From Couchioplanes caeruleus (GTDB lineage: Bacteria; Actinomycetota; Actinomycetes; Mycobacteriales; Micromonosporaceae), in contig NZ_CP092183.1 of the NCBI RefSeq assembly GCF_023499255.1, positions 3,344,501 to 3,408,500 of the forward strand: DNA of 64,000 nucleotides, read 5' to 3'. A program made the position numbers and the translations under genes. Below, piece by piece: positions 1-64,000 of the stretch. Every line of letters starts with the position of its first letter. Position 1 is the first letter of the stretch. The notes under the pieces were generated by a model that made no database searches, was not told the origin of the DNA, and worked only from the letters and a program-made list of their open reading frames with translations.

Positions 1-2589
1 AGGACTCAGGGCGTCGAGTCCGAGGCGCCGTTGGCGTTCGCAGCGCTGCACCGGCTGCTGCGTCCGGTCCTCGGGCTGCTCGACCGGCTCCCGCCGCCGC
101 AGGCCCGCGCCATGAGGACGGCGTTCGGTCTGGAGTTCGGCACGGATGACGGCGGAATCCCGCAGCCGTTCCTCGTCGCGCTGGCGACGCTGTCGATGCT
201 CGCCGAGGCGGCCGAGAACGCCACCGTGCTGTGCCTGGTGGACGACGCGCAGTGGCTCGACCAGGCGACGTCCGAGGCGCTGCTGACAGCCGGGCGCCGG
301 CTCGGCGCGGACCGGGTCGCCGTGGTGTTCGCCGCTCGGGACGGCGAGGGCCGGTCGTTCGCGCCGGACGGCGTCCCGAGCCTGGCACTGGCGCCCCTGG
401 CCGATGCGGCGGCCCGTGCCGTCCTGACCGACGCGGCCGGTGAGGTGGCCGCCGACGTCGCCGACGTGCTCATGGCGCAGACCGGCGGGAACCCGCTGGC
501 GCTCGTCGAGCTGCCCACCACGCTCACGCCGGAACAGCTCCGCGGTGTCACCCCTCTTCCGCAGCGGCCACAGCTGACCCCGGGGATGGAACGGGTGTTC
601 CTGGACCGGTGCCGTCGTCTGCCGGCCGCGGTGCAGACCCTCCTGCTCGTCGCCGCCGCCGACGACTCCGGGCAGGTCGCCACAGTCCGCCGAGCCGCCG
701 CGCTACTCGGGGTCCCCGCGGAGGCGCTCGAGGCCGCCGAGCGCTCAGGGATGGTGGTGGTGGACGCCGACCGCCTCCGCGTCCGGCATCCGCTGGTCCG
801 GTCGGCGGTCTACCAGGCGGCGACAAGCGGTGAGCGCCGACAGGTCCACCGGGCTCTCGCCGACGTAGCGGACCCGGCCGACGCCGACCGGCAGGCGTGG
901 CACCGCGCCGCCTCGGTGGACATGCCGGACCCCGGCGTCGTCGCCGCGCTGGATGACGCCGCCGCCCGCGCGGAGCGACGAGCCGGGTACGCCGCCGCGG
1001 CAGCGGCGTACGCACGTGCCGCCGAGCTCGTCGACGGCGACCGTCCACGCGCCGTCCGCCTCTTCGCCGCCGCGCGAAACGCCTGGGCCGCGGGGGAGAC
1101 AAGGTCCGCCCGGGTGCTCGTCACGTCCGCGCAAGAGCACGCTGGGAGCATGTCCGACGTGCTGCTGGGCGCAGACATCGACCGCCTGCGCGGCCGCATC
1201 GAGGTCAACGTCGGGTCGGCCATCGACGCCCACCGCATCTTCTCCGTCTCTGCCCGCGACGTCGCGGGCCTCGACCCCGCGCGCGCCCTCGAGCTGGCTG
1301 TCGCAGCAGCCCTCCTGCGCAGCCACGGTGCCGACAGCGGCACCGTGTTCGACGTCCGGGAGCTCGCCGTCGCCGCCACCGCTGGTGACACCGTGCACCG
1401 CCGTTGCCTGGGCCATCTCCTGCTCAGCCTCACCCAGGCCGCGGTCGCGGACTGGTCGGCAGCGTCGGCGTCCCTGCATGCGGCCCTGCGTGAGGGGACC
1501 GGCATCGACGCCCCGGACGTTCTGGCCCATCTGGGCAACCTGGCCCTGCACCTGGGCGACGACGAGGCGCACCGGCGCTGCTTCACCCGCATGCTCACCG
1601 GCGCCCGGGACGCCGGCGACGTCATGGGCGTGCTGTACGCGCTGCCGCGGCTGGGCTTCACCCGGTTCACCACCGGCCGCTGGACCGACCTGCGGCGAGA
1701 CGCCGAAGAGGGGATGTCCCTGAGCGCCAGCGCCGGGAAGCGTCCGCTCGCAGCCGTCCCGCTCGGCCAGCTCGGGCTGCTCGCCGCGGTGCAGGGGCGA
1801 CCCGCCGCCGAACTCGACGCCCTCCTGGCCGACCTCGAAGCGGCCGCCGCGCAGCCGCTGGGCGTGCTCGCCGACCCGGTCCACGATCTGGGGCGCTGGG
1901 CACGCGGCGTCCGGGCGGCGCACGACGGCGCGCCCGGCACGGCGCTGCACCACTTCGCCGCGATGCGCGTGGCCACCCTGCACCGGCTCGCGGCGCTCGA
2001 CCGGATCGAGGCCGCCGTCCGGGCCGGGGACCGGGTCCAGGCGGTCGCCTGGACCGAGGACCTGGCCGTGTTCGCCGCCGGCACCGGGTGGGCGTGGGCA
2101 GCAGCCGTCGTCGCGCACGCACGGGCCCTGCTGGCCCAGCCGGCGGACGTCGCCGACCTGTTCGACAGCGCGCTCGCCCACCACGCGCGGACGTCGCGTG
2201 CCGACGCCCACCCGTACGACCGGGCGCGCACCGAGCTGGCCTACGGGGAGTGGCTGCGCCGGTCGCAGCGCCGGGTCGAGGCTCGCACGCATCTGAGGGC
2301 AGCGCTCGAGGCCTTCGAGGATTTGCGGGCGACGCCGCTGGCTGCCCGGGCGGCGCAGGAGCTGCGCGCCTCGGGCGAGACGGCCCGCAAGCGGGACGTG
2401 TCGACAGCGCTGCACCTGACCCCGATGGAGCGGCAGGTCGCCGAGCTGGTCCGGCAAGGGCTGTCGAACAAGGAGATCGCCGCCCAGTGCTGGGTGTCCC
2501 ACCGGACGGTCGCCTTCCACCTGCGCAACGTCTTCGCCAAGGTGGGGGTCGCCTCCCGCGGCGAGCTCGCCCGACTCGACCTGTCCTGA
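1..2589 (+). CDS. LuxR-family (LAL-type) ATPase regulator, 5' truncated
   Basis: This is the C-terminal part of a large transcriptional regulator of the LAL/MalT-like class; the reading frame is open from the first base, so the start and Walker A loop lie outside the window. Visible parts are a Walker B-like strand ending in LVDDAQWLD near the left edge, a long alanine-rich helical (TPR-like) middle, and a C-terminal LuxR helix-turn-helix containing LTPMERQVAELVRQGLSNKE and SHRTVAFHLRNVFAKVGV. Such proteins bind ATP and an inducer and activate nearby genes. It stands alone upstream of an alpha/beta hydrolase gene in the same direction, about 130 bases away, which could be a target. The family is clear; the ligand and regulon cannot be read from sequence. 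Confidence 0.9.
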   Translation, partial: RTQGVESEAPLAFAALHRLLRPVLGLLDRLPPPQARAMRTAFGLEFGTDDGGIPQPFLVALATLSMLAEAAENATVLCLVDDAQWLDQATSEALLTAGRRLGADRVAVVFAARDGEGRSFAPDGVPSLALAPLADAAARAVLTDAAGEVAADVADVLMAQTGGNPLALVELPTTLTPEQLRGVTPLPQRPQLTPGMERVFLDRCRRLPAAVQTLLLVAAADDSGQVATVRRAAALLGVPAEALEAAERSGMVVVDADRLRVRHPLVRSAVYQAATSGERRQVHRALADVADPADADRQAWHRAASVDMPDPGVVAALDDAAARAERRAGYAAAAAAYARAAELVDGDRPRAVRLFAAARNAWAAGETRSARVLVTSAQEHAGSMSDVLLGADIDRLRGRIEVNVGSAIDAHRIFSVSARDVAGLDPARALELAVAAALLRSHGADSGTVFDVRELAVAATAGDTVHRRCLGHLLLSLTQAAVADWSAASASLHAALREGTGIDAPDVLAHLGNLALHLGDDEAHRRCFTRMLTGARDAGDVMGVLYALPRLGFTRFTTGRWTDLRRDAEEGMSLSASAGKRPLAAVPLGQLGLLAAVQGRPAAELDALLADLEAAAAQPLGVLADPVHDLGRWARGVRAAHDGAPGTALHHFAAMRVATLHRLAALDRIEAAVRAGDRVQAVAWTEDLAVFAAGTGWAWAAAVVAHARALLAQPADVADLFDSALAHHARTSRADAHPYDRARTELAYGEWLRRSQRRVEARTHLRAALEAFEDLRATPLAARAAQELRASGETARKRDVSTALHLTPMERQVAELVRQGLSNKEIAAQCWVSHRTVAFHLRNVFAKVGVASRGELARLDLS

Positions 2590-2721
2590 TCGCCGCCCGT
2601 CCGGGCAGGCGGACGCGCGAATGACGGCGGAACCCGGTCACTTGACCGGGGCGACCGGACGCCGCAACCCCGAGCGTGGAGCCACAACGCAGCACCGGCC
2701 CCGATCGAGGAGTCAGCCGTC

Positions 2722-4125
2722 ATGACCAGCCAGACCCGCCCCTACGGCCCCAAGCCGCGACCTGCACCCGTCCCGTCCGGCGCTGCCGGCGCCTCGGTGC
2801 CCGCGCACCCGGCGTCCCACCGCTACCTGGGCCGGATCATCGCCGGCTCCCTCACCACGGGGATCGTCACCGCCCTGCTGCTCGCGACTGCCCCGTTCGT
2901 CCCGGCGGACGAGGACGGTGTCACGGGCGCGGTCCTCATCGGGTTCGCCGTCGGCTGGGCGATGCTCGCCGCGCTGTCGACCCGGTACACGTCCGCGCCG
3001 CAGCGATGGGCCGCCGCACCCGCGGCGTTCATGAGCCTCAGCGGGCTCACCCTGCTCACCCTCGGCTCAGCCGTGCACCCAGGGCTCGACTGGATCTGGC
3101 CCCCCGCCGCCCTCCTGCTCGCCGCTTGGACCACCCGACGTGTACGCCGTCTGCCCAGCCGCAGCGGGCGCCGCCAGCTGCTCGCAGTCGTCGCACTCCT
3201 GGCGCTGGCCTCGGTCGGCGCCGGCTACCAGACCGTCGCCCAGGCCGCCGATTCCCGGGCCCTGTCAATGCCGGGCCGGCTGGTCGACGTCGGCGGCCAC
3301 CGCCTGCACCTGACCTGCACCGGCTCGGGAACCCCCACCGTCGTGCTCGAACCGGGTGCGGGGGAGATGGCCGCCAACCTCGGATGGATCACCCCGGCCG
3401 TCGCCCGCAGCACCCGCGTCTGCGCCTACGACCGGGCCGGGCGTGGCTGGAGCGACCCCGCCGGCGCGCCCCAGAGCGGCGCCCGGATCGCCGACGACTT
3501 GCACACCCTGCTGCACCGCGCCGGTGTCCCCGGGCCGTACGTGCTCGCCGGGCACTCCTTCGGAGGCCTCTACGTGCTCACCTTCGCCGACCGCTACCCC
3601 GACGAGGTCGCCGGCATGGTCCTCGTCGACACCACCGCGCCCACGACCACGGACGCCCCCTCGACAGCTCGAACCGAGGACGAAGGCGACACCCTGCGAC
3701 GGGTCTCGGCCCTGCTCTCGACGACCTCGCGGCTCGGCCTGGGCCGCCTCTACGCCGGCAGCGCCTTCGGTGACCTGCCCGAGCAGGCCCGCGCCGACGT
3801 CCGTGCCTCCGCCGCTACGCCCGGCACCGTGCGCAGCACCCTCGACGAGTACCTCATGGGCTCCGCCTCCATGCGGGACGCCGCCGCGCTCACGAGCTTC
3901 GGCGACAAGCCGCTCGCCGTCCTGACGGCTGGCGCCAACAGCTCCGCTACGTGGCTCACCGCGCAGGACCGCCTGGCCGCACTGTCGACGAACACCGTCC
4001 ACCACATCGTCGACGGGGCCACCCACGAAGACCTCGTCGCCGTGCAGCAGTACGCAGCCATCACCTCTCGGGCGATCTCGGACGTCGTCATCTCGGCCCG
4101 CACCGGACAGCCGATCAACCGCTGA
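2722..4125 (+). CDS. Membrane-anchored alpha/beta hydrolase
   Basis: 467 residues. The first ~180 residues contain about four hydrophobic segments. The rest is an alpha/beta hydrolase fold with the nucleophile elbow GHSFGG (Ser at about residue 279), an oxyanion-type segment VVLEPGAGE and a DRAGRGWS strand typical of the family. The enzyme probably hydrolyses an ester or amide at the membrane; the substrate is unknown. The ATG is preceded by a GAGGAG ribosome binding site. The next gene, a CPBP-type membrane protease, starts 28 bases downstream, so the two are probably co-transcribed. The hydrolase fold and anchor are clear; any specific activity would be a guess. Confidence 0.85.
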   Translation: MTSQTRPYGPKPRPAPVPSGAAGASVPAHPASHRYLGRIIAGSLTTGIVTALLLATAPFVPADEDGVTGAVLIGFAVGWAMLAALSTRYTSAPQRWAAAPAAFMSLSGLTLLTLGSAVHPGLDWIWPPAALLLAAWTTRRVRRLPSRSGRRQLLAVVALLALASVGAGYQTVAQAADSRALSMPGRLVDVGGHRLHLTCTGSGTPTVVLEPGAGEMAANLGWITPAVARSTRVCAYDRAGRGWSDPAGAPQSGARIADDLHTLLHRAGVPGPYVLAGHSFGGLYVLTFADRYPDEVAGMVLVDTTAPTTTDAPSTARTEDEGDTLRRVSALLSTTSRLGLGRLYAGSAFGDLPEQARADVRASAATPGTVRSTLDEYLMGSASMRDAAALTSFGDKPLAVLTAGANSSATWLTAQDRLAALSTNTVHHIVDGATHEDLVAVQQYAAITSRAISDVVISARTGQPINR

Positions 4126-4153
4126 CCGCCGGCGATCCGCCAGGAGGAACGAC

Positions 4154-5015
4154 ATGCCATCAACGACCGGACCGCGGACTGCGTCCGCGCCGGCGACCTC
4201 TTCGATCGGTCGATCCAGACGACGCCGCAGCGTCGAAGCGGGGGCGTTCGTCGCCGTCTGGATCGCCGCCGGATACCTGCTGACGTCGACCAGCAACGGC
4301 TACCTGCTCCTGGGAATTCCGCTGACGGTGGCGTTCCAGGTCATCGTGCGCAGGCGTCCGCTGCGTGCGCTCTTCGCCGCAGGGACCAGCCGATTCACGC
4401 TCGACCGCCGTGGCGCCGCGCTCGCGCTGGCCCTGGCCGTCGTTCCGGGCTGGTACGCCGTCCGGTCCCTGACCGGGCACGACTGGGTCACCACCGGCTG
4501 GTACGCCGCAGCCACTGCCGGAGCCGCCTGCGCTGCCTTCGCCAGCCGCGCCCGGTCCGTGTCCTCGACCTTGCGGACCGCGGCCCTCCCGATCGCCGTC
4601 GGGGCCGGCGGCATGACGCTGGTGTACGGCGCGCTGCACGTCATGACCGGGACGCCGGTGCCGGTGAGCGCGGCGCTCGGGGCACTGCCGGCGTACATCG
4701 CGTTGTACTTTCCTGCGGCCTTTCTGCTGGAGGAAGTGACCTTCCGCGGAGCACTCGACGCCCACGTGCACCACGACGGCGAAACCCGCGGATGGCAGTC
4801 CGCCGTGTTCACCTCCACGCTGTGGGGTCTGTGGCACCTGCCCGTCTCGCACGGTCTGCCGTGGTGGCTGCAGGTCATCGAACTCGTCGTCGTCCACGTC
4901 GTCCTGGGAGTGCCGTTGTCGATGGCCTGGCGCCGCTCACGCAACCTCGCCGCGCCGGCGTTTCGCGCACGCGGTCAACGACGCCGTCCGCAACGCCGTG
5001 ATGCTCGGCCTGTAG
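4154..5015 (+). pseudogene. CPBP-family intramembrane metalloprotease with a +1 frameshift near its end
   Basis: A polytopic membrane protein with the CPBP (CAAX protease/bacteriocin processing) motifs EExxxR (E193, E194, R198) and FxxxxH-type WGLWH (H228). The frame that begins at the ATG (RBS AGGAGG) is intact to the Phe codon at 4961-4963. One extra C at about 4964 then breaks the expected C-terminus. Reading from 4965 gives AHAVNDAVRNAVMLGL and a TAG at 5013-5015, which supplies the third His/Asn motif of the family. Without the shift the frame runs uselessly to 5308, antisense to the reductase operon. Either the gene is recently damaged or this is a one-base sequence error. It follows the hydrolase gene closely. 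Confidence 0.75.
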
Positions 5016-5041
5016 CGGCTGGGCCCGGTTCAGAAGGCCCT

Positions 5042-5212
5042 TCATCCACGATCTGTCGCCTCCGCGGGACCTGCCCGGTCGAGGCCGTAGGAGGTCAAGG
5101 TGACGACGAAGGTACGCAGGCAACAGGCACAACGCCAAGCGGCTTCGTCCACCGGGAACAGGTTCTCTTCGCTGCAGTAAGGGCAGTAGAAGATTTCTGG
5201 GTTCCGTCTCAT
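5042..5212 (-). CDS. Small zinc-ribbon protein downstream of sulfite/nitrite reductase
   Basis: 56 residues starting MRRNPEIFYCPYCSEENLF, with two CxxC knuckles (CPYC and CACC) that should bind one zinc. The ATG overlaps the stop codon of the upstream reductase gene in an ATGA arrangement, so it is translationally coupled and surely in the same operon. I believe short zinc-ribbon proteins are often found directly after ferredoxin-type sulfite reductases in actinobacteria, but I can name no established function. A role in siroheme enzyme maturation or redox sensing is only a guess. Confidence 0.75.
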   Translation of the reverse strand: MRRNPEIFYCPYCSEENLFPVDEAAWRCACCLRTFVVTLTSYGLDRAGPAEATDRG

Positions 5213-6882
5213 CTGAGGTCCTCGTCGGTGGCACGGGCGACCCACCCGGCGAAAGTCTCCCCGGCGTCCTTGGCCGTCAGGAACCGGTTGAGGAGCCGCT
5301 CGACATAATCGGCCAGGTCGTCAGTGGTGACTTTCAAACCCCGTACCTTGCGGCCGAAACCGACTTCCGCGGAGAGTCCGCCGCCGAGTTGGACGTGGAA
5401 GCCCTCCACTCTCTCGCCGGCGGAGTTGGTGATGATCTGGCCCCGAAGTCCGATGTCGGCGGTCTGTACCCGAGCGCAGGAGTTGGGGCATCCGTTGATG
5501 TTCAAGGTCACCGCCTCGTCGAAGCCCGGGAGGCGCCGTTCGAGCTCGGCGATGAGGTCGGTGGCGCGATCCTTGGTGTTCACGATGGCCAGCTTGCAGA
5601 ACTCGATGCCCGTGCAAGCCATCGTCTGCCGGCGGAAGGTGCTGGGCAGGGTCGGCAGGCCGATGACGTCCAGGGCGGCTGCCAGGGCCTGCACCTGGTC
5701 CTCGGGGACGTCGAGGATGATCAGTTTCTGCTCGATGGTCGTCCGGACACGTCCTGAACCGTGCCGCTCGGCGAGGTCGGCGACCTGGGTCAGCAGCGAT
5801 CCGGACATCCGTCCGACGCGGGGTGCCAGTCCCAGGTAGAACCGGCCGTCCTTCTGCCGGTGTATGCCGACGTGGTCTCGGCGCAGGTCGGTGGCAGCGG
5901 CCGGCGCCGGTCCGTCCGGCAGGGGCGCCGTGAGGTATTCCGATTCCAGGACCTTCCGGAATGTCGCCGGACCCCAGTCGGCGACGAGGAACTTCAGGCG
6001 GGCGCGGGCGCGTAGCCGCCGGTAGCCGTGATCGCGAAACAGCGAGGTGACCGCCACCCAGATCTCCGCCACCCGGTCGGCGGCGATGAACACGCCGAGG
6101 CGTTGGCCGAACATGGGGTTGGTGGACAGCCCACCGCCGACCCACAGGTCGTACCCCGGTGTGCCGTCGGGTCCGTGGACGCCGACGAACGCAATGTCGT
6201 TGATCTCGTGAATGGTGCAGTGCTGCGCACAGCCGGAGATGGCGGTCTTGTACTTGCGGGGAAGGTTCGAGAACGTCGGGTCACCGACGAACGGGGCAAG
6301 GGAGTCCAGCGCGGGCGTGCCGTCGATGATCTCATCCTCGGCGATTCCGGCCAGCGGGCAACCGAGCATGTTGCGGGGGGTGTCACCGCAGGCTTCCGTG
6401 GTGGACAGGCCGACTGCGTCGAGCCGCTCCCAGATGGCGGGTACGTCCTGGATCCGTACCCAATGGAGTTGGATGTTCTGCCGGTTGGTGATGTCGGCGA
6501 TGTCTCGGCCGTAGCGGGTGGCCAGCTCACCGATGACGCTCAGTTGACGGGTGTCCAGCTGTCCGCCGGGGATCCGGACACGCAGCATGAAGTACTCGTC
6601 TTCGAGTTGCTGCGGTTCCAGGCCGGCCGTGCGGCCGCCGTCGATGCCGGGACGGCGCTGGGTGTACAGGCCGTACCACCGGAAGCGTCCCCTGAGGTCC
6701 GACGGGTCGATCGAGGCGAAGCCATGGCGGGCGTAGACGTTGAGGATCCGATCGCGAACCTTCAGGCCGTCGTCGTCGCGTTTGAACCGCTCGGTGTCGT
6801 TGAGGGGCTCGCGGTGGCCGAGGGCCCATTGACCGTCACCGCGCGCGGCGGCGGGGCGTCGAGTGGCCGGGGTGGGGGGCAA
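5209..6882 (-). CDS. sir: Ferredoxin-dependent sulfite/nitrite reductase (siroheme, 4Fe-4S)
   Basis: 557 residues, the normal length for the one-subunit siroheme reductases that reduce sulfite to sulfide (or nitrite to ammonium) with electrons from ferredoxin. The four cluster and siroheme cysteines are visible as C423-x5-C429 (CTGIEFC) and C465-x3-C469 (CPNSC). The two-fold repeated ferrite-reductase halves are both present, with substrate-loop segments such as NRQNIQLHW and GCAQHC. The start is a TTG, chosen because AAGGAG lies six bases upstream and the N-terminus matches the family. It is overlapped by a zinc-ribbon gene and preceded by a marR gene in the same direction. Sulfite versus nitrite specificity cannot be settled here; no other assimilation genes are adjacent. 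Confidence 0.92.
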   Translation of the reverse strand: MPPTPATRRPAAARGDGQWALGHREPLNDTERFKRDDDGLKVRDRILNVYARHGFASIDPSDLRGRFRWYGLYTQRRPGIDGGRTAGLEPQQLEDEYFMLRVRIPGGQLDTRQLSVIGELATRYGRDIADITNRQNIQLHWVRIQDVPAIWERLDAVGLSTTEACGDTPRNMLGCPLAGIAEDEIIDGTPALDSLAPFVGDPTFSNLPRKYKTAISGCAQHCTIHEINDIAFVGVHGPDGTPGYDLWVGGGLSTNPMFGQRLGVFIAADRVAEIWVAVTSLFRDHGYRRLRARARLKFLVADWGPATFRKVLESEYLTAPLPDGPAPAAATDLRRDHVGIHRQKDGRFYLGLAPRVGRMSGSLLTQVADLAERHGSGRVRTTIEQKLIILDVPEDQVQALAAALDVIGLPTLPSTFRRQTMACTGIEFCKLAIVNTKDRATDLIAELERRLPGFDEAVTLNINGCPNSCARVQTADIGLRGQIITNSAGERVEGFHVQLGGGLSAEVGFGRKVRGLKVTTDDLADYVERLLNRFLTAKDAGETFAGWVARATDEDLR

Positions 6883-6970
6883 CAGCTTCTCCTTGCGTCA
6901 GAGTCGGGCATCGATGCGGCTCATCCAAGAAGACGTCGTTGTCGGGAGGCCGGTGGGTCGCCGGATGGGT

Positions 6971-7438
6971 CTACAACGGCATCGGGCCGTGCAGGCCGAT
7001 GGTGTAATCAGCGCCGAGGCGTTCATGCAGAGCGCGCAGGCCTCGAGCGCAGGCGGCGCGCTCGGAGGGTTCGAGACCATCCAGCGCCCGGCTCAACTCC
7101 TGGCGGCGACGGTTCGTCACCTGCGCGACCAGATCGTGGCCCCGTGCTGTCAGCTCCAACGTGACGACACTGCGGTTCGCCGGGTCGGTACCTCGGAGGA
7201 GATGACCTGATGTGTTCAGACGGTCGCCGAGGCGGGTGATCGAGGAGCCGGCGAGCCCGAGAGCGTCGGCGGCCTGGGTCGACGTGGTGCGCCCTCGCTC
7301 GGCGAGCAGAAGCATGAGCCGGAACTGGGGCAGGGAAACCTCGCCCTCCAGCAGTTCGAGGCTGCGCAGCGCGACGCCGACGAGGTCCTTGGTCGCGGTC
7401 TCGAAGGCGATCAGCTCGGCGGAAGACGTCGGCAGCAT
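6971..7438 (-). CDS. MarR-family transcriptional regulator
   Basis: 155 residues from the ATG chosen here (MLPTSSAELIAF). The winged helix is recognisable: LPQFRLMLLLAERG, then DALGLAGSSITRLGDRL as the recognition region and DPANRSVVTLELTARG as the wing. A longer frame from 7552 exists, but it would place two palindromic operator-like sequences inside the coding region. The gene lies 88 bases upstream of the sulfite/nitrite reductase gene in the same direction, so it probably controls itself and that operon, and perhaps the divergent glutamate dehydrogenase gene. The ligand is unknown. Confidence 0.85.
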   Translation of the reverse strand: MLPTSSAELIAFETATKDLVGVALRSLELLEGEVSLPQFRLMLLLAERGRTTSTQAADALGLAGSSITRLGDRLNTSGHLLRGTDPANRSVVTLELTARGHDLVAQVTNRRRQELSRALDGLEPSERAACARGLRALHERLGADYTIGLHGPMPL

Positions 7439-7455
7439 CTGTACGCCCGGCGGCT

Positions 7456-7485
7456 CTTGCACTCCGCAAGTGTTGCATAGTGCAA
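7456..7485. promoter_or_regulatory. Two adjacent palindromes upstream of marR (putative MarR operators)
   Basis: CTTGC-N5-GCAAG at 7456-7470 is followed at once by TTGCA-TAG-TGCAA at 7473-7485. Both are perfect inverted repeats and share the TTGCA/TGCAA half-site style. They sit 18-47 bases upstream of the marR start, where autorepressor sites of this family usually lie. Binding is inferred, not shown. Confidence 0.55.
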
Positions 7486-9123
<1,638 letters not shown>

Positions 9124-9248
9124 CGTCCTCGTCCGGCGGTGCTCGACGGCCCGGACCCGACGTCAGCGCCAAGCCCGCGACCAGCGCGGGACAGTCCGCG
9201 TGGCGTACCAGCCGCGGGCGCACCAGCGCGAGCCGGAGCCGGCAGCGC

Positions 9249-9518
9249 TCAGCGTGGCGCCGCGGGCGGGGTGTGCTGCGCAGGACCGGCGATCTCGACG
9301 TCGATGACGTCCAGGATGCCCAGCAGGCCGGCCAGAGCCGTTGCCTCCGTGCGGGTCAGAGTGAGGCTGCAGGTGGCGTCGGGGTCGTCGCTGATGCTGT
9401 GCACGAGTTCCCGGCGGCCGCCGGCGTGGTGGGTGACGACCCCGACCCGGTGACCGGTCGCGGTGTGGAAGGTCCGGCATGTCCCGATGCCGGGCAGCGG
9501 CGTTGATTCGACGTCCAT
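9249..9518 (-). CDS. Short KhtT-like cation:proton antiporter regulatory protein, lacking its TrkA-C domain
   Basis: 89 residues. The segment from STPLPGIG to LTRTEATALAGLLG resembles the N-terminal half of the regulatory subunits (KhtT/YhaT type) of potassium:proton antiporters. These are normally about 160 residues and end in a ligand-binding TrkA-C domain. Here the protein stops right after the N-terminal half and no antiporter gene is adjacent, so it is either a genuinely short orphan or a truncated remnant. The ATG has a GGAG seven bases upstream. Family assignment rests on pattern recognition only. Confidence 0.55.
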   Translation of the reverse strand: MDVESTPLPGIGTCRTFHTATGHRVGVVTHHAGGRRELVHSISDDPDATCSLTLTRTEATALAGLLGILDVIDVEIAGPAQHTPPAAPR

Positions 9519-10123
9519 GACAACTCCGGAAAGGGAAGCGGGGGGCTGCGACGGCGTGCGACCAGGCGCCGCACGGGAGGAAGGCGTTGATGTGGGCGGG
9601 TCAGCCGGCGCAGGCCGGTGAGGGGTAGGGCACCGACAGCCCGGTCACCCTCCCAGGCCAAGGGGCAGCGTCACGAGGGACGCTGCGCAGCGGGCGGCTT
9701 CAGATGGTCGTCGCCCGCGCCGGCGGGGCCCGGTCCGCCGACCAGGCGGGAACGCAGCCGGGGATCGCCCGGCGGGTCAGCCGGAAGACGATGCACAGCC
9801 CTGCGTCGCGCGCGGTGGCCAGGGCGGCCATCAGGACGGCCCACAGGACCAGCGCCGGCACCGCGAAGCGCGAGCCGGCGCCGCCGAAGCCGCGCCCGTC
9901 ATGCATGCCGGCCACCATAGCGGCTATCCGTGGTGGCGGCCACGACGCAGCGTGCACGTCGGCATCCCCACCTGCAGGCCGCGGTCCCGGTCGCCATCTA
10001 CCAGGGCGTCTGCAACAGGCGCGACGGCCGCCGCGACCCTTGTGGCCGGATCAGAGGCTGCCCGCACAGGTGGTTTCGCCGCGGCCGGAGGACCAGCCCG
10101 CGCGCAGCGGCCAAGCTGGGGGC
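9519..10123. other. Mostly non-coding stretch between kht-like gene and DUF2254 gene
   Basis: About 600 bases. It holds one weak leftward frame (listed separately) and otherwise no recognisable gene, repeat or operator. The apparent upstream extension of the DUF2254 frame through this region is low-complexity and not conserved in appearance. Confidence 0.4.
9700..9906 (-). CDS. Possible small single-pass membrane protein (uncertain)
   Basis: A 68-residue frame starting MHDGRGFGGAGSRF with one plausible transmembrane helix (PALVLWAVLMAALAT). There is no clear ribosome binding site and no recognised family. It lies just upstream of the KhtT-like gene on the same strand. It may be spurious; it is recorded because it fills a gap and has a coherent hydrophobic segment. 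Confidence 0.3.
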   Translation of the reverse strand: MHDGRGFGGAGSRFAVPALVLWAVLMAALATARDAGLCIVFRLTRRAIPGCVPAWSADRAPPARATTI

Positions 10124-11485
10124 ATGAACGGCTCTGTTCGTCCGGCCCTGCGCCTGGCTGTCGCCGCCGCGGCCTACCGGTTCCGGGAAAGCTTGTTCCT
10201 GCTGCCAGCGTTGATCGTGGTCGGCAGCATCGTGCTGGCCGAGGTCGCCGCCGCCGTCGACCGGGATGCCGGGCCGGTGCCGTTCACCGTGACGATGCAC
10301 AGCAGCACCGCCACATGGCTGCTCAGCACGGTCGCCGGGGCGACCATCACCACCGCGGGGGTGGTGTTCTCGCTGACGGTGGTGAGCCTGCAGCTGGCCA
10401 GCAGCCAGTTCTCCCCGCGCGTCATGCGCTCGTTCATTCGCGACCGGCTCAGCCAGGTGGTGATCGGCTCGCTGATCGCCACGTTCGTGTACTGCGTGCT
10501 CATCCTGCGCGGGATCGACGGTGAGGCCGGGTCTGTGGCTCCCCGGGTGTCGCTCACCATCGCGATCGCGCTCACCGTGGTCACCGTTCTGCTGATCGTC
10601 GCCCACCTGGATCACCTTGCGCACGGACTGCAGGTCGGCGAGGTCGTGCGGAGTATCGGCGGGGAGGGCGAACAGGTCCTCGCTGCGGAAGCGGCTGTGT
10701 CGCGTACGGAACAGCGGGCGGCTACGCGGTACCCGCCGGTGGGCGTGCCGGTTCTCACCGTGGCGGCGCCTCGCGATGGATGGGTGACCCAGGCGCCCGG
10801 CGACCGGGTGCTGGCCGCGGTGGAGCCGGGAGCCACCGTATGCCTGGAGACACGGACCGGCGCCTACATCCACGCCGGTGAGCCGCTCGCCACGGTCTGG
10901 CCGGTGCCGCCGAGCCCCGAGCGGACCCGGCGGCGGCTGATCCGTACGGTCCTCATCGCCGACAGCCGGACCATGCAGAACGACATCGATTTCGCACTCC
11001 GTCAGCTGGTCGACATTGGTCTGCGCGCGCTCAGCGCCGCGATCAACGACCCCACCACGGCCGTCGAGGTGGTGCTGCGGATCGGCAGCCTTCTGCGCCG
11101 GCTGCTGACCACCGATCTGCCGGCCGAGGGGGTGTCCGGCGCGGAGGGGCGGTTGCTGCTGCGCCCCTGGCGGCTCTCCCCGCAGGAGTACGTCGCCCAC
11201 GGCTTCGACCAGCTCCGGCAGGCCGCGCCGGCGCAACCCCAGGTTGCCGCAGCGTTGTTCCGTGTGCTGAACATGCTCATGGTGCACGTCCGGCAGAGCG
11301 GGCGCGAGGACGTCGTTCCGGCGCTGCGCAGGCAGATCGACCTGCTCCTCGATGCCCTTCGCAGCACCCCGGGGTTGCACGATGCCGACCTCGAACGGCT
11401 GGCGACCATCGCCACCGGTACGGCGGATCCCGCCGATCACAGCAAACTCTCGGACGAGACCGCCTCGAGGCCTGCGCATCAATAG
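10124..11485 (+). CDS. DUF2254 family membrane protein
   Basis: 453 residues. Four hydrophobic segments lie in the first ~170 residues (for example LFLLPALIVVGSIVLAEVAA and a second pair near TIAIALTVVTVLLIVAHL), followed by a long soluble part with ALSAAINDPTTAVEVVLRIG, the most conserved block of this family. A G-rich stretch directly upstream serves as ribosome binding site, and the ATG is in frame with this block. The family is found in many bacteria and has no proven biochemical role; it is an integral membrane protein. It is convergent with the cytochrome oxidase gene and appears monocistronic. Confidence 0.85.
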   Translation: MNGSVRPALRLAVAAAAYRFRESLFLLPALIVVGSIVLAEVAAAVDRDAGPVPFTVTMHSSTATWLLSTVAGATITTAGVVFSLTVVSLQLASSQFSPRVMRSFIRDRLSQVVIGSLIATFVYCVLILRGIDGEAGSVAPRVSLTIAIALTVVTVLLIVAHLDHLAHGLQVGEVVRSIGGEGEQVLAAEAAVSRTEQRAATRYPPVGVPVLTVAAPRDGWVTQAPGDRVLAAVEPGATVCLETRTGAYIHAGEPLATVWPVPPSPERTRRRLIRTVLIADSRTMQNDIDFALRQLVDIGLRALSAAINDPTTAVEVVLRIGSLLRRLLTTDLPAEGVSGAEGRLLLRPWRLSPQEYVAHGFDQLRQAAPAQPQVAAALFRVLNMLMVHVRQSGREDVVPALRRQIDLLLDALRSTPGLHDADLERLATIATGTADPADHSKLSDETASRPAHQ

Positions 11486-11646
11486 CCGCCCGCACTTCCC
11501 GGTGAATCAGCACCTCGAGACAATGCGCCTCCGAGAGCCGGCTAGGTCCCGAGATCGTGTTACGTCGAACGGCGGATAGCTGTAGCAGCTCATCCAGGTA
11601 GGACACGAGGCGGAACATCGCACTGCGGTGCTGGAATTCCGACCTG

Positions 11647-13380
11647 CTAGTGGTCGCGGTAGCTGGCGCCGCCGTGTGACTCGTCGGTGAGTGGGCGGGC
11701 ACCGCCCGGGGGCGGATGCTGCAGCGTGTGGCCGGGTGTGTGTTGGGGGTGGTGCAGGTCGAACGCGGGCCGTTCGGAGCGCACGCGGGGCATGCGGTCG
11801 AAGTTGCGCAGCGGTGGTGGGCAGGAGGTGGCCCATTCCAGAGACATGCCATGTCCCCACGGGTCGTCGACGGTGACCCGGGGACCGAATCGGTAGGACT
11901 TCCACACGTTCCAGACGAACGGCAGCATCGATGCGCCGAGGATGAACGAACCGATGGTCGAAATGGTGTTGAGCGTGGTGAATCCGTCGGAGGGCAGATA
12001 GTCGGCGTAACGGCGGGGCATCCCTTCGGCGCCCAGCCAGTGCTGGACGAGGAAGGTGGTGTGAAAGCCGATGAAGGTCAGCCAGAAGTGGACCTTGCCG
12101 AGACGTTCGTCCATCGTGCGGCCGGTCATCTTCGGGAACCAGAAGTACACGCCGCCGAATACGGCGAACACGATGGTGCCGAACAGGACGTAATGGAAAT
12201 GCGCGACGACGAAATAGCTGTCGGTGACGTGCCAGTCGATCGGCGGGGCGGCCAGGAGAACTCCGGTCAGGCCGCCGAACAGGAAGGTGACGAGGAAGCC
12301 CATGGCGAACAGCATCGGTGTTTCGAAGCTGAGCTGTCCTTTCCACATGGTGCCGATCCAGTTGAAGAACTTCATGCCGGTGGGAACGGCGATGAGGTAC
12401 GACAGGAATGAGAAGAACGGGAGCAGGACCTGCCCGGTGGCGAACATGTGGTGTGCCCACACGGACATTGAGAGGCTGCCGATGGCGACCGTCGCGGCGA
12501 CCAGCCCTTTGTAGCCGAAGACCGGTTTGCGGGAGAACACCGGGATGATCTCCGTGATGATGCCGAAGAACGGGATCGCGACGATGTAGACCTCGGGGTG
12601 TCCGAAGAACCAGAACAGGTGCTGCCACAGCATGGGCCCACCGGTCGCGGGGTCGAAGACGTGTGCGCCGAGCATCCGGTCCGCCATCGCGGCCAGCAAG
12701 GTGGCCGCCAGCAGCGGAAACACAATGACGACCATGAGAGCGGTGATCAGGATGTTCCAGGTGAAGATCGGCATCCGGAACATGGTCATCCCGGGCGCGC
12801 GCAGGGTGAGGATGGTAGTGATCATGTTGACCGCGCCCAGGATGGTGCCCAGGCCGGACAGGACCAGTCCGGCGTACCACAGGTCGCCGCCCACGCCGGG
12901 ACTGTGCTGCGCGCCGGCCAGCGGCTGGTAGGCGAACCATCCGAAGTCCGCCGCGCCGCCCGGAGTGGCGAAGCCGCCGACGACCATCAGGCCGCCGAAC
13001 AGGTACAGCCAGTAGGCGAATGCGTTCAACCGGGGGAACGACACATCGGGCGCACCGATCTGCAGCGGCACGATGTAGTTGGCGAAGGCGAACACGATGG
13101 GTGTGGCGAACAGCAGCAGCATGATCGTGCCGTGCATGGTGAACAGCTGGTTGTACTGCTCCGGGGACAGGAACTGCATACCCGGGCGGGCGAGCTCGCC
13201 GCGCATCAACAGAGCCATGAACCCGCCGACGAAGAAGAACCCGAACGACGTGACCAGGTACATGATCCCGATCTGTTTCGCGTCGGTGGTCCGTAGCAAC
13301 CTGGCGATCGCCGACCCTTTAGGCGTGCGTCGTACGGGTCCCGGGAAAGGCGATATCCGTTCCGGTCGCATCGTCGTCAT
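11647..13380 (-). CDS. ctaD: Cytochrome c oxidase subunit I (aa3 type), orphan copy
   Basis: 577 residues with about twelve transmembrane helices. This is the catalytic heme-copper subunit that reduces oxygen and pumps protons. Visible motifs are the heme a ligand region [14 protein letters not shown], the CuB/Tyr loop [10 protein letters not shown], the CuB histidine pair [10 protein letters not shown], the K-channel FNWIGTMW and the heme pair [16 protein letters not shown] site sits eight bases before the ATG; the longer upstream frame is rejected. Subunits II and III and the bc1 genes are not nearby, so this is probably an extra isolated copy. The last ~35 residues are rich in His and Pro and look lineage-specific. 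Confidence 0.95.
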
Positions 13381-13833
13381 GTCTGTACGCCTCCCGTTGC
13401 CGCACCATCCGTCGAATCCGTCGGCACCGCGGTGTGACGACGGCGACCGGAGGTGCCGCGTCCCGACCGTCGGACGGACAGCCCGGGCAACGGCCCAGTC
13501 AGGCAATCGGGCCTGTCAGCTTCCGCCCCGCCCGCTACGTACATCACCGCCGGTTCGACAGCATGTCCCGGCATCGACGGTGACGCCCACCGGGCCGGGG
13601 AGGACCGATGGCGAGCGTCGTCACAGCTCCACACCGAAGCAGGAATGCTGTGACGGGTGGCGAGCTTTCAGACCCGACGCCCACGGACAATGCTTCGCCC
13701 GGTACCCGCCAGCCGCTATGTCGGTCGACCGCAACTCCCGGCGATGTTCCTTACCGGCTGTCAGCAATCACGGTGCCGGGCCCGCGCTTCGTCGCGACGA
13801 TGTGAAGCCGATCCGCGAGGGGCCGCTGTCGAT
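13381..13833. other. Intergenic region without recognised gene
   Basis: About 450 bases between ctaD and the transporter gene. Short frames occur on both strands but none shows a ribosome binding site together with protein-like composition. It must contain the ctaD promoter; I could not pick out a convincing -35/-10 pair. Confidence 0.5.
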
Positions 13834-14631
13834 TCACTGATCGCGCTGCTGTGGCGGCTCGGCGAAACGGGAGAGGGCCAGGGCGCCGGTCACGGCGAGC
13901 ACCAGGCCGAGCGCTGCCGGGCCGCCCCATCCCGGGCGGGGGTGGTCGTGCCACAGGAGGACGCCGATCACCGCCGGGAGGCCGGTCTCGCCGAGAACGG
14001 TGAGGGCGGCGACCGTGGTGACGGGGCCGCGCTGCAGACCGGCGGCGAAGCAGGCGAACGCGCCGGTGCCGCTGATCGCTGCTGCGTAGGCCGCCGGGTC
14101 GCGTACCAACGATGCCGGCGCGAGGGCGGGCAGGCTGCGTACCGCCAGAGCGGTCAGCCCGAAGCCCAGGCCGGCGACCAGGCCCTGCACGACCGGCCCG
14201 GCCGGCGGGCCGAGGCGGACGGAGATCAGGGCGGTCAGGGCGACGGCCAGTGCGGCAGCCAGCAGGATCATCCGGGTACGGCCACCGACGGTGACCGCCT
14301 GCTCGGCGCCGCTGGACGCGCCGAGCACCGCCAGCCCGGCGCAGACGGCGAGGACCGCCACCCAGTGCCGGGCCGCGAGCCGGATGCCCAGCAACGGTAC
14401 GCACGCGACGGCGGTGACGGCGAGGTTGCCCGCCTGTGCCGCCTGGACGACGAAGACGGGTAGGCGGCGCAGGGCCAGCAGCTGGGCGCCGAAGCCGGCG
14501 AGGTCCAGCCCGACGCCGAGCAGGAACGGCCAGCGCCGCAGCAGACCGGTCAACGGCCCGGCCGCCGCGCCGCGGGCCTGCAACGCGGTGGCCAGGCCGT
14601 AGCAGAGCGCGCACACGACCGCGGCGGTCAT
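13834..14631 (-). CDS. EamA/DMT-family membrane transporter
   Basis: 265 residues with about nine or ten hydrophobic helices and the duplicated layout of drug/metabolite transporters: small glycine/alanine-rich helices such as FVVQAAQAGNLAVTAVACVP, and a second half ending VIGVLLWHDHPRPGWGG. The ATG has GAGGTGA upstream. It is transcribed divergently from a small secreted Ig-like protein. Substrate unknown; possible roles are metabolite export or small-cation transport. Confidence 0.8.
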   Translation of the reverse strand: MTAAVVCALCYGLATALQARGAAAGPLTGLLRRWPFLLGVGLDLAGFGAQLLALRRLPVFVVQAAQAGNLAVTAVACVPLLGIRLAARHWVAVLAVCAGLAVLGASSGAEQAVTVGGRTRMILLAAALAVALTALISVRLGPPAGPVVQGLVAGLGFGLTALAVRSLPALAPASLVRDPAAYAAAISGTGAFACFAAGLQRGPVTTVAALTVLGETGLPAVIGVLLWHDHPRPGWGGPAALGLVLAVTGALALSRFAEPPQQRDQ

Positions 14632-14789
14632 CGATCTTCACCTCGTTCCGGGACGTGCGTGCGCCGACCGCCATCACGATCCACCCGCGTGAGCCGACCG
14701 GCAAGCTCGCGGATCGCCGACGACGCGACCTGTCGTCTGCGCCGGAGGAGTGTCATCGTTGTACCGGAGAGGCTGACTGGGAGCTCACC

Positions 14790-15326
14790 ATGGATCACCA
14801 GGCTGCTGGTACTCATCCGTTCCGTCTGTGTGCGGCTGCGGCGGCGGGCGTGGCCGCCGGCGTCCTGGTGGCCGCGGCGCCCGCCGCTGCGAGCGAGGTG
14901 CTCACCTTCTCCCCGTCCGCGGTGCGCGCGGGCGACGCCGTGGTGATATCCGGCAGCGTGCCGACGACCGGTAGCGACTCCTGCCCGGCGCGCAGGGACG
15001 TCGTGCTGACCTCCACTCCCGGGTTCTTCCCGCCGCACGGCACGGGGGCGCAAGCCGTTCGTACGGCGAGCGGCTCTTTCCGCGTCCGCTACAACGTGCC
15101 GGCTACGGCCGTGGCCGGCACGTACGGCATAGGCGTTCGTTGTGGCAGCGGCGACGTCGTCGGGTACGGCCGCCTGCAGGTGACGGACGCGGTGAAGCAT
15201 GTTCCGGCCGGCGGGAACACGACGCCGGACACCGGCAGGTGGTTGATCGGCATGGGCGCTCTGCTGATCGGTGCCGGCATCTACATCGGCGTCGCCGAGC
15301 TGTCGTCGCGGGCCCGGCGTCAGTGA
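14790..15326 (+). CDS. Secreted or surface-anchored Ig-like protein
   Basis: 178 residues. An N-terminal signal peptide (hydrophobic AAAAAGVAAGVLVAAAPAAA) precedes a beta-rich domain with two cysteine-containing strands (SCPARRDVVLTS and IGVRCGSGDVVGYG). A C-terminal transmembrane helix (WLIGMGALLIGAGIYIGVAE) ends in RARRQ, a topology expected for a wall-spanning surface protein without an LPXTG sortase motif. The RBS GGGAG precedes the ATG. The penicillin-binding protein gene begins 60 bases downstream, so the two may be co-expressed. No function is established. Confidence 0.7.
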   Translation: MDHQAAGTHPFRLCAAAAAGVAAGVLVAAAPAAASEVLTFSPSAVRAGDAVVISGSVPTTGSDSCPARRDVVLTSTPGFFPPHGTGAQAVRTASGSFRVRYNVPATAVAGTYGIGVRCGSGDVVGYGRLQVTDAVKHVPAGGNTTPDTGRWLIGMGALLIGAGIYIGVAELSSRARRQ

Positions 15327-15386
15327 CGGATCGGCCGCGGGCCCGCCTCTCAGCGACCTCTCATCAAGCCGGCGCAGCCTGGAACG

Positions 15387-17660
15387 ATGAGACGGCGAGC
15401 GCGAGCCAGAGGTCGCAGCGTTGTCCGGGGTGCGGCCGCCCTGCTGCTCTGTGGAAGCCTGGCCGGGCTGATGGTGGCGGCAACCCTCTACCCGCTGGTG
15501 GCCGCCCCGGGGTTGGTGATCGGTGCGGCCGGACCGGGCGCGGCGGCCCTGCCCGGATACCTCGTCACGTACGAACCGCCGCAGGCCAGCCGGATCTTCG
15601 CAGCGGACGGCAAGACGCAGCTGGCGACGTTCTACGACCAGTTCCGTACGGACGTTCCGCTGGCCGACATCTCGCCGAACATGCAGAACGCGATCGTGGC
15701 GGCGGAGGACCGGGACTTCTATCACCACCACGGCGTGGACCTGCGCGGCGTGGTCCGCGCCTTCGTCAAGGACCGCGGGGGCGGTGCACGTCAGGGCGCC
15801 TCCACGTTGACCATGCAGTACGTGCGCATGGTGCGCGAGGCCGCGGCCACCTCCCCGCAGAGCATCGTGGCCGCATCTCGGGACACCCTCTCGCGCAAGG
15901 TGACCGAGATGCGGTACGCGCTGGAGGTGGAGAAGCGGCTGAGCAAAGGCGCGATCCTCGAGCGGTACCTGAACCTCGCGCCGTTCGGCAACAACGCGTA
16001 CGGGGTGGACGCCGCCAGCGCGGTCTACTTCCACACCAGCCCGCGCACCCTCACGGTCGGCCAAGCGGCCCTTCTCGCGGGCATGGTGAAGGCGCCTTCC
16101 GGGTTCAACCCCGCGACTGCCGACGGATACCCGCGTGCGGTGCAGCGGCGCCGGTACGTGGTCGACGCGATGGTGAAGACGGGGGCGATCAGCCAGGCGG
16201 AGGCGGACCGGGCGCTGGCCGAGCCGGTGCCCCGCCACATCAGCGCGCCCGCCAACGGATGCCTCGCCTCAGCCGCGAAACAGTCGGGGTTCTTCTGTGA
16301 CTACTTCTACCGTTGGTGGCTGAGCCAACCGGCCTTCGGGACCAACTCCTGGCAGCGCGAACAGCGGCTACGAGACGGCGGCTATCGCATCGTCACCACC
16401 ATGGACCTGGAGACCACGAGATCGGCGTACCGGCGGATCGGTGAGCGGATCTCCACCCGCAACCCGGACGCTCTGATGCTGGCGGCCGTCGAGCCCGGCA
16501 CCGGGCACGTGCTGGCACTCGCGGCGAACCGGCGCTTCGGCATCGACGACTCCGCTCACCCGGTGAACGAGCTGTCCTCCGACCCGGCCAAGCGTGCCGC
16601 CGGCGTCCGGGGCAACCGTCCGTACACGGTGAATCCGATCATCACCGGGGGCGGGCAGGTCGCCGGCTACCAGGCCGGTTCCACCTTCAAGCTCTTCACC
16701 CTCGTGGCCGCCTTGGAGAAGGGGCTGCCGCTGCGGACCACGATCACCGCGGGGCGGCGAGCGCGAACCCACTACGTCGTCGACCCCGGCAGCCCTGCCG
16801 CGTGCCCGGGTACGCACTTCTACTGTCCCGGGAACGCGGGGGAGAGCGAAGCGGGCCGCTACACCATGTGGTCCGCCTTCGGTCACTCGGTGAACACGTA
16901 CTTCGTCCCCCTGGAGGAACGGGTCGGCGCGCAGAACGTCGTGGACGTCGCCAAGCGCTTCGGCATCCAGTTCCGCGCGCCGTCCGACGCCGCGATCGCC
17001 GATGACAGCCGCGCGGCGCGGCAGTGGGGCGCGTTCACCCTCGGCGTCTCCGCGTCCACCCCGCTGGACGTCGCCGGCGCGTACGCGACGCTCGCGGCAG
17101 ACGGCCGGCAGTGCGCACCCACACCGGTGGCGACGATCACCTCGCCGAACGGTACGACGATCGCCACCGCGCCGGACTGCCACCAGGCCACCACGCCGGA
17201 CGTGGCCCGCGCGGCGCTCGACGCCGCCCGCTGCCCCGTCGGCGACAAGGCCCAGCTGGGCAGCTGTGGCGGGCGCGGTACGGCGCCCCAGGCGCACCGC
17301 GTCGTCGGTCATCCCGTCTTCGGCAAGACCGGCACGGCCGACGATCAGCGGACCGCGGCACTGGTGCTGGGCACGGCGTCCCTCGTCGTCGCCGGCTACC
17401 TGGCGGATCCGGACTGGCCTCGGACGAACCGGCACATGAGCCACGCCGTGGTGAACCCGGCGGTGTGGAACACGGTCGCCGACGTCATGCGCGGCCGGCC
17501 CGAGGTCCCATTCCCCCGGCCGGGGACGGTGACGTCGACAGCGGAGGGGGCGGCCAGTGACGTACACCGGCGAAGTCCCACGCCGGGGACGGCGGGCCGC
17601 CGGAACTGGAACCTGGCCGGACCGGCTCCCGCGGGTGCCGTCCACCAGACATGGTCCTGA
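15387..17660 (+). CDS. Bifunctional class A penicillin-binding protein (glycosyltransferase/transpeptidase)
   Basis: 757 residues, membrane-anchored by one N-terminal helix. The GT51 glycosyltransferase domain shows EDRDFYHHHGVD (catalytic Glu near residue 106) and GASTLTMQYVR. The transpeptidase domain carries the serine motif STFK (S432), an SVN motif in HSVNTYF and the KTG triad (K647, GKTGTAD). It polymerises glycan strands and cross-links peptidoglycan outside the membrane. Pairs of cysteines in the transpeptidase region (for example CPGTHFYC and C-rich loops near residue 600) suggest disulfides in the exported domain. The tail after the transpeptidase is disordered and Pro/Gly-rich. Confidence 0.93.
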   Translation: MRRRARARGRSVVRGAAALLLCGSLAGLMVAATLYPLVAAPGLVIGAAGPGAAALPGYLVTYEPPQASRIFAADGKTQLATFYDQFRTDVPLADISPNMQNAIVAAEDRDFYHHHGVDLRGVVRAFVKDRGGGARQGASTLTMQYVRMVREAAATSPQSIVAASRDTLSRKVTEMRYALEVEKRLSKGAILERYLNLAPFGNNAYGVDAASAVYFHTSPRTLTVGQAALLAGMVKAPSGFNPATADGYPRAVQRRRYVVDAMVKTGAISQAEADRALAEPVPRHISAPANGCLASAAKQSGFFCDYFYRWWLSQPAFGTNSWQREQRLRDGGYRIVTTMDLETTRSAYRRIGERISTRNPDALMLAAVEPGTGHVLALAANRRFGIDDSAHPVNELSSDPAKRAAGVRGNRPYTVNPIITGGGQVAGYQAGSTFKLFTLVAALEKGLPLRTTITAGRRARTHYVVDPGSPAACPGTHFYCPGNAGESEAGRYTMWSAFGHSVNTYFVPLEERVGAQNVVDVAKRFGIQFRAPSDAAIADDSRAARQWGAFTLGVSASTPLDVAGAYATLAADGRQCAPTPVATITSPNGTTIATAPDCHQATTPDVARAALDAARCPVGDKAQLGSCGGRGTAPQAHRVVGHPVFGKTGTADDQRTAALVLGTASLVVAGYLADPDWPRTNRHMSHAVVNPAVWNTVADVMRGRPEVPFPRPGTVTSTAEGAASDVHRRSPTPGTAGRRNWNLAGPAPAGAVHQTWS

Positions 17661-17751
17661 AGGGAAATGTTCGCGTCTTCTTCAGCGACTCCTCAGCCTG
17701 CATTTGTGACCCTCAACGGGTCCGGTGCGGCTGAGGCGTCGGAGGGACGAT

Positions 17752-18780
17752 GTGGTCGGGAACATGGGCGCGGGCGTGAACCGGTGGTCACGGGCCGCCC
17801 TTGTGCTGATCGCCGCGGGGCTCGGGGTCTGGGCTGCTGTCCGGGCGGCTGCCGGGGGAGCGTCGGTCACCGGCGCGGTCCGGCTCATCGCCGCGCTGCC
17901 GTGGCCGCAACTGTGCGGGCTCACCGTGCTGTGGCTGCTCGGGCTCGCCATTCACACGGCCGTGCCGGTGGCGGCGATGCCGGGCTTGACGCATCGCCGC
18001 GCCGTGATGCTGAACCTGGCCGGCAGCTCGGTGGCCGGCCTGCTGCCGTTCGGCGGCGTAGCCGGCACGGCACTGAAGTTGACCATGGCGCGTTCCTGGG
18101 GACACAGCGAACGCGACTTCGCGCGGTTCGTCGTCGTGGTGAACACGTGCTCGGTCATCGCCAAGCTGACCTTGCCGCTGGCTGCCACCTTCGCGCTGGC
18201 CGGCTCCGGCACGCTCACGCCCGGCGCGGCCAGGCTGTGGTGGCTGGTCGCCATCGCCATGTTCGCGGCGGGCACGGTGCTCCTCCGCGCCCTGTGCGGC
18301 CGGACGGAACCACTGCTGCGGTTGGTGAGTGCCGCGGCCCGGCTGTCCGACCGGGCCGGGCGGGGATGGCCCGCAGCGGCCTGCGAGCTGCTCGCGGGCA
18401 CCGAGGACCTGGTTCGGCGGCGCTGGGCGTCGCTGTCCGGCGGCATGGCGGGATACTGGCTCGCTCAAGCCGTCCTCGCACGGTGCTGCCTGCTGGCGGT
18501 CGGGCTGCGGCCTGCCCCGGCGGTCGTCTTCGCCGCTCTGGTCGCCGAGCGGATGATGACGCTGCTGATGATGACGCCGGGCGGCCTGGGAGGAGCCGAA
18601 GCCGGGATGGTCACCGTCCTGATCGCGCTCGGCGCCGACGCCACCCGGTCGCTCGCCGGGGTCTTGCTGTTCCGCGCGTTCGTCTTCGCCGCGCAGATCC
18701 CGGTCGGAGCGGCCGTGATCCTCGGGTGGTGGCTGGCACGCCGTCACCAGCCGGGCAGAACGTCCCGGCCGTGCGTGTAG
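17752..18780 (+). CDS. Lysylphosphatidylglycerol synthase-type transmembrane (flippase-like) protein
   Basis: 342 residues and about eight hydrophobic helices, of the UPF0104/LPG_synthase_TM type (the integral membrane half of MprF-like proteins, here without a transferase domain). The conserved pattern LPFGGVAGTALKL and the later TPGGLGGAEAGMVTVL match family signatures. The GTG at 17752 was preferred over the ATG 12 bases further on because GGAGGG lies six bases upstream. Such stand-alone versions are thought to move lipids or lipid-linked sugars across the membrane. It follows the PBP gene on the same strand, 91 bases away. Confidence 0.8.
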   Translation: MVGNMGAGVNRWSRAALVLIAAGLGVWAAVRAAAGGASVTGAVRLIAALPWPQLCGLTVLWLLGLAIHTAVPVAAMPGLTHRRAVMLNLAGSSVAGLLPFGGVAGTALKLTMARSWGHSERDFARFVVVVNTCSVIAKLTLPLAATFALAGSGTLTPGAARLWWLVAIAMFAAGTVLLRALCGRTEPLLRLVSAAARLSDRAGRGWPAAACELLAGTEDLVRRRWASLSGGMAGYWLAQAVLARCCLLAVGLRPAPAVVFAALVAERMMTLLMMTPGGLGGAEAGMVTVLIALGADATRSLAGVLLFRAFVFAAQIPVGAAVILGWWLARRHQPGRTSRPCV

Positions 18781-18809
18781 CCCACGTCAGCGAGCGCGGG
18801 ACATGCGGC

Positions 18810-19997
18810 TCAGCGCAGGATGCCCGTGTGGCCGAGGGAGTAGCGGCCCGGCTGGGGCCAGACACAGAGCCCGTGTGGCTGGCTGCCGACCCTGATACGG
18901 GCGACCAGGTGGCCGTCGCTCGTGCTGATCGCGTACACCTCGCGCTGGTAGCGGCCGGACAGCCACAGCACCCGTCCGTCGGCGGACACGCCGCCCATGT
19001 CAGGGCTGGCCCGCCCGGGAATGCGCCAGGTGTGCACGACGCGGCGGGTGGCGAACGACAGGACCGAGATGCTGCCCTCGCCGCGGTTGGTGACGTAGAG
19101 GTAGCGGGAGTCCCGGCTGACGTAGAGCCCGTGGGCGCCGGCGCCGGTGGGCAGGAACGTCGGCGTGGTGAACGCGTCGCCGTCGAGCAGCCAGACGCCG
19201 CTGGTCTCCATGTCGGCGACGTACCAGATGCGCCCGTCCGGGGAGATCTTGATGTCCTGCGGCATCGGGTGCTCGCCGGGCAGGTGCATCCGGGCCAGGA
19301 TCCGTTGCCGGGCCGTGTCGATCTTGAGCAGATCGCCGGAGAACTCGCAGGTGACGATGAAGTAGCGGCCATCGGGGGAGAAGTCGGCGTGGTTGACGCC
19401 GTCGCAGCCCACGGGCAGCACCTTGCGGACGGCCATGGTGTGCGGGTCGCGGAAGACGATCTGGCGCCTTGTCTCGGCCATGACGATCGCGTACCGGCCG
19501 TCCGGGGTGAAGTAGAGGTTGTACGGGTCGTCCACCCGTACCGGCTTGCCGAAGATCCCCGTCCGCGCGTCGATGGGGGTCAGTGAGTTGCCCGCGTTGT
19601 TGTTCACCCACAGCGTCCGCAGGTCCCACGACGGCACCACGTGTTGCGGCCCGCGCCCGACCGGTACGGTGCGCAGCACGCGGTGGGTGCCGGGGTCGAT
19701 GACCGACACCGTGTTGCCGGCGAAGTTGGGCACGTACACCAGCGGGCGGTCGCCGCGCACACGCGGTGACAGCCGGCCGGGCCGGTCCGCGGCGTAGACG
19801 TCGTGCGGATCCAGCGGTGGCGGCATGCCGGGCAACAGTGCGGCCGCCGGCCCCGGAGACACGGTCGCAGTGGGCGTACCGGCCGCCGAGGCCCCGAGGC
19901 TGGATGGTCTGGCGGAGGACGGTTCGCAGCCGGCGCAGACCGTCCCGGCCAGGGCCATGGCCGTGACGACGCGGAGCGCAGCTCGGTACGGTGTCAT
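18810..19997 (-). CDS. YVTN-type beta-propeller lipoprotein
   Basis: 395 residues. The N-terminus ends in a lipobox-like GTVCAGC, so it is probably an exported lipoprotein. The body consists of repeated blades such as PLVYVPNFAGNTVSVIDPGT, WVNNNAGNSLTPID and YLYVTNRGEGSISVLS, the pattern of seven-bladed YVTN/lactonase-like propellers. The ATG overlaps the stop of the upstream deacetylase-like gene (ATGA), indicating an operon and a shared role outside the membrane. No catalytic residues are diagnosable; a scaffold or binding function is as likely as an enzyme. Confidence 0.8.
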   Translation of the reverse strand: MTPYRAALRVVTAMALAGTVCAGCEPSSARPSSLGASAAGTPTATVSPGPAAALLPGMPPPLDPHDVYAADRPGRLSPRVRGDRPLVYVPNFAGNTVSVIDPGTHRVLRTVPVGRGPQHVVPSWDLRTLWVNNNAGNSLTPIDARTGIFGKPVRVDDPYNLYFTPDGRYAIVMAETRRQIVFRDPHTMAVRKVLPVGCDGVNHADFSPDGRYFIVTCEFSGDLLKIDTARQRILARMHLPGEHPMPQDIKISPDGRIWYVADMETSGVWLLDGDAFTTPTFLPTGAGAHGLYVSRDSRYLYVTNRGEGSISVLSFATRRVVHTWRIPGRASPDMGGVSADGRVLWLSGRYQREVYAISTSDGHLVARIRVGSQPHGLCVWPQPGRYSLGHTGILR

Positions 19998-20749
19998 GTC
20001 ATCAGCTCCGAGACGGTGACGGTACGCAGGCCCCGCCGCCGCAACCCGGCCAGCAGCGGCTCCATCGCCTGGACGGTGCCCTCGTGACCCAGATGCAGGC
20101 TGACGACGGAGCCCCCGCGCACGGCGCCGAGGGTGGTCTCGATGATCGTTGCGGGCGGCGGGTCGGTGTGGTCGAGCGAGTCGACGTCGTACGACAGACA
20201 GGTCGCGTAGCCCGCCTTCGCGGCCTGCGTCCGGATGGTATCGGTGGCGTGGCGGGTCTGAGACGGGCGGAACCACCGTCCGATGGAGCCGGTCGCCGAC
20301 TCGAGCACCCGGGCGCACGCGCGAATTTCTGCGTACACCTGCGCGGCGGACATCTGCTTCAGGTCGCCGTGGTGCTGAGTGTGGTTGCCCAGCTCGTGAC
20401 CGTCCGCCAGGATGCGGGCGGCGAGTTGCGGTTGCGCCGCCAGCCAGGTGCCCACCGCCAGCACCGTGACCCGGGCGCCGCCCGCGGCCAGGTGGGTGAG
20501 CAGGCGGTCGGCCAGGACGGGATCGCCCTGGCCGTGAAACGTCAGCGCCACCTTCCGGCTGTCCCGGCGCCCGTGGCTGATCTCGACGGCCTGCACGGGT
20601 ACGTCCGGAGAAGCGTTCGTGGCCTCTGCGGCCGGCCGGGACGCGGAGGGAGCGGCCGCCGGCGGGTGCCGCGCCGGTTCGGTGCACGCGGTAGCGACTG
20701 TGCCGGCGGCAAGGGCGGAGATTGCCCGTAGGGCGTCACGACGGTCCAC
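19994..20749 (-). CDS. Polysaccharide deacetylase-like (NodB fold) lipoprotein with atypical active site
   Basis: 251 residues. A signal region ends at GTVATAC (lipobox-like), then a NodB-type barrel follows. The usual TFDDGP metal/base motif is replaced by TFHGQGD, while the second motif is kept as NHTQHH (HTxxH) and the C-terminal barrel strand VVSLHLGHEGT is present. Either the metal site is rebuilt with the shifted Asp or the protein has lost classic deacetylase activity. Start is a GTG. It is translationally coupled to the propeller lipoprotein and follows the response-regulator gene on the same strand with about an 80-base gap. Confidence 0.75.
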   Translation of the reverse strand: MDRRDALRAISALAAGTVATACTEPARHPPAAAPSASRPAAEATNASPDVPVQAVEISHGRRDSRKVALTFHGQGDPVLADRLLTHLAAGGARVTVLAVGTWLAAQPQLAARILADGHELGNHTQHHGDLKQMSAAQVYAEIRACARVLESATGSIGRWFRPSQTRHATDTIRTQAAKAGYATCLSYDVDSLDHTDPPPATIIETTLGAVRGGSVVSLHLGHEGTVQAMEPLLAGLRRRGLRTVTVSELMT

Positions 20750-20830
20750 CGGCCGGACCGTACGCCGCCAGAGCTGAGGATTTGCTGAAGCGGCCAGGTG
20801 GTCGGCGGACGCCGCTCGTCCTTTCGTCGT

Positions 20831-21517
20831 TCAGCCGCCCCCGGCGTTGATGCGGTAGCCGGCGCCGCGGACGGTTTCGATCGCCGCGCGGCCGAACGGG
20901 TGGTCGATCTTCTTGCGCAGGTAGCCGATGTACACCTCGACGATGTTGGGATCACCGTTGAAATGTGCGTCCCACACGTTCTCGATGATCGCTGACTTGG
21001 TCACGGCCTTGCCGCGGTGGCGCATCAGGAACTCCAGCATGGCGAACTCGCGCGGCGTGACGGCGATGGGCGTGTCGTCGCGGCAGACGCGGCGCTCGGC
21101 CGGGTCGAGGCTCAGGTCGCCGGCCCGGAGCACCGCCGGGCGTTCGGGAGCGCCGCGGCGGACCAGGGCGCGCAGGCGGGCGATCAGCACGACGAACGAG
21201 AACGGTTTGATCAGGTAGTCGTCGGCGCCCAGATCGAGCGCGTCGGCCTGGTCGTACTCGCCGTCCTTGGCCGTGAGCATGAGCACGGGGGTCCAGACGT
21301 CGCGGTCGCGCAGTTGTCGGCAGACCTCGTAGCCGCTCAGGCGGGGCAGCATGATGTCGAGGATGAGGGCGTCGTAGGCGCCGTACGGTGTCTCGGTGGC
21401 CTGCCATAGCCCTTCGGCGCCGTCGTGGGTGAGGTCGACGGTGAATCCTTCCGGGGTGAGCCCGTCGCGGATCGTCTCCGCGAGGCTCACCTCGTCCTCC
21501 ACGACGAGTACCCGCAC
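20831..21517 (-). CDS. OmpR/PhoB-family response regulator
   Basis: 228 residues. The receiver domain has the acidic pocket (VVEDE), phosphoacceptor D54 in LILDIMLP and the conserved Lys in LIKPFSF. The C-terminal winged helix shows VTPREFAMLEFLMRHRGKAV and EVYIGYLRKKID. The GTG start has GGAGGAG upstream. The cognate histidine kinase is encoded divergently 96 bases away, so both probably share an autoregulated control region that contains an inverted repeat. Confidence 0.93.
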   Translation of the reverse strand: MRVLVVEDEVSLAETIRDGLTPEGFTVDLTHDGAEGLWQATETPYGAYDALILDIMLPRLSGYEVCRQLRDRDVWTPVLMLTAKDGEYDQADALDLGADDYLIKPFSFVVLIARLRALVRRGAPERPAVLRAGDLSLDPAERRVCRDDTPIAVTPREFAMLEFLMRHRGKAVTKSAIIENVWDAHFNGDPNIVEVYIGYLRKKIDHPFGRAAIETVRGAGYRINAGGG

Positions 21518-21554
21518 TGTTCTCCTCCAGCGTTTGCCGTCCAGCGTGCCCCGG

Positions 21555-21603
21555 CAACGCTGAGAAAACCCTGAAACGCGCGTTCAGCGCGTTCTCAGCG
21601 CTG
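21555..21603. promoter_or_regulatory. Inverted repeat in the divergent response regulator/kinase promoter
   Basis: CAACGCTGAGAA at 21555-21566 and TTCTCAGCGCTG at 21592-21603 are inverted copies matching at 11 of 12 positions. Between them lies a second short inverted repeat (CTGAA near 21571 and TTCAG near 21583). OmpR-type regulators usually bind direct repeats, so the exact use is uncertain, but the placement in the shared promoter argues for a control element. Confidence 0.45.
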
Positions 21604-21613
21604 CAGGATTAGC

Positions 21614-23017
21614 GTGACCGGCATGCGCCTTCCCCATTTCATCAGGCGACGGCTGGGTGTACGGCTGCGGTCGGCGCTCGCGGCCGGCCTGGTGGTCGCC
21701 GTCGCCTCGGTGCTGGCGGGTGCCGTGTTGCTGATCACCGCCCGCAGCATCCTGCTCGGCAACGTGGACGCGGCTGCGAGCGACCGGGCGACGCAGGTGG
21801 CTACGGCGCTGGCGGGAGGTGACTCTTCGGCGCTGAGCGCGGCCCTGCGCCCGTCCGCCCCGGGGCGTACGGTCGTGCAGATCCTGAATCCGGCGGGCCA
21901 GGTCGTCGCTGCGTCGAACGCCGTCGCGGCCATACCGCCCATGTCGGCCCTGCGGCCCGCGGCGGGGCAGCGTGCGCGGGAGACGCGCTTCCTCGAGATC
22001 AGCCAGGACTCCGCGTTTCGCATCGTGGCCGCCGGTGTGTCCACCGCTCAGGGGGTGCAGACCGTGCTGGTGGCGGAGTCGATGGACACGGCCGACGACG
22101 GGACCGAGGCGATCCTGGCAGCTTCGCTGATCGGCATGCCGTTGCTCGCCGTCGTCGTCGGCGCCGCCACGTTCCTGTTCGTCGGGCGCACGCTGCGGCC
22201 GGTGGAGGCGATGCGCCGGCAGGCCGCCACGATCACCGCGAAGAACCTGCACACCCGGCTGCCGGTGCCCTCCGCCGACGACGAGATCGCGGCCCTGGCC
22301 ACGACCATGAACACCATGCTGGACCGCATCGAAGCGGCGTCGGCGGCGCAACGCCGGTTCGTCGCCGACGCCAGCCACGAGTTGCGCAGCCCGCTGGCGA
22401 CCATCCATGCCAATGCCGACCTGTTGACGGATGCCCAGCTTGCCGAGACGCCGGCCCGGTCGGTGGCGCGCATCCACGCCGAGAGCCTGCGGATGGGGCG
22501 GCTGGTCGATGACCTGCTGCTGCTGGCCCGCGTCGATGACCATGGTCTACGGCTGCGCATGACGGAGGTGGACCTCGACGACCTGGTGTACGCCGAGCGG
22601 GAGCGGGTAGCGGCGGAGCGTCCGGACCTGCGCGTCGACGGCGTGGTGGAGCCGGCCCGGGTGGCGGGCGACCCGGATCAGTTGCACCGGGCGTTGCGCA
22701 ACCTGGTGGACAACGCTGTCCGGCACGCCCGGACGAGTCTGGTCATCGGTCTCACCGCCGGCAGCGAGCACGTCGAGGTGCTGGTCGGCAATGACGGCGC
22801 GGCCATCGCGGCAGCGGACCGGGAACGGATCTTCGACCGGTTCGTGCGGCTGGACCCCGGCCGCTCGCGGCAGGACGGCGGCGCGGGGCTGGGCCTGCCG
22901 ATCGCCCGCGACATTGTCGTCGCACACGGCGGAACCGTCGCCGTGGACCCGCTGGACGAGGGAGCCGTGCTCCGGATCCGGCTGCCGGCGCCCGCACCCT
23001 TAGCCTACAAGCTGTAG
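21614..23017 (+). CDS. Membrane sensor histidine kinase
   Basis: 467 residues. Two transmembrane helices flank a ~100-residue extracytoplasmic sensor. They are followed by a HAMP linker (RTLRPVEAMRRQ), the H-box ASHELRSPL with phosphoacceptor H255, the N-box NLVDNAVRHA and G-box GGAGLGLPIARDIV. It phosphorylates the divergently encoded OmpR-type regulator. GTG start with AGGA a few bases upstream; an ATG three codons later is also possible. The last codons overlap a CCTACA-N3-TGTAGG operator that belongs to the following DedA gene. The signal sensed is unknown. Confidence 0.92.
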   Translation: MTGMRLPHFIRRRLGVRLRSALAAGLVVAVASVLAGAVLLITARSILLGNVDAAASDRATQVATALAGGDSSALSAALRPSAPGRTVVQILNPAGQVVAASNAVAAIPPMSALRPAAGQRARETRFLEISQDSAFRIVAAGVSTAQGVQTVLVAESMDTADDGTEAILAASLIGMPLLAVVVGAATFLFVGRTLRPVEAMRRQAATITAKNLHTRLPVPSADDEIAALATTMNTMLDRIEAASAAQRRFVADASHELRSPLATIHANADLLTDAQLAETPARSVARIHAESLRMGRLVDDLLLLARVDDHGLRLRMTEVDLDDLVYAERERVAAERPDLRVDGVVEPARVAGDPDQLHRALRNLVDNAVRHARTSLVIGLTAGSEHVEVLVGNDGAAIAAADRERIFDRFVRLDPGRSRQDGGAGLGLPIARDIVVAHGGTVAVDPLDEGAVLRIRLPAPAPLAYKL

Positions 23018-23018
23018 G
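23004..23018. promoter_or_regulatory. Putative BlaI-type operator upstream of dedA
   Basis: CCTACA-AGC-TGTAGG, a perfect 6-bp inverted repeat with a 3-base spacer. It overlaps the stop codon of the kinase gene and ends 22 bases before the dedA start. It has the same architecture as the sites before the phosphoesterase gene and the blaI gene. Confidence 0.6.
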
Positions 23019-23040
23019 TTTCCGACGGCTTCTCACGGTT

Positions 23041-23718
23041 ATGGACGTACCTATGCTGGAATCGTCGAGCACCCTCGCGCTCGGGCCGTCATTTCTGGAT
23101 CCGGAGTGGCTGATCTCCACCTTCGGTCTGATCGGGATTCTCGCCCTGGTGTTCGCCGAGTCCGGGCTGCTGATCGGCTTCTTCCTGCCGGGCGACTCGC
23201 TGCTGTTCACCGCCGGCCTGCTCATCTCCGGCGGCACCTACCTGCATCAGCCGTTGTGGCTGATGTGCATGCTGGTGTCGGTGGCCGCGGTCGCGGGGGA
23301 CCAGGCCGGCTACGCCTTCGGGCGCCGCTTCGGCCCCGCGCTGTTCCGGCGGCCCGACTCGCGGCTGTTCAAGCAGGAGAACCTGTCCAAGGCGCGCGCG
23401 TTCTTCGCCAAGTACGGCGCGCGCTCGATCCTGCTCGCCCGCTTCGTCCCGATCGTGCGGACGTTCACGCCGATCGTGGCAGGTGCCGGCCACATGCACT
23501 ACCGCACATTCCTGATCTACAACGTGGCCGGCGGCACGCTGTGGGGCTGCGGTGTCACAACCCTCGGCTACTTCCTGGGCCGGGTGGCGTTCGTCAGGAA
23601 CAACATCGAGTTCATTCTGATCGGCATCGTGGCCGTCTCGGTGGTGCCGATCGGGATCGAACTGCTGCGCGCGCGCCGGCGCAACGACCACCCCGATGCG
23701 CAGCCCGAACCGCGGTGA
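23041..23718 (+). CDS. DedA-family membrane protein
   Basis: 225 residues with the typical DedA features: re-entrant segment ESGLLIGFFLPGDSLLF, GYAFGRRFGP, and the block LLARFVPIVRTFTPIVAGAG with the conserved Arg residues. DedA proteins are lipid-carrier or phospholipid flippase/scramblase candidates (undecaprenyl phosphate recycling). An ATG four codons downstream is an alternative start; neither has a strong ribosome binding site. The BlaI-type operator just upstream suggests control by the BlaI/M56 pair encoded about 2 kb away, making this part of an envelope-stress set. Confidence 0.88.
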   Translation: MDVPMLESSSTLALGPSFLDPEWLISTFGLIGILALVFAESGLLIGFFLPGDSLLFTAGLLISGGTYLHQPLWLMCMLVSVAAVAGDQAGYAFGRRFGPALFRRPDSRLFKQENLSKARAFFAKYGARSILLARFVPIVRTFTPIVAGAGHMHYRTFLIYNVAGGTLWGCGVTTLGYFLGRVAFVRNNIEFILIGIVAVSVVPIGIELLRARRRNDHPDAQPEPR

Positions 23719-23747
23719 CCCGGCGCGTCCTCGAGGGATGTCCAGTT

Positions 23748-23768
23748 TCTCCTACAGAATGTAGGAGA
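23748..23768. promoter_or_regulatory. Putative BlaI-type operator upstream of the secreted phosphoesterase
   Basis: Perfect 9-bp arms TCTCCTACA and TGTAGGAGA separated by GAA, the best of the three related sites in this region. It lies 30 bases before the GTG of the phosphoesterase gene and 30 bases after the dedA stop. Confidence 0.65.
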
Positions 23769-23797
23769 AGTCGGACAGCAAACCCTGGAGAAGAGCT

Positions 23798-24688
23798 GTG
23801 ACAAGTACGCGACGACTTGCGATGGCTGCCTGTGTCCTCGGAGTTCTCACTGCGGGCATGGCGGTCGTCGAGGCGGGCGCCGTGGGTCCCGGACCCGTTC
23901 CGGCCGCTGCGGCGGCGACGTCCGTCATTCCGCCGATGCCCGACCACATCGTGATCGTCATGCTGGAGAACAAGCGCTACGACGCGGTCGTGGGTCATCC
24001 CAAGACACCGTGGGTCTCGTCGCTGGCGCGCACGTCGGCGAACATGCTGCACTTCTACGCCGAGACCCATCCCAGTCAGCCGAACTACCTGGCCCTGTTC
24101 TCAGGCTCCCCTCAGGGCGTGAGCGACAACAACTGCCCGCACGAGTTGGGCAGCCGGCCGAACCTTGCTCGGCAGCTGCTCGACGCCCGCCACACCTTCA
24201 CCGGCTATTCCGAGAACCTGCCCGGCGTCGGGTGGCGCGGCTGCGCGGACAAGGGTTACGTGCGGCGGCACACCCCCTGGGTGAACTTCAGCAACGTGCC
24301 CGCGTCGGCGAATCAGCCGTATACGGCCTTCCCGACGAACTACCACAGGTTGCCCACCGTCTCGTTCGTGATCCCGAACCTGTGCCACGACATGCACGAC
24401 TGCCCGAAGGGGCGGGCCGACTCCTGGCTCAGGAAGCAGTTCGCGCCGTACGTCGCCTGGGCGAGAACCCACAACAGCCTGTTCATCCTCACCTTCGACG
24501 AGGACAACAAGACCGACCACAATCACATCCCCACGATCATCGCGGGCGCCGGTGTCCGTCCCGGCCAGTACGGCGCACACCTGAACCATTACGACCTGCT
24601 GCGCACTCTGCAGCGCATGTACCGGCTTCCGGTGACGGGCGCGGCGGTGCGGCGCAAGGGACTGCCGGACATCTGGACGTCCGCCTGA
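23798..24688 (+). CDS. Secreted phosphoesterase (acid phosphatase / phospholipase C-like, PF04185 type)
   Basis: 296 residues with a signal peptide (LAMAACVLGVLTAGMAVVEAGA). The enzyme core has the family hallmarks HIVIVMLENKRYD, THPSQPNYLALFSGS, VIPNLCHDMHDC and TFDEDNKTDHNHIPT, which supply metal ligands and the nucleophile region of the alkaline-phosphatase-like superfamily. The GTG has GGAGAAG upstream. It should act outside the membrane on phosphate esters or phospholipids. The strong CCTACA-type operator places it under probable BlaI control together with dedA. Confidence 0.87.
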   Translation: MTSTRRLAMAACVLGVLTAGMAVVEAGAVGPGPVPAAAAATSVIPPMPDHIVIVMLENKRYDAVVGHPKTPWVSSLARTSANMLHFYAETHPSQPNYLALFSGSPQGVSDNNCPHELGSRPNLARQLLDARHTFTGYSENLPGVGWRGCADKGYVRRHTPWVNFSNVPASANQPYTAFPTNYHRLPTVSFVIPNLCHDMHDCPKGRADSWLRKQFAPYVAWARTHNSLFILTFDEDNKTDHNHIPTIIAGAGVRPGQYGAHLNHYDLLRTLQRMYRLPVTGAAVRRKGLPDIWTSA

Positions 24689-24732
24689 GTCCTTCCACGG
24701 TCGGACGGGCCGTGTCCGGGCCGCCGGCAGCG

Positions 24733-25623
24733 TCAGAGCCAGGCGCGTGCCAGGGCCACGAACTCGACGGTGGCCACGATGATGGCTGTCACGCAGCCGG
24801 AGCCGAGGAGAACCGGGCCGATCAGCCGGCGGCGGCGCGGTGCGGGAGTGGGCTCGGTGAGAGCCTGCACCCGGTGCACGGCGGCGCTGCCGTGGATGCC
24901 GAGCGCGGCGGCGGGTCCGGGGCCGAGCGTGGCCAGGGCCGCCCGGGCCACGGCCTGGGCGGTCAGGTCGCGGTCGCCGACGGCTGCGGCCGCGGCTTCG
25001 TCGGCCCATCGCTCGACCAGGTAGGCGACCGTCTCGCGGACCGGGATGAGCAGCGGGTTCAGTGCGGCAGCGGCTGCGGCGACGGCGACGATGCGGTGAT
25101 GGGCGTGCGCGAGATGCGCCTGCTCGTGGGCGAGGACGACCCGGCGCTCCTCGGCGTCGAGCAGCCGCAGGATGCCGGTGGTGACCAGCAGGTGCCCGTC
25201 GCGGCCGGGCAGTCCGGGCACGGCGACCGCGAGCGGCGCGGACCAGTCGGCGACGACCAGGCCCTGGCGCGCTGTCCCGGCCGCGCGTAGCTGTCGATGT
25301 GTGGTGCTGCGGCGTCGCACGTCGAGCCACAGCCGTACGCCGCCTGCCAGCATCGCGAGGCCCGCGACGAGCGCGACCGGCCCGGGCACCGGCTCGGGCA
25401 GCTCCACGGTCGCATGGTCGTCCAAGGCCGCCAGCGGGGGTAGATCGTCCAGCATGGTCAGCGCCAGCAGGGCCAGCGACCAGGTCGAGGCGGCGGCCGT
25501 GATCGCGGCGATCGCGGTCAGAGCCCGGGCGGCAGGGCCCGGTGTGCCGCGCGCGGCGATCCACCGTGCCGAGGCGGCCAGCGTCAGCGCCAGCAGCAGC
25601 GGTACGTAGATGGCGACGGTCAC
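24733..25623 (-). CDS. M56-family membrane metallopeptidase (BlaR1/MecR1-like, no sensor domain)
   Basis: 296 residues with several N-terminal and C-terminal hydrophobic helices and the zinc-protease motif HEQAH (H166, E167, H170) in VVLAHEQAHLAHAHH. It resembles the protease half of BlaR1/MecR1 but lacks the extracellular penicillin-binding sensor domain, as is common for actinobacterial members. Its GTG overlaps the blaI stop (GTGA), so repressor and protease are coupled. The expected role is to respond to an envelope signal and trigger inactivation of the BlaI repressor. Confidence 0.88.
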   Translation of the reverse strand: MTVAIYVPLLLALTLAASARWIAARGTPGPAARALTAIAAITAAASTWSLALLALTMLDDLPPLAALDDHATVELPEPVPGPVALVAGLAMLAGGVRLWLDVRRRSTTHRQLRAAGTARQGLVVADWSAPLAVAVPGLPGRDGHLLVTTGILRLLDAEERRVVLAHEQAHLAHAHHRIVAVAAAAAALNPLLIPVRETVAYLVERWADEAAAAAVGDRDLTAQAVARAALATLGPGPAAALGIHGSAAVHRVQALTEPTPAPRRRRLIGPVLLGSGCVTAIIVATVEFVALARAWL

Positions 25624-26000
25624 GACCGGCGCCGGCGCTCGGCGTCGGCCAGCAGCCGGCGCAGATTCACGGCGTCGGCTTCGTCGAGCGATGCGGCGAA
25701 GCGCTGGAGCACGGCTTGACGGTCGGGCCGGCCCTCCAGTGCTGCGCGCATCTGCGACGCGGCCGCGGTGGCGGCGTCCTCGACCGGCCAGTAGAGGTGT
25801 CCGCGGCCGGCCCGGCGGCGTTCGACCTGCCCTTTGCCGTACAACCTGATCAGGATCGTCTGCACGGTGTTGTATGCGAGGTCGTCCCCGATCGCCGCCT
25901 GGACGTCGGCCGCCGTCATCGGATCGGCGTGCGCCCACAGCGTCGCCATGACCTCGGCCTCGAGAGACCCCGGTCGCCGGCGGCCGTCCTTCGTCGTCAC
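25620..26000 (-). CDS. blaI: BlaI/MecI/CopY-family transcriptional repressor
   Basis: 126 residues, the standard length. The winged helix is visible in SLEAEVMATLWAHADPMTAADV and NTVQTILIRLYGKGQVERRR, followed by a C-terminal dimerisation helix region. The GTG start has GGAGG eight bases upstream. It is coupled to an M56 protease gene. A CCTACA-type operator 59 bases upstream points to autoregulation, and two more sites upstream of dedA and a phosphoesterase gene define likely targets. Confidence 0.9.
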   Translation of the reverse strand: MTTKDGRRRPGSLEAEVMATLWAHADPMTAADVQAAIGDDLAYNTVQTILIRLYGKGQVERRRAGRGHLYWPVEDAATAAASQMRAALEGRPDRQAVLQRFAASLDEADAVNLRRLLADAERRRRS

Positions 26001-26357
26001 AGTCGCTGCCTCCGCGCCGAGGATATCCCGGCGCCCCGCGCCGCCCGACACAGCGACACCTACAGCAAGTAGGAGATAGGGTCGGTGCTGTGACCGCGCG
26101 ACGACCCGAGACGCGGAGCGCCTGCCGCGGCCGACCGCGGGTACCGGAAGCGCCACGGCGACCCCTGTGCGACTCATGCCGCGTTCCGCTCGGCAGCTAC
26201 CTGCGGCTTCCTCGCCACAATGGCCGGGCGGAAGAAGACCGGCAGCACCATCTCGACGCTTCACCGCGCCCCGGTGAGGTCCGCTTCGATGGTGCGAGGG
26301 CTGCGCCGCACGGGGCTTGCCCGCACCGAAGTCCCTACCCGATGGGGGAGTTGTCAG
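26001..26357. other. Divergent intergenic region between blaI and the FetB-like permease
   Basis: About 360 bases. Apart from the BlaI-type operator (listed separately) I see no recognisable gene; a 46-codon in-frame extension of the permease gene upstream lacks family similarity and was not used. Confidence 0.5.
26059..26073. promoter_or_regulatory. Putative BlaI-type operator upstream of blaI (autoregulatory)
   Basis: CCTACA-GCA-AGTAGG, matching the other two sites with one arm mismatch (AGTAGG instead of TGTAGG). It sits 59 bases upstream of the blaI start on the leftward promoter side. A weaker site at the repressor's own gene is common in this family. Confidence 0.55.
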
Positions 26358-27116
26358 GTGGCTCAAGGAGCGCTGACCGTCGGCCCGGTGTACGCCGTCG
26401 TGCTCATCGTGCTCGTCCTGCTCGCCGCCCTGGCGACGGCCGCCGGCCGGCTCGAGGCCGGCAGGGCGGTCGTCACGGCATCCGTGCGCGCCGTCCTGCA
26501 GCTGGGCATCGTTTCGCTGCTGATTGCCGCCGTCCTGCGCTCGTGGTGGGCGACCGCCGGCTTCATCGGCCTGATGCTGCTGGTCGCGGCGGCGACCTCC
26601 GCCCGCCGGGTCAGCACGCTGCGCCGTGGCCGGCTGGTCGTGCTGCCGATCGTCGCCGGGGCTCTGCCGGTCGGTGTCATCGTGGTGGCGGCCGGCCCGG
26701 TGCCCCGGACCACGATCGCCGTGCTGCCGATCGCCGGGATCCTCATCGGGGGAGCGATGACCGCCACCTCGCTCGCCGGCCGGCGAGCCCTCGATGAACT
26801 GCACAACCGGCACGGTGAGTACGAGGCCGCCTTGGCGCTGGGCTTCCTGCCGCGCGACGCCGCGCTCGAGGTGGTACGCCCGACGGCCGCACGGGCCCTG
26901 GTGCCGGCACTGGACCAGACCCGTACCGTCGGTCTCGTCACCCTGCCCGGAGCGTTCGTCGGAGTGCTCCTCGGTGGTGGCTCCGCCGTGCAGGCCGGGG
27001 CCACCCAACTCTTGGTCCTCCTTGCCCTGCTGGCCGTCGAGGCGATCGCCGTCGCGGTGACCGTCGAACTGGTCGCCGCCGGCGCGCTCCGCCGGCCTTT
27101 CAGCGAATTCTTATGA
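26358..27116 (+). CDS. FetB/UPF0014-type ABC transporter permease, orphan
   Basis: 252 residues, close to the family length, with about six or seven hydrophobic helices and conserved blocks RAVLQLGIVSLLI, LPIAGILIGGAMTATSLAGRR and QTRTVGLVTLPGAFVGVLLGG. FetB works with the ATPase FetA in metal (iron) homeostasis in E. coli; here no ATPase gene is adjacent. The GTG at 26358 was chosen for its GGGGGAG site eight bases upstream. It is divergent from blaI, and the PAP2 gene follows within 22 bases. Confidence 0.85.
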   Translation: MAQGALTVGPVYAVVLIVLVLLAALATAAGRLEAGRAVVTASVRAVLQLGIVSLLIAAVLRSWWATAGFIGLMLLVAAATSARRVSTLRRGRLVVLPIVAGALPVGVIVVAAGPVPRTTIAVLPIAGILIGGAMTATSLAGRRALDELHNRHGEYEAALALGFLPRDAALEVVRPTAARALVPALDQTRTVGLVTLPGAFVGVLLGGGSAVQAGATQLLVLLALLAVEAIAVAVTVELVAAGALRRPFSEFL

Positions 27117-27137
27117 TCGGCCACGCACAGTAGCGCC

Positions 27138-27677
27138 GTGAACTATCAGCTCTTCGCAGTCATCAACGGCCCCGCCGGGCGATGGGACGGCCTGGACGAC
27201 GCGATGGAATTCGCCGCCACCTGGCTGATCTACGGCATCTTCGCCGTGTCGGCGGTCCTCGTGGCGATGGCGCTGTACCGCCGCGCGCTGCGCCCGGTCC
27301 TCGAACTGGGGGTCGCGCTGTTCTTCGCCTTCGCCGGCGCCACACTGCTGTCGCACCTCAGCGACCAGGTACGCCCGTTCCAGAGCCACCACGTGCACCA
27401 GCTGATCGCACACGACCCCGGGGTCTCGCTGCCCAGCGACCACGCAACGGCAGCGTTCGCGCTCGCTTTCGGCGTGTACGCGTTCCTGAGCCACCGGTGG
27501 GGCATCGTGCTCGCACTGGCTGCGGTGGCTGTCGGATACTCGCGGGTCTGGGTCGGCGTCCACTACCCCGGCGACATCCTCGCCGCCGCGGTCATCGCCG
27601 GCCTGGCCGTCCTCGAGGTCGCCATGTGGAGCCGCTGGAACCGCGCCCGTAACGGCGCCGTTGAAGGAGCCCTGTGA
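27138..27677 (+). CDS. PAP2-superfamily membrane phosphatase
   Basis: 179 residues with about five helices. The acid-phosphatase motifs are present as QVRPFQ (motif 1, the leading Lys not conserved), PSDHATA (motif 2, PSDH instead of PSGH) and SRVWVGVHYPGD (motif 3). This fits undecaprenyl-pyrophosphate or phosphatidate phosphatases acting at the outer face of the membrane. The stop overlaps the start of the downstream phosphoesterase gene (GTGA), so two phosphatases are translationally coupled. Confidence 0.88.
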   Translation: MNYQLFAVINGPAGRWDGLDDAMEFAATWLIYGIFAVSAVLVAMALYRRALRPVLELGVALFFAFAGATLLSHLSDQVRPFQSHHVHQLIAHDPGVSLPSDHATAAFALAFGVYAFLSHRWGIVLALAAVAVGYSRVWVGVHYPGDILAAAVIAGLAVLEVAMWSRWNRARNGAVEGAL

Positions 27678-28606
27678 AGAGGCTTTCTCCATTGCTCGCG
27701 ACCGTGCTGGTCGCATTTCTCGCCGTCGCCGGCTGCCAGGGTCAGGGGGCGGCCGCGCCCGGGACACCGTCCGCCCAGCCACCTGCGGGCGGTTACAGCA
27801 AGGTGCTGGTCATCGCGGAAGAGAATCACGAGTACGACCGCATCATCGGCGCGCCGGATGCGCCCTACCTGAACGAGCTGGCACACACCTATGGCACCGC
27901 CGGCCACTTCGACGCGGGATACCCGGAGCAGTGCCCGTCGCTGGCCGCGTACATCCTCATGACCAGCGGAAGCACGGCCGGCATCTGCGATGACCAGGCC
28001 CCTGAAGCGCACCCGCTGCCCAGCGACAACATCTTTCACCAGGTCGCCGCCAGCGGACGGGAATGGCGTGACTATGCCGAATCGGCTCCGGGTCCTTGCA
28101 CGCTGGAGAATGGTGCCGACGGGCGCTACCTCGTACGCCACGTACCGGCCACGTACTACCTCGACGAGCGCGGCGACTGCGGCCGCTGGGCCGTACCCAT
28201 GGGCGAGCCGCAGGCCGGCGCCCTGCACGACGACATCCGCGCCGGCCGGCTGCCGTCGTTCGCGTTCGTCAGCCCGGACGCCTGCCACGACATGCACGGT
28301 GCGAACCCTTGCCCGAGCGACCGGGTCGGCAACGGCGACCGCTGGCTCCGGCAATGGCTCCCGTCGATCCTGGCCGGGCCCGACTACCGGGCGGATCGCC
28401 TGATCGTCATCGTCACCTGGGACGAGGGCACGAGCGCAGACAACCACATCCCGACCCTGGTCATCTCACCCACGACCAACAACGTGGCGACCGCGGACGC
28501 TTTCACGCATTGCTCGACATTGCGCACGACCGAGGACGTGCTCGGCGTGCCGCTGCTCGGCTGCGCCCGGCAGGCACCGTCGATGGTTGCCGCCTTCCAC
28601 CTGTAG
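27674..28606 (+). CDS. Lipoprotein phosphoesterase (PF04185 type), paralogue of the upstream secreted enzyme
   Basis: 310 residues with lipobox LAVAGC, so it is tethered outside the membrane. The core shows VLVIAEENHEYDRIIG, FVSPDACHDMHG and VTWDEGTSADNHIPT, equivalent to the motifs of the secreted enzyme encoded about 4 kb upstream. Extra cysteines suggest disulfides. Translational coupling to the PAP2 phosphatase suggests joint action on phospholipid or lipid-carrier phosphates. No BlaI-type operator precedes this pair, so it is probably controlled differently from its paralogue. Confidence 0.85.
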   Translation: MKRLSPLLATVLVAFLAVAGCQGQGAAAPGTPSAQPPAGGYSKVLVIAEENHEYDRIIGAPDAPYLNELAHTYGTAGHFDAGYPEQCPSLAAYILMTSGSTAGICDDQAPEAHPLPSDNIFHQVAASGREWRDYAESAPGPCTLENGADGRYLVRHVPATYYLDERGDCGRWAVPMGEPQAGALHDDIRAGRLPSFAFVSPDACHDMHGANPCPSDRVGNGDRWLRQWLPSILAGPDYRADRLIVIVTWDEGTSADNHIPTLVISPTTNNVATADAFTHCSTLRTTEDVLGVPLLGCARQAPSMVAAFHL

Positions 28607-28652
28607 CGGGTTTCCCGCCGTGCTCAGGACGAAAATCCGAGGAGAAAAATCA

Positions 28653-29915
28653 ATGGCGGTTTCCGCCCACGCGGTTGCGCGTACCTGGCTGACCAAGGTC
28701 CCGGCCATCACGGCGACATTCTGGGTCATCAAAGTGTTGTCCACCACGATCGGAGAGACATTCGCCGACTTCCTGTCCGTGAATGTCGGGCTGGGCTCGA
28801 TCGTCACCGACGCGTTGATGCTGGCCGTCCTCGTGGTCGCACTCGCCGTGCAATTGCGCACCACGAAGTACACGCCTTGGATCTACTGGCTGTGCGTCGT
28901 ACTGGTGAGCATCGTCGGTACCCAGATCACCGACCTGTTCACCGATGACCTGGGCGTCAGCCTGTACGTCAGCACCGCCCTGTTCGCGGTCGTCCTCGCC
29001 GTCGTCTTCGCCGTCTGGTACCGCCAGGAAGGCACTCTCGCGATCACGTCCGTCGACACACCGCGACGCGAAGCCTTCTACTGGGCCGCCATCCTCACCA
29101 CGTTCGCGCTCGGCACCGCAGCCGGTGACCTGGCCACCGAGGCGCTCAGCCTGGGCTTCCGCAACGGTGTGCTGATCTTCGGCGGACTGCTCCTGCTCAC
29201 CTGGCTCGCCCGCCGGGCAGGCGCCGGCCTGGTACTCACGTTCTGGATCGCGTACGTTCTCACCCGCCCGCTCGGTGCGTCCCTGGGCGACCTGCTGACC
29301 CAGGCGAAGGATTTCGGCGGCCTGGATCTGGGCGCCAGCGTGACCAGCATCCTGTTCTTCGCCGTCATCGTGATCCTGGTCGCCCGCGAGCAGGTCCTGG
29401 CCAACCGGCACGGTGTCGCCCTCAAGGGTGACGGACCACTCGGGGGACGCCGGCCCGACTACGCGTGGGCGGCTGCCGGCGTCGCAGCGGTCCTGGTGCT
29501 GGGCACGGGGCTGAGCCACTTCCACGCGGCGTCCAGCGCCGTCGACGGCGGTGCCGCAACCGCCGCCATGGCCGGCGCAGGCGCCGGCCCGCAGGCCGCA
29601 TCTGCCGGGCGGCAGGTGCATCCGACCACGGCTCTGGGCGACGTGAGTCGCTTCGCCGCCATCGTCGGGCAGGTCCGGGCCGAGGTCTCCAGGAACGACC
29701 TGGCGAGTGCCAAGGTACGCGTCAAGGACCTCGAGGTGGCGTGGGACGACGCGGAGGCCGGGCTGAAGCCGCGCGACCCGGGCAAGTGGCACCAGCTCGA
29801 CGACGAGATCGACGCCGTCCTCTCCGCCTTGCGCGCCGGCGACCCGCACCAGTCCGACTGTGCCGCCACGCTGGCATCCCTGGCAGACGCCCTCGACACG
29901 TTCGACGGAGTGTGA
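28653..29915 (+). CDS. COG4705/DUF347-type polytopic membrane protein with a C-terminal extracytoplasmic domain
   Basis: 420 residues. The first ~260 residues consist of repeated two-helix units, each with an acidic 'T..GE/GD..AD' motif (STTIGETFADFLS, GTAAGDLATEAL, RPLGASLGDLL), as in COG4705 membrane proteins. A further helix near residue 275 leads into an Ala/Gly linker and a ~100-residue helical domain (DVSRFAAIVGQVRAEVSRND to the end) that is probably outside the membrane. RBS GAGGAG. It follows the phosphoesterase gene by about 46 bases. A metal or efflux role has been proposed for the family; nothing here decides it. Confidence 0.75.
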   Translation: MAVSAHAVARTWLTKVPAITATFWVIKVLSTTIGETFADFLSVNVGLGSIVTDALMLAVLVVALAVQLRTTKYTPWIYWLCVVLVSIVGTQITDLFTDDLGVSLYVSTALFAVVLAVVFAVWYRQEGTLAITSVDTPRREAFYWAAILTTFALGTAAGDLATEALSLGFRNGVLIFGGLLLLTWLARRAGAGLVLTFWIAYVLTRPLGASLGDLLTQAKDFGGLDLGASVTSILFFAVIVILVAREQVLANRHGVALKGDGPLGGRRPDYAWAAAGVAAVLVLGTGLSHFHAASSAVDGGAATAAMAGAGAGPQAASAGRQVHPTTALGDVSRFAAIVGQVRAEVSRNDLASAKVRVKDLEVAWDDAEAGLKPRDPGKWHQLDDEIDAVLSALRAGDPHQSDCAATLASLADALDTFDGV

Positions 29916-29998
29916 CACCTGATCGACCACCCGGTGCGCCGCCGAATCAGGTGGACGGAGCGTGGCCGTCGGCTGTGGACGGCCTGATCAACTTTTAA

Positions 29999-30027
29999 TT
30001 GCTAACCGTGAATGTCTTCCCTACGCT
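29999..30027 (+). promoter_or_regulatory. Putative housekeeping-type promoter of the DNRLRE/RHS operon
   Basis: TTGCTA (29999-30004) and TACGCT (30022-30027) are separated by exactly 17 bases, a good match to an actinobacterial sigma-70-like promoter. The downstream gene starts at 30059, giving a short leader with a GGGGG site before the ATG. The surrounding TTTTAATT is unusually AT-rich for this DNA. Confidence 0.55.
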
Positions 30028-30058
30028 GACGCCATCGCACGATCACGGGGGAAACATC

Positions 30059-33000
30059 ATGGTGCGTTCCAGTGTGCTCAGTCGTGTCCGCACGACGTAC
30101 ACCGCAGTCCTTCTTCTCGGTATCTCGGCCGCGGTGTTCGCGCCGGGCGCACCGGCCGGCGCCGAACCAGCGGCACCACCGTCGGAGTCCGCCGCGGCCT
30201 CTGACGCCGCGCGGAAGGGCGCCCACCGCGTCGAGGTGGTCGGGGAGCGCACCGAGACCGCCACGCTGTGGGCCAACCCGAACGGCTCCTTCACCCTCGA
30301 GTCGAGCCTGCAGCCGATCCGGGTCAAGCGGGGCGGCACGTGGGTGGCCACCGACGCGACGCTGCAGCGCAACGCCGACGGGTCGTTGTCGCCCAGGGCC
30401 GCGGTCGCGCCGATGCGGTTCTCCGGTGGCGGTGACCGGGCCTTCGCGTCGATGGGTGCCGACGACAAGCAGATCCGGCTGGGCTGGGGCCAGAAGCTGC
30501 CCACTCCGGAGGTGCACGGGTCCGCCGCGGTCTACCGCGAGGTGCTGCCCGGCGTCGACCTGCGGGTCGAGGCGGGCGTCGACGGCTTCACCCACATGCT
30601 GGTCGTCAAGAACCGGCGGGCGGCCGCGAACCCCGCGCTGGAGCGGGTCCGGATGGGGTTGTCGTCCAGCGGGCTGCGCACGCGGAAGGCGGCCAAGGGG
30701 CCGGGTGTGATCGCCGCGGTCGACGGCCGGGGCGACGTACGGATGCAGGGCACCGCCACGATGTGGGACTCGCGCACCCTTGACGGGAAGCGCGGGGAGA
30801 TCGAGCCGCGGCAGGCGCCGGTCGAGGTGGAGCTCGGCTCCGGGGCGATGACCATCGTGCCGGACCTGAAGCTGTTGCGCGGCAGGGACACCAAGTTCCC
30901 CGTGATGATCGACCCGGTCTGGCAGATCACCGGCGTCGGCCTGAACCACTGGTCCACGGTGGCCAGCAACGCCTCCAGCGCCTTCTACAACCAGGGCCTG
31001 CCGTCGAGCTCCAACTCGTACGCCGGTGAGATCAAGGTCGGCAAGTCGCCGGAGGACGGCGGCTTCCTGGTGCGGACGTTCTTCGAGTTCAACACCACCA
31101 AGGTGAGGAACAAGGACGTCAGCAAGGCCACCTTCAGCATCAAGCAGACCTGGTCGTCGAGCCACTGCGGGGACAGCACGGCCCGCGTCACGCAGCTGTG
31201 GGGCACGAACAACACCGACCAGAACACCACCTGGAACACGGGCTGGAACAAGGACCGGTCCGGCTGGCTGAGCGCGCAGGGCACGTCGAAGTCGCTGAAG
31301 TTCTTCAACAGCGGCAAATGCCCGGTGGGGCCGGCCGACTTCGACGCCACCGGCTTCGTGCAGAAGAAGGCGCGCGACGGGGCCTCGGTCGCGACGCTCG
31401 GGCTGCGTGCCAAGGACGAGTCGGACACGAAGTCGTGGAAGCGCTACGACAAGAACACCGCTCAGCTGTCCATCACGTACAACTCGTACCCGAACAAGCC
31501 CGACCAGATGGCGGTCGACGGCAAGACCTGCAACAACGGAGCCAAGCTCTGGGTACGCACGCGTACGCCGCTGCTGAAGGCCCGCGTCACCGATCCGGAC
31601 ACCGGGCAGCCGATGACCGGGCGCCTCTACTGGTCCCCGTCGAGCGCCGGCGTCAGCAACAGCCGGCTGGTGACCCGCTCCGACCTCGGCAACCCCGGCA
31701 TCGCCCAGGGCAACACCACGGCGAGCCTGGCCGACGGTGACTACTACCTCCAGGCGCGCTCGAACGACCAGATCGACAATTCGGTGTGGTCGGCGAAGTG
31801 CCCCTTCACCGTCGACGCCACCGCCCCGCCGAAACCGACCGGCGTCTCCGCGCCCATGTACAAGGACGCGAACCCGGCCGGCGGGCTCGGTCAGCCGGAC
31901 CTGTTCACGTTCAACCCGCCCGGCGTGCGGACCGACTTCGACCACTACTGCTACACCGTCGCGGACACCACCGACTCGACGTCGTGCAAGAAGGTGTCGC
32001 CGGACGCGAACGGCGTCGGGCAGGCCACGATCTACCCGGCCAAGCAGGGTGTCAACACGCTGCGGGTGTGGAGCGTCGACAAGGCCGGCAACCTCAGCAA
32101 GGGCACCGGTGGCACGGATCCCGACTTCTTCCAGTACGAGTTCGGCGTCGGGCCCGGTTCCCTTCCGGCCGCGCACTTCAAGCTCGACGAGGGCACCGGA
32201 AGCTCCACGGCCGACGCCTACACGGCGCACCCGGACACCGCGACGATCACCGGCGCCACCTGGGTAGCCGGCCGGGGCAGCGCGGGCAAGGCGCTCAGCT
32301 TCAACGGCACCAACCAGTTCGCCGCCACCGCCGGGCCGCTGACCGGCCGCAACGCCACGGACACCGGCAACACGCCCGTACGCACCGACCAGAGTCTGAC
32401 CGTCGGCGCCTGGGTCAAGCTCACCACGAAGACCACGAACCGGACGGTGGTCAGCCAGGACGGCAGCAAGTCCAGCGCCTTCAGCCTGGAGTACAACCTC
32501 TCCTGCGACTGCTGGCGGTTCTCGCTCAACCAGACCGACGTCGCCGCCCCGGCCGTGACCACCGCCGCCGGCCCGGCAGGCGCCGCCCTCAACGTGTGGA
32601 CCCATCTGCAGGGCGCCTACGACTCGGCGAACCGCACCCTGGCGCTCTACATCAACGGCAAGCTGATCAGATCGGTCGCCGTGCCGGTGGCCATGTGGAA
32701 CGCCGGGGGCGGGGTGGCGATCGGCCGCGCCAAGCTCAACGGCGCCAACACCGCCTTCTTCGCCGGCCAGATCGACGACGTGAAGGTCTGGAACCGGCTC
32801 ACCGCCGTGAGCGACGCCAAGGCCCAGTTCTACCCGGTCGCGCCGATCGTCACGACGGCCAGCCCGGACGTCACCGTCGGCACGGCGTTCACCCTGACGC
32901 TCAGCTCGGGCGGCGACACCAACGTCAAGAAGTTCAAGTACTACACCAGCATCGCGGACGTGCGGACCGTCAACGCCAACGCGAACGGCACCCCGGTCAC

Positions 33001-35650
33001 GGTCCAGGTCACGCTCACCGACAGCGATGTGGCGTACGTGGGCGCGTTCGCCTACTACGACGACGGCACCACGGCCGGCGCGCAGAGCGACGCCGGACGC
33101 TGGGACCTGCGGCCGCACCTGGCGACCGGCGTCAACGGCACGGTCGTCGACGAGGCCACGCTCAAGCCGGTCGCCGGGGCCACGGTCACCCTCCAACCCT
33201 CGGGCACGGTCGCGACCACCGACAGCGCGGGCAAGTACGCGTTCACCGGGCTGACGCCAGGCTCGTACCAGATCTCGGCGGTCCTGGGCACCAACCGCTG
33301 CGCGCTGTTCGCCGGCTCCGACCTGGAGCTGCCGGAAGGCACGACCGGGGTCGACCTCGCGCTGAAGCCGCAGGGTGACGCGTTCGGCTACACGTGCAGC
33401 GTCGCGGCCGCCGCGTTCATCCCCGGCACCACCGCGGTGCCGATGGAGGACTGGCAGAGCCCGGAGATCGAGCTGCCGTTCACCTTCAACTACTACGGCC
33501 GTGAGCTCACGGCGATCCGGGTCGACAAGGCCGGCGCCGCCCAGTTCAACCAGCCCAACGAGTACAACGGCGGTTCGCTCGCCGGGCCGAACTCGATCCC
33601 GGACCCGCACGACGTCAACGCCATCGTCGCGCCGCTGTGGGGCTACTTCGAGGCCGAGGACTACAACGACCTCATCCACACCGCCGTGGTCGGCGAGGCG
33701 CCCAACCGCAAGGTCGTCGTGGAGTGGCGCAACCTCTACCGCAGCCTCGACGACGCCCACACGAAGTTCTCGGTCGAGATGATCATCGGCGAGGACCAGT
33801 CCATCACCTTCAACTACCAGAACCTGCCCGCCGACAAGCTGGCCGCGTCCGAGGCCGTGGTGGGCATCGAGAGCCCCGGCGGTCGCAACGGCGTGCAGTT
33901 CCAGGACAACCAGCCGGTCGTGGCCAACGGGCAGGCGATCACCTTCCGCTACCCGGAGAACCCGCAGCCGCTCGGCTCGTGGTCGCTGTCCGGCAAGGTC
34001 ACGGACCGCAACGACGCCCCGTACGCGTTCAACGAGGTCCGCCTCGAGCCGATGGCCACCTCGTACTGGACGGGCCGCGACGGATCGTTCCAGTACACCG
34101 ATCTCGAGACCGGCGACTACCACCTGCGCAGCAACGGCGACAACGAATGGCGCTGCGGTGACATGGCGCTGGGTGACGTCTTCCTGGACACCGACGCCGT
34201 CGTGGACCTGCACCAGAACCGGCAGGTCGACGCGGCCGGTTACCGCTGCAAGGCCGCGCGGGACAGGCCGTTCACCCGGGCGACCACCGCGCTCGCGCTG
34301 ACCGGCGACAACGCGTACAAGAGCACCGCCCTGCCCTTCGCCTTCCCGTTCTACGGCACCAACTACTCGACCGCCTGGGTGGACACCAACGGCGTGCTGT
34401 ACTTCGCCGACCCGGGCGCGTCCAAGCCGGTGTCGTCCTCGCTGCCCGACCCGGCCGGCCCCAACAACCTGGTCGCACCGCTGTGGTCCGACCTGCTGGT
34501 CGACTCCTCGTCGAGCGTGCGGACCGCCACCATCGGCAAGGCGCCGAACCGGCAGTTCGTGGTCGAGTGGCGTGACGTGCAGCTCTCCTGGAACCCGGGC
34601 GACCGGTTCTCGTTCGAGGTCCTGCTCGGCGAGCACGGCGGGGTCTCGTTCAACTACACCGCCGCGCCGGACGTCTCCCTCGGCAGCTCGGACGCCACGA
34701 TCGGCATCGAGAACCAGGGCGGGACGGCCGGTTACCAGTACTCGTACCAGGACACCGACGTCCGGTCGGGCGACTCGGTCTTCTTCCACCCGCCGGGCGA
34801 CGAGGGCTGGACGCTGTCCGGCACCGTGCGCAAGCCGGACGGCACGCCCTCGGCGGGCACGACCGTCAAGCTCGGCACGAAGGTGGGCGGACCGTCGACG
34901 GTCACGCAGGCCGACGGCCGGTACTCGTTCACCGCTCTGGAGAGCGACGACTACGACATCTACGTCAGCGAGGAGTCCCGCTGCGGCGACATCGCCTCGG
35001 CGCTCAACGTGCACGTCGAGTGGTCCGACACCCGTGACTTCACCGTCGCGCGGAAGAAGGACGGCTACGGCTACGCCTGCACGGTGCAGAAGGACACCCC
35101 GTTCGTGCGCGGCACCCAGCAGATCACCATGACCGACGACTACTTCCAGAAGCTGGACCTGCCGTTCGCGTTCAACCTGTACGGCACCAGCCGCACGTCG
35201 GTCTGGTACGACCCGTACGGCACGGTCTACGGCGTCCTGCCCTCGCTGCGGGATCCCGACGACCCCGACTACTGGTGGTTCCACAAGTCGGCGACGATCC
35301 CGACCGCGGACCAGATGAACACGCTCATCGTGCCGTTCGGCCGCGACTTCTGGCTCGACGGTGACGCGTCGATGTGGACCAGCGTGCTGGGCGAACCCGG
35401 TCAGCGGCAGTTCGTGATCGAGTGGCGCAACGTGCGCTTCACGCCCACCGGCCCGCAGCTGTCCGTCGAGGTGATCCTCAACGAGGACGGCTCGATGCTG
35501 TTCAACTACGACAACATCACCGCGGCCCTCGTCAACAACGGCGGCGGCGCGGCCGGCGTCGAGAACCCGGACGGGACCGACGGTCTCTCGATCTCCCAGT
35601 ACGACGACACCCTGCGCGACCACGAGGCCATCCTCATCCGCCGCTCCTGA
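30059..35650 (+). CDS. Very large secreted DNRLRE/LamG protein with three NIDO-like repeats
   Basis: 1863 residues with a signal peptide (TAVLLLGISAAVFAPGAPAG). Domains in order: an N-terminal region typical of actinobacterial DNRLRE proteins (about 40-290), a DNRLRE beta domain (295-475), Fn3-like material, a LamG/concanavalin-like domain (about 706-924), then three rounds of a small carboxypeptidase-regulatory-like beta domain followed by a NIDO-like module. The modules start near residues 1107, 1394 and 1669, each with a GYxC motif and LPFxFxxYG. It is exported and probably binds surfaces or glycans. It sits 29 bases upstream of an RHS gene; such pairs are common in actinobacteria and the two products are likely to work together at the cell surface. 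Confidence 0.85.
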   Translation: MVRSSVLSRVRTTYTAVLLLGISAAVFAPGAPAGAEPAAPPSESAAASDAARKGAHRVEVVGERTETATLWANPNGSFTLESSLQPIRVKRGGTWVATDATLQRNADGSLSPRAAVAPMRFSGGGDRAFASMGADDKQIRLGWGQKLPTPEVHGSAAVYREVLPGVDLRVEAGVDGFTHMLVVKNRRAAANPALERVRMGLSSSGLRTRKAAKGPGVIAAVDGRGDVRMQGTATMWDSRTLDGKRGEIEPRQAPVEVELGSGAMTIVPDLKLLRGRDTKFPVMIDPVWQITGVGLNHWSTVASNASSAFYNQGLPSSSNSYAGEIKVGKSPEDGGFLVRTFFEFNTTKVRNKDVSKATFSIKQTWSSSHCGDSTARVTQLWGTNNTDQNTTWNTGWNKDRSGWLSAQGTSKSLKFFNSGKCPVGPADFDATGFVQKKARDGASVATLGLRAKDESDTKSWKRYDKNTAQLSITYNSYPNKPDQMAVDGKTCNNGAKLWVRTRTPLLKARVTDPDTGQPMTGRLYWSPSSAGVSNSRLVTRSDLGNPGIAQGNTTASLADGDYYLQARSNDQIDNSVWSAKCPFTVDATAPPKPTGVSAPMYKDANPAGGLGQPDLFTFNPPGVRTDFDHYCYTVADTTDSTSCKKVSPDANGVGQATIYPAKQGVNTLRVWSVDKAGNLSKGTGGTDPDFFQYEFGVGPGSLPAAHFKLDEGTGSSTADAYTAHPDTATITGATWVAGRGSAGKALSFNGTNQFAATAGPLTGRNATDTGNTPVRTDQSLTVGAWVKLTTKTTNRTVVSQDGSKSSAFSLEYNLSCDCWRFSLNQTDVAAPAVTTAAGPAGAALNVWTHLQGAYDSANRTLALYINGKLIRSVAVPVAMWNAGGGVAIGRAKLNGANTAFFAGQIDDVKVWNRLTAVSDAKAQFYPVAPIVTTASPDVTVGTAFTLTLSSGGDTNVKKFKYYTSIADVRTVNANANGTPVTVQVTLTDSDVAYVGAFAYYDDGTTAGAQSDAGRWDLRPHLATGVNGTVVDEATLKPVAGATVTLQPSGTVATTDSAGKYAFTGLTPGSYQISAVLGTNRCALFAGSDLELPEGTTGVDLALKPQGDAFGYTCSVAAAAFIPGTTAVPMEDWQSPEIELPFTFNYYGRELTAIRVDKAGAAQFNQPNEYNGGSLAGPNSIPDPHDVNAIVAPLWGYFEAEDYNDLIHTAVVGEAPNRKVVVEWRNLYRSLDDAHTKFSVEMIIGEDQSITFNYQNLPADKLAASEAVVGIESPGGRNGVQFQDNQPVVANGQAITFRYPENPQPLGSWSLSGKVTDRNDAPYAFNEVRLEPMATSYWTGRDGSFQYTDLETGDYHLRSNGDNEWRCGDMALGDVFLDTDAVVDLHQNRQVDAAGYRCKAARDRPFTRATTALALTGDNAYKSTALPFAFPFYGTNYSTAWVDTNGVLYFADPGASKPVSSSLPDPAGPNNLVAPLWSDLLVDSSSSVRTATIGKAPNRQFVVEWRDVQLSWNPGDRFSFEVLLGEHGGVSFNYTAAPDVSLGSSDATIGIENQGGTAGYQYSYQDTDVRSGDSVFFHPPGDEGWTLSGTVRKPDGTPSAGTTVKLGTKVGGPSTVTQADGRYSFTALESDDYDIYVSEESRCGDIASALNVHVEWSDTRDFTVARKKDGYGYACTVQKDTPFVRGTQQITMTDDYFQKLDLPFAFNLYGTSRTSVWYDPYGTVYGVLPSLRDPDDPDYWWFHKSATIPTADQMNTLIVPFGRDFWLDGDASMWTSVLGEPGQRQFVIEWRNVRFTPTGPQLSVEVILNEDGSMLFNYDNITAALVNNGGGAAGVENPDGTDGLSISQYDDTLRDHEAILIRRS

Positions 35651-35679
35651 CCCACTTTCACGAACCGGGAGACCCCCTC

Positions 35680-38600
35680 ATGAGGATGGCCCCTGCCCGC
35701 AGAACGCTCGTCTGCATCATGGTCGCGTCCGTGACGCTCGTTCTCGGCGTCCGCGCACCGGCCTACGCCGACCCCGGCTACGACCACCCGGCGCCGCAGG
35801 ACGCGAAGCCGGTGCCGATGACGAAGGTGCCGGCCCGCGCCGCCGTCATGCCGAACACGAAGATGCTGACCGGCGCGGTGCCGGCAGCGGCCTGGCCGAC
35901 CGGCGCCGCCGAGGTCGCCGCGACCGGCACGCCCGCCAAGGCCGGCGCCCTGCCGGTCAAGGTCGCGTCGACCGCGTCGACCACCCTGCGCGTGGAGTTC
36001 CTCGACCGGGCCGCCAGCGACAGGGCCGGGGTGCCGGGGGTGCTGATGCGCGTCGGCGCCTCCCCGGGCGCCACGACGCGGGCCGCCGCCGCGGCCGGGA
36101 CCCGGGTGCCGCTGAGCATCGACTACCGCGGGTTCCGCAACCTGTACGGCGGTGACTGGGCGTCGCGGCTGCGGGCGGTCGCACTGCCGGAGTGCGCGCT
36201 GACCACACCGTCGGCGGCAGCGTGTGCGGGGAAGCCGCTTGCCGGCTCCAACGACTACCGGGCCGGCGTGCTCACCACGACCGCCTCCCTGGCGGCTTCC
36301 GGCACTTCGCTCGTCGCGCTGGTCGGCGGCGAGTCCGGACCGGCCGGTGACTTCGGCGCCACCGACGTCGCGCCGTCCTCCACCTGGCAGGCCGGCGGCA
36401 GCACCGGAGACTTCACCTGGAGCTATCCGCTGCGGATGCCGCCCGCGCTGGGCGGCCAGGCGCCCAAGGTGAGCTTCAACTACTCGTCGCAGTCCATCGA
36501 CGGGCGCACGTCGGCCACCAACAACCAGCCGTCCTGGCTGGGTGAGGGCTTCGAGTACTCGCCGGGTTACGTCGAGCGCAAGTACAAGAGCTGCCTCGAC
36601 GACATGGGCGGCAACGCCAACAACAGCAAGAAGACCGGTGACTTCTGCCAGTCGGACGGCTCGAGCGTGGTGCTCTCGCTGGGCGGGTCGACGAACGAGC
36701 TCATCTACAACGCGACCGACAAGTACTGGCACCCGAAGAAGGACGACGGCACGAAGGTCGAGCTGGCGACCGACACCAGCTTCGCCAACGGTGACGGCGA
36801 CGGCGAGTACTGGAAGGCCACCACGTCGGACGGTGTGCAGTACTGGTTCGGGCGCAACCGGCTGCCCGGCTGGAGCGCGAACAAGGCCGAGACCAAGTCC
36901 GTCTGGACCGTACCGGTGGCCGGCAACAACCCGGACGAGACCTGCCACAAGGACGCCTTCGTCGACTCCTTCTGCGACGAGGGCTGGCGCTGGAACCTCG
37001 ACTACGTCGTGGATCCGCACCAGAACACGCTTTCGTACTGGTACGCGCCGGAGGACAACTGGTACGGCCGCAACAACGACGCGACCAAGCGCTCGAAGTA
37101 CACCCGCGGCGGCGTGCTGAGCCGGATCGACTACGGCACCCGTACCACCGACCTCTTCGGCACGGCCCCGATGCAGGTCCTCTTCGAGCCGGGCGACCGC
37201 TGCTCCAAGACGACCGACTGCGACATCGACAACAAGGACAACTGGAAGAACTGGCTGGACACCCCGCTCGACAAGCGGTGCAAGGAGAACACCGACTGCA
37301 AGGACAACTTCTCGCCGACGTTCTGGTCGACCAAGCGGCTGGCGAAGGTGAGCACGCAGGTCTGGGGCGGCTCGGACTACCGCAAGGTCGACTCGTGGAC
37401 GCTGCGGGCGTCGTGGACCGAGCCGCTGGACGGCAACCACGCCGGCCTCTGGCTCGCCGGCATCACCCACACCGGCCACGTCGGCGGCACGATCACGCTG
37501 CCGGAGACCGTGCTGACCGGCACGAAGATGAACAACCGGGTGGACTCCGACTCCGACGACATCTACGCGTACGCATGGCCTCGCCTGACCGCGATCCGCA
37601 GTGAGAGCGGGGGCCAGACGTCGGTCTTCTACACCGACCCGCAGTGCGTCGCGGACACGCTCGAGCCGGACAAGGACCATCTCGACACCAACCAGCTGCT
37701 CTGCTACCCGGTCAAGTGGACCCCGGACGGGTTCGAGAACCCGATCACGGACTACTTCCACAAGTACGTGCTGCGCGCCGTCACCGAGACCGACCTGACC
37801 GGTGGCTCGCCCCCGGTGAAGAGCAGGTACGAGTACCTCGGCAAGCCGGCCTGGCACTACGACGAGTACAACGGCCTGGTCAAGAAGTCCCGGCTGACCT
37901 GGGGCCAGTGGCGCGGTTACGAGGGCGTACGGGTCCTGCACGGCGAGGCGGGGGAGCAGACTCGCACCGAGACGTCCTACTTCCGCGGCATGGACGGCGA
38001 CAAGACCACGGGCGGCCGCCGGGACATCAGCCTGCCGGCGATCGACACGTCGCCGACCGCGGCGGACTCGGACGCCTTCGCGGGCATGGTGCGTGAGGAG
38101 CGCACGTACGACAACGACAAGGTCATCTCGGCGAGCGTCTCCACGCCGTGGCAGTCGGCGGCCACCGCGACCCGGACCGTCGACAACGTCGCCACCGAGG
38201 CGCGTTTCGTCAACGTCGCGGCGACCCGCAGCCGTACCCTGCGCCCGGCGGACGACTCGTGGCGCCGCACCACCAAGACCATGAAGTACGACGACCGCGG
38301 CATGCTCGTGCAGACCGACGACGGCGGCGACGACGCGGTGGTCGGCAGCGACACCGTGCCCGGCGACGAGACGTGCGTCAAGACGACGTACGCCCGTAAC
38401 AGCACCCTCTGGATCATGGACCGGCCGTCGAAGGTCGAGACGTACGCGCGCCCCTGCGCGGTCGCGCCGAAGACCGCCGACGACGTCATCGGGATCACCC
38501 GCAACTTCTTCGACAACTCGCTGACCGCGGGCGCCGCGCCGGGCACCTACGGCGACGTGACCCGGGTGGAGTCGCTGGCCACCTGGAGCAGCCCCACGAG

Positions 38601-41600
38601 CATGACGTTCGTCGCGCAGCAGCGTGCGCACTACGACGACTACGGCCGTACCGATCAGGCGTGGGACCTGGCCGGCGTCAAGCGCACCACCACGTACGAC
38701 CGGGTGTCCGGCGGTGGCGTCACCAAGGTCACCCAGACCACCGTGGCCGACTCGAAGCTGCACACCACGTCGTCGGAGTTCGACCCGGCGTGGGGCGCGC
38801 AGACCGCCGCGGTGGACGAGAACGAGAACCGTACGGACATCACCTTCGACGCCCTCGGGCGCACGGCGGCGGTGTGGCAGCCGGGCCGCAGCCGCTCGGC
38901 CGGCGCGAACGCCGTCTTCACGTACGAGATGCGCACGGACGGCGTGGTCGCCACCCGCACCCAGACGCTCAACGCGGCCGGCAACTACGTCACCAGCTAC
39001 ACGCTCTTCGACTCGCTGCTGCGCAAGCGTCAGACGCAGGCCGACTCGCCGACCGCGAAGTCGCGCATGGTGACGGAGACCCGGTACGACTCGGCCGGCC
39101 GGGCGGTGCTCGAGCTCGGTCCGGTGGTCAACAACAACCCGCCGGGCAAGGACCTGGCCACCGTCGAGGCGGACCTGGTCTACCCGCAGACCCGGACCAC
39201 GTACGACCAGGCCGGCCGGACGGTCGCCCAGATCTTCCAGCCGCGCGGCACCGAGCGCTGGCGCACGACGATGGTCTACGGCGGCGACCGCACCAGCAAG
39301 ATCCCGCCGCAGGGCGGCACGGCCGTGCAGACCGTCACCAACGCCATCGGCAAGACCGTCGCCCTCAAGCAGTACAAGCCCGGCGCCGGCGTCGACAGCG
39401 GTACGGTCACCAGCTACGCCTACAACCGCAAGGGCGAGCTGGTGCTGGTCACCGGCCCGGGCGGCGCCAAGTGGGAGTACAAGCGCGACCTGCGGGGCCG
39501 GCTCGTCCAGACCAAGGACCCGGACAAGGGCACGGTCGACTACACCTTCGACACCGCCGACCGCATGGCCACCGTGACCGACGCGCGCGGCGCCGCGTCC
39601 GCGCTGAAGTACGGGTACGACGGGCTGGGCCGCAAGACCGGCATCTTCGACAAGGCCACCAACGCCAAGCGGGCGACCTGGGCGTACGACACCGCTCCCG
39701 GTGGCAAGGGCAAGGTCGCGTCGACCAGCCGGTGGGTCGGTACGGACGAGTACCGGACGGCGATCCGCGGCTACAACCCCCGCGGGCTGTCCACCGGCAC
39801 CACGACCACGCTGCCGGCGTCCGAGGGCGCGCTGGCCGGTGATTACACCTACATCATCGGTTACAACATCGCGACGGACAGCAGCGTCTCCGGGTACACG
39901 TACGGCGGCCGCGCCGACCTGATGCCGGAGACGATCTTCTACAACTACGACGCGGCCAGCGGGCTGCCGGCCAGTGTGGACAGCGACTACCCGGGCGCCA
40001 ACGCGTACGTGAAATCGACGTCGTACTCCGGGATCGCGCAGCCGACCGGCTTCGTGCTGACCACCGACAAGCGCGGCGCGGTGGAGACCTACCGCGACTA
40101 CGCGTACGACCTGTCCACCGGCCGGCTCGACCACTCGACGACCAGCACCACCTCCAAGGGTGTGCTGTCCCAGCCGCAGTACAGCTACGACGACTCGGGC
40201 AACATCACCCGCATCTCCGATCCGCTCACCGGCCTCGGCGGCAACGCCGACACCCAGTGCCTCGCGCAGGACTATCTCCAGCGCCTGACCGAGGCGTGGA
40301 CGCCGGCCGACGGCGACTGCGACCCGGCCAAGCGCAGCGTGGCGGGCCTCGGCGGCCCGGCCAGGTACTGGCAGTCCTGGACCTACGACGACGCGGGCAA
40401 CCGCAAGACCCAGACCGACCACGGCACGCCGAGCGGCGACGCCCTCACCGAATATCACACCGCCGACGGCAAGAACGCTCTGGCGAGCACCACCGGCGCG
40501 ATGGCCGGCACGTACGACTACGACCCGATCGGCAACCTCCAGCGGCGGCCGACCGGGACCGGCGACCAGACGCTCACCTGGGACGCCGAGGGGCACCTCG
40601 CGTCGATCGCGAGCGGGTCGAGCACCACGACGTTCCTCTACGACGCCGGCGGCACCCGCCTGCTGCGCAAGGATCCGCTGGTCACCACGGTCTACCTGGG
40701 CGATGTCGAGATCCGGCTGACCCGGGCGACCGGCGCGATCGCCGAGACGCGCAGCTACAAGTGGGCCGACCAGACCGTCGCGATGCGCACCAGCACCGGC
40801 GTCACCTGGCTGGCCAACGACCACCAGGGCACCGCGAACATCCTGATCGACGCGGTCACCCAGCGCTCCACGATCCGCTATCAGTCGCCGTTCGGCGGCT
40901 ATCGCGGCAGCGTGCCGCAATGGCCCAGCCAACGCGGCTTCCTCGGGGGGCAGGCCGATCCCACCGGACTGACCCATCTCGGCGCCCGCGAGTACGACCC
41001 GGTCATCGCCCGGTTCGTCTCGGTCGACCCGGTGCTGGACAACGCCGACCCGCAGCAGATGAACGGGTACTCGTACGCCGACAACAACCCGATCTCGTCG
41101 TGCGACCCCGACGGTCAGCGGCCGTACCTCGAGCCCGGAGAGGCCGCCTATCCGCCCGCCAAGGGCGGCGGTGGCGGTGGCGGTGACAGCGGCGACTCCG
41201 AGGGCAGCGACCGCTGGTGGGAGGTCTTCAAGATCCCGCACGATGCGGCGATCGCCGAGCGGGTCCGGCAGATCAAGATCAAGTGGCCGCACGCCCGGGT
41301 CACCGTCACCCAGGCCGACAACTTCATCCGGGAGGGATCGTCCAAGGGCAACAACAAGCCCGGGTACGCCGACCTCATCTGCTGGAACTGTGACAGCGGC
41401 CGGATCTACATCTGGGAGATGAAGCACAAGGGCGGCCAGGCGGAAGCCGAGGGGCCGGCCCAGCTGACCCGCTACGTGAACAAGCTCCAGGCCCAGATCC
41501 AGACGGATCCGAAGTACGCCGCGGACAGCAAGAAACAGGTGGAGAAGGGCCCGCGCTTCGGCGTGGCGATGAACTCCTCCATTCCCAATCCGGCGAAACC

Positions 41601-41967
41601 AGGCTCGACGATCCTGGTGGAGGACGGCGCGGCGGACGGCATCCAGGTCTATTCGTTCGAGGACAACGACAAGGAACCCGCGGCGACACCGACGCCGACC
41701 GCCACGTCCACCCCGACGCCGATAGCGACCGACTACCCGCGCCCCGGCGGGCGGACACCCAGCCCGTCGACGAGCGCCCGGTCGCCGGAGCTGCCCGCGA
41801 ACGACGGAGTCAAGGTGGGCGCGCCCGACGTCGAGACCGTCGTCGCGGTGGTCGCGGTGGTCGCGGTGGTGGCCGTCGTGGTGGTCGCCGCGATCGTGCT
41901 CGCCCCGGTCGCCGTCGCCGCGGTCGCCGTCGTGGCCGGCATCGGGTCGCTGTTCGCATGGGGATAA
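35680..41967 (+). CDS. Secreted RHS-repeat polymorphic toxin with PD-(D/E)xK-like C-terminal domain and hydrophobic tail
   Basis: 2095 residues from an ATG with GGGAG upstream, followed by a signal peptide (IMVASVTLVLGVRAPAYA). An SpvB-like region (GDFTWSYPLRMPP to about residue 310) precedes YD/RHS repeats and the RHS core (about 1748-1815) with LGAREYDPVIARFVSVDPV and YSYADNNPISSCDPDG. After this hallmark boundary comes a variable domain with an Asp at 1898 (PGYADL) and E1913-x-K1915 (WEMKH), a PD-(D/E)xK nuclease pattern. A Thr/Pro linker and a ~35-residue hydrophobic Val/Ala helix end the protein, which is unusual for an RHS toxin. Two small genes follow, as expected for immunity. Nuclease activity is inferred from motifs only. 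Confidence 0.85.
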   Translation: MRMAPARRTLVCIMVASVTLVLGVRAPAYADPGYDHPAPQDAKPVPMTKVPARAAVMPNTKMLTGAVPAAAWPTGAAEVAATGTPAKAGALPVKVASTASTTLRVEFLDRAASDRAGVPGVLMRVGASPGATTRAAAAAGTRVPLSIDYRGFRNLYGGDWASRLRAVALPECALTTPSAAACAGKPLAGSNDYRAGVLTTTASLAASGTSLVALVGGESGPAGDFGATDVAPSSTWQAGGSTGDFTWSYPLRMPPALGGQAPKVSFNYSSQSIDGRTSATNNQPSWLGEGFEYSPGYVERKYKSCLDDMGGNANNSKKTGDFCQSDGSSVVLSLGGSTNELIYNATDKYWHPKKDDGTKVELATDTSFANGDGDGEYWKATTSDGVQYWFGRNRLPGWSANKAETKSVWTVPVAGNNPDETCHKDAFVDSFCDEGWRWNLDYVVDPHQNTLSYWYAPEDNWYGRNNDATKRSKYTRGGVLSRIDYGTRTTDLFGTAPMQVLFEPGDRCSKTTDCDIDNKDNWKNWLDTPLDKRCKENTDCKDNFSPTFWSTKRLAKVSTQVWGGSDYRKVDSWTLRASWTEPLDGNHAGLWLAGITHTGHVGGTITLPETVLTGTKMNNRVDSDSDDIYAYAWPRLTAIRSESGGQTSVFYTDPQCVADTLEPDKDHLDTNQLLCYPVKWTPDGFENPITDYFHKYVLRAVTETDLTGGSPPVKSRYEYLGKPAWHYDEYNGLVKKSRLTWGQWRGYEGVRVLHGEAGEQTRTETSYFRGMDGDKTTGGRRDISLPAIDTSPTAADSDAFAGMVREERTYDNDKVISASVSTPWQSAATATRTVDNVATEARFVNVAATRSRTLRPADDSWRRTTKTMKYDDRGMLVQTDDGGDDAVVGSDTVPGDETCVKTTYARNSTLWIMDRPSKVETYARPCAVAPKTADDVIGITRNFFDNSLTAGAAPGTYGDVTRVESLATWSSPTSMTFVAQQRAHYDDYGRTDQAWDLAGVKRTTTYDRVSGGGVTKVTQTTVADSKLHTTSSEFDPAWGAQTAAVDENENRTDITFDALGRTAAVWQPGRSRSAGANAVFTYEMRTDGVVATRTQTLNAAGNYVTSYTLFDSLLRKRQTQADSPTAKSRMVTETRYDSAGRAVLELGPVVNNNPPGKDLATVEADLVYPQTRTTYDQAGRTVAQIFQPRGTERWRTTMVYGGDRTSKIPPQGGTAVQTVTNAIGKTVALKQYKPGAGVDSGTVTSYAYNRKGELVLVTGPGGAKWEYKRDLRGRLVQTKDPDKGTVDYTFDTADRMATVTDARGAASALKYGYDGLGRKTGIFDKATNAKRATWAYDTAPGGKGKVASTSRWVGTDEYRTAIRGYNPRGLSTGTTTTLPASEGALAGDYTYIIGYNIATDSSVSGYTYGGRADLMPETIFYNYDAASGLPASVDSDYPGANAYVKSTSYSGIAQPTGFVLTTDKRGAVETYRDYAYDLSTGRLDHSTTSTTSKGVLSQPQYSYDDSGNITRISDPLTGLGGNADTQCLAQDYLQRLTEAWTPADGDCDPAKRSVAGLGGPARYWQSWTYDDAGNRKTQTDHGTPSGDALTEYHTADGKNALASTTGAMAGTYDYDPIGNLQRRPTGTGDQTLTWDAEGHLASIASGSSTTTFLYDAGGTRLLRKDPLVTTVYLGDVEIRLTRATGAIAETRSYKWADQTVAMRTSTGVTWLANDHQGTANILIDAVTQRSTIRYQSPFGGYRGSVPQWPSQRGFLGGQADPTGLTHLGAREYDPVIARFVSVDPVLDNADPQQMNGYSYADNNPISSCDPDGQRPYLEPGEAAYPPAKGGGGGGGDSGDSEGSDRWWEVFKIPHDAAIAERVRQIKIKWPHARVTVTQADNFIREGSSKGNNKPGYADLICWNCDSGRIYIWEMKHKGGQAEAEGPAQLTRYVNKLQAQIQTDPKYAADSKKQVEKGPRFGVAMNSSIPNPAKPGSTILVEDGAADGIQVYSFEDNDKEPAATPTPTATSTPTPIATDYPRPGGRTPSPSTSARSPELPANDGVKVGAPDVETVVAVVAVVAVVAVVVVAAIVLAPVAVAAVAVVAGIGSLFAWG
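41842..41868 (+). repeat. Three tandem copies of GTCGCGGTG
   Basis: Three perfect 9-base copies inside the C-terminal hydrophobic helix of the RHS protein, encoding a Val-Ala-Val run. Repeat number could change by slippage and would change helix length without shifting frame. Probably low-complexity coding sequence rather than a regulatory element. Confidence 0.6.
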
Positions 41968-42004
41968 TGGCACTCCCACGAGTGGAAGGGGCCGGAGGCG
42001 ACCG

Positions 42005-42922
42005 ATGGCATGGCAGATGCAACTCCAGCTGACGGTGGAGCGGCCGGCGGACGACGCGGCGGCGGCACGGATGCTGCGGGCCTGGTTCACCGGCGCCTTC
42101 GAGGCGATGGGCGGCAAACTGCGCGCCGCGGTGCTCGCCGCCGAGCCGATGTCCGACTACAACCTGAAGGGCCGGCCCGCCGACGAGCCGTACGGCAACC
42201 CGGGCGAGGTGTGGAGCGCGATCCACACCTCGGCCCGCGGGGCCCGCGGCGTCGTACGGACGAAGTCGAAGGCGTTCTCCACCAAGGCGTGGAAGGCGTT
42301 CCTCGACGGGCTGTCGGCCCCGCCGTTCGGCGCCGAGCTGACCGCGATCACCCTCGACCACGCCGGGTTCCCCAACGCCTTCCCGGCGCTGGGCATCGGT
42401 CTGCGGACCAACGACGACGATCCCGGCTGGTGGTTCCTCAGCGTGCGCTTCGGGCCCGAGCTGCTCGACGATCCGGAGTTCCAGAAGTCGACGCTCACCT
42501 TCGTCCGGTCCTTCGCCGACGACTGGAACCCCGCGTACGGCGAGATCTCGTACGACCGGGGGAGCGGCCGCACGGCGTACGAGTCGGTGTTCCGCGGCCA
42601 GCCCGACCAGACCTCGCGCACCAGCCGGCAGACGCTGCGCGGGTACGCGTGGCTGACGATCTGCCCGCAGGAGATCGGCGACCGCCTCGGCGGGCTCGCG
42701 GCGCTGCGGGCGAGCGGCGCGTTCGCCCAGGTGGAAGCGCTGCGCAACGGTGGCTACTGGCTGCTGGCCACCGACGACTGGCGTGACTTCGGCCAGCCCG
42801 CCGCCGAGCGGATGTTCCCGGTGCTCGCATCCGCCCTGCGCCCGGGCGAGCCGCTGCCCGACGCGCCGGACGACCCGCCCTACTACGTGTCGCGTCGCGA
42901 CGCGGCCGAGGCGCAGGGCTGA
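42005..42922 (+). CDS. Candidate immunity protein for the RHS toxin
   Basis: 305 cytoplasmic-looking residues without signal peptide or membrane helix, starting 37 bases after the RHS gene with a GGAGG site. Rich in aromatic residues (WWFLSVRFGPELL, LRGYAWLTICPQEIGDRLGG), it gives the general impression of large immunity proteins such as the DUF3396-like class, but I cannot assign a family with confidence. Position and strand immediately downstream of a toxin C-terminus are the main argument. Confidence 0.55.
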   Translation: MAWQMQLQLTVERPADDAAAARMLRAWFTGAFEAMGGKLRAAVLAAEPMSDYNLKGRPADEPYGNPGEVWSAIHTSARGARGVVRTKSKAFSTKAWKAFLDGLSAPPFGAELTAITLDHAGFPNAFPALGIGLRTNDDDPGWWFLSVRFGPELLDDPEFQKSTLTFVRSFADDWNPAYGEISYDRGSGRTAYESVFRGQPDQTSRTSRQTLRGYAWLTICPQEIGDRLGGLAALRASGAFAQVEALRNGGYWLLATDDWRDFGQPAAERMFPVLASALRPGEPLPDAPDDPPYYVSRRDAAEAQG

Positions 42923-42926
42923 ACGC

Positions 42927-43361
42927 ATGGGTTACACCGGCCGCATCCTGGTCGCGCGCACCGGCCCCTTCCCCGGCGCCCTGTTCGAGCAGGAGAGGGC
43001 CGGCGGCTGGCGCTGGATCCAGCTCGACGGGGACGTTCCGGGCGCCCTCGGCGAGCTCGTCGAGGCCACCGGCACGCCGGCGATCTCGGCGTTCGTGCTG
43101 GACAGCGACGTCGCCGACGTGCAGGCGCTGACCCCGCACGGGCAGCGCTGGCGTACGTACCTGAACCCGGACGTCGCCAACCGCTTCGGCGCGCCGCCGC
43201 TGAGCATGACTCCCGACGAGGTCCTGCGTGCGGCGATCTCCTGGGCGGCCGAAGCCGGGCTGACCGCCGACGCCGTCGCCGTCCGCGAGGCGCTCGAGGC
43301 GCATCACGTCGAGGCCGAGGAAGCCTTCGAGGACCTGATAACCGCCCTCGGCGTCGTCTGA
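42927..43361 (+). CDS. Small acidic hypothetical protein, possible second immunity or accessory gene
   Basis: 144 residues starting MGYTGRILVARTGPF, four bases after the previous stop, so co-translated with it. The N-terminal half is beta-rich with conserved-looking tryptophans; the C-terminal half is helical and acidic (EALEAHHVEAEEAFEDLITAL). I do not recognise the family. The context (toxin, candidate immunity, this gene) suggests an accessory role in toxin protection. Confidence 0.6.
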   Translation: MGYTGRILVARTGPFPGALFEQERAGGWRWIQLDGDVPGALGELVEATGTPAISAFVLDSDVADVQALTPHGQRWRTYLNPDVANRFGAPPLSMTPDEVLRAAISWAAEAGLTADAVAVREALEAHHVEAEEAFEDLITALGVV

Positions 43362-43463
43362 CGCCGTCGGTGGGCAGCCCTCCGGGGGAGGGCCGCAATG
43401 GGGCGGGTCGAGGACGTCGTGGCGCCCATTCCGGAGAGCGGCTTGTCACTAGGCTCGCCGGTC

Positions 43464-44021
43464 ATGGGAATCCTCACCTTCAGCCTCAACCTCACCCTGG
43501 ACGGTTGCGTCGACCACCAGGAGGGGATCGCCGACGACGAGACGCACGCCTCGTTCACCCGTCTCATGGACGAGCACGGGGCAATGCTGTGGGGCCGCGT
43601 CACGTACGAAATGATGGAGGCCTTCTGGCCGGCCGTCGCCCACGGCGATGTGGAGGCGCCGCCGGCCCTCCGCGAGTGGGCGGTCAAGCTGGAGGCCAAA
43701 CCCAAGTACGTGGTGTCGTCGACGCGCGACGACTTCCCGTGGGCCAACAGCCACCACATCGCCGGTGATCTGCGCGAGGGTGTGCAGAAGCTGAAGGACG
43801 CGACCCCGGCCGGGGTCCTCCTCGGCAGCGGCAAGCTCGCGACCGAACTCGACCGGCTGGACCTGATCGACGAGTACAGGATGCTCGTCCACCCCAGGAT
43901 CGCCGGCCACGGCCCGACGCTGTACCAGGGCGGACTGCCCGCCACGCGCCGGCTCGAGCTGCTCTCGGCGGAGCCGCTGCGTAACGGCGTGGTGGCCATG
44001 CACTACCGCCGCGCGCGCTGA
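43464..44021 (+). CDS. Dihydrofolate reductase-family (RibD C-terminal-like) protein
   Basis: 185 residues of the RibD_C/DHFR-like fold common in actinobacteria. Recognisable are the N-terminal strand TFSLNLTLDGCVDH, the MLWGRVTYEMMEAFWP segment and the nucleotide-binding region GVLLGSGKLATELDRLDLIDE with VHPRIAGHGPTL. Such proteins bind NADPH and are predicted oxidoreductases of unknown substrate. The ATG at 43464 was chosen to match the family N-terminus; the frame extends 22 codons upstream without similarity. It lies about 100 bases after the putative immunity pair. Confidence 0.8.
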   Translation: MGILTFSLNLTLDGCVDHQEGIADDETHASFTRLMDEHGAMLWGRVTYEMMEAFWPAVAHGDVEAPPALREWAVKLEAKPKYVVSSTRDDFPWANSHHIAGDLREGVQKLKDATPAGVLLGSGKLATELDRLDLIDEYRMLVHPRIAGHGPTLYQGGLPATRRLELLSAEPLRNGVVAMHYRRAR

Positions 44022-44100
44022 ACCACACGAGTCCACCGCGCCGGCGGCGCGCCATCCTCTGCGCACTCGCCGCGCCGCCGTCGGCCGAGCGTGCTCGCGC

Positions 44101-44253
44101 TGGCACGAACCGGCCGGGCGGCTCCTGGGCCGGCTCGCCGAGGGCAGGGTGACCGGGCCCCGGATCACCGGCCTGCCGCTCGCCGGCGCGGCCGGGGCGC
44201 TGTCGCTGCTGGGGAACGGCGAGAACATCGGCAAGGTCGTCCTCATCGCCTGA
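44101..44253 (+). pseudogene. C-terminal remnant of a zinc-type (quinone-oxidoreductase-like) dehydrogenase
   Basis: A 50-codon stretch ending GNGENIGKVVLIA and a stop, with GRLLGRLAEGRVTGPRITG before it. This is the pattern of the last helix and strand of medium-chain zinc/quinone oxidoreductases. Upstream in the same frame the similarity ends abruptly and there is no start codon with ribosome binding site. It abuts and slightly overlaps the end of a rhamnosidase remnant on the other strand, marking a rearrangement junction. Confidence 0.55.
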
Positions 44254-44939
44254 TCGCGGCGCTGAAGGTGTGATGCCCCGACGGGACCGTGAAAGTGGCG
44301 TTGGCGCCGTTCATGCCGATGAACGTCGCTCCCGGCGGCCGGGTGACATCGCCGCGACGGTCCGCGGGCACGTGGACCGTGGCGATCGCCCCGGCGGGGA
44401 TGGCGACCTCGAGAACAAAGCTTTTCGGCGTACGCCTCCAGCTTGAAAAGATTGTGCCCCGGGGGGAATCGACGTGGGCCGAGGCGTGCCGCAGATCGCC
44501 GACCGGGGTGGGTCTGACGGTGATCCGGGCGTAGCCGGGAGCGGCCGGCTCGATGCCCGCGACGCTCTGGTGGAGCCAGTCGTCGACGGTGCCGAGGAAG
44601 GCGTGGTCGTGCGAGCGTGAACCGGCGTCCCACTCCTCCCACATGGTGGTGGCACCGAGGAAGGACTGGGCGGAGGTGACGCGTCCGCTGTCCCAGACGT
44701 CGGCGTGCCCGTCCGCGGTCGTCGAGACCTCGAGCCGGTACCCGGTCTGCGCGCCCGGCGCCGCCACGATCCACCCGAGCAGCGGCCGGGCGGCGTCCAC
44801 GCCCAGCGGATCGGCCCGGTGCTCGACGGTCGGCCCACCGACCCGCACCGCCGGGCCGGCTACGGCCGCTCCGGCCGGGGGTGCTGTCGGAGACCGCGAG
44901 GGAGAGCACGAGCAGGACCGCAGAAATGAATCGTTTCAT
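44243..44939 (-). pseudogene. Alpha-L-rhamnosidase remnant: frameshifted and internally deleted
   Basis: The leftward gene begins with a signal peptide (MKRFISAVLLVLSLAVSDS) at 44939. At a run of five Gs on the top strand (44877-44881) the frame slips; reading the next frame continues with RVGGPTVEHRADPLGVDAARP and DVWDSGRVTSAQS, the N-terminal bacterial rhamnosidase domain. This is joined directly to TTMWEEWDAG, SHDHAFLGTVDDWLHQSVAG and DSPRGTIFSSWRR, which belong to the end of the catalytic barrel and the C-terminal beta domain. Full-length family members are about 900-1000 residues, so most of the GH78 catalytic barrel is gone. It is a dead gene, bordering the toxin island on one side and the contractile-system locus on the other. 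Confidence 0.75.
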
Positions 44940-45117
44940 TGACGCCTCCAGCGGCAAACATATGGCCCTCCGTCGATGTGGTCAACGCGATGCATCCGAG
45001 CGGGCGCAACGGGGGCGGGAACAGCCGGCGCTGATTCGGCGCGGATGTCCGACAGTTGAGTCCCGGTGCGGCGGCACGTGGCAGTTCAATGGTGTCAGCG
45101 CGAGAGATCGGACAGCC

Positions 45118-48100
45118 GTGACCAGTGACGGAACGGATTCAGCTCAACAGGATCGCGCGCTCACGTTCCCGGTCCGGCTGCGTGGTGCCAGTCCGGCCGA
45201 GATTCTCGCCGGCGACGCCTGGGAGGACGCGGCGCATGCGGCGCTGAGCCGGGCCTTCGCCGCGGCGCGCCGATCCTTGCCGGCCGGTGAGGCCGTCGGC
45301 GGTGGGGTGGTGCTGCACCCGCCCGAGGTGGCCGGTCCGGACCTGTTGCCGCATCAGGTGGCCGCGCTGCGCGCCCTGCTCGAGCGGGCGATCCGCCGGG
45401 CAGCCCGGCAGCAGCGCCTGCCGATCGCCGCCGTGGCCGAGCCGCCGGCTGCCCGCAAGCCGGCCCGGGGCGGGCATATGCCGGCGAAGGTGGCGAAGCG
45501 GGAGGACGTCGGCGCGCCCTACCGGATCCGGCAGAAGGTCGTCTTCCGGCTCACCGTCCGCCGGTTCTTCGAGATCCGCAAGCGGTTCGGCCGCAGCGAC
45601 GGCGGCGCCACCGATCCGGTGGACCCGATGGAGCTGTACTTCGCGCAGTTGGACGAGACGGTGACGGCCGTCGCCTGGCTGGTCGAGGCTCGGCGCAAGT
45701 ACGAGTTCCCGTTGCTCAGCCATGATGTCACCGCGGCGTACGGGGCGACCCGCAAACCGGGGGAGTACGTCTGGTCGATCAGCGGCTGGGGACAACTGCG
45801 CAAGGCGTTCGCCGAGGCTGACAAGGACGGGAAGATCGCCGCGGCGATACCCGACTTCAGCCGCAGCGGGTTCGTCGAGGCGGCCCCGGGCGGCGCCGGG
45901 ACGGTCGTGCTCCCCGGCGGCTGGGTGATCTTCGTTGCGATGGTGCTGCCGACCATGGCGCTCGGCGACGTGGTCGAGCTGAAACCGGACCGCACCGTCG
46001 AGGTGCCGGTGAGCGAGGCCGGCCCGCTGGTCACCCAGCAGGCCTTCGCCGCGGTGACCGGCGCGGACTGGGCCGCGACCGTACGGGCGTTGCCGGACTA
46101 CAAGATCCCGGTGGCCGTCACGCCGTTCACGGTCAGGCGCCAGGTCCACGAGCGTGCGCTGGTCGCTCTGCTCAGGGCGTACCGGAAGACTCCGCTGGGT
46201 CTGGTCGTGCCGTTGAGCGACCGGATCCCGGAGGAGCTCGGGCCCACGCTCGGGCCGTTCGTCGCGGCACTGGCCGACCCGGCCGCCCCGGCGGCGGCCC
46301 GCAAGGGCCCGGTCAACGGTTCCTGGCCGGCGCGTAGCGTGGGCGTGCACCTCAGTCCCGAGCTGGCCGCCGATCTGCGGATGCGGGTGCTGCGCCAGGC
46401 GAACGCGGCCTTCATCGACGCGCAGGCCACCGAGCTGCGGCGCATCCTGCGGCTGGAGAACGGGTTCTGGTCGGCCGACCGCAAGGAGGCCTTCCGGGCG
46501 TACATCATCGGGTGGGACCGCGGGCGGCGGGATCCGGCGCTGTTCGTGCTCGTGCTCGACGAACTGCGGGACCGCGGCGATCTGGACGCCTTCTTCACGG
46601 CGGTGGGCGAGATGTGGTCCACCGACACCTACCTCAAGCGGCTCATCGTGCGGCTGGTCGTGGGCTCCCCGTATGCCGACGACCCCCGGATGGGTGCGGT
46701 GGTGGCGGGCATCGAGGCGCTCGTCCACAGCGGTGAGCGTGGTAAGTACGACGTGGACAAGCAGGAGATCTGGCTGCTCGGCGACTCGGACAAGATCGTC
46801 CGGGCCGCCGGGGACAGTGCCGACGACGCGGCCGGTGTGGTCGCCGTGGTCGATCCGTACTACTCGGAGGCGTCGCGGGTCCACCAGCCCAAGCCCGAGA
46901 TCCTGGAGAAGCTCAAGGAGCCCACCCGCAAGAAGGTGAGCGAGCTCATCGGGCGGATGGTCTGCAATCCGGGCGAGCGGATGACCCGCGAGGAATTGCT
47001 GCAGAAGGCCATGCAGGAGGCCGCCAAGGAGATGGCGCCGCTGGAGGAGAAGGACCTGGTCAAGGTCACCCTCCGCAGGACGGTGCGGGTGCTGAGGCTG
47101 GAACGGCGTACCGAGGGCGGGGTGCCCGAGGTCTATGTCCACTACCAGCCGGTGCAGAAGATCGGCGACAACCCGTGGGTGCCGGCCGGCGAGGTGATCA
47201 TCGGTTCGCCGACCGCGTTCGAGGCTTATCTGACCTACTACCACGTGCAGCACCTGGAAGAGGCGCTGACCATCTTCCTGCTCGCCGAGACGGTGATCCT
47301 CGGCGGGGTGCTGATCATCGAGTTGGGCATCGCGACGGGGGTGCAGCTGTTCTTCTTCGTCAGCGTGCAACTGGCGATCTACCGCTTCACGACCGACGCC
47401 GAGGACCGCACGCTGCAGGGGTACCTCACCGCCGCGCTCAAGGGAGAGCTGGACGCGGTCGGGTTCAAGGGCCTGTCGCTCGCCGTCAAGCAGGTGGTCG
47501 GCTTCGGGGCCGGTTTCCTGGTGACCCGGGAACTGGTCTCCGAGGTGGCGACCAAGTGGATCGTCTTCGCCTTCCGCGGCGGGCTGACCGCGGCCGGCAT
47601 CGGTGCCATGGAGGTCACCTACCAGTTCGCCGACGACCTGCTGCACTACTCGCACTGCTCCGGCTGGTCCAGCCCGGGCACCTACTGGACGCGGTTCAAG
47701 CACGGTTTCGTGGCCGGGCTGGTGATGGAGTTCGCGGTGGTCCCGCTGCTCTCCCCGGCGCTGCGGCCCGCCCTGGAGAAGGCGTCCACGGCGCTGGAGG
47801 CGGCCGGCGCGTTGCGCAGCTCCGGCTTGTCCTACGGCGAGACCATCGCCGCGTTGCTCAAGGGCTCCCGCGAGGTCGAGGCGGCGATCGCCCGGACGGT
47901 CGAGCACGACTCGGGTGCCGTCATCGCCAAGGGATTCCGCGCGAAGCTCACCGAGATCCTCGACGCTGTCGGCCGTGAATACCGGTCCCGTGCGTACCAG
48001 TCCCTGCTGGAGCTGTACGGCCCGGAGCTGACCGGCGCCGCCGCCGAAGGACTGGAACGACTGCTCCGGACGGCGGGGCAGCGGCAGATAGACGGGCTGC

Positions 48101-49494
48101 TGCAACGGCTGCTCGCCGCCAAGGCGGCACCGGCGGAACTCCTGCGCGCGATCGGGGCCGCCGACGACGCCCTCGTGAAGGCGATGAGCGAGGCGGGCAC
48201 CCTGACACAGCTCAGCTCCGCCCCACGGGTCCTGTTCTTCCTCACCCAGGACCCGGCGGTCGCGGCCCGGATCCTCGGCGGGCCGTTCCGGTATGCCCCG
48301 GCCGCGCTGGAACGCTTCCTCCAGCGGCTGGAGCCGCTGTCGGCCGACGCCGGACGCAGCGTGATCCGGGCACTCACGGCCGACGACCCCCTGCCGGCCG
48401 AGCTGCTGCTCGCCGCGGCCAGGCAGGTCGGCCCGCTCGACGAAGCGGCCCTGCTGCGGCTGCGGCAGCTGCACGAGGCCGAGCTGCAGCGTGCGGCCGC
48501 CGCCGAGGTGAAGCCGCCTCCGAAGCCCCCGGCCGAGACGCCGCCGCCCGCCGATCCGGTTCAGCCGCCGCCGGAGAAGCCGGCCGAGCAGCCGGCCGAC
48601 AACGCCGCCGACAAGCCTGCCGAGGCACCGGAGAAGCCGTTCGTCATCGAGACGGCCACGCTGGACGAACTCCTGGCCGCACTGGAGAAGAAGGGCTTCA
48701 CCCGCGGCGACCTGCGCCTGTTCATGGGCGCGAACACCAGGCTGTCGGCACCGCTGGCCCGGCGTGTCGCCCGGCTGCTGGAGCGCTTCACGCCCGCCGA
48801 GGTCCGCGAGCTCGGCGAGTTCCTCAGCCGGCACCGCGTACGCCTCAACGACCGGACGGTCGACCTGCTCGACGAGGTTCCCGGCGGCAAACTCGCCGAC
48901 ACGATCGAGCGTATGGAGAACGTCCAGGCCGGCAAGGCGCCGCACCGCGACGAGTGGTCCGAGTCCGACCTCGCCGAGCGGGCGGACGTCACCATCCACC
49001 CGGGTGCTCCACCGCCGTTGGCCCAGTTCGTCGAGACACCCGGCAGCGTCGCCCTGCGCGGTTCGATGCTGAAGGCCGGGCACCCACCCCCGCCCCCCGG
49101 ATACCACGCGCACCACATCATCCCGGAACGGGAGTTCGGGCCCGGCCTCGACTGGATGCGCGAACGGCTCAGGAGCGCGGGCAGCGGCATCAACGAGGCC
49201 GAGAACGGCGTGTTCCTGGCGGGCAGCCGGGCCACGGCGAACCCGGAACTGACCCGGCTGCACAACTCGTACCTGCACGCCGGGCCCCAGGCGGAGTACG
49301 CATACACGCTCACCCGCCGGCTCGGCGACCTGCACGGCCAGGAGTTCATCGCCGAGGTACGCACGATCGCCGAGGAGATGGCCGAGGGCAGGTTCCGGAC
49401 CCTGGAGATCCCGCGCGGGTGGAAGGGCAAGTGGGAGCCCGGGATGAGCGCGCCCGTCGACCCGAAGGTGACTCCCGAGCGGATCGAGGAATGA
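45118..49494 (+). CDS. Large multidomain protein with C-terminal AHH (HNH/EndoVII-type) nuclease domain; candidate injected effector
   Basis: 1458 residues from the GTG at 45118 (preceded by a weak AGAGA site); the open frame extends upstream without coding character. There is no signal peptide. The N-terminal ~700 residues are not recognised (charged, helical). Residues about 714-755 hold a hydrophobic pair (LTIFLLAETVILGGVLIIEL and a following helix), then helical repeats and a Pro/Glu/Ala linker (about 1131-1178). The end contains YHAHHIIPE with AHH at 1331-1333, then NGVFL, RLHNSYLH and a helix, matching the AHH nuclease fold of polymorphic toxins. Lack of a signal peptide and position next to a contractile injection operon make it a likely cargo protein. 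No obvious immunity gene follows; the next gene is a regulator. Confidence 0.75.
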   Translation: MTSDGTDSAQQDRALTFPVRLRGASPAEILAGDAWEDAAHAALSRAFAAARRSLPAGEAVGGGVVLHPPEVAGPDLLPHQVAALRALLERAIRRAARQQRLPIAAVAEPPAARKPARGGHMPAKVAKREDVGAPYRIRQKVVFRLTVRRFFEIRKRFGRSDGGATDPVDPMELYFAQLDETVTAVAWLVEARRKYEFPLLSHDVTAAYGATRKPGEYVWSISGWGQLRKAFAEADKDGKIAAAIPDFSRSGFVEAAPGGAGTVVLPGGWVIFVAMVLPTMALGDVVELKPDRTVEVPVSEAGPLVTQQAFAAVTGADWAATVRALPDYKIPVAVTPFTVRRQVHERALVALLRAYRKTPLGLVVPLSDRIPEELGPTLGPFVAALADPAAPAAARKGPVNGSWPARSVGVHLSPELAADLRMRVLRQANAAFIDAQATELRRILRLENGFWSADRKEAFRAYIIGWDRGRRDPALFVLVLDELRDRGDLDAFFTAVGEMWSTDTYLKRLIVRLVVGSPYADDPRMGAVVAGIEALVHSGERGKYDVDKQEIWLLGDSDKIVRAAGDSADDAAGVVAVVDPYYSEASRVHQPKPEILEKLKEPTRKKVSELIGRMVCNPGERMTREELLQKAMQEAAKEMAPLEEKDLVKVTLRRTVRVLRLERRTEGGVPEVYVHYQPVQKIGDNPWVPAGEVIIGSPTAFEAYLTYYHVQHLEEALTIFLLAETVILGGVLIIELGIATGVQLFFFVSVQLAIYRFTTDAEDRTLQGYLTAALKGELDAVGFKGLSLAVKQVVGFGAGFLVTRELVSEVATKWIVFAFRGGLTAAGIGAMEVTYQFADDLLHYSHCSGWSSPGTYWTRFKHGFVAGLVMEFAVVPLLSPALRPALEKASTALEAAGALRSSGLSYGETIAALLKGSREVEAAIARTVEHDSGAVIAKGFRAKLTEILDAVGREYRSRAYQSLLELYGPELTGAAAEGLERLLRTAGQRQIDGLLQRLLAAKAAPAELLRAIGAADDALVKAMSEAGTLTQLSSAPRVLFFLTQDPAVAARILGGPFRYAPAALERFLQRLEPLSADAGRSVIRALTADDPLPAELLLAAARQVGPLDEAALLRLRQLHEAELQRAAAAEVKPPPKPPAETPPPADPVQPPPEKPAEQPADNAADKPAEAPEKPFVIETATLDELLAALEKKGFTRGDLRLFMGANTRLSAPLARRVARLLERFTPAEVRELGEFLSRHRVRLNDRTVDLLDEVPGGKLADTIERMENVQAGKAPHRDEWSESDLAERADVTIHPGAPPPLAQFVETPGSVALRGSMLKAGHPPPPPGYHAHHIIPEREFGPGLDWMRERLRSAGSGINEAENGVFLAGSRATANPELTRLHNSYLHAGPQAEYAYTLTRRLGDLHGQEFIAEVRTIAEEMAEGRFRTLEIPRGWKGKWEPGMSAPVDPKVTPERIEE

Positions 49495-49558
49495 ACCTCC
49501 CTGATACGTCCAGCTGCTGTCGGACCGAAGACAACACCGGGACACCCGGCCTTCTACC

Positions 49559-50167
49559 GTGATCAGCATGCGAACGGCTGTCCCCTTGGCGGCCAACGGC
49601 ACCGATGTGGTGCCGGTCCTCCGGCGCATCCTGCCGTGCGGGTGGGTCACCCTGGTCGCGCAGGACGACACGACCGGGCTCCGGCACTCCTGCAGGTGGC
49701 CGGGGACGGATGGGCGCGGGCCGGTCGGAGAGGAGGACCCGGCCGGCGCAACGGTGCTGGACTGGCTGCTCGCACACCCGAACCAGCTCGACCCGGTCCG
49801 GCTCGACGCGGCGCTGCTGCTGCCGCTGGGCGCGGACGCCGGGTGGGTGCTGACCCGGGTACGCGGCGAGTTCTCGGAGGCCGAGCTGGACGCCGCCAGC
49901 CTCATCGCACCGGGACTGCGGTTGCGCTGGCGGCTGTGCGCGTACCGTCCCGAGGGCCTGACCACGCGGGAGCTCGACGTCCTGCGCCTGGTGGCGGCCG
50001 GGCTGACCGCGAGCGCGGTGGCCCGGCACTGCCGGATCAGCGCGCGGACCGTGCACAAGCATCTGGAGAACGCCTACGCGAAGCTGGGCTGCCACGACCG
50101 GATCACGGCGGTGCTGATCCTGCGCGATGCCGGTCTGCTCGGCGGCGGCGTGGTCCGGTCCGCCTGA
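49559..50167 (+). CDS. LuxR-type HTH regulator next to the contractile injection operon
   Basis: 202 residues (GTG start; an ATG three codons later is possible). The first ~130 residues show a GAF-like or unassigned sensor region. The C-terminus is a clear LuxR helix-turn-helix: LTTRELDVLRLVAAGLTASA and SARTVHKHLENAYAKLGCHDR. No receiver domain is present. It lies between the AHH-nuclease gene and the convergent end of the injection operon, so it may control either. The stop codon lies inside the loop of a strong hairpin shared with that convergent operon. Confidence 0.85.
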   Translation: MISMRTAVPLAANGTDVVPVLRRILPCGWVTLVAQDDTTGLRHSCRWPGTDGRGPVGEEDPAGATVLDWLLAHPNQLDPVRLDAALLLPLGADAGWVLTRVRGEFSEAELDAASLIAPGLRLRWRLCAYRPEGLTTRELDVLRLVAAGLTASAVARHCRISARTVHKHLENAYAKLGCHDRITAVLILRDAGLLGGGVVRSA

Positions 50168-50180
50168 GGGACCGGACCAC
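50150..50180. terminator. Bidirectional hairpin between the luxR gene and the injection operon
   Basis: A perfect 12-bp stem, GTGGTCCGGTCC (50150-50161) and GGACCGGACCAC (50169-50180), with a 7-base loop that contains the luxR stop codon. The convergent operon ends at 50189. There is no U-tract, as is common for actinobacterial terminators. Confidence 0.65.
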
Positions 50181-50188
50181 GCCCGCGA

Positions 50189-51277
50189 TCAGCTGGTGGC
50201 AACGGTGAACATGCGCAGGGCGCCCAGCGCCCGGCCCTTGCGGTCGCGCTGGACGATGTCGATCGCCTGCAGGGCGCCGGGCCGCTCCTCGTCGGTCTGT
50301 ACCAGCAGCTTGCCGCGCTTGGCGTCCTCGAAGGTCGGCATCCGGTGCCGGTGCGGCCGGTGGTGGCCGCGGTGCGGGAAGTGTGGCCAGTATCCGCCCC
50401 GGATGTCCGGATGGTCGTCGTCGCGGTCGTCGTGCGGCGGCTCGCCGATGTCGTCGACCGACAGTTTGGTGGTGAGCGGACGCTCCGAGACGAAGAGCGG
50501 GAACGGTTCACCCTTGACCAGAACCGACAACTGACCGAGCTCACCCTCACTGCCCTCGGCGGCGATGACGAAGTCGTGGGACAACAGCAGCGCGCGGTCC
50601 CCGGCGCCCAGGCCGGCCCGCAGGTCCACGGGCTCGAACGCCACGAACGTCTCCTCGACGCCGCGCGGGGCGGGCATCACCAGGAACTCCATGATCTGCT
50701 CGGCTCGCAGACTCATCGGCAGCACGGTGATGTTGCGCTGCCCCTGGTGCTGGTCGGTGACCACCGCGAAGTCGTCGGCCTCGAGCAGCTGGCGCCCGTC
50801 GTCGGCGTTGTCGGCGTCGGAGTAGACGTTGGCGACCAGGCACATGTGCCCGTCGCCGTTGAGGGTGGCGTTGAGCTCGGCGTTGGTCGGAATCCACGGA
50901 GCCGACCCGTTGACCAGGCAGGTGACCACGTGAGCGTCGGTCGGCCCGGAACTGCCGGAGCCGGGCGCCACCGAGCCGACCGATCCGCGCAGCCGCTGGA
51001 TGGCCTGGTTGGGGTGGGCGATGCCGATGAACGGGTTCATCACGTACGCGTCGACGTGCACGTCGGTGACCGGCGCCTGACCCTTGTTGGACACCCGGAC
51101 CTTGACCGACGTCTGCGCGCCGACCCGGGTCTGTGTGTCGTTGGGCCCCCCGCTCAACGCGATGCTGAAGTTGTTCCACTGCGGGTTCGCGCCGGTGTAC
51201 GGGCGGGTGCCGTCGTCCTTGGTGGGCGACGAACCGAAGTCGACGCTGAGGTAGAGGTCGCCGGGAATCGGTGGCAT
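50189..51277 (-). CDS. Last gene of the injection operon: unassigned protein with CARDB-like start and His-rich segment
   Basis: 362 residues, RBS GGAGG before the ATG. The N-terminal part (VKVRVSNKGQAPVTDVHVDAYV) looks like a CARDB/Ig-type beta domain; the middle is beta-rich. A short segment around residues 283-315 is very rich in His, Asp and Pro (WPHFPHRGHHRPHRHRM), possibly a metal-binding or flexible loop. As the last gene of the operon, after the tail/wedge genes, it is positioned where fibre or receptor-binding proteins are usually encoded. No family was recognised. Confidence 0.7.
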   Translation of the reverse strand: MPPIPGDLYLSVDFGSSPTKDDGTRPYTGANPQWNNFSIALSGGPNDTQTRVGAQTSVKVRVSNKGQAPVTDVHVDAYVMNPFIGIAHPNQAIQRLRGSVGSVAPGSGSSGPTDAHVVTCLVNGSAPWIPTNAELNATLNGDGHMCLVANVYSDADNADDGRQLLEADDFAVVTDQHQGQRNITVLPMSLRAEQIMEFLVMPAPRGVEETFVAFEPVDLRAGLGAGDRALLLSHDFVIAAEGSEGELGQLSVLVKGEPFPLFVSERPLTTKLSVDDIGEPPHDDRDDDHPDIRGGYWPHFPHRGHHRPHRHRMPTFEDAKRGKLLVQTDEERPGALQAIDIVQRDRKGRALGALRMFTVATS

Positions 51278-51305
51278 TGCTGGCCTCCTGTACGGGGAAT
51301 CCGGC

Positions 51306-51923
51306 TCAGGCGGTGTAGACGACCTGGAATCCGGAGAGGGTGACGGTGTCGCCGGGTCCGGCGCCGTCGAGGGTGGCTAGGACGAAGTACCGGAACTGGA
51401 CGGTGTCGACCAGCGCGTTGTTGGGATCGACGGGCGCGTTGAGGTCGAACGGGTTGGTGTCGCCGGTGACCCGGGCGAGTCGCTCGGCCGGGGCGACGGT
51501 GGACAGCAGGCGGGAGCGCATCAGCGCCACCCGCAACGTCCCGGTGCCGCTGTTCTGGCCCAGGCTGTGGAACGACGCCATCCGGGCGCCGTGGGGCAGC
51601 GACACCGACTGCACCCCGGCGAGGCTGGTGAGGCCTCCGGAGCGGGACGCGAATCCGGACGTGTCCTGCACCCATGCACCGGTTCCGGCGACCGGCGCCA
51701 GGGCCGGGGACAGGGTGAGCGTCTGCTGCACCGGCCCCGGTCCCTGACCGAGCGCCGTCAGCGCCGTGTTCACGTCGGTGACCACGTCGTGCAGCGTGGT
51801 GAGGTCCGCGGCGAGCGCCCGGAACCGGGCGTTGAACCCGTTCGGGCCGCCGGCCTGGACCCGGTCGCGGTTGTCGACGTAGTCGGTGTGCTGGAACGTC
51901 GGGTTGAAGACGACATCAGCCAT
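51306..51923 (-). CDS. Unassigned beta-rich protein of the injection operon (possible fibre or baseplate accessory)
   Basis: 205 residues beginning MADVVFNPTFQHTDYVDN, with a short helical N-terminal part (RFRALAADLTTLHDVVTDVN) and a beta-rich C-terminal domain ending in TLSGFQVVYTA. This N-terminal helix plus C-terminal sandwich layout resembles small tail-fibre or baseplate-attached proteins. Its start overlaps the end of the upstream tail gene by eight bases. Function inferred from position only. Confidence 0.65.
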   Translation of the reverse strand: MADVVFNPTFQHTDYVDNRDRVQAGGPNGFNARFRALAADLTTLHDVVTDVNTALTALGQGPGPVQQTLTLSPALAPVAGTGAWVQDTSGFASRSGGLTSLAGVQSVSLPHGARMASFHSLGQNSGTGTLRVALMRSRLLSTVAPAERLARVTGDTNPFDLNAPVDPNNALVDTVQFRYFVLATLDGAGPGDTVTLSGFQVVYTA

Positions 51924-54900
51924 GCTCGGCGTCCTTTCGGAGTCGGGAGACGGAACGGTGCAGCCGGAACTTCGGGTACGTGTAGTCCGGGTCCACCGAC
52001 GGGCTGCCGGCCAGCTCGACGACGGCCGGGCGGATCGCCCGGGTCAGCACCTCGACGCCGAGCGGATGCAGGGCGTGCACCACATTCATGATCAAGTCGT
52101 ACTGGTCGCGGCTGATCGTCGAACCGGCCGGGACGGTGGGCCGCAGCCGGATCTGCATCGCGTACGGGCCGTTGGCGCCGGCTTCCCGGAACGCCGCCTG
52201 CACCCACACCCGGCCCGCCCGCTGTCCGATCAGCCGTACCTGCGGCAGCGAGGTGGTGGTCACGCCGGCCTCGCCCGGCGTCGGCTCGAGCGAGCCGCTG
52301 GACCAGCTCAGCCGCGTCGTCGCGGACACCGTCGAGGGGTCGGGAACCACCTCCAGGTCGATCGACGCGTCCTCGGGCACGGTGCGCGGGCCGCGGACCT
52401 CGATCAGATCCTCGGCGGCGTGCCGGATCTCGACGGTCGTACCGGACACCGAGACCCACGCGAATCCGGCCGCGTGGGCCCGGGCCGCCAGCGCCCCGAC
52501 GGCCAGGCTCGAATGCCGCAGGGTCAGCGCCCGGCCCTGCGCAGCCAGCGTGAGGGGCGCCCCGGCGGCCACCGGGACCAGTGCGGACACCACGGTGAGC
52601 GCCCCGGGCACCCCGGTCAGGCCGTCCAGCAGCGCCACGAGCCGGCGGGACACCCCGCGCTGCATCCGCCGCGCCGAGGCCGAGGCGTACGTGGCCCGGG
52701 CGTCGGTGACCGTGTCGAGCAGTCCCGGGTCCACCGGGTCACCGGGCGCACCGGCCACCTCCGGCCCGGCGCCCAGCGTGCCGTCGGCGGCGATCGTCGC
52801 GCCGGCGTCCAGCGTGGCCGGGCGCACGTGCACCGCGACCGACGCGGTGCTGGTGAATCCCCGGTGCAGCAGGTCCACGCTGATCACGGTCAGGCCGGGC
52901 AGGACACCGTCGACGGTGGCCGATGCGCCGCCGGCCGTGAGCCGCACGCGGCCCGGCCCGAGCCCGGTCGCCACCGACCAGATCAGCTCGGCGCCCGGCG
53001 GGGGGACCGGGGACGCGGTGAGGGTCAGCGTGCCCCCCACGTCCACCGCAGGTTCCGCACCCTCCGCGGGCGGCGGTGCGGCGACGAGGACCACCGCGCT
53101 ACCGGGCGGGCAGGAGGCGTACACGCCGGCGTCACGGGGCTGGGTGCGGACCCAGGTGAAGCCGGCCTCGTGGGCCCGCGCGGCCAGCGTGCCCGCGTGC
53201 ATCCCGGGGTGGGCGACGATCAGTCCGCGTCCGGCGCAACGGGCGTCGTCCGCGTCCGGCGTCCAGGCCTGCGTCACCTGCAGCCGTCCGGGCACCGGTC
53301 CCACCAGGTCGAGCAGCCGGTCCAGGTCGGCGGCGAGCGGCGGTTGCATCAGATGCGGGTCGCCCGAGGTGACCGGGCCGTAGTCGACGCGGGGATCGTC
53401 GTGGCGCAGCAGCAGCGCCGGATCGATCCGCCGATCGTCGGGATCGCCGTACAGGTCGGCCTCGGTGGTACCGCGCCGCCCGGTGGCGTCGATGCTCTCA
53501 CCCGGACCGAGCGCCGCCGGCACCACCCGGACCAGGGTGTGCCCGCGTGTCACCGCGCTGTCCGCGTCGTCCACGACGATCGGGTCGGTGACCCCGCCGA
53601 TCGTGCCCACCGCCTCGTTGAGCAGCTCGGCCAGCCCGGCCGGGGTGGGCAGCACCCAGCGCCGGAAGATCCGCAGCCGGCGGCGGTAGTGCCCGTCGCT
53701 CTCGCCCAGCACAGGCGCGAACTCGACCCGGGCGACCCGGCTGAGCCGGACCTCGTCGAGCACCGCGCGCAGCCCCCCGGCCCCGGGGCCGATGACCAGC
53801 GGTACGGCGGCGGTGAGCGCGCCCAGTGCGGTGGCGTCGGCGAGGTCGCGCCGGATGCCGTCCACCCACAGCGCCGCCGACGCCTCGGCCCGGTCCACCA
53901 CGAGGGCGAGATGCGTGAACCGGTCGCCCGCAAGGGTCAGGTCGGCGTGCAGCACCAGCTCCCGGGTGTCGTCCGCGACGGTCGCCCGGACGGCCCGGGC
54001 CAGTCCCCGGCCGAATCCGCCGACCTCGACGGTCCAGCCCGGCCCGGTGGCGCCCCGGCGGGACAGGATCCTCGAGTCCGGGGTGGACACGTCCGGTTTG
54101 ACGAAGCACTCGGCGGTGAACGACGCCGTCGCGGGCAGGTCGAAGGCGGGATCGGTGGCGACGGTGGCCGCGCCGGGTCCGGCGAAGGTCAGGGCCGGAC
54201 CGTAGCGGCCCGGCAGGCCCGGGGTCGCGCTGCCGGACAGGACGGCGGGGTGGGCGGTCCGGCCCGGGAAGCGGCCGACGGCGTCCTCTGCGCCGACCGC
54301 CGCTCCGGGCGCGTCGTCCAGGTGGTACAGCGCGATGGTGTCGTCGTCGACCGGGTACGGCAGCGGCGGGAACCGCGGGACGGCCAGGTCCGCGCCGATC
54401 AGGTCCAGCGTCGGCCCGGCCGCGTGGTCGAGCCGGCGCTGAGCCGCGGTCCGGGCGATCTGCCGGCGCAGCGCGTCGCGTTCGGCGCCGAGCACCCACA
54501 GCAGCCGGGCCAGATTGCCGAGCAGCGCGCTGAGCGCCCACTGCTCCGCGGCCGGGCCGGGTGCCGCGACGAACGCGGAGCCGCTGCGGCGGGCCACCGT
54601 GATCCGGGTGAGCCGCGCCGCGCCGGTGGCCGCGGCGGGCACCGGCACCGGCACCGACTCGCCGGCCAGAGTCCCGGCCCGCAGCACGACCGGCACGTCA
54701 GCGCCGCCGCCGGGCAGCGCCGGGTCGGAGACCCGTACCGTCACCCGGGTCTCCCGCTCCAGGTCGCCGAGGGTACGCAGGAGGTACGACGGCACGGGTA
54801 CGGCACCGAACCTGGCCTGATGGTCGGTGAAGTCGTACGCGGCGACATCGGCGGCGGCGGGCGTACCGGCGACCGGGGCCAGGGGCAGCGCCAGCACGTC

Positions 54901-54996
54901 GCCGCCGGCCGCGAACGGCTGGGTCAGCCGCCTCGACATCCGCCCGGTCGCGCCCCGGGCCACCGATTCCAGGTCGGCGCTCAACGGCAGGGTCAT
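51916..54996 (-). CDS. Large LamG-containing tail/wedge protein
   Basis: 1026 residues. The N-terminal ~200 residues contain a helical segment (WALSALLGNLARLLWVLGAE, AGPTLDLIGADLAVPR) in the style of gpI-like phage wedge/tail proteins. Residues about 210-400 form a LamG/concanavalin-like domain (TIALYHLDDAPG, SFTAECFVKPDVST, FTHLALVVDRAEASAALWVDG), suited to glycan binding. A module with 'GTLAARAHEAGFTWV' occurs near residue 610 and again as 'GALAARAHAAGFAWV' near 840, an internal duplication flanking Ig-like strands. The ATG overlaps the baseplate J stop (ATGA). It probably links the baseplate to the target surface. Confidence 0.75.
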   Translation of the reverse strand: MTLPLSADLESVARGATGRMSRRLTQPFAAGGDVLALPLAPVAGTPAAADVAAYDFTDHQARFGAVPVPSYLLRTLGDLERETRVTVRVSDPALPGGGADVPVVLRAGTLAGESVPVPVPAAATGAARLTRITVARRSGSAFVAAPGPAAEQWALSALLGNLARLLWVLGAERDALRRQIARTAAQRRLDHAAGPTLDLIGADLAVPRFPPLPYPVDDDTIALYHLDDAPGAAVGAEDAVGRFPGRTAHPAVLSGSATPGLPGRYGPALTFAGPGAATVATDPAFDLPATASFTAECFVKPDVSTPDSRILSRRGATGPGWTVEVGGFGRGLARAVRATVADDTRELVLHADLTLAGDRFTHLALVVDRAEASAALWVDGIRRDLADATALGALTAAVPLVIGPGAGGLRAVLDEVRLSRVARVEFAPVLGESDGHYRRRLRIFRRWVLPTPAGLAELLNEAVGTIGGVTDPIVVDDADSAVTRGHTLVRVVPAALGPGESIDATGRRGTTEADLYGDPDDRRIDPALLLRHDDPRVDYGPVTSGDPHLMQPPLAADLDRLLDLVGPVPGRLQVTQAWTPDADDARCAGRGLIVAHPGMHAGTLAARAHEAGFTWVRTQPRDAGVYASCPPGSAVVLVAAPPPAEGAEPAVDVGGTLTLTASPVPPPGAELIWSVATGLGPGRVRLTAGGASATVDGVLPGLTVISVDLLHRGFTSTASVAVHVRPATLDAGATIAADGTLGAGPEVAGAPGDPVDPGLLDTVTDARATYASASARRMQRGVSRRLVALLDGLTGVPGALTVVSALVPVAAGAPLTLAAQGRALTLRHSSLAVGALAARAHAAGFAWVSVSGTTVEIRHAAEDLIEVRGPRTVPEDASIDLEVVPDPSTVSATTRLSWSSGSLEPTPGEAGVTTTSLPQVRLIGQRAGRVWVQAAFREAGANGPYAMQIRLRPTVPAGSTISRDQYDLIMNVVHALHPLGVEVLTRAIRPAVVELAGSPSVDPDYTYPKFRLHRSVSRLRKDAEHG

Positions 54997-56309
54997 GGCG
55001 TCACCAGCTCGAGGTCGTGCAACTCGGCGTCGGTGCGGAGGACCGGCAGCTCGGTCGGGCCCATCGTGAGGTTCTGTCCCACCGCGGCGTCCACGGCTGT
55101 GCTGAGGTACGGCACGTCGCCCAGGGTGATCCGCCCGAACGCGGGCGGGTGCCGGCGCAGGTGCAGCCGCTGGACGTCGACCACGCCGGCCACCTCGACG
55201 ATGGTGCGGACCACCCGGCTGTACAGCACGTCACCGCCCAGCCGCAGGTCGCCGAGCCCGGCGGCCAGCGCCTCCCGGATGGCGGTGGACAGCGCCGCCT
55301 GGTCCTGCCCCGGCTCGGTGACGATCCGGGCGCGGACGCCGACGTCGATGTGGTCGGCCTCCACCACGTTGGGGTGCACGCCGGCCGGCCGGACGAGGTC
55401 GATCGCGGCCGACACCCGCTCGAACACGCCGGGTACCGCCCCGGTGGTGGTCCAGGGCCAGCGGAAGTCGTGCGCCACCACGACGTCGAACCGGTACGGC
55501 TCGCCGATCCGCCGTTCCGCGTTGAACAGCCGTTCGGAGAAGAGGAACTCTCCGAAGAAGCTCTGCGACACGTCGACGCCGCCGAGCGGGTCGGCCAGCA
55601 GCACGTCGATCACGCCGTCGACGTCCAGCGCGTTCTGCCGTACCGCCTCGGCGGTCCACAGCGAGCGGGAGATGCCGAGTTGCCGCCCTCGGTAGCTGTC
55701 GTCATCCTCGCGCCCGTCGCCCCCGGTGAGGTCCTGCTGGTTGACGACGGTGAGGTCGGCGGGGCCGAAATCGGCCAGATACACCGCCCGGTACGCCGGG
55801 TCGACGGCCGTGATCGCCCCGGCCGGCACGTTGCCCGCGGCGCCGCGGCGGAAGGCCTGCACGGCCACCGTGGCGACCGGCGCGGCGGCGGTCAGGGCGA
55901 CGACGGCCGCGGTCGCGTACGACTGGCTCTGCCCGGGGGCGAGCAGGATCGTCCCTTCGCCGACCAGGTACGTCCGTCCGGGCAGCCCACCGGTGAGGGT
56001 GAGGGTCACGGTTCCGGTGGCGAACGTGTCACGGCGGCCGAGGCCGACGTCGTCGCCGAGCAGATCGAGGGCGTCGCCGGTCGCGGTGGACACGAAGGCG
56101 CTGTAGTAGTAGTCCTCCAGCCGTTTCCACAGCTCGGCGTCCTCGTGCGCGGTGGCCTCGAGCAGTTTCCGCAGCGGGCTGGTCGAGGTGAGGTCCGGGT
56201 CCAGCCCGAGGGCGGCCCACATCTGCCGGGCGCGGTCCATCGCGTCGCCCAGGATGGCGTCGAACCCCTTGAGGACGAAGCCGTCCCGGGTCACTCCGAA
56301 GTCGCTCAT
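54993..56309 (-). CDS. Baseplate J-like wedge protein
   Basis: 438 residues from the ATG of MSDFGVTRDGFVLKG; the frame is open further upstream but that part is shadow. The family pattern is clear: a helical start (ATAHEDAELWKRLEDYYYSA), ATGDALDLLGDDVGL, a beta domain with VQAFRRGAAGNVPAGAIT, GGDGREDDDSYRGR, and a C-terminal region with PAGVHPNVVEADHIDVGVRA. Baseplate J/gp6-type proteins form the ring of wedges that opens on contraction. It follows the gp25 gene by five bases. Confidence 0.9.
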   Translation of the reverse strand: MSDFGVTRDGFVLKGFDAILGDAMDRARQMWAALGLDPDLTSTSPLRKLLEATAHEDAELWKRLEDYYYSAFVSTATGDALDLLGDDVGLGRRDTFATGTVTLTLTGGLPGRTYLVGEGTILLAPGQSQSYATAAVVALTAAAPVATVAVQAFRRGAAGNVPAGAITAVDPAYRAVYLADFGPADLTVVNQQDLTGGDGREDDDSYRGRQLGISRSLWTAEAVRQNALDVDGVIDVLLADPLGGVDVSQSFFGEFLFSERLFNAERRIGEPYRFDVVVAHDFRWPWTTTGAVPGVFERVSAAIDLVRPAGVHPNVVEADHIDVGVRARIVTEPGQDQAALSTAIREALAAGLGDLRLGGDVLYSRVVRTIVEVAGVVDVQRLHLRRHPPAFGRITLGDVPYLSTAVDAAVGQNLTMGPTELPVLRTDAELHDLELVTP

Positions 56310-56314
56310 CGTCC

Positions 56315-56752
56315 TCAGCGCTCCACGTCGGCGAGCACGACGGCCGCGGTGTCGTCGGTGGTCTCCACGGTCACCAGCACCCGCCACAGCCGGCCGCCGT
56401 GGTCCTCCTGCGTGGCCGCGGCGGCAGCGGCGGGGAAGTCGGGATCGTCGTCGAACAGCACGCCGGTCACCTCGCGGACCCGGGGATCACCGGACAGCGT
56501 CCGCAGCACCTCCAGCCGGATCAGCTCCTTGAGGATGGTGCGGTCGTGGTTGCCGCTGAACGCCTCCCGGGCGTCCAGGCCGTAGGTGGCGTTCACCCGG
56601 TCGGTGCCGTACGGGGTCAGCAGCCGCAGGGTGAGCGCCTGGGTGAGGTTGGACAGGCCCTGGACGGGTTCCACGCCGGCGGCGGTGAACACCAGGTCGC
56701 CGTCGGAGAGCAGGAAGCTGGCTCCGAATCCGGCCTGCGGTACGACGGTCAT
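56315..56752 (-). CDS. gp25-like baseplate wedge protein
   Basis: 145 residues, start MTVVPQAGFGASF set by overlap with the preceding stop (ATGA). The GPW/gp25 pattern is seen in LSNLTQALTLRLLTPYGTDR, followed by DRTILKELIRLEVLRTLSGDPRVREV. gp25 is the most conserved wedge component of phage tails, tailocins, extracellular injection systems and T6SS (TssE), where it joins sheath and baseplate. Confidence 0.88.
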   Translation of the reverse strand: MTVVPQAGFGASFLLSDGDLVFTAAGVEPVQGLSNLTQALTLRLLTPYGTDRVNATYGLDAREAFSGNHDRTILKELIRLEVLRTLSGDPRVREVTGVLFDDDPDFPAAAAAATQEDHGGRLWRVLVTVETTDDTAAVVLADVER

Positions 56753-57093
56753 GAGGCCTCCAGCACGGTCTGGCCCGCGGAGTCGACCTGCCACAGCACG
56801 GGCCGCGGCGGGGTGGCGTTGGTCAGGCCCTTGGCGGTGTCGAGCAGCACCGGCTGGTTGCCGACGCTGAGCGTGGTGCTCATCCCGGCGGTCACCGAGA
56901 CGACCTTGAGGCAGGGGGTCTCGCCGGCGTTCGCGTTCGTGTTCGTGCAGCCGGTCACCGTGGCCGCGAGCAGGTCGGCCTGCACCAGGACCGGGCTGCC
57001 GGCCGCGGTCAGCGACGAGGTCGACGCCTGCGCGACGACCGTGCCGCTGTGCGCGCACTTGATCGTGGAGTCGGTGGTCAGCACGGCGGCCAT
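56749..57093 (-). CDS. PAAR-like spike tip protein
   Basis: 114 residues. It starts MAAVLTTDSTIKCAHSGTV and has regularly spaced Cys residues (KCAHSG, GCTNTNANAGETPCLKV) and short beta repeats, the appearance of PAAR/DUF4280-like proteins that cap the spike with a metal-stabilised cone. Its ATG overlaps the hub-spike stop and its stop overlaps the gp25 start, both ATGA, so stoichiometry is probably fixed by coupled translation. Longer frames in this phase are shadows of the hub gene. Confidence 0.8.
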   Translation of the reverse strand: MAAVLTTDSTIKCAHSGTVVAQASTSSLTAAGSPVLVQADLLAATVTGCTNTNANAGETPCLKVVSVTAGMSTTLSVGNQPVLLDTAKGLTNATPPRPVLWQVDSAGQTVLEAS

Positions 57094-58778
57094 CAGGAGA
57101 TCGCCACCTTCGCACCGTCGAGCTTCATCGACACCTGTCCGTTGGTCAGGGTCAGGGACTTCTGGTCGGTCGCGATGGTGACCTCTCCGTCCGCGTTGAT
57201 CGTGATCCTGGTGCCGGAGTGGTGCTCGATCACCACGGTGTCGTCGGCCGGCGGCTCGGGCCGGGTACCGACGTCCGGCAGGCTCTTCTGACCCACCGTG
57301 ATGTGCAGCGCGCGGGCCTGGATCACCCGGTGGCCGCCGGCGTCGGTGAGGTCGTTGACCCCCTTGCCGGTGGGCAGCCCGTCGCCGTCCAGCCCGGTCG
57401 GCAACGCCAGCCAGTAATCGCCCGGCTCGTTGGGCGGCGGTTCCAGCCGCGGCTTCTCCGACCAGATCCAGCCGGTGGCGACCGCGTCGTTGACCAGGCC
57501 GCGGTTGTGCGCCAGCAGCGCCCGCATCTTCGGGTAGACCGGCGTCACCAGGCCCACCCGGTGGAACGCGAACGGTGAGGCGACCGGCTTGTTGTGCAGC
57601 TCGACGTCCGTGCCGACCTCGCTGGTGACGCTCGGCGCCACCTCGCCGGCCGGCGGGTTCTGCCCGTAGTGCAGGTCGGCCAGATGACGGCCGTCCTTGC
57701 CGGGCCGGTACGCGGTCACCACACCGACGTCCACGACCGGGTGGTCCTCGCGGTTGCGGGTGATCACGTCCTGCCAGCGGTCCACCACCCCCTGGACCCC
57801 GCCCGGCGCGCGGACCCGGACCCCGGCCGCCACCGCGGTCAGGACCAGCGTGCAGGTGTAGCCGTTCGCCGCGCCGTACGCGTGCGTCACCCGGCTGATC
57901 CGCAGCGGGCCCGGCGGCACGTCGTCCAGGCCGGACACCGTGACCGTCTGACCCGGTCGCAGGCCGGGATGCCCGAGAACGGTCACCTCCAGGCCGGTGC
58001 GCACCGGCGGCCCGGCGTCGGCGCTGCGCTTGGCACCCGGTGTCACATCCTCCTTCTGCGCATCCACCCGCGAGACCAGATTCAGGTCCGGGTCGACGCG
58101 CACCGGCGCCGGGGTGGCGCCCACCGCCGCGCCCAGCCGCACCTCGCCGTCGCCCACCACCAGCGGGACGTCGGCCGCGTCGGCCAGCTCCTGCAGGGCG
58201 GTCAGCGTGGTGGCGGTGCAGACGCTGATGTCGCCCACCGATCCGGGAATGGTGGACTGCCGGGCCAGCGTCACCTCGGCCGCCTGAACCAGGTCGCGGA
58301 CCAGGGTGAGGCGGGGGAGGTTCTTCGGCCGGTCGAGGCGGGCCGCCTTCTTGAGCAGTTTGTAGCCCGCTTCCTCCTGGCCCTCGATCACCGTGCGGGA
58401 GACACCGCCGCTGCCGATCCCGGTGGTCACCGCGATGACCCGGCCGGTCATCACCGGCCCGGCCCCGAACCGGGTGATCGGCTCGTCGAAGTACCCGAGG
58501 CTGATCGTCGCGCTGAGGCCGCCGGCCGGGTAACCGGCCCGCAGCTGGGCGATCTGCGACGCCGGCAGGTCGGTGAGCGTGATGGAGAAGGTGTCGGCGG
58601 CGGCGCCTTCCCCCATGCTGATGGACACCTCGGCGTCGAGGGTGAGCCCGCCGGCGTACACGTCGTTGGTGACGGTCAGCGGCAGGCCGATCCCCGCGAA
58701 CGAGGCCACCGCGCCGAGCAGGCCCCCGCCGCCCCCGGCCGGGGCGATCCGTATCTTGTGCCAGAGCACGAAACTCAT
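57093..58778 (-). CDS. VgrG-like fused hub and spike protein
   Basis: 561 residues. The first ~350 residues resemble gpD/gp27-type hub domains (SISMGEGAAADTFSITLTDL, TATTLTALQELADAADVPLV, GLRPGQTVTVSGL). The C-terminal part has an OB-fold-like stretch followed by a beta-helix-like end (VIEHHSGTRITINADGEVTI and TLTNGQVSMKLDGAKV). This fusion of hub and spike is typical of VgrG and of injection-system spikes. The PAAR-like gene directly follows, and the plug gene directly precedes, with 4-base overlaps. Confidence 0.88.
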   Translation of the reverse strand: MSFVLWHKIRIAPAGGGGGLLGAVASFAGIGLPLTVTNDVYAGGLTLDAEVSISMGEGAAADTFSITLTDLPASQIAQLRAGYPAGGLSATISLGYFDEPITRFGAGPVMTGRVIAVTTGIGSGGVSRTVIEGQEEAGYKLLKKAARLDRPKNLPRLTLVRDLVQAAEVTLARQSTIPGSVGDISVCTATTLTALQELADAADVPLVVGDGEVRLGAAVGATPAPVRVDPDLNLVSRVDAQKEDVTPGAKRSADAGPPVRTGLEVTVLGHPGLRPGQTVTVSGLDDVPPGPLRISRVTHAYGAANGYTCTLVLTAVAAGVRVRAPGGVQGVVDRWQDVITRNREDHPVVDVGVVTAYRPGKDGRHLADLHYGQNPPAGEVAPSVTSEVGTDVELHNKPVASPFAFHRVGLVTPVYPKMRALLAHNRGLVNDAVATGWIWSEKPRLEPPPNEPGDYWLALPTGLDGDGLPTGKGVNDLTDAGGHRVIQARALHITVGQKSLPDVGTRPEPPADDTVVIEHHSGTRITINADGEVTIATDQKSLTLTNGQVSMKLDGAKVAIS

Positions 58779-59149
58779 CCCGCCACCCCCGCCACCACCT
58801 CGGACCGGTACGCACCGGCGCCGTGCAGGTTGCCGATCGCGATCCGCGCGCTGCGCACCACCAGCGCCAGCTCGCCGGCGCGGTAGACCAGGCCCGGGAT
58901 CACCTTGCGGCGCAGCAGCACGGTGCCGCCGGTCACGTCGTCACGGATGACGGTCATGACCAGGTACGCGCCCGGCGCCGGCAACGTGACGGCCGCGGCC
59001 AGCCCCTCCGGCGTGGTCGCATCGGGCAGAACCTCCTCGGCGATGTGCACGGCGAGGCCGAACACGTAGCTGCGGTTGCCGAACACGAGCCGGAACGACT
59101 GCGGGAAGCCCTCGTCCGGGTTCACCGGCAACCGGAGGAAGGTGCTCAT
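58775..59149 (-). CDS. Baseplate plug/hub-associated protein (Pam3 gp18-like)
   Basis: 124 residues: FLRLPVNPDEGFPQSFRLVF, then beta strands LVMTVIRDDVTGG and a C-terminal GNLHGAGAYRSEV. This resembles the short beta proteins that plug the central hub in simple contractile tails such as cyanophage Pam3. The match is by pattern only. It precedes the hub gene with ATGA overlap, which fits a partner that sits inside or on top of the hub. Confidence 0.55.
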   Translation of the reverse strand: MSTFLRLPVNPDEGFPQSFRLVFGNRSYVFGLAVHIAEEVLPDATTPEGLAAAVTLPAPGAYLVMTVIRDDVTGGTVLLRRKVIPGLVYRAGELALVVRSARIAIGNLHGAGAYRSEVVAGVAG

Positions 59150-59167
59150 CGGACATGACCTCCAGGT

Positions 59168-59671
59168 CTAGATCGGCGGGCCGGGCGTACGGGGAACCGG
59201 GTTCGGCGGCGGTGCCGAGCCGGCGGTCGCGGTCGCCACCGCCAGTGCGATGTCGGCCGCCTCCCCGATCAGCGCGGACAGGTTCGACCTCGGTACGTGC
59301 TGCAGGCTGATCGACACGTCGAGCGCGTCCCGCTTGCCGGTGCTGTGCGTGATCCGCAGATCGGTGATCTGCATGTCGAGGCTGACCGTCATCCCCGAGA
59401 CGACCGGGATGCCGGCCACCGCGAGCGCCGGCGCCGCGGCGGCCACCAGCGCCCGGCTGGTCAGCGCCATGGCCTCCAGCGCCTTCTTGATCAGCAGCCG
59501 TTTCGGCCCGATCAGGACGGCCTCCACGGCGATCGTCTTCACCGTCGGCTGAGTGGCCTGCGACCAGCGGCTGCCCATGATCCGTTCGATCCGGTAGCCC
59601 TGGCTCATCGTCATGCTCTGCACGTGGACCAGCGGGACCGCGCCGATCAGCACCGGGCGGTTGCCGCTCAC
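59168..59671 (-). CDS. Unassigned tail/baseplate protein (tube initiator or gpU-like)
   Basis: 167 residues, GTG start overlapping the previous stop (GTGA). It starts VSGNRPVLIGAVPLVHVQSM and has GSRWSQATQPTVKTIAVEA, a hydrophobic central helix (MALTSRALVAAAAPALAVAG) and a beta-rich end with DVSISLQHVPR. It lies where phage operons normally encode the tape measure and tube-initiator proteins, but at this length it is far too short to be a conventional tape measure. A tube-initiator, gpU-like or minimal tape-measure role is possible. Confidence 0.6.
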   Translation of the reverse strand: MSGNRPVLIGAVPLVHVQSMTMSQGYRIERIMGSRWSQATQPTVKTIAVEAVLIGPKRLLIKKALEAMALTSRALVAAAAPALAVAGIPVVSGMTVSLDMQITDLRITHSTGKRDALDVSISLQHVPRSNLSALIGEAADIALAVATATAGSAPPPNPVPRTPGPPI

Positions 59672-59850
59672 GGCCGGCTCGACATTTCCCGGTCCAGCTC
59701 GGCGAAGACGCGCTCGACCACCCGGTTCACCACCGCGTCGTCCACGTCACCGACGATCTCGACCTCGACCGGGAAGTAGTAGTGGACCACCGGGCCGGGT
59801 TCGGCCCGGCCGTCCGGCGGCGCCGAGGGCCGCACGTCGTCGCCGGCCAC
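59668..59850 (-). CDS. Very small protein of the injection operon
   Basis: 60 residues from a GTG three bases after the tube stop. It has a disordered N-terminus and a compact C-terminal unit VVHYYFPVEVEIVGDV followed by an amphipathic helix. Small proteins of similar length (Afp6/DUF5908 type) occur at this place in extracellular injection systems, though no sequence match can be asserted. Overlap with neighbours on both sides supports it as a real gene. Confidence 0.6.
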   Translation of the reverse strand: MAGDDVRPSAPPDGRAEPGPVVHYYFPVEVEIVGDVDDAVVNRVVERVFAELDREMSSRP

Positions 59851-59853
59851 GGC

Positions 59854-60246
59854 TCAGTCCTCCACGGTCACGGTGAGCGCCATGCACGAGAAGTTCGCCT
59901 GGGGCACCCCGTCGACGGTGATGTTGCTCGGCGAACCCGAGGTGACCACGCAGCGGGCGAACTTGATGGACTTGAAGGACCAGTCGGTGCCGACCTTCTC
60001 GGCCACGTTCACCGAGAACTCGGTGCCGTTGACGGCCAGTTCGGTCAGGTCGGCCACCGCCTCGGCGACCGCGGGTACGGTCATCGTGAAGGTGAACGTG
60101 AACGGTTGCCGGACGTAGCCCGTACCGTCGGCCTCCAGGCTGTGGATGACCGTGTGCGGCACGTTGAACGTGGTCTGCAGGTTGGAGATCGGCGTGATCG
60201 TCTTGTCGCCGAGCTTGACTTCGAGACGGGTGTTCCAGTCGGCCAT
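59854..60246 (-). CDS. Inner tail tube protein
   Basis: 130 residues, RBS AAGGAG before the ATG. The sequence MADWNTRLEVKLGDKTIT, ISNLQTTFNVPHTVIHSLEA, and repeated beta strands with one helix (AVAEAVADLTELAV) match the small Hcp/gp19-type tube fold of contractile tails. Position directly after the sheath gene is the canonical order. Only one tube gene is present, whereas many extracellular injection systems have two or three. Confidence 0.8.
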   Translation of the reverse strand: MADWNTRLEVKLGDKTITPISNLQTTFNVPHTVIHSLEADGTGYVRQPFTFTFTMTVPAVAEAVADLTELAVNGTEFSVNVAEKVGTDWSFKSIKFARCVVTSGSPSNITVDGVPQANFSCMALTVTVED

Positions 60247-60259
60247 CGCCGCACGCTCC

Positions 60260-61387
60260 TTATTCGAACTTCAACGTGATCGCGATGCGGTGCACGGCCC
60301 CGGCGTAGTCGACCGCCGCCAGCACCTCGACCACCCGCTGGTTCTGGGCGTCGTTGATCTGTTGCAGCTCCGACGCGGTCAGCGTGGCCGGCGGCTTGTC
60401 CAGCAGGGCGAGGATCGGGACGGTGACGTCGTATCCCTCGATGACCTCCTGGCGTACCTGGGGATCCAGGACCGCCTCCATCTGGGCGATCAGCGCCCGC
60501 AGCCCGGACCGGCTGATCCGCAGGTTGCCGATCGAGCGGATCAGCGTCGCCTTGAGGAGGAAGGACAGGTTGTCGACCGTACGGGTGATGTCGACGTACT
60601 TCTTGCCGCCGGGGTTGCCGGTGTAGCCCTCACCCAGATAGATGCCCTGCCCGGGGAAGAGCGGCGGGTCGACGAGCCAGTTCACCCCGGCGCCCGCCGG
60701 GCCGCTGCTGAACGTCTCCGACCCGTTGACGGCCTGGATCTCCGCCGGGGTGAAGGCGGCCGAGCTGACGTTCACCTGCTTCAACAGCATCGAGATGTGC
60801 GGCTCGTAGCCGGCGATCGTGCCGGCCACCGCGGCGGCGACGTCCTCGTCGGACTTGTGGGCGACGTACACCATGCGGTCGCTCGCCAGCGCGCCGGCGA
60901 CGATGGTCGGATCGGTGGCGCCGGCCGCCAGCATGGCCACGCCGATGCGTTCCGCCCCGTCCGTTCCGGTGGTGGAGACGCTGACGACGTGGTCGGCCAG
61001 CTTACGGATGGCGCCGGTCGCGGTGGCCGCGGCCGCGTTGAGGGGCGTGTTGGCCAGGCACACGATCTGCACGTCCGCGGTCTCCAGCGCGGTGAGCGCC
61101 GCATCCCAGTTCGGCGTGGCCGCATCGACCCGGACCCCGGTGACCACGGTGGGGCCGGGACTCTGCGAGAAGCACAAGGCGATGGCGCGGCCGAGATCAC
61201 CGGGCGCGCGCCTGCGGGCCTCGCCGGGGTCGGTGAACGCCACGGGTGCGCCCACCGTCAGCAGGTCGGGCGGCGGGTTGGCGGCCGGCGGCGTGACCGC
61301 GCCGACCACGGCGATGTTGCCGAACGCCCGGACGGCGGGCGCGAACAGATCGGCAACCGGATTGACGCGTATGTACCGGACGGGCAT
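60260..61387 (-). CDS. Contractile tail sheath protein
   Basis: 375 residues, on the short side for sheaths. The N-terminal arm, the central domain (CFSQSPGPTVVTGVRVD, DVQIVCLANTPLN, VYVAHKSDEDVAAAVAGTIA) and the conserved C-terminal domain (FPGQGIYLGEGYTGN, TRTVDNLSFLLKATLIRSIG, GYDVTVPILALLDKP, YAGAVHRIAITLKFE) fit the phage sheath family. The last strands would form the inter-subunit handshake that drives contraction. Sheath precedes tube by 13 bases. This is the strongest marker that the operon encodes a contractile machine. Confidence 0.9.
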   Translation of the reverse strand: MPVRYIRVNPVADLFAPAVRAFGNIAVVGAVTPPAANPPPDLLTVGAPVAFTDPGEARRRAPGDLGRAIALCFSQSPGPTVVTGVRVDAATPNWDAALTALETADVQIVCLANTPLNAAAATATGAIRKLADHVVSVSTTGTDGAERIGVAMLAAGATDPTIVAGALASDRMVYVAHKSDEDVAAAVAGTIAGYEPHISMLLKQVNVSSAAFTPAEIQAVNGSETFSSGPAGAGVNWLVDPPLFPGQGIYLGEGYTGNPGGKKYVDITRTVDNLSFLLKATLIRSIGNLRISRSGLRALIAQMEAVLDPQVRQEVIEGYDVTVPILALLDKPPATLTASELQQINDAQNQRVVEVLAAVDYAGAVHRIAITLKFE

Positions 61388-61411
61388 CGGTGCGATCCTC
61401 TCTCACTGTCC

Positions 61412-61609
61412 TCAGTGGAACTTGCGATGGAGCTTGTGCCGCAGCCGTTCCAGCTCGGCGTGCCGCTCCCGTGCGGCCACCGCTTCGTCGGCTGCGGTCG
61501 GCGCTTCGTCGGCTGCGGCCGGCGCCTCGGCGGTGGTGGTGCCGGCCGGCCGGGACCGGTCCGTGGCGCGCTTGCGCCGTGCCGGTGCGGGCTCGTCGGA
61601 TTCGGGCAT
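61412..61609 (-). CDS. Small charged helical protein of the injection operon
   Basis: 65 residues starting MPESDEPAPARRKRATDRSR with a GGAGG site, an Ala-rich middle and an Arg/His-rich amphipathic C-terminal helix (ERHAELERLRHKLHRKFH). It lies between the first operon gene and the sheath. The family is not recognised; a chaperone or sheath-docking role would be speculation. Confidence 0.65.
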   Translation of the reverse strand: MPESDEPAPARRKRATDRSRPAGTTTAEAPAAADEAPTAADEAVAARERHAELERLRHKLHRKFH

Positions 61610-61623
61610 CGGACCTCCAGTGC

Positions 61624-62448
61624 TCACGGCGGATCGGCGACCAGGCTCAGCACCCGGCCGCGGGCGAACAGATTCCGGACGGCGGCGGCGGTGACCACGC
61701 CACCCAGCGCCGAGCCGTCCACGACCACCGCCACGGCCAGCGGCGAGGCGGCCCGGCCGAGCAGCGGGTCCTTCGGGCCGGTACGGGTCTGCGCGGCGAT
61801 CGTCCGGACGGTGACCGCGGCGCGCATGGCCGCGGTCAGCTCGAGATCCGGGCGGATCAGCAGGGCCAGGTCGGCCTCGATGTCGTGCGCGTTCGCCGGG
61901 GCGGCCGGGTCGAACGGGCCGGCCGCGCGGAACCGCACCTCGGTCTTCAGGTACTCGTACGCCTCCCGGAGATCTTCGACCGTGCTGAGCCGGTGCCGGG
62001 CGAGGAAGGCGTCGAGGTCGATGAAGCGGAACTGCGCCCGGAACTCGTCGAGCGTGGCGAAATCGTCGAGGCCGCGGCTGACGGCCGACTCGATCCCGCC
62101 CGGGTCGACGTCGGCGACGGTGTGCACGACGACCCGGGCCAGCAGGTCGACCCAGACCGGTCCGGCACCGTCGCGGGTGTCCACGGCGAGATCGGTGGTC
62201 AGATACTCGGGATGATTGCGGGTCCACGACCCGCGGTGGCTTCGCACCGGGTACAGCGGCACCTGAGCTTCGACGCCGCTGACGGTGACCGCCGTGATCC
62301 GGTCGATGCGCACGTGGTCCAGGTCGTAGACCGAGCCCAGCAGCATCGTCAGGTCGGCGGTCGGGATCGCGCCGGGCGGGGCGATCAGCGCTTGCAGCCG
62401 GGCCGGGTCGGCCAGCTCCAGCAGCGCCCGATCGGCGAATCCCACCAT
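61624..62448 (-). CDS. First gene of the injection operon: unassigned 274-residue protein
   Basis: No signal peptide or membrane helix. Mixed alpha/beta sequence starting MVGFADRALLELADPARL, with features such as SHRGSWTRNHPEYLTTDLAV and HRLSTVEDLREAYEYLKTEVRF. In related systems the gene before the sheath often encodes the tube/sheath terminator (Pvc16/DUF4255 type); the length would fit but I do not see that family's pattern. It is the most promoter-proximal gene, 74 bases from a palindrome. Confidence 0.6.
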   Translation of the reverse strand: MVGFADRALLELADPARLQALIAPPGAIPTADLTMLLGSVYDLDHVRIDRITAVTVSGVEAQVPLYPVRSHRGSWTRNHPEYLTTDLAVDTRDGAGPVWVDLLARVVVHTVADVDPGGIESAVSRGLDDFATLDEFRAQFRFIDLDAFLARHRLSTVEDLREAYEYLKTEVRFRAAGPFDPAAPANAHDIEADLALLIRPDLELTAAMRAAVTVRTIAAQTRTGPKDPLLGRAASPLAVAVVVDGSALGGVVTAAAVRNLFARGRVLSLVADPP

Positions 62449-62521
62449 GGCTTGCGCCCCTTCCGTCGGCGCCGCGGCGCGGCGTCCGGGCTTCAGGATC
62501 GGGGCGGGCCGGGGGCGACCG

Positions 62522-62541
62522 CATACGTACTAGTGCGTATG
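62522..62541. promoter_or_regulatory. 20-bp palindromic operator candidate upstream of the injection operon
   Basis: CATACGTACTAGTGCGTATG pairs at nine of ten positions around its centre. It lies 74 bases upstream of the first injection gene and about 270 bases from the lon start, so it more likely serves the injection operon. TetR-type dimers commonly bind palindromes of this size; no such regulator gene is in the window. Confidence 0.6.
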
Positions 62542-62778
62542 TGACCTGTACCGGACAGCGATCGACACACGCCGGAACCGCGGCAGAGCCGATGAGGGCT
62601 GGCTCCACGCCGCGACCAGAGAGAAGGCAAGGCATCGATCGTCATGAGGCTAACGAACGTGATCGGACGACCGTGCAAATTCGGTCAGGGGCGGTCCGAG
62701 GCGCAGCGGTGATCCCGGTGGCTGCCGTGCGCGGTGTTCGCCAGGAGTGAACGCTGGAAGATCGGCGGCGGCTTCGAG

Positions 62779-62799
62779 GTTGAGCGGCACGTACTCAAC
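62779..62799. promoter_or_regulatory. HAIR-type (HspR) inverted repeat upstream of lon
   Basis: GTTGAGC-N7-ACTCAAC matches the HspR-associated inverted repeat layout CTTGAGT-N7-ACTCAAG, ending 14 bases before the lon GTG and just upstream of its GGAGG site. In Streptomyces, lon is a known member of the HspR heat-shock regulon, which supports the reading. Confidence 0.7.
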
Positions 62800-62813
62800 T
62801 TTGGAGGTGCCGG

Positions 62814-64000
<1,187 letters not shown>

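Follow-up and report, generated by a model that had tools for sequence, protein, structure and literature searches.

Tape-measure-related effectors have already been published for contractile injection systems (CIS), as Tme (PMC11126660) and Sle1 (PMC13277306), and both bear comparison with the family of loci described here. According to the text of PMC11126660, the Tme CIS of Streptomyces davawensis is, like members of our family, a Streptomyces contractile tail with a very large effector, related to tape measures in Tme and probably so in our family; the two are also alike in the transmembrane stretches and C-terminal nuclease of this effector and in the position of its gene directly before the baseplate genes. 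The Tme sheath clade is reported there to take in Actinobacteria, Proteobacteria, Chloroflexota and a plasmid, a spread that our family shares. The systems differ in that Tme comes with DUF4157 and is found at locus BN159_7576, whereas our family is represented in S. davaonensis by BN159_0111 (sheath) and BN159_0098 (toxin). Sle1 and Sle2 of the S. lividans SLP particle, as described in PMC13277306, share with our family a tape-measure-like cargo, exchangeable C-terminal domains and an actinobacterial CIS. However, what links Sle1 is its N-terminal region, a coiled coil, together with a DUF4157 partner, and the Sle1 gene lies upstream of the sheath, while the link in our family would be a short module akin to a tape-measure C-terminus, without DUF4157.

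The CIS of Halogeometricum borinquense (PMC11566945) is another system for which a tape-measure homologue is reported as not found, and its sheath lengths are uneven. It differs in being archaeal and T6SS-like and in keeping its ATPase, since plug, tape measure and crown are the only parts that it is described as being without. Diffocin and the R-type tailocins, as presented in PMC11329794, resemble our operon in their phage-like gene order and in having no ATPase, but they carry a full coiled-coil tape measure as opposed to at most its C-terminal end here. Set beside the tape-measure-related effectors already known, a stand-alone 60-residue protein (p60) together with a related module at the N-terminus of toxins is a new variation. 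Neither the p60 module nor its family was found described in the literature searched, a search that had supplements and most subscription journals outside its range.

Organization of the operon

The window is a 64,000-nucleotide stretch of the complete 8.4 Mb chromosome of the soil actinomycete Couchioplanes caeruleus, and its operon of 14 genes (50189-62448, minus strand) is flanked by lon and a luxR-type gene. A first-pass annotation had described 14 leftward reading frames with products of only 60, 167 and 124 aa between tube and hub-spike, and the ORF list bore out both statements (sheath 375, tube 130, 60, 167, 124, hub-spike 561). Its claim that most junctions overlap by 4 bases was mistaken, as only 4 of 13 do so and 6 of 13 overlap at all. 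Its part names fared unevenly: libraries confirmed baseplate J, hub, gp25 and LamG, the sheath has a weak library match, and tube, plug and tip are named from position or pattern. The features are as follows, in window coordinates.

61624..62448 (-), p274, first gene; conserved in relatives and a conserved partner of the sheath; perhaps a tail terminator or cap
61412..61609 (-), p65, small basic/acidic protein; tblastn match only in relative locus L004
60260..61387 (-), divergent sheath, 375 aa; PHROGs tail sheath E 0.002
59854..60246 (-), tube, 130 aa, named by position; no Pfam or PHROGs family; 48-98% conserved in relatives
59668..59850 (-), p60, putative remnant of a tape-measure C-terminal anchor, from PHROGs matches of its orthologues
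59168..59671 (-), p167, candidate Dit-like protein or tube initiator; Pfam Dit_like E 0.019, below cut-off; dN/dS 0.039
58775..59149 (-), p124, plug candidate by position; no Pfam or PHROGs family
57093..58778 (-), hub-spike, 561 aa; PHROGs tail protein E 4.9e-10, baseplate hub E 2.4e-5
56749..57093 (-), PAAR-like tip, 114 aa, from position and pattern; no Pfam match
56315..56752 (-), gp25-like wedge or sheath initiator; PHROGs baseplate E 2.3e-11
54993..56309 (-), baseplate J; Pfam E 2.7e-20, PHROGs wedge E 5.4e-51
51916..54996 (-), large tail protein with LamG, 1026 aa; Pfam Laminin_G_3 E 2.8e-11
51306..51923 (-), p205, tail-end or fibre-like; no Pfam match; conserved in relatives
50189..51277 (-), p362, last gene; no Pfam match; Ig-like by eye; found only in some relatives
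45112..49494 (+), putative cargo, AHH-nuclease polymorphic toxin, 1460 aa; Pfam AHH E 7.8e-8, scored on the longer ORF 44881-49494; N-terminus related, indirectly, to the p60 module

No Pfam, PHROGs or NCBIfam family was found for p274, and its best match in a PDB profile search had E 0.31. A Streptomyces canus plasmid carries a 59-aa gene at the position of p65. The sheath reached E 0.12 with the Pfam sheath C-terminus, below cut-off, and its profile gave nothing useful against PDB sequences (best E 0.04); homologues numbered 750 at E<=0.001 among 8000 scored. The p167 profile had no match in PDB sequences, and p124 is presumed to be the plug partly from its resemblance to such proteins. NCBIfam contributed a single addition for the operon, a VgrG_rel match to the hub-spike below cut-off. 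In two canonical eCIS clusters, the gene at the tip position is matched by the tip profile (E 5.9e-12 and 8.9e-10), which backs this assignment from outside the family. Baseplate_J occurs at a single place in the genome. PADLOC called no family for 6 proteins.

The flanking genes scanned were lon, an FGGY kinase, MaoC, a methyltransferase and a serpin on one side, and the luxR-type gene, AHH, a rhamnosidase piece and RibD_C on the other. None belongs to a head, packaging (terminase) or integrase family, which upholds the original description of a headless locus; a complete prophage was rejected on the basis of these scanned flanks. Pfam and PHROGs called no lysis family in the operon, a PHROGs endolysin match on p167 (E 0.11) being not significant. 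The AHH toxin gene adjoining the operon, on the opposite strand, was absent from the earlier description.

p60 and phage tape measures

Part of the p60 family matches a tape measure. In a comparison with 38,880 PHROGs at E<=0.01, eight of 27 p60 orthologues matched phrog_15478, a phage tape measure (best E 2.4e-6), and matched nothing else. Three of the four long p60 orthologues match tape-measure PHROGs only, and do so at their C-terminal ends (residues 364-422 of 456, E down to 1.7e-5; 2007-2074 of 2105; 1555-1602 of 1651). No PHROGs family is matched by the p60 of the window itself, which, by eye, is also missing a HEGE-type stretch kept by 19 of the 27 orthologues. In diffocin, 80alpha and T5, tape-measure C-termini are located at the baseplate, as reported in PMC11329794. 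From these matches p60 looks like the leftover C-terminal end of a tape measure. In one locus (L017) the p60 gene is missing from its place between tube and p167, but a p60-like stretch lies directly before the toxin of this locus (L072, E 0.13).

p60 and the N-termini of polymorphic toxins

Profile comparisons indicate that the large polymorphic toxins of this family begin with a p60-related module. Searched against 9110 frames, a profile made from p60s only found, p60s aside, 8 effector or slot N-termini and 1 other frame at E<0.1. In the other direction, a module profile made from 9 effector N-termini and searched against 8984 frames matched, down to E 0.17, nothing but effector or slot N-termini and p60-like stretches; this effector-only profile reached 22 of 27 p60s at E<=1, the window's p60 at E 0.046. 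HHalign scored p60 against 13 effector N-termini at 96.2% (P 2e-9), with 24 decoys at 2.4% or less; the effector set comprised 13 of the 20 listed N-termini, the 4 AHH toxins being kept apart and L015, L016b and L056 left out. When slot toxins and operon-end toxins were compared by BLAST, the common part covered only about the first 95 residues (for example 42%, E 9e-10).

For the window itself, the connection between p60 and the AHH toxin appears to be indirect, by way of other effectors: p60 aligned directly with AHH toxins gave a weak score (20.5%, P 0.001), and the other effectors form the bridge (90.4%). In a search of the window's own genome with the module profile, the AHH toxin was not listed at E<=1 and two places outside the operon outscored p60. 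A tape-measure PHROG was matched directly by none of 7 effectors; of the slot proteins, four were compared with PHROGs and none matched a tape measure.

Occupancy of the tape-measure slot

The first-pass annotation had reasoned that a long tape-measure gene at this place in close relatives would imply a deletion here. Relatives do carry a long gene: of 28 loci, 13 have a slot of 4.6-6.1 kb and 14 a closed one. These genes look like toxins, with the p60-related module at their start, and we rejected a simple tape-measure deletion on this ground. The module profile matches inside the slot in 12 of the 13 filled loci, missing the slot protein of L040. The clade that includes the window has a closed slot, with the toxin gene situated beyond the end of the operon. 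Homologues of the window's AHH protein were matched in 9 records, and in 8 of them the toxin shares a contig with the operon and lies past its end. A set of nine operon-end toxins measured for length spans 1187-1460 residues. The toxic domains found were AHH, SsdA deaminase and PT-TG. Because the slot genes of relatives are toxin-like and carry the p60-related module, relocation of the cargo gene to the operon end appears the more likely origin of the short gap here, rather than simple loss.

A proposed loading mechanism

We think it probable, judging from sequence comparisons, that this is a contractile injector whose tape measure has shrunk to a hub anchor, p60, and whose toxins dock via a copy of that anchor. 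The operon would build a small contractile injection machine, in which the tape measure has been reduced to p60 but has retained the C-terminal end that seats at the hub. Toxins with the related module at their N-terminus would dock in the baseplate at the place of the tape measure and lie in the tube lumen, from which sheath contraction would expel them; we infer hub docking, lumen loading and ejection, as well as the role of the window's AHH protein as cargo. Ancestrally the toxin genes would have occupied the tape-measure slot, and it is in the clade of the window that the cargo would have been relocated to a site past the operon end. Such a mechanism would bear on how contractile injectors load cargo and on how tail length is set without a tape measure, and the module of 40-100 residues, present as a tiny stand-alone gene and at the start of many unrelated toxins, is a candidate loading tag derived from phage tape measures.

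A further step, which we put forward tentatively as an unlikely one, is that the cargo is also the ruler: the tape measure would have been split, its anchor kept as p60 and as toxin address tag, and the docked toxin would template tail length. The narrow ranges of toxin length and slot size given above would fit a length constraint without proving one. If this were true, every particle would be built around the molecule that it delivers.

We doubt, but take seriously, that the operon instead encodes a T6SS-like machine, membrane-docked or cytoplasmic and without any ruler, with variable tail length, p60 as a mere plug and toxins that travel by another route. The uneven sheath lengths of the H. 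borinquense CIS, which lacks a tape measure by the account in PMC11566945, would suit such a machine, as would the fact that an eCIS-type ATPase, a DUF4157 protein and a tape measure were not found here. The module common to p60 and the toxins argues against it, as do the toxin genes that relatives carry in the tape-measure slot. In addition, none of the operon proteins was assigned to a T6SS family, and those scanned had no Pfam family for the VipA/VipB sheath or membrane complex of T6SS i-iii.

Comparison with eCIS and tailocins

Returning to the anchor-docking reading, its machine has the eCIS part set (sheath, tube, hub-spike, gp25 and baseplate J) in one cluster, with sheath and tube assigned by weak match and position. 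No long gene occupies the place of the eCIS tape measure (Afp14), as the first-pass annotation had read it, and in the genome PhageMin_Tail reached only E 0.17, below cut-off. The claim that an eCIS-type AAA+ ATPase (Afp15) is absent nearby also held: none lies in the operon, and the own-genome query gave 5 partial AAA-domain matches, none full-length and none within 500 kb. For the Afp16/Pvc16 cap, p274 had no Pfam family at E<=1, compared with Pvc16_N at E 2.1e-42 in L051. The DUF4157 model (eCIS_core) matches 127 of 199 Streptomyces and had no match in the window's genome, in a search whose control genomes were also without match. PF04984 was not found in the genome, a result of little weight, as the model also misses the window's sheath. 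Without tape measure, ATPase, cap and DUF4157, eCIS membership was rejected; for R-type tailocins, the operon has no long tape measure and no lysis family. The operon, on these feature tests, appears to fit neither class, and both proposals of the earlier description, a minimal eCIS and a tailocin, are disfavoured.

It would take an ordinary eCIS with its tape measure and ATPase elsewhere in the genome to restore that assignment, which we regard as very unlikely. The own-genome search consisted of one ATPase query, one tape-measure family and DUF4157, which leaves this explanation some room; the partial AAA matches, the sub-threshold PhageMin_Tail score, the lack of eCIS_core matches and a sheath that falls outside PF04984 all speak against it.

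The Tme-type effector, a DUF4157 protein of ~2200 aa encoded before the baseplate genes, is likewise absent here. A DUF4157 protein similar to Tme in length (2248 and 2094 aa) is encoded in two Streptomyces clusters (L051). These have a Pvc16-type cap, an AAA ATPase and a PF04984 sheath, and against them only 1 of the 14 operon profiles (tip) matches below E 0.1. Our comparison with the Tme CIS rests on these two clusters and the text of PMC11126660. Judging from the selection rules given in PMC8213781 and PMC12210884, a family without several of the features that surveys use for eCIS may be under-counted.

Conservation and spread

Gene order is kept in 15 named relatives and one plasmid, with some of these loci truncated where the contig or the flank ends. 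L042, a wrong contig, is not among the loci used. Measured against the nearest relative in a set of 12 genes (p65 and p362 left out), dN/dS was 0.04-0.28 in 11 and 0.67 in gp25; the operon is conserved and under purifying selection. The 14 closed-slot loci form one clade (UFboot 55; 93 without L012 and L053) in a tree from which the L040 sheath row was left out, and neither a set of 50,697 phage records nor viral contigs yielded a sheath match. Selection, clade and phage searches together make it hardly credible that this is a decaying tailocin or domesticated phage tail that has lost its tape measure, for all its phage-like gene order, lack of an ATPase and missing tape-measure gene. The family is patchy yet wide, with members in Actinomycetota, Chloroflexota, Acidobacteriota, a Xanthobacteraceae bin and one plasmid.

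The operon is a conserved contractile machine

The operon at 50189 to 62448 on the reverse strand is a real, conserved, toxin-linked contractile machine whose kind had been under-described. All fourteen leftward genes claimed in the first-pass annotation were found in the window. Most had been said to overlap by 4 bases; an overlap of exactly that size occurs at 4 of the 13 junctions, which range from a 28-base gap to an 8-base overlap. The names given to baseplate J, hub, gp25 and LamG are borne out by clear library matches and that of the sheath by a weak one, but tube, plug and tip have no Pfam family, nor do p60, p65, p205, p274 and p362 (operon proteins named by residue number). The window occupies positions 3344501-3408500 of a single-contig genome of 8.42 Mb, in which Baseplate_J occurs at a single place. 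Upstream of the operon lie lon, on the other strand, and then housekeeping genes; downstream are a luxR-type gene and the gene for a protein of 1460 residues whose C-terminus carries an AHH nuclease domain (the AHH protein). The latter gene is on the opposite strand to the operon and terminates 695 bases from its end. Two further features were observed in the window, of which the first looks like an internal deletion remnant and the second may be a toxin or surface system in its own right:

44243-44848, reverse strand, 201-residue piece resembling alpha-L-rhamnosidase (N-terminal Ig, catalytic scrap, C-terminal domains)
29999-41967, forward strand, two very large consecutive genes, the first encoding 1883 residues with LamG and carboxypeptidase-regulatory repeats, the second 2197 residues with an RHS repeat

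Scoring of 8000 candidates gave 750 sheath homologues at E<=0.001, and the 120 matches listed include Actinomycetota, a Caldilineaceae bin and others. At least 15 named loci of relatives were fetched, representing at least 9 actinomycete genera as well as one bin each of Xanthobacteraceae and Acidobacteria, and gene order is maintained across them. The distribution is patchy: the sheath was present in 11 of 200 same-family genomes (its own and two congeners at E<1e-140, the others with values of about 1e-36 to 1e-48), in 7 of 199 Streptomyces genomes and, across a phylum sample of 396, in its own genome only. No relative was found among the viral contigs searched or in 50,697 phage records, and 72,556 plasmids yielded one, in Streptomyces canus. 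This 269-kb linear plasmid (L019) carries a complete operon followed downstream by an AHH protein, a LysM protein and an M36 peptidase. Its sheath (18001-19440) and those of relatives L010 (9063-10502) and L011 (10001-11443) are each about 480 residues long; after residue 30 they carry about 110 inserted residues, absent from the window's sheath.

The tape-measure slot is closed or filled

The anomaly that had been flagged, the missing tape measure, is genuine; its best explanation is that the tape measure shrank and the cargo was relocated. We measured the slot, the distance from p60 (59668..59850, reverse strand) to p167, in 28 loci. It is closed in 14 (-4 to 52 bases: the window, L004-L014, L019, L053) and spans 4618-6086 bases in 13 (L015, L016, L018, L037-L040, L044, L054-L058); L017 has no p60 at this position. 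These counts are non-independent because several loci are closely related (the window and L004; four Micromonospora-like loci). In a midpoint-rooted tree built from sheath, tube, p167 and hub, closed-slot loci form one weakly held clade (UFboot 55; 93 without L012 and L053), enclosed by a paraphyletic group of filled-slot loci. The simplest reading is that an ancestrally filled slot closed once.

Three of the four longer p60 orthologues match tape-measure PHROGs exclusively, always near the C-terminal end of the family. When 27 p60 orthologues were compared with 38,880 PHROGs families, phrog_15478 was the only one matched: 8 orthologues reached E<=0.01 against it, the best 2.4e-6. The window's own p60 had no PHROGs match.

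Toxin-like proteins occupy the slot or the operon end

Filled slots hold large proteins of 600-1470 residues, frequently two consecutive, which Pfam assigned to PT-TG pre-toxin in L016 and L018 and to AHH in L056; none of the four slot proteins tested matched a tape measure in PHROGs. Where the slot is closed, proteins related to the window's AHH protein instead adjoin the operon. Matches were present in 9 of 16 records: in eight the relative lies on the operon's contig, no more than about 2 kb beyond the last structural gene, and the ninth is the genome of L004, where the operon reaches the contig end. The S. davaonensis relative has an SsdA-type deaminase end. The toxin C-termini thus differ and the remainder is shared, as is typical of polymorphic toxins. 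A hydropathy scan found hydrophobic stretches in 16 of 20 toxins.

The p60 protein is related to toxin N-termini

A p60-only profile run against 9110 distinct frames from all loci matched, beyond the p60s, 8 effector or slot N-termini and 1 other frame at E<0.1; a profile of 16 p60s against 6003 frames agreed, with two unrelated frames near E 0.15. We then ran the reverse search with a module profile made from nine effector N-termini and no p60. Among 8984 frames, every match down to E 0.17 fell either on a p60-like stretch or at the N-terminus of an effector or slot protein. Eight of the nine filled-slot loci outside the model matched at E<=0.16, L040 being the exception, as did 22 of 27 p60s at E<=1 (the window's at 0.046). 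On whole genomes, 11 of 17 matched at E<1e-14; five of these were outside the model, with the match on the operon's contig in four and on another contig in one (G597). A p60 was recovered at E<=1 in 9 of the 17, the window's at E 0.42, behind two unrelated places. HHalign gave 96.2% for p60 against 13 effector N-termini (24 decoys, <=2.4%) and 90.4% for effector N-termini against the AHH group, but only 20.5% for p60 against the AHH group directly. By BLAST, slot and operon-end toxins have only about the first 95 residues in common.

Several further module-bearing stretches were also seen. The first four lie beyond the first toxin, begin with part of the module (E 5.5e-11 to 2.3e-4, effector-only module profile) and are possibly second toxins; the last, in the Acidobacteria bin, hints at most that anchor and cargo moved jointly:

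L034 4479-5378, module-start ORF
L030 4149-6263, module-start ORF
L053 2-1060, module-start ORF
L041 3034-5274, module-start ORF
L056 5463-5729 (filled slot), module on a separate small ORF directly before a 1465-residue AHH protein
L072 680-793, p60-like stretch (E 0.13) immediately before the operon-end toxin, in an operon without p60 between tube and p167

We infer binding by p60 and the module, toxin loading and ejection. Both p60 and the toxin module would bind hub or plug, as the C-terminus of a phage tape measure does; in phages such C-terminal ends are reported to be trimers at the baseplate (PMC11329794). The toxin would then sit in the lumen during sheath and tube growth and be expelled on sheath contraction, and the hydrophobic stretches of most toxins would suit passage through a membrane. 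Tail length may be set without a ruler, by a ruler elsewhere or by the cargo itself.

Comparison with known systems

Tape-measure-related effectors and contractile systems without a TMP are already known. The H. borinquense system is contractile and TMP-less (PMC11566945). Actinobacterial systems have the tape-measure-related effectors Tme (PMC11126660) and Sle1 (PMC13277306); Tme carries DUF4157 and a nuclease end and is located before the baseplate genes (PMC11126660). The window's family differs from these systems in its sheath and p60-type module, and no ATPase, cap or DUF4157 was found in it as far as searched. The published Tme sheath clade has a phylum spread like that of the window's family (PMC11126660), which may overlap that clade. 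Among 199 Streptomyces genomes, at least 35 DUF4157 places were listed with frames of 2100-2443 residues, none of them in the 7 genomes carrying the window-type sheath. Two Streptomyces clusters whose DUF4157 proteins are as long as Tme belong to the canonical eCIS, with a PF04984 sheath, a Pvc16 cap and an AAA ATPase in L051; they have only the tip profile in common with the window's family.
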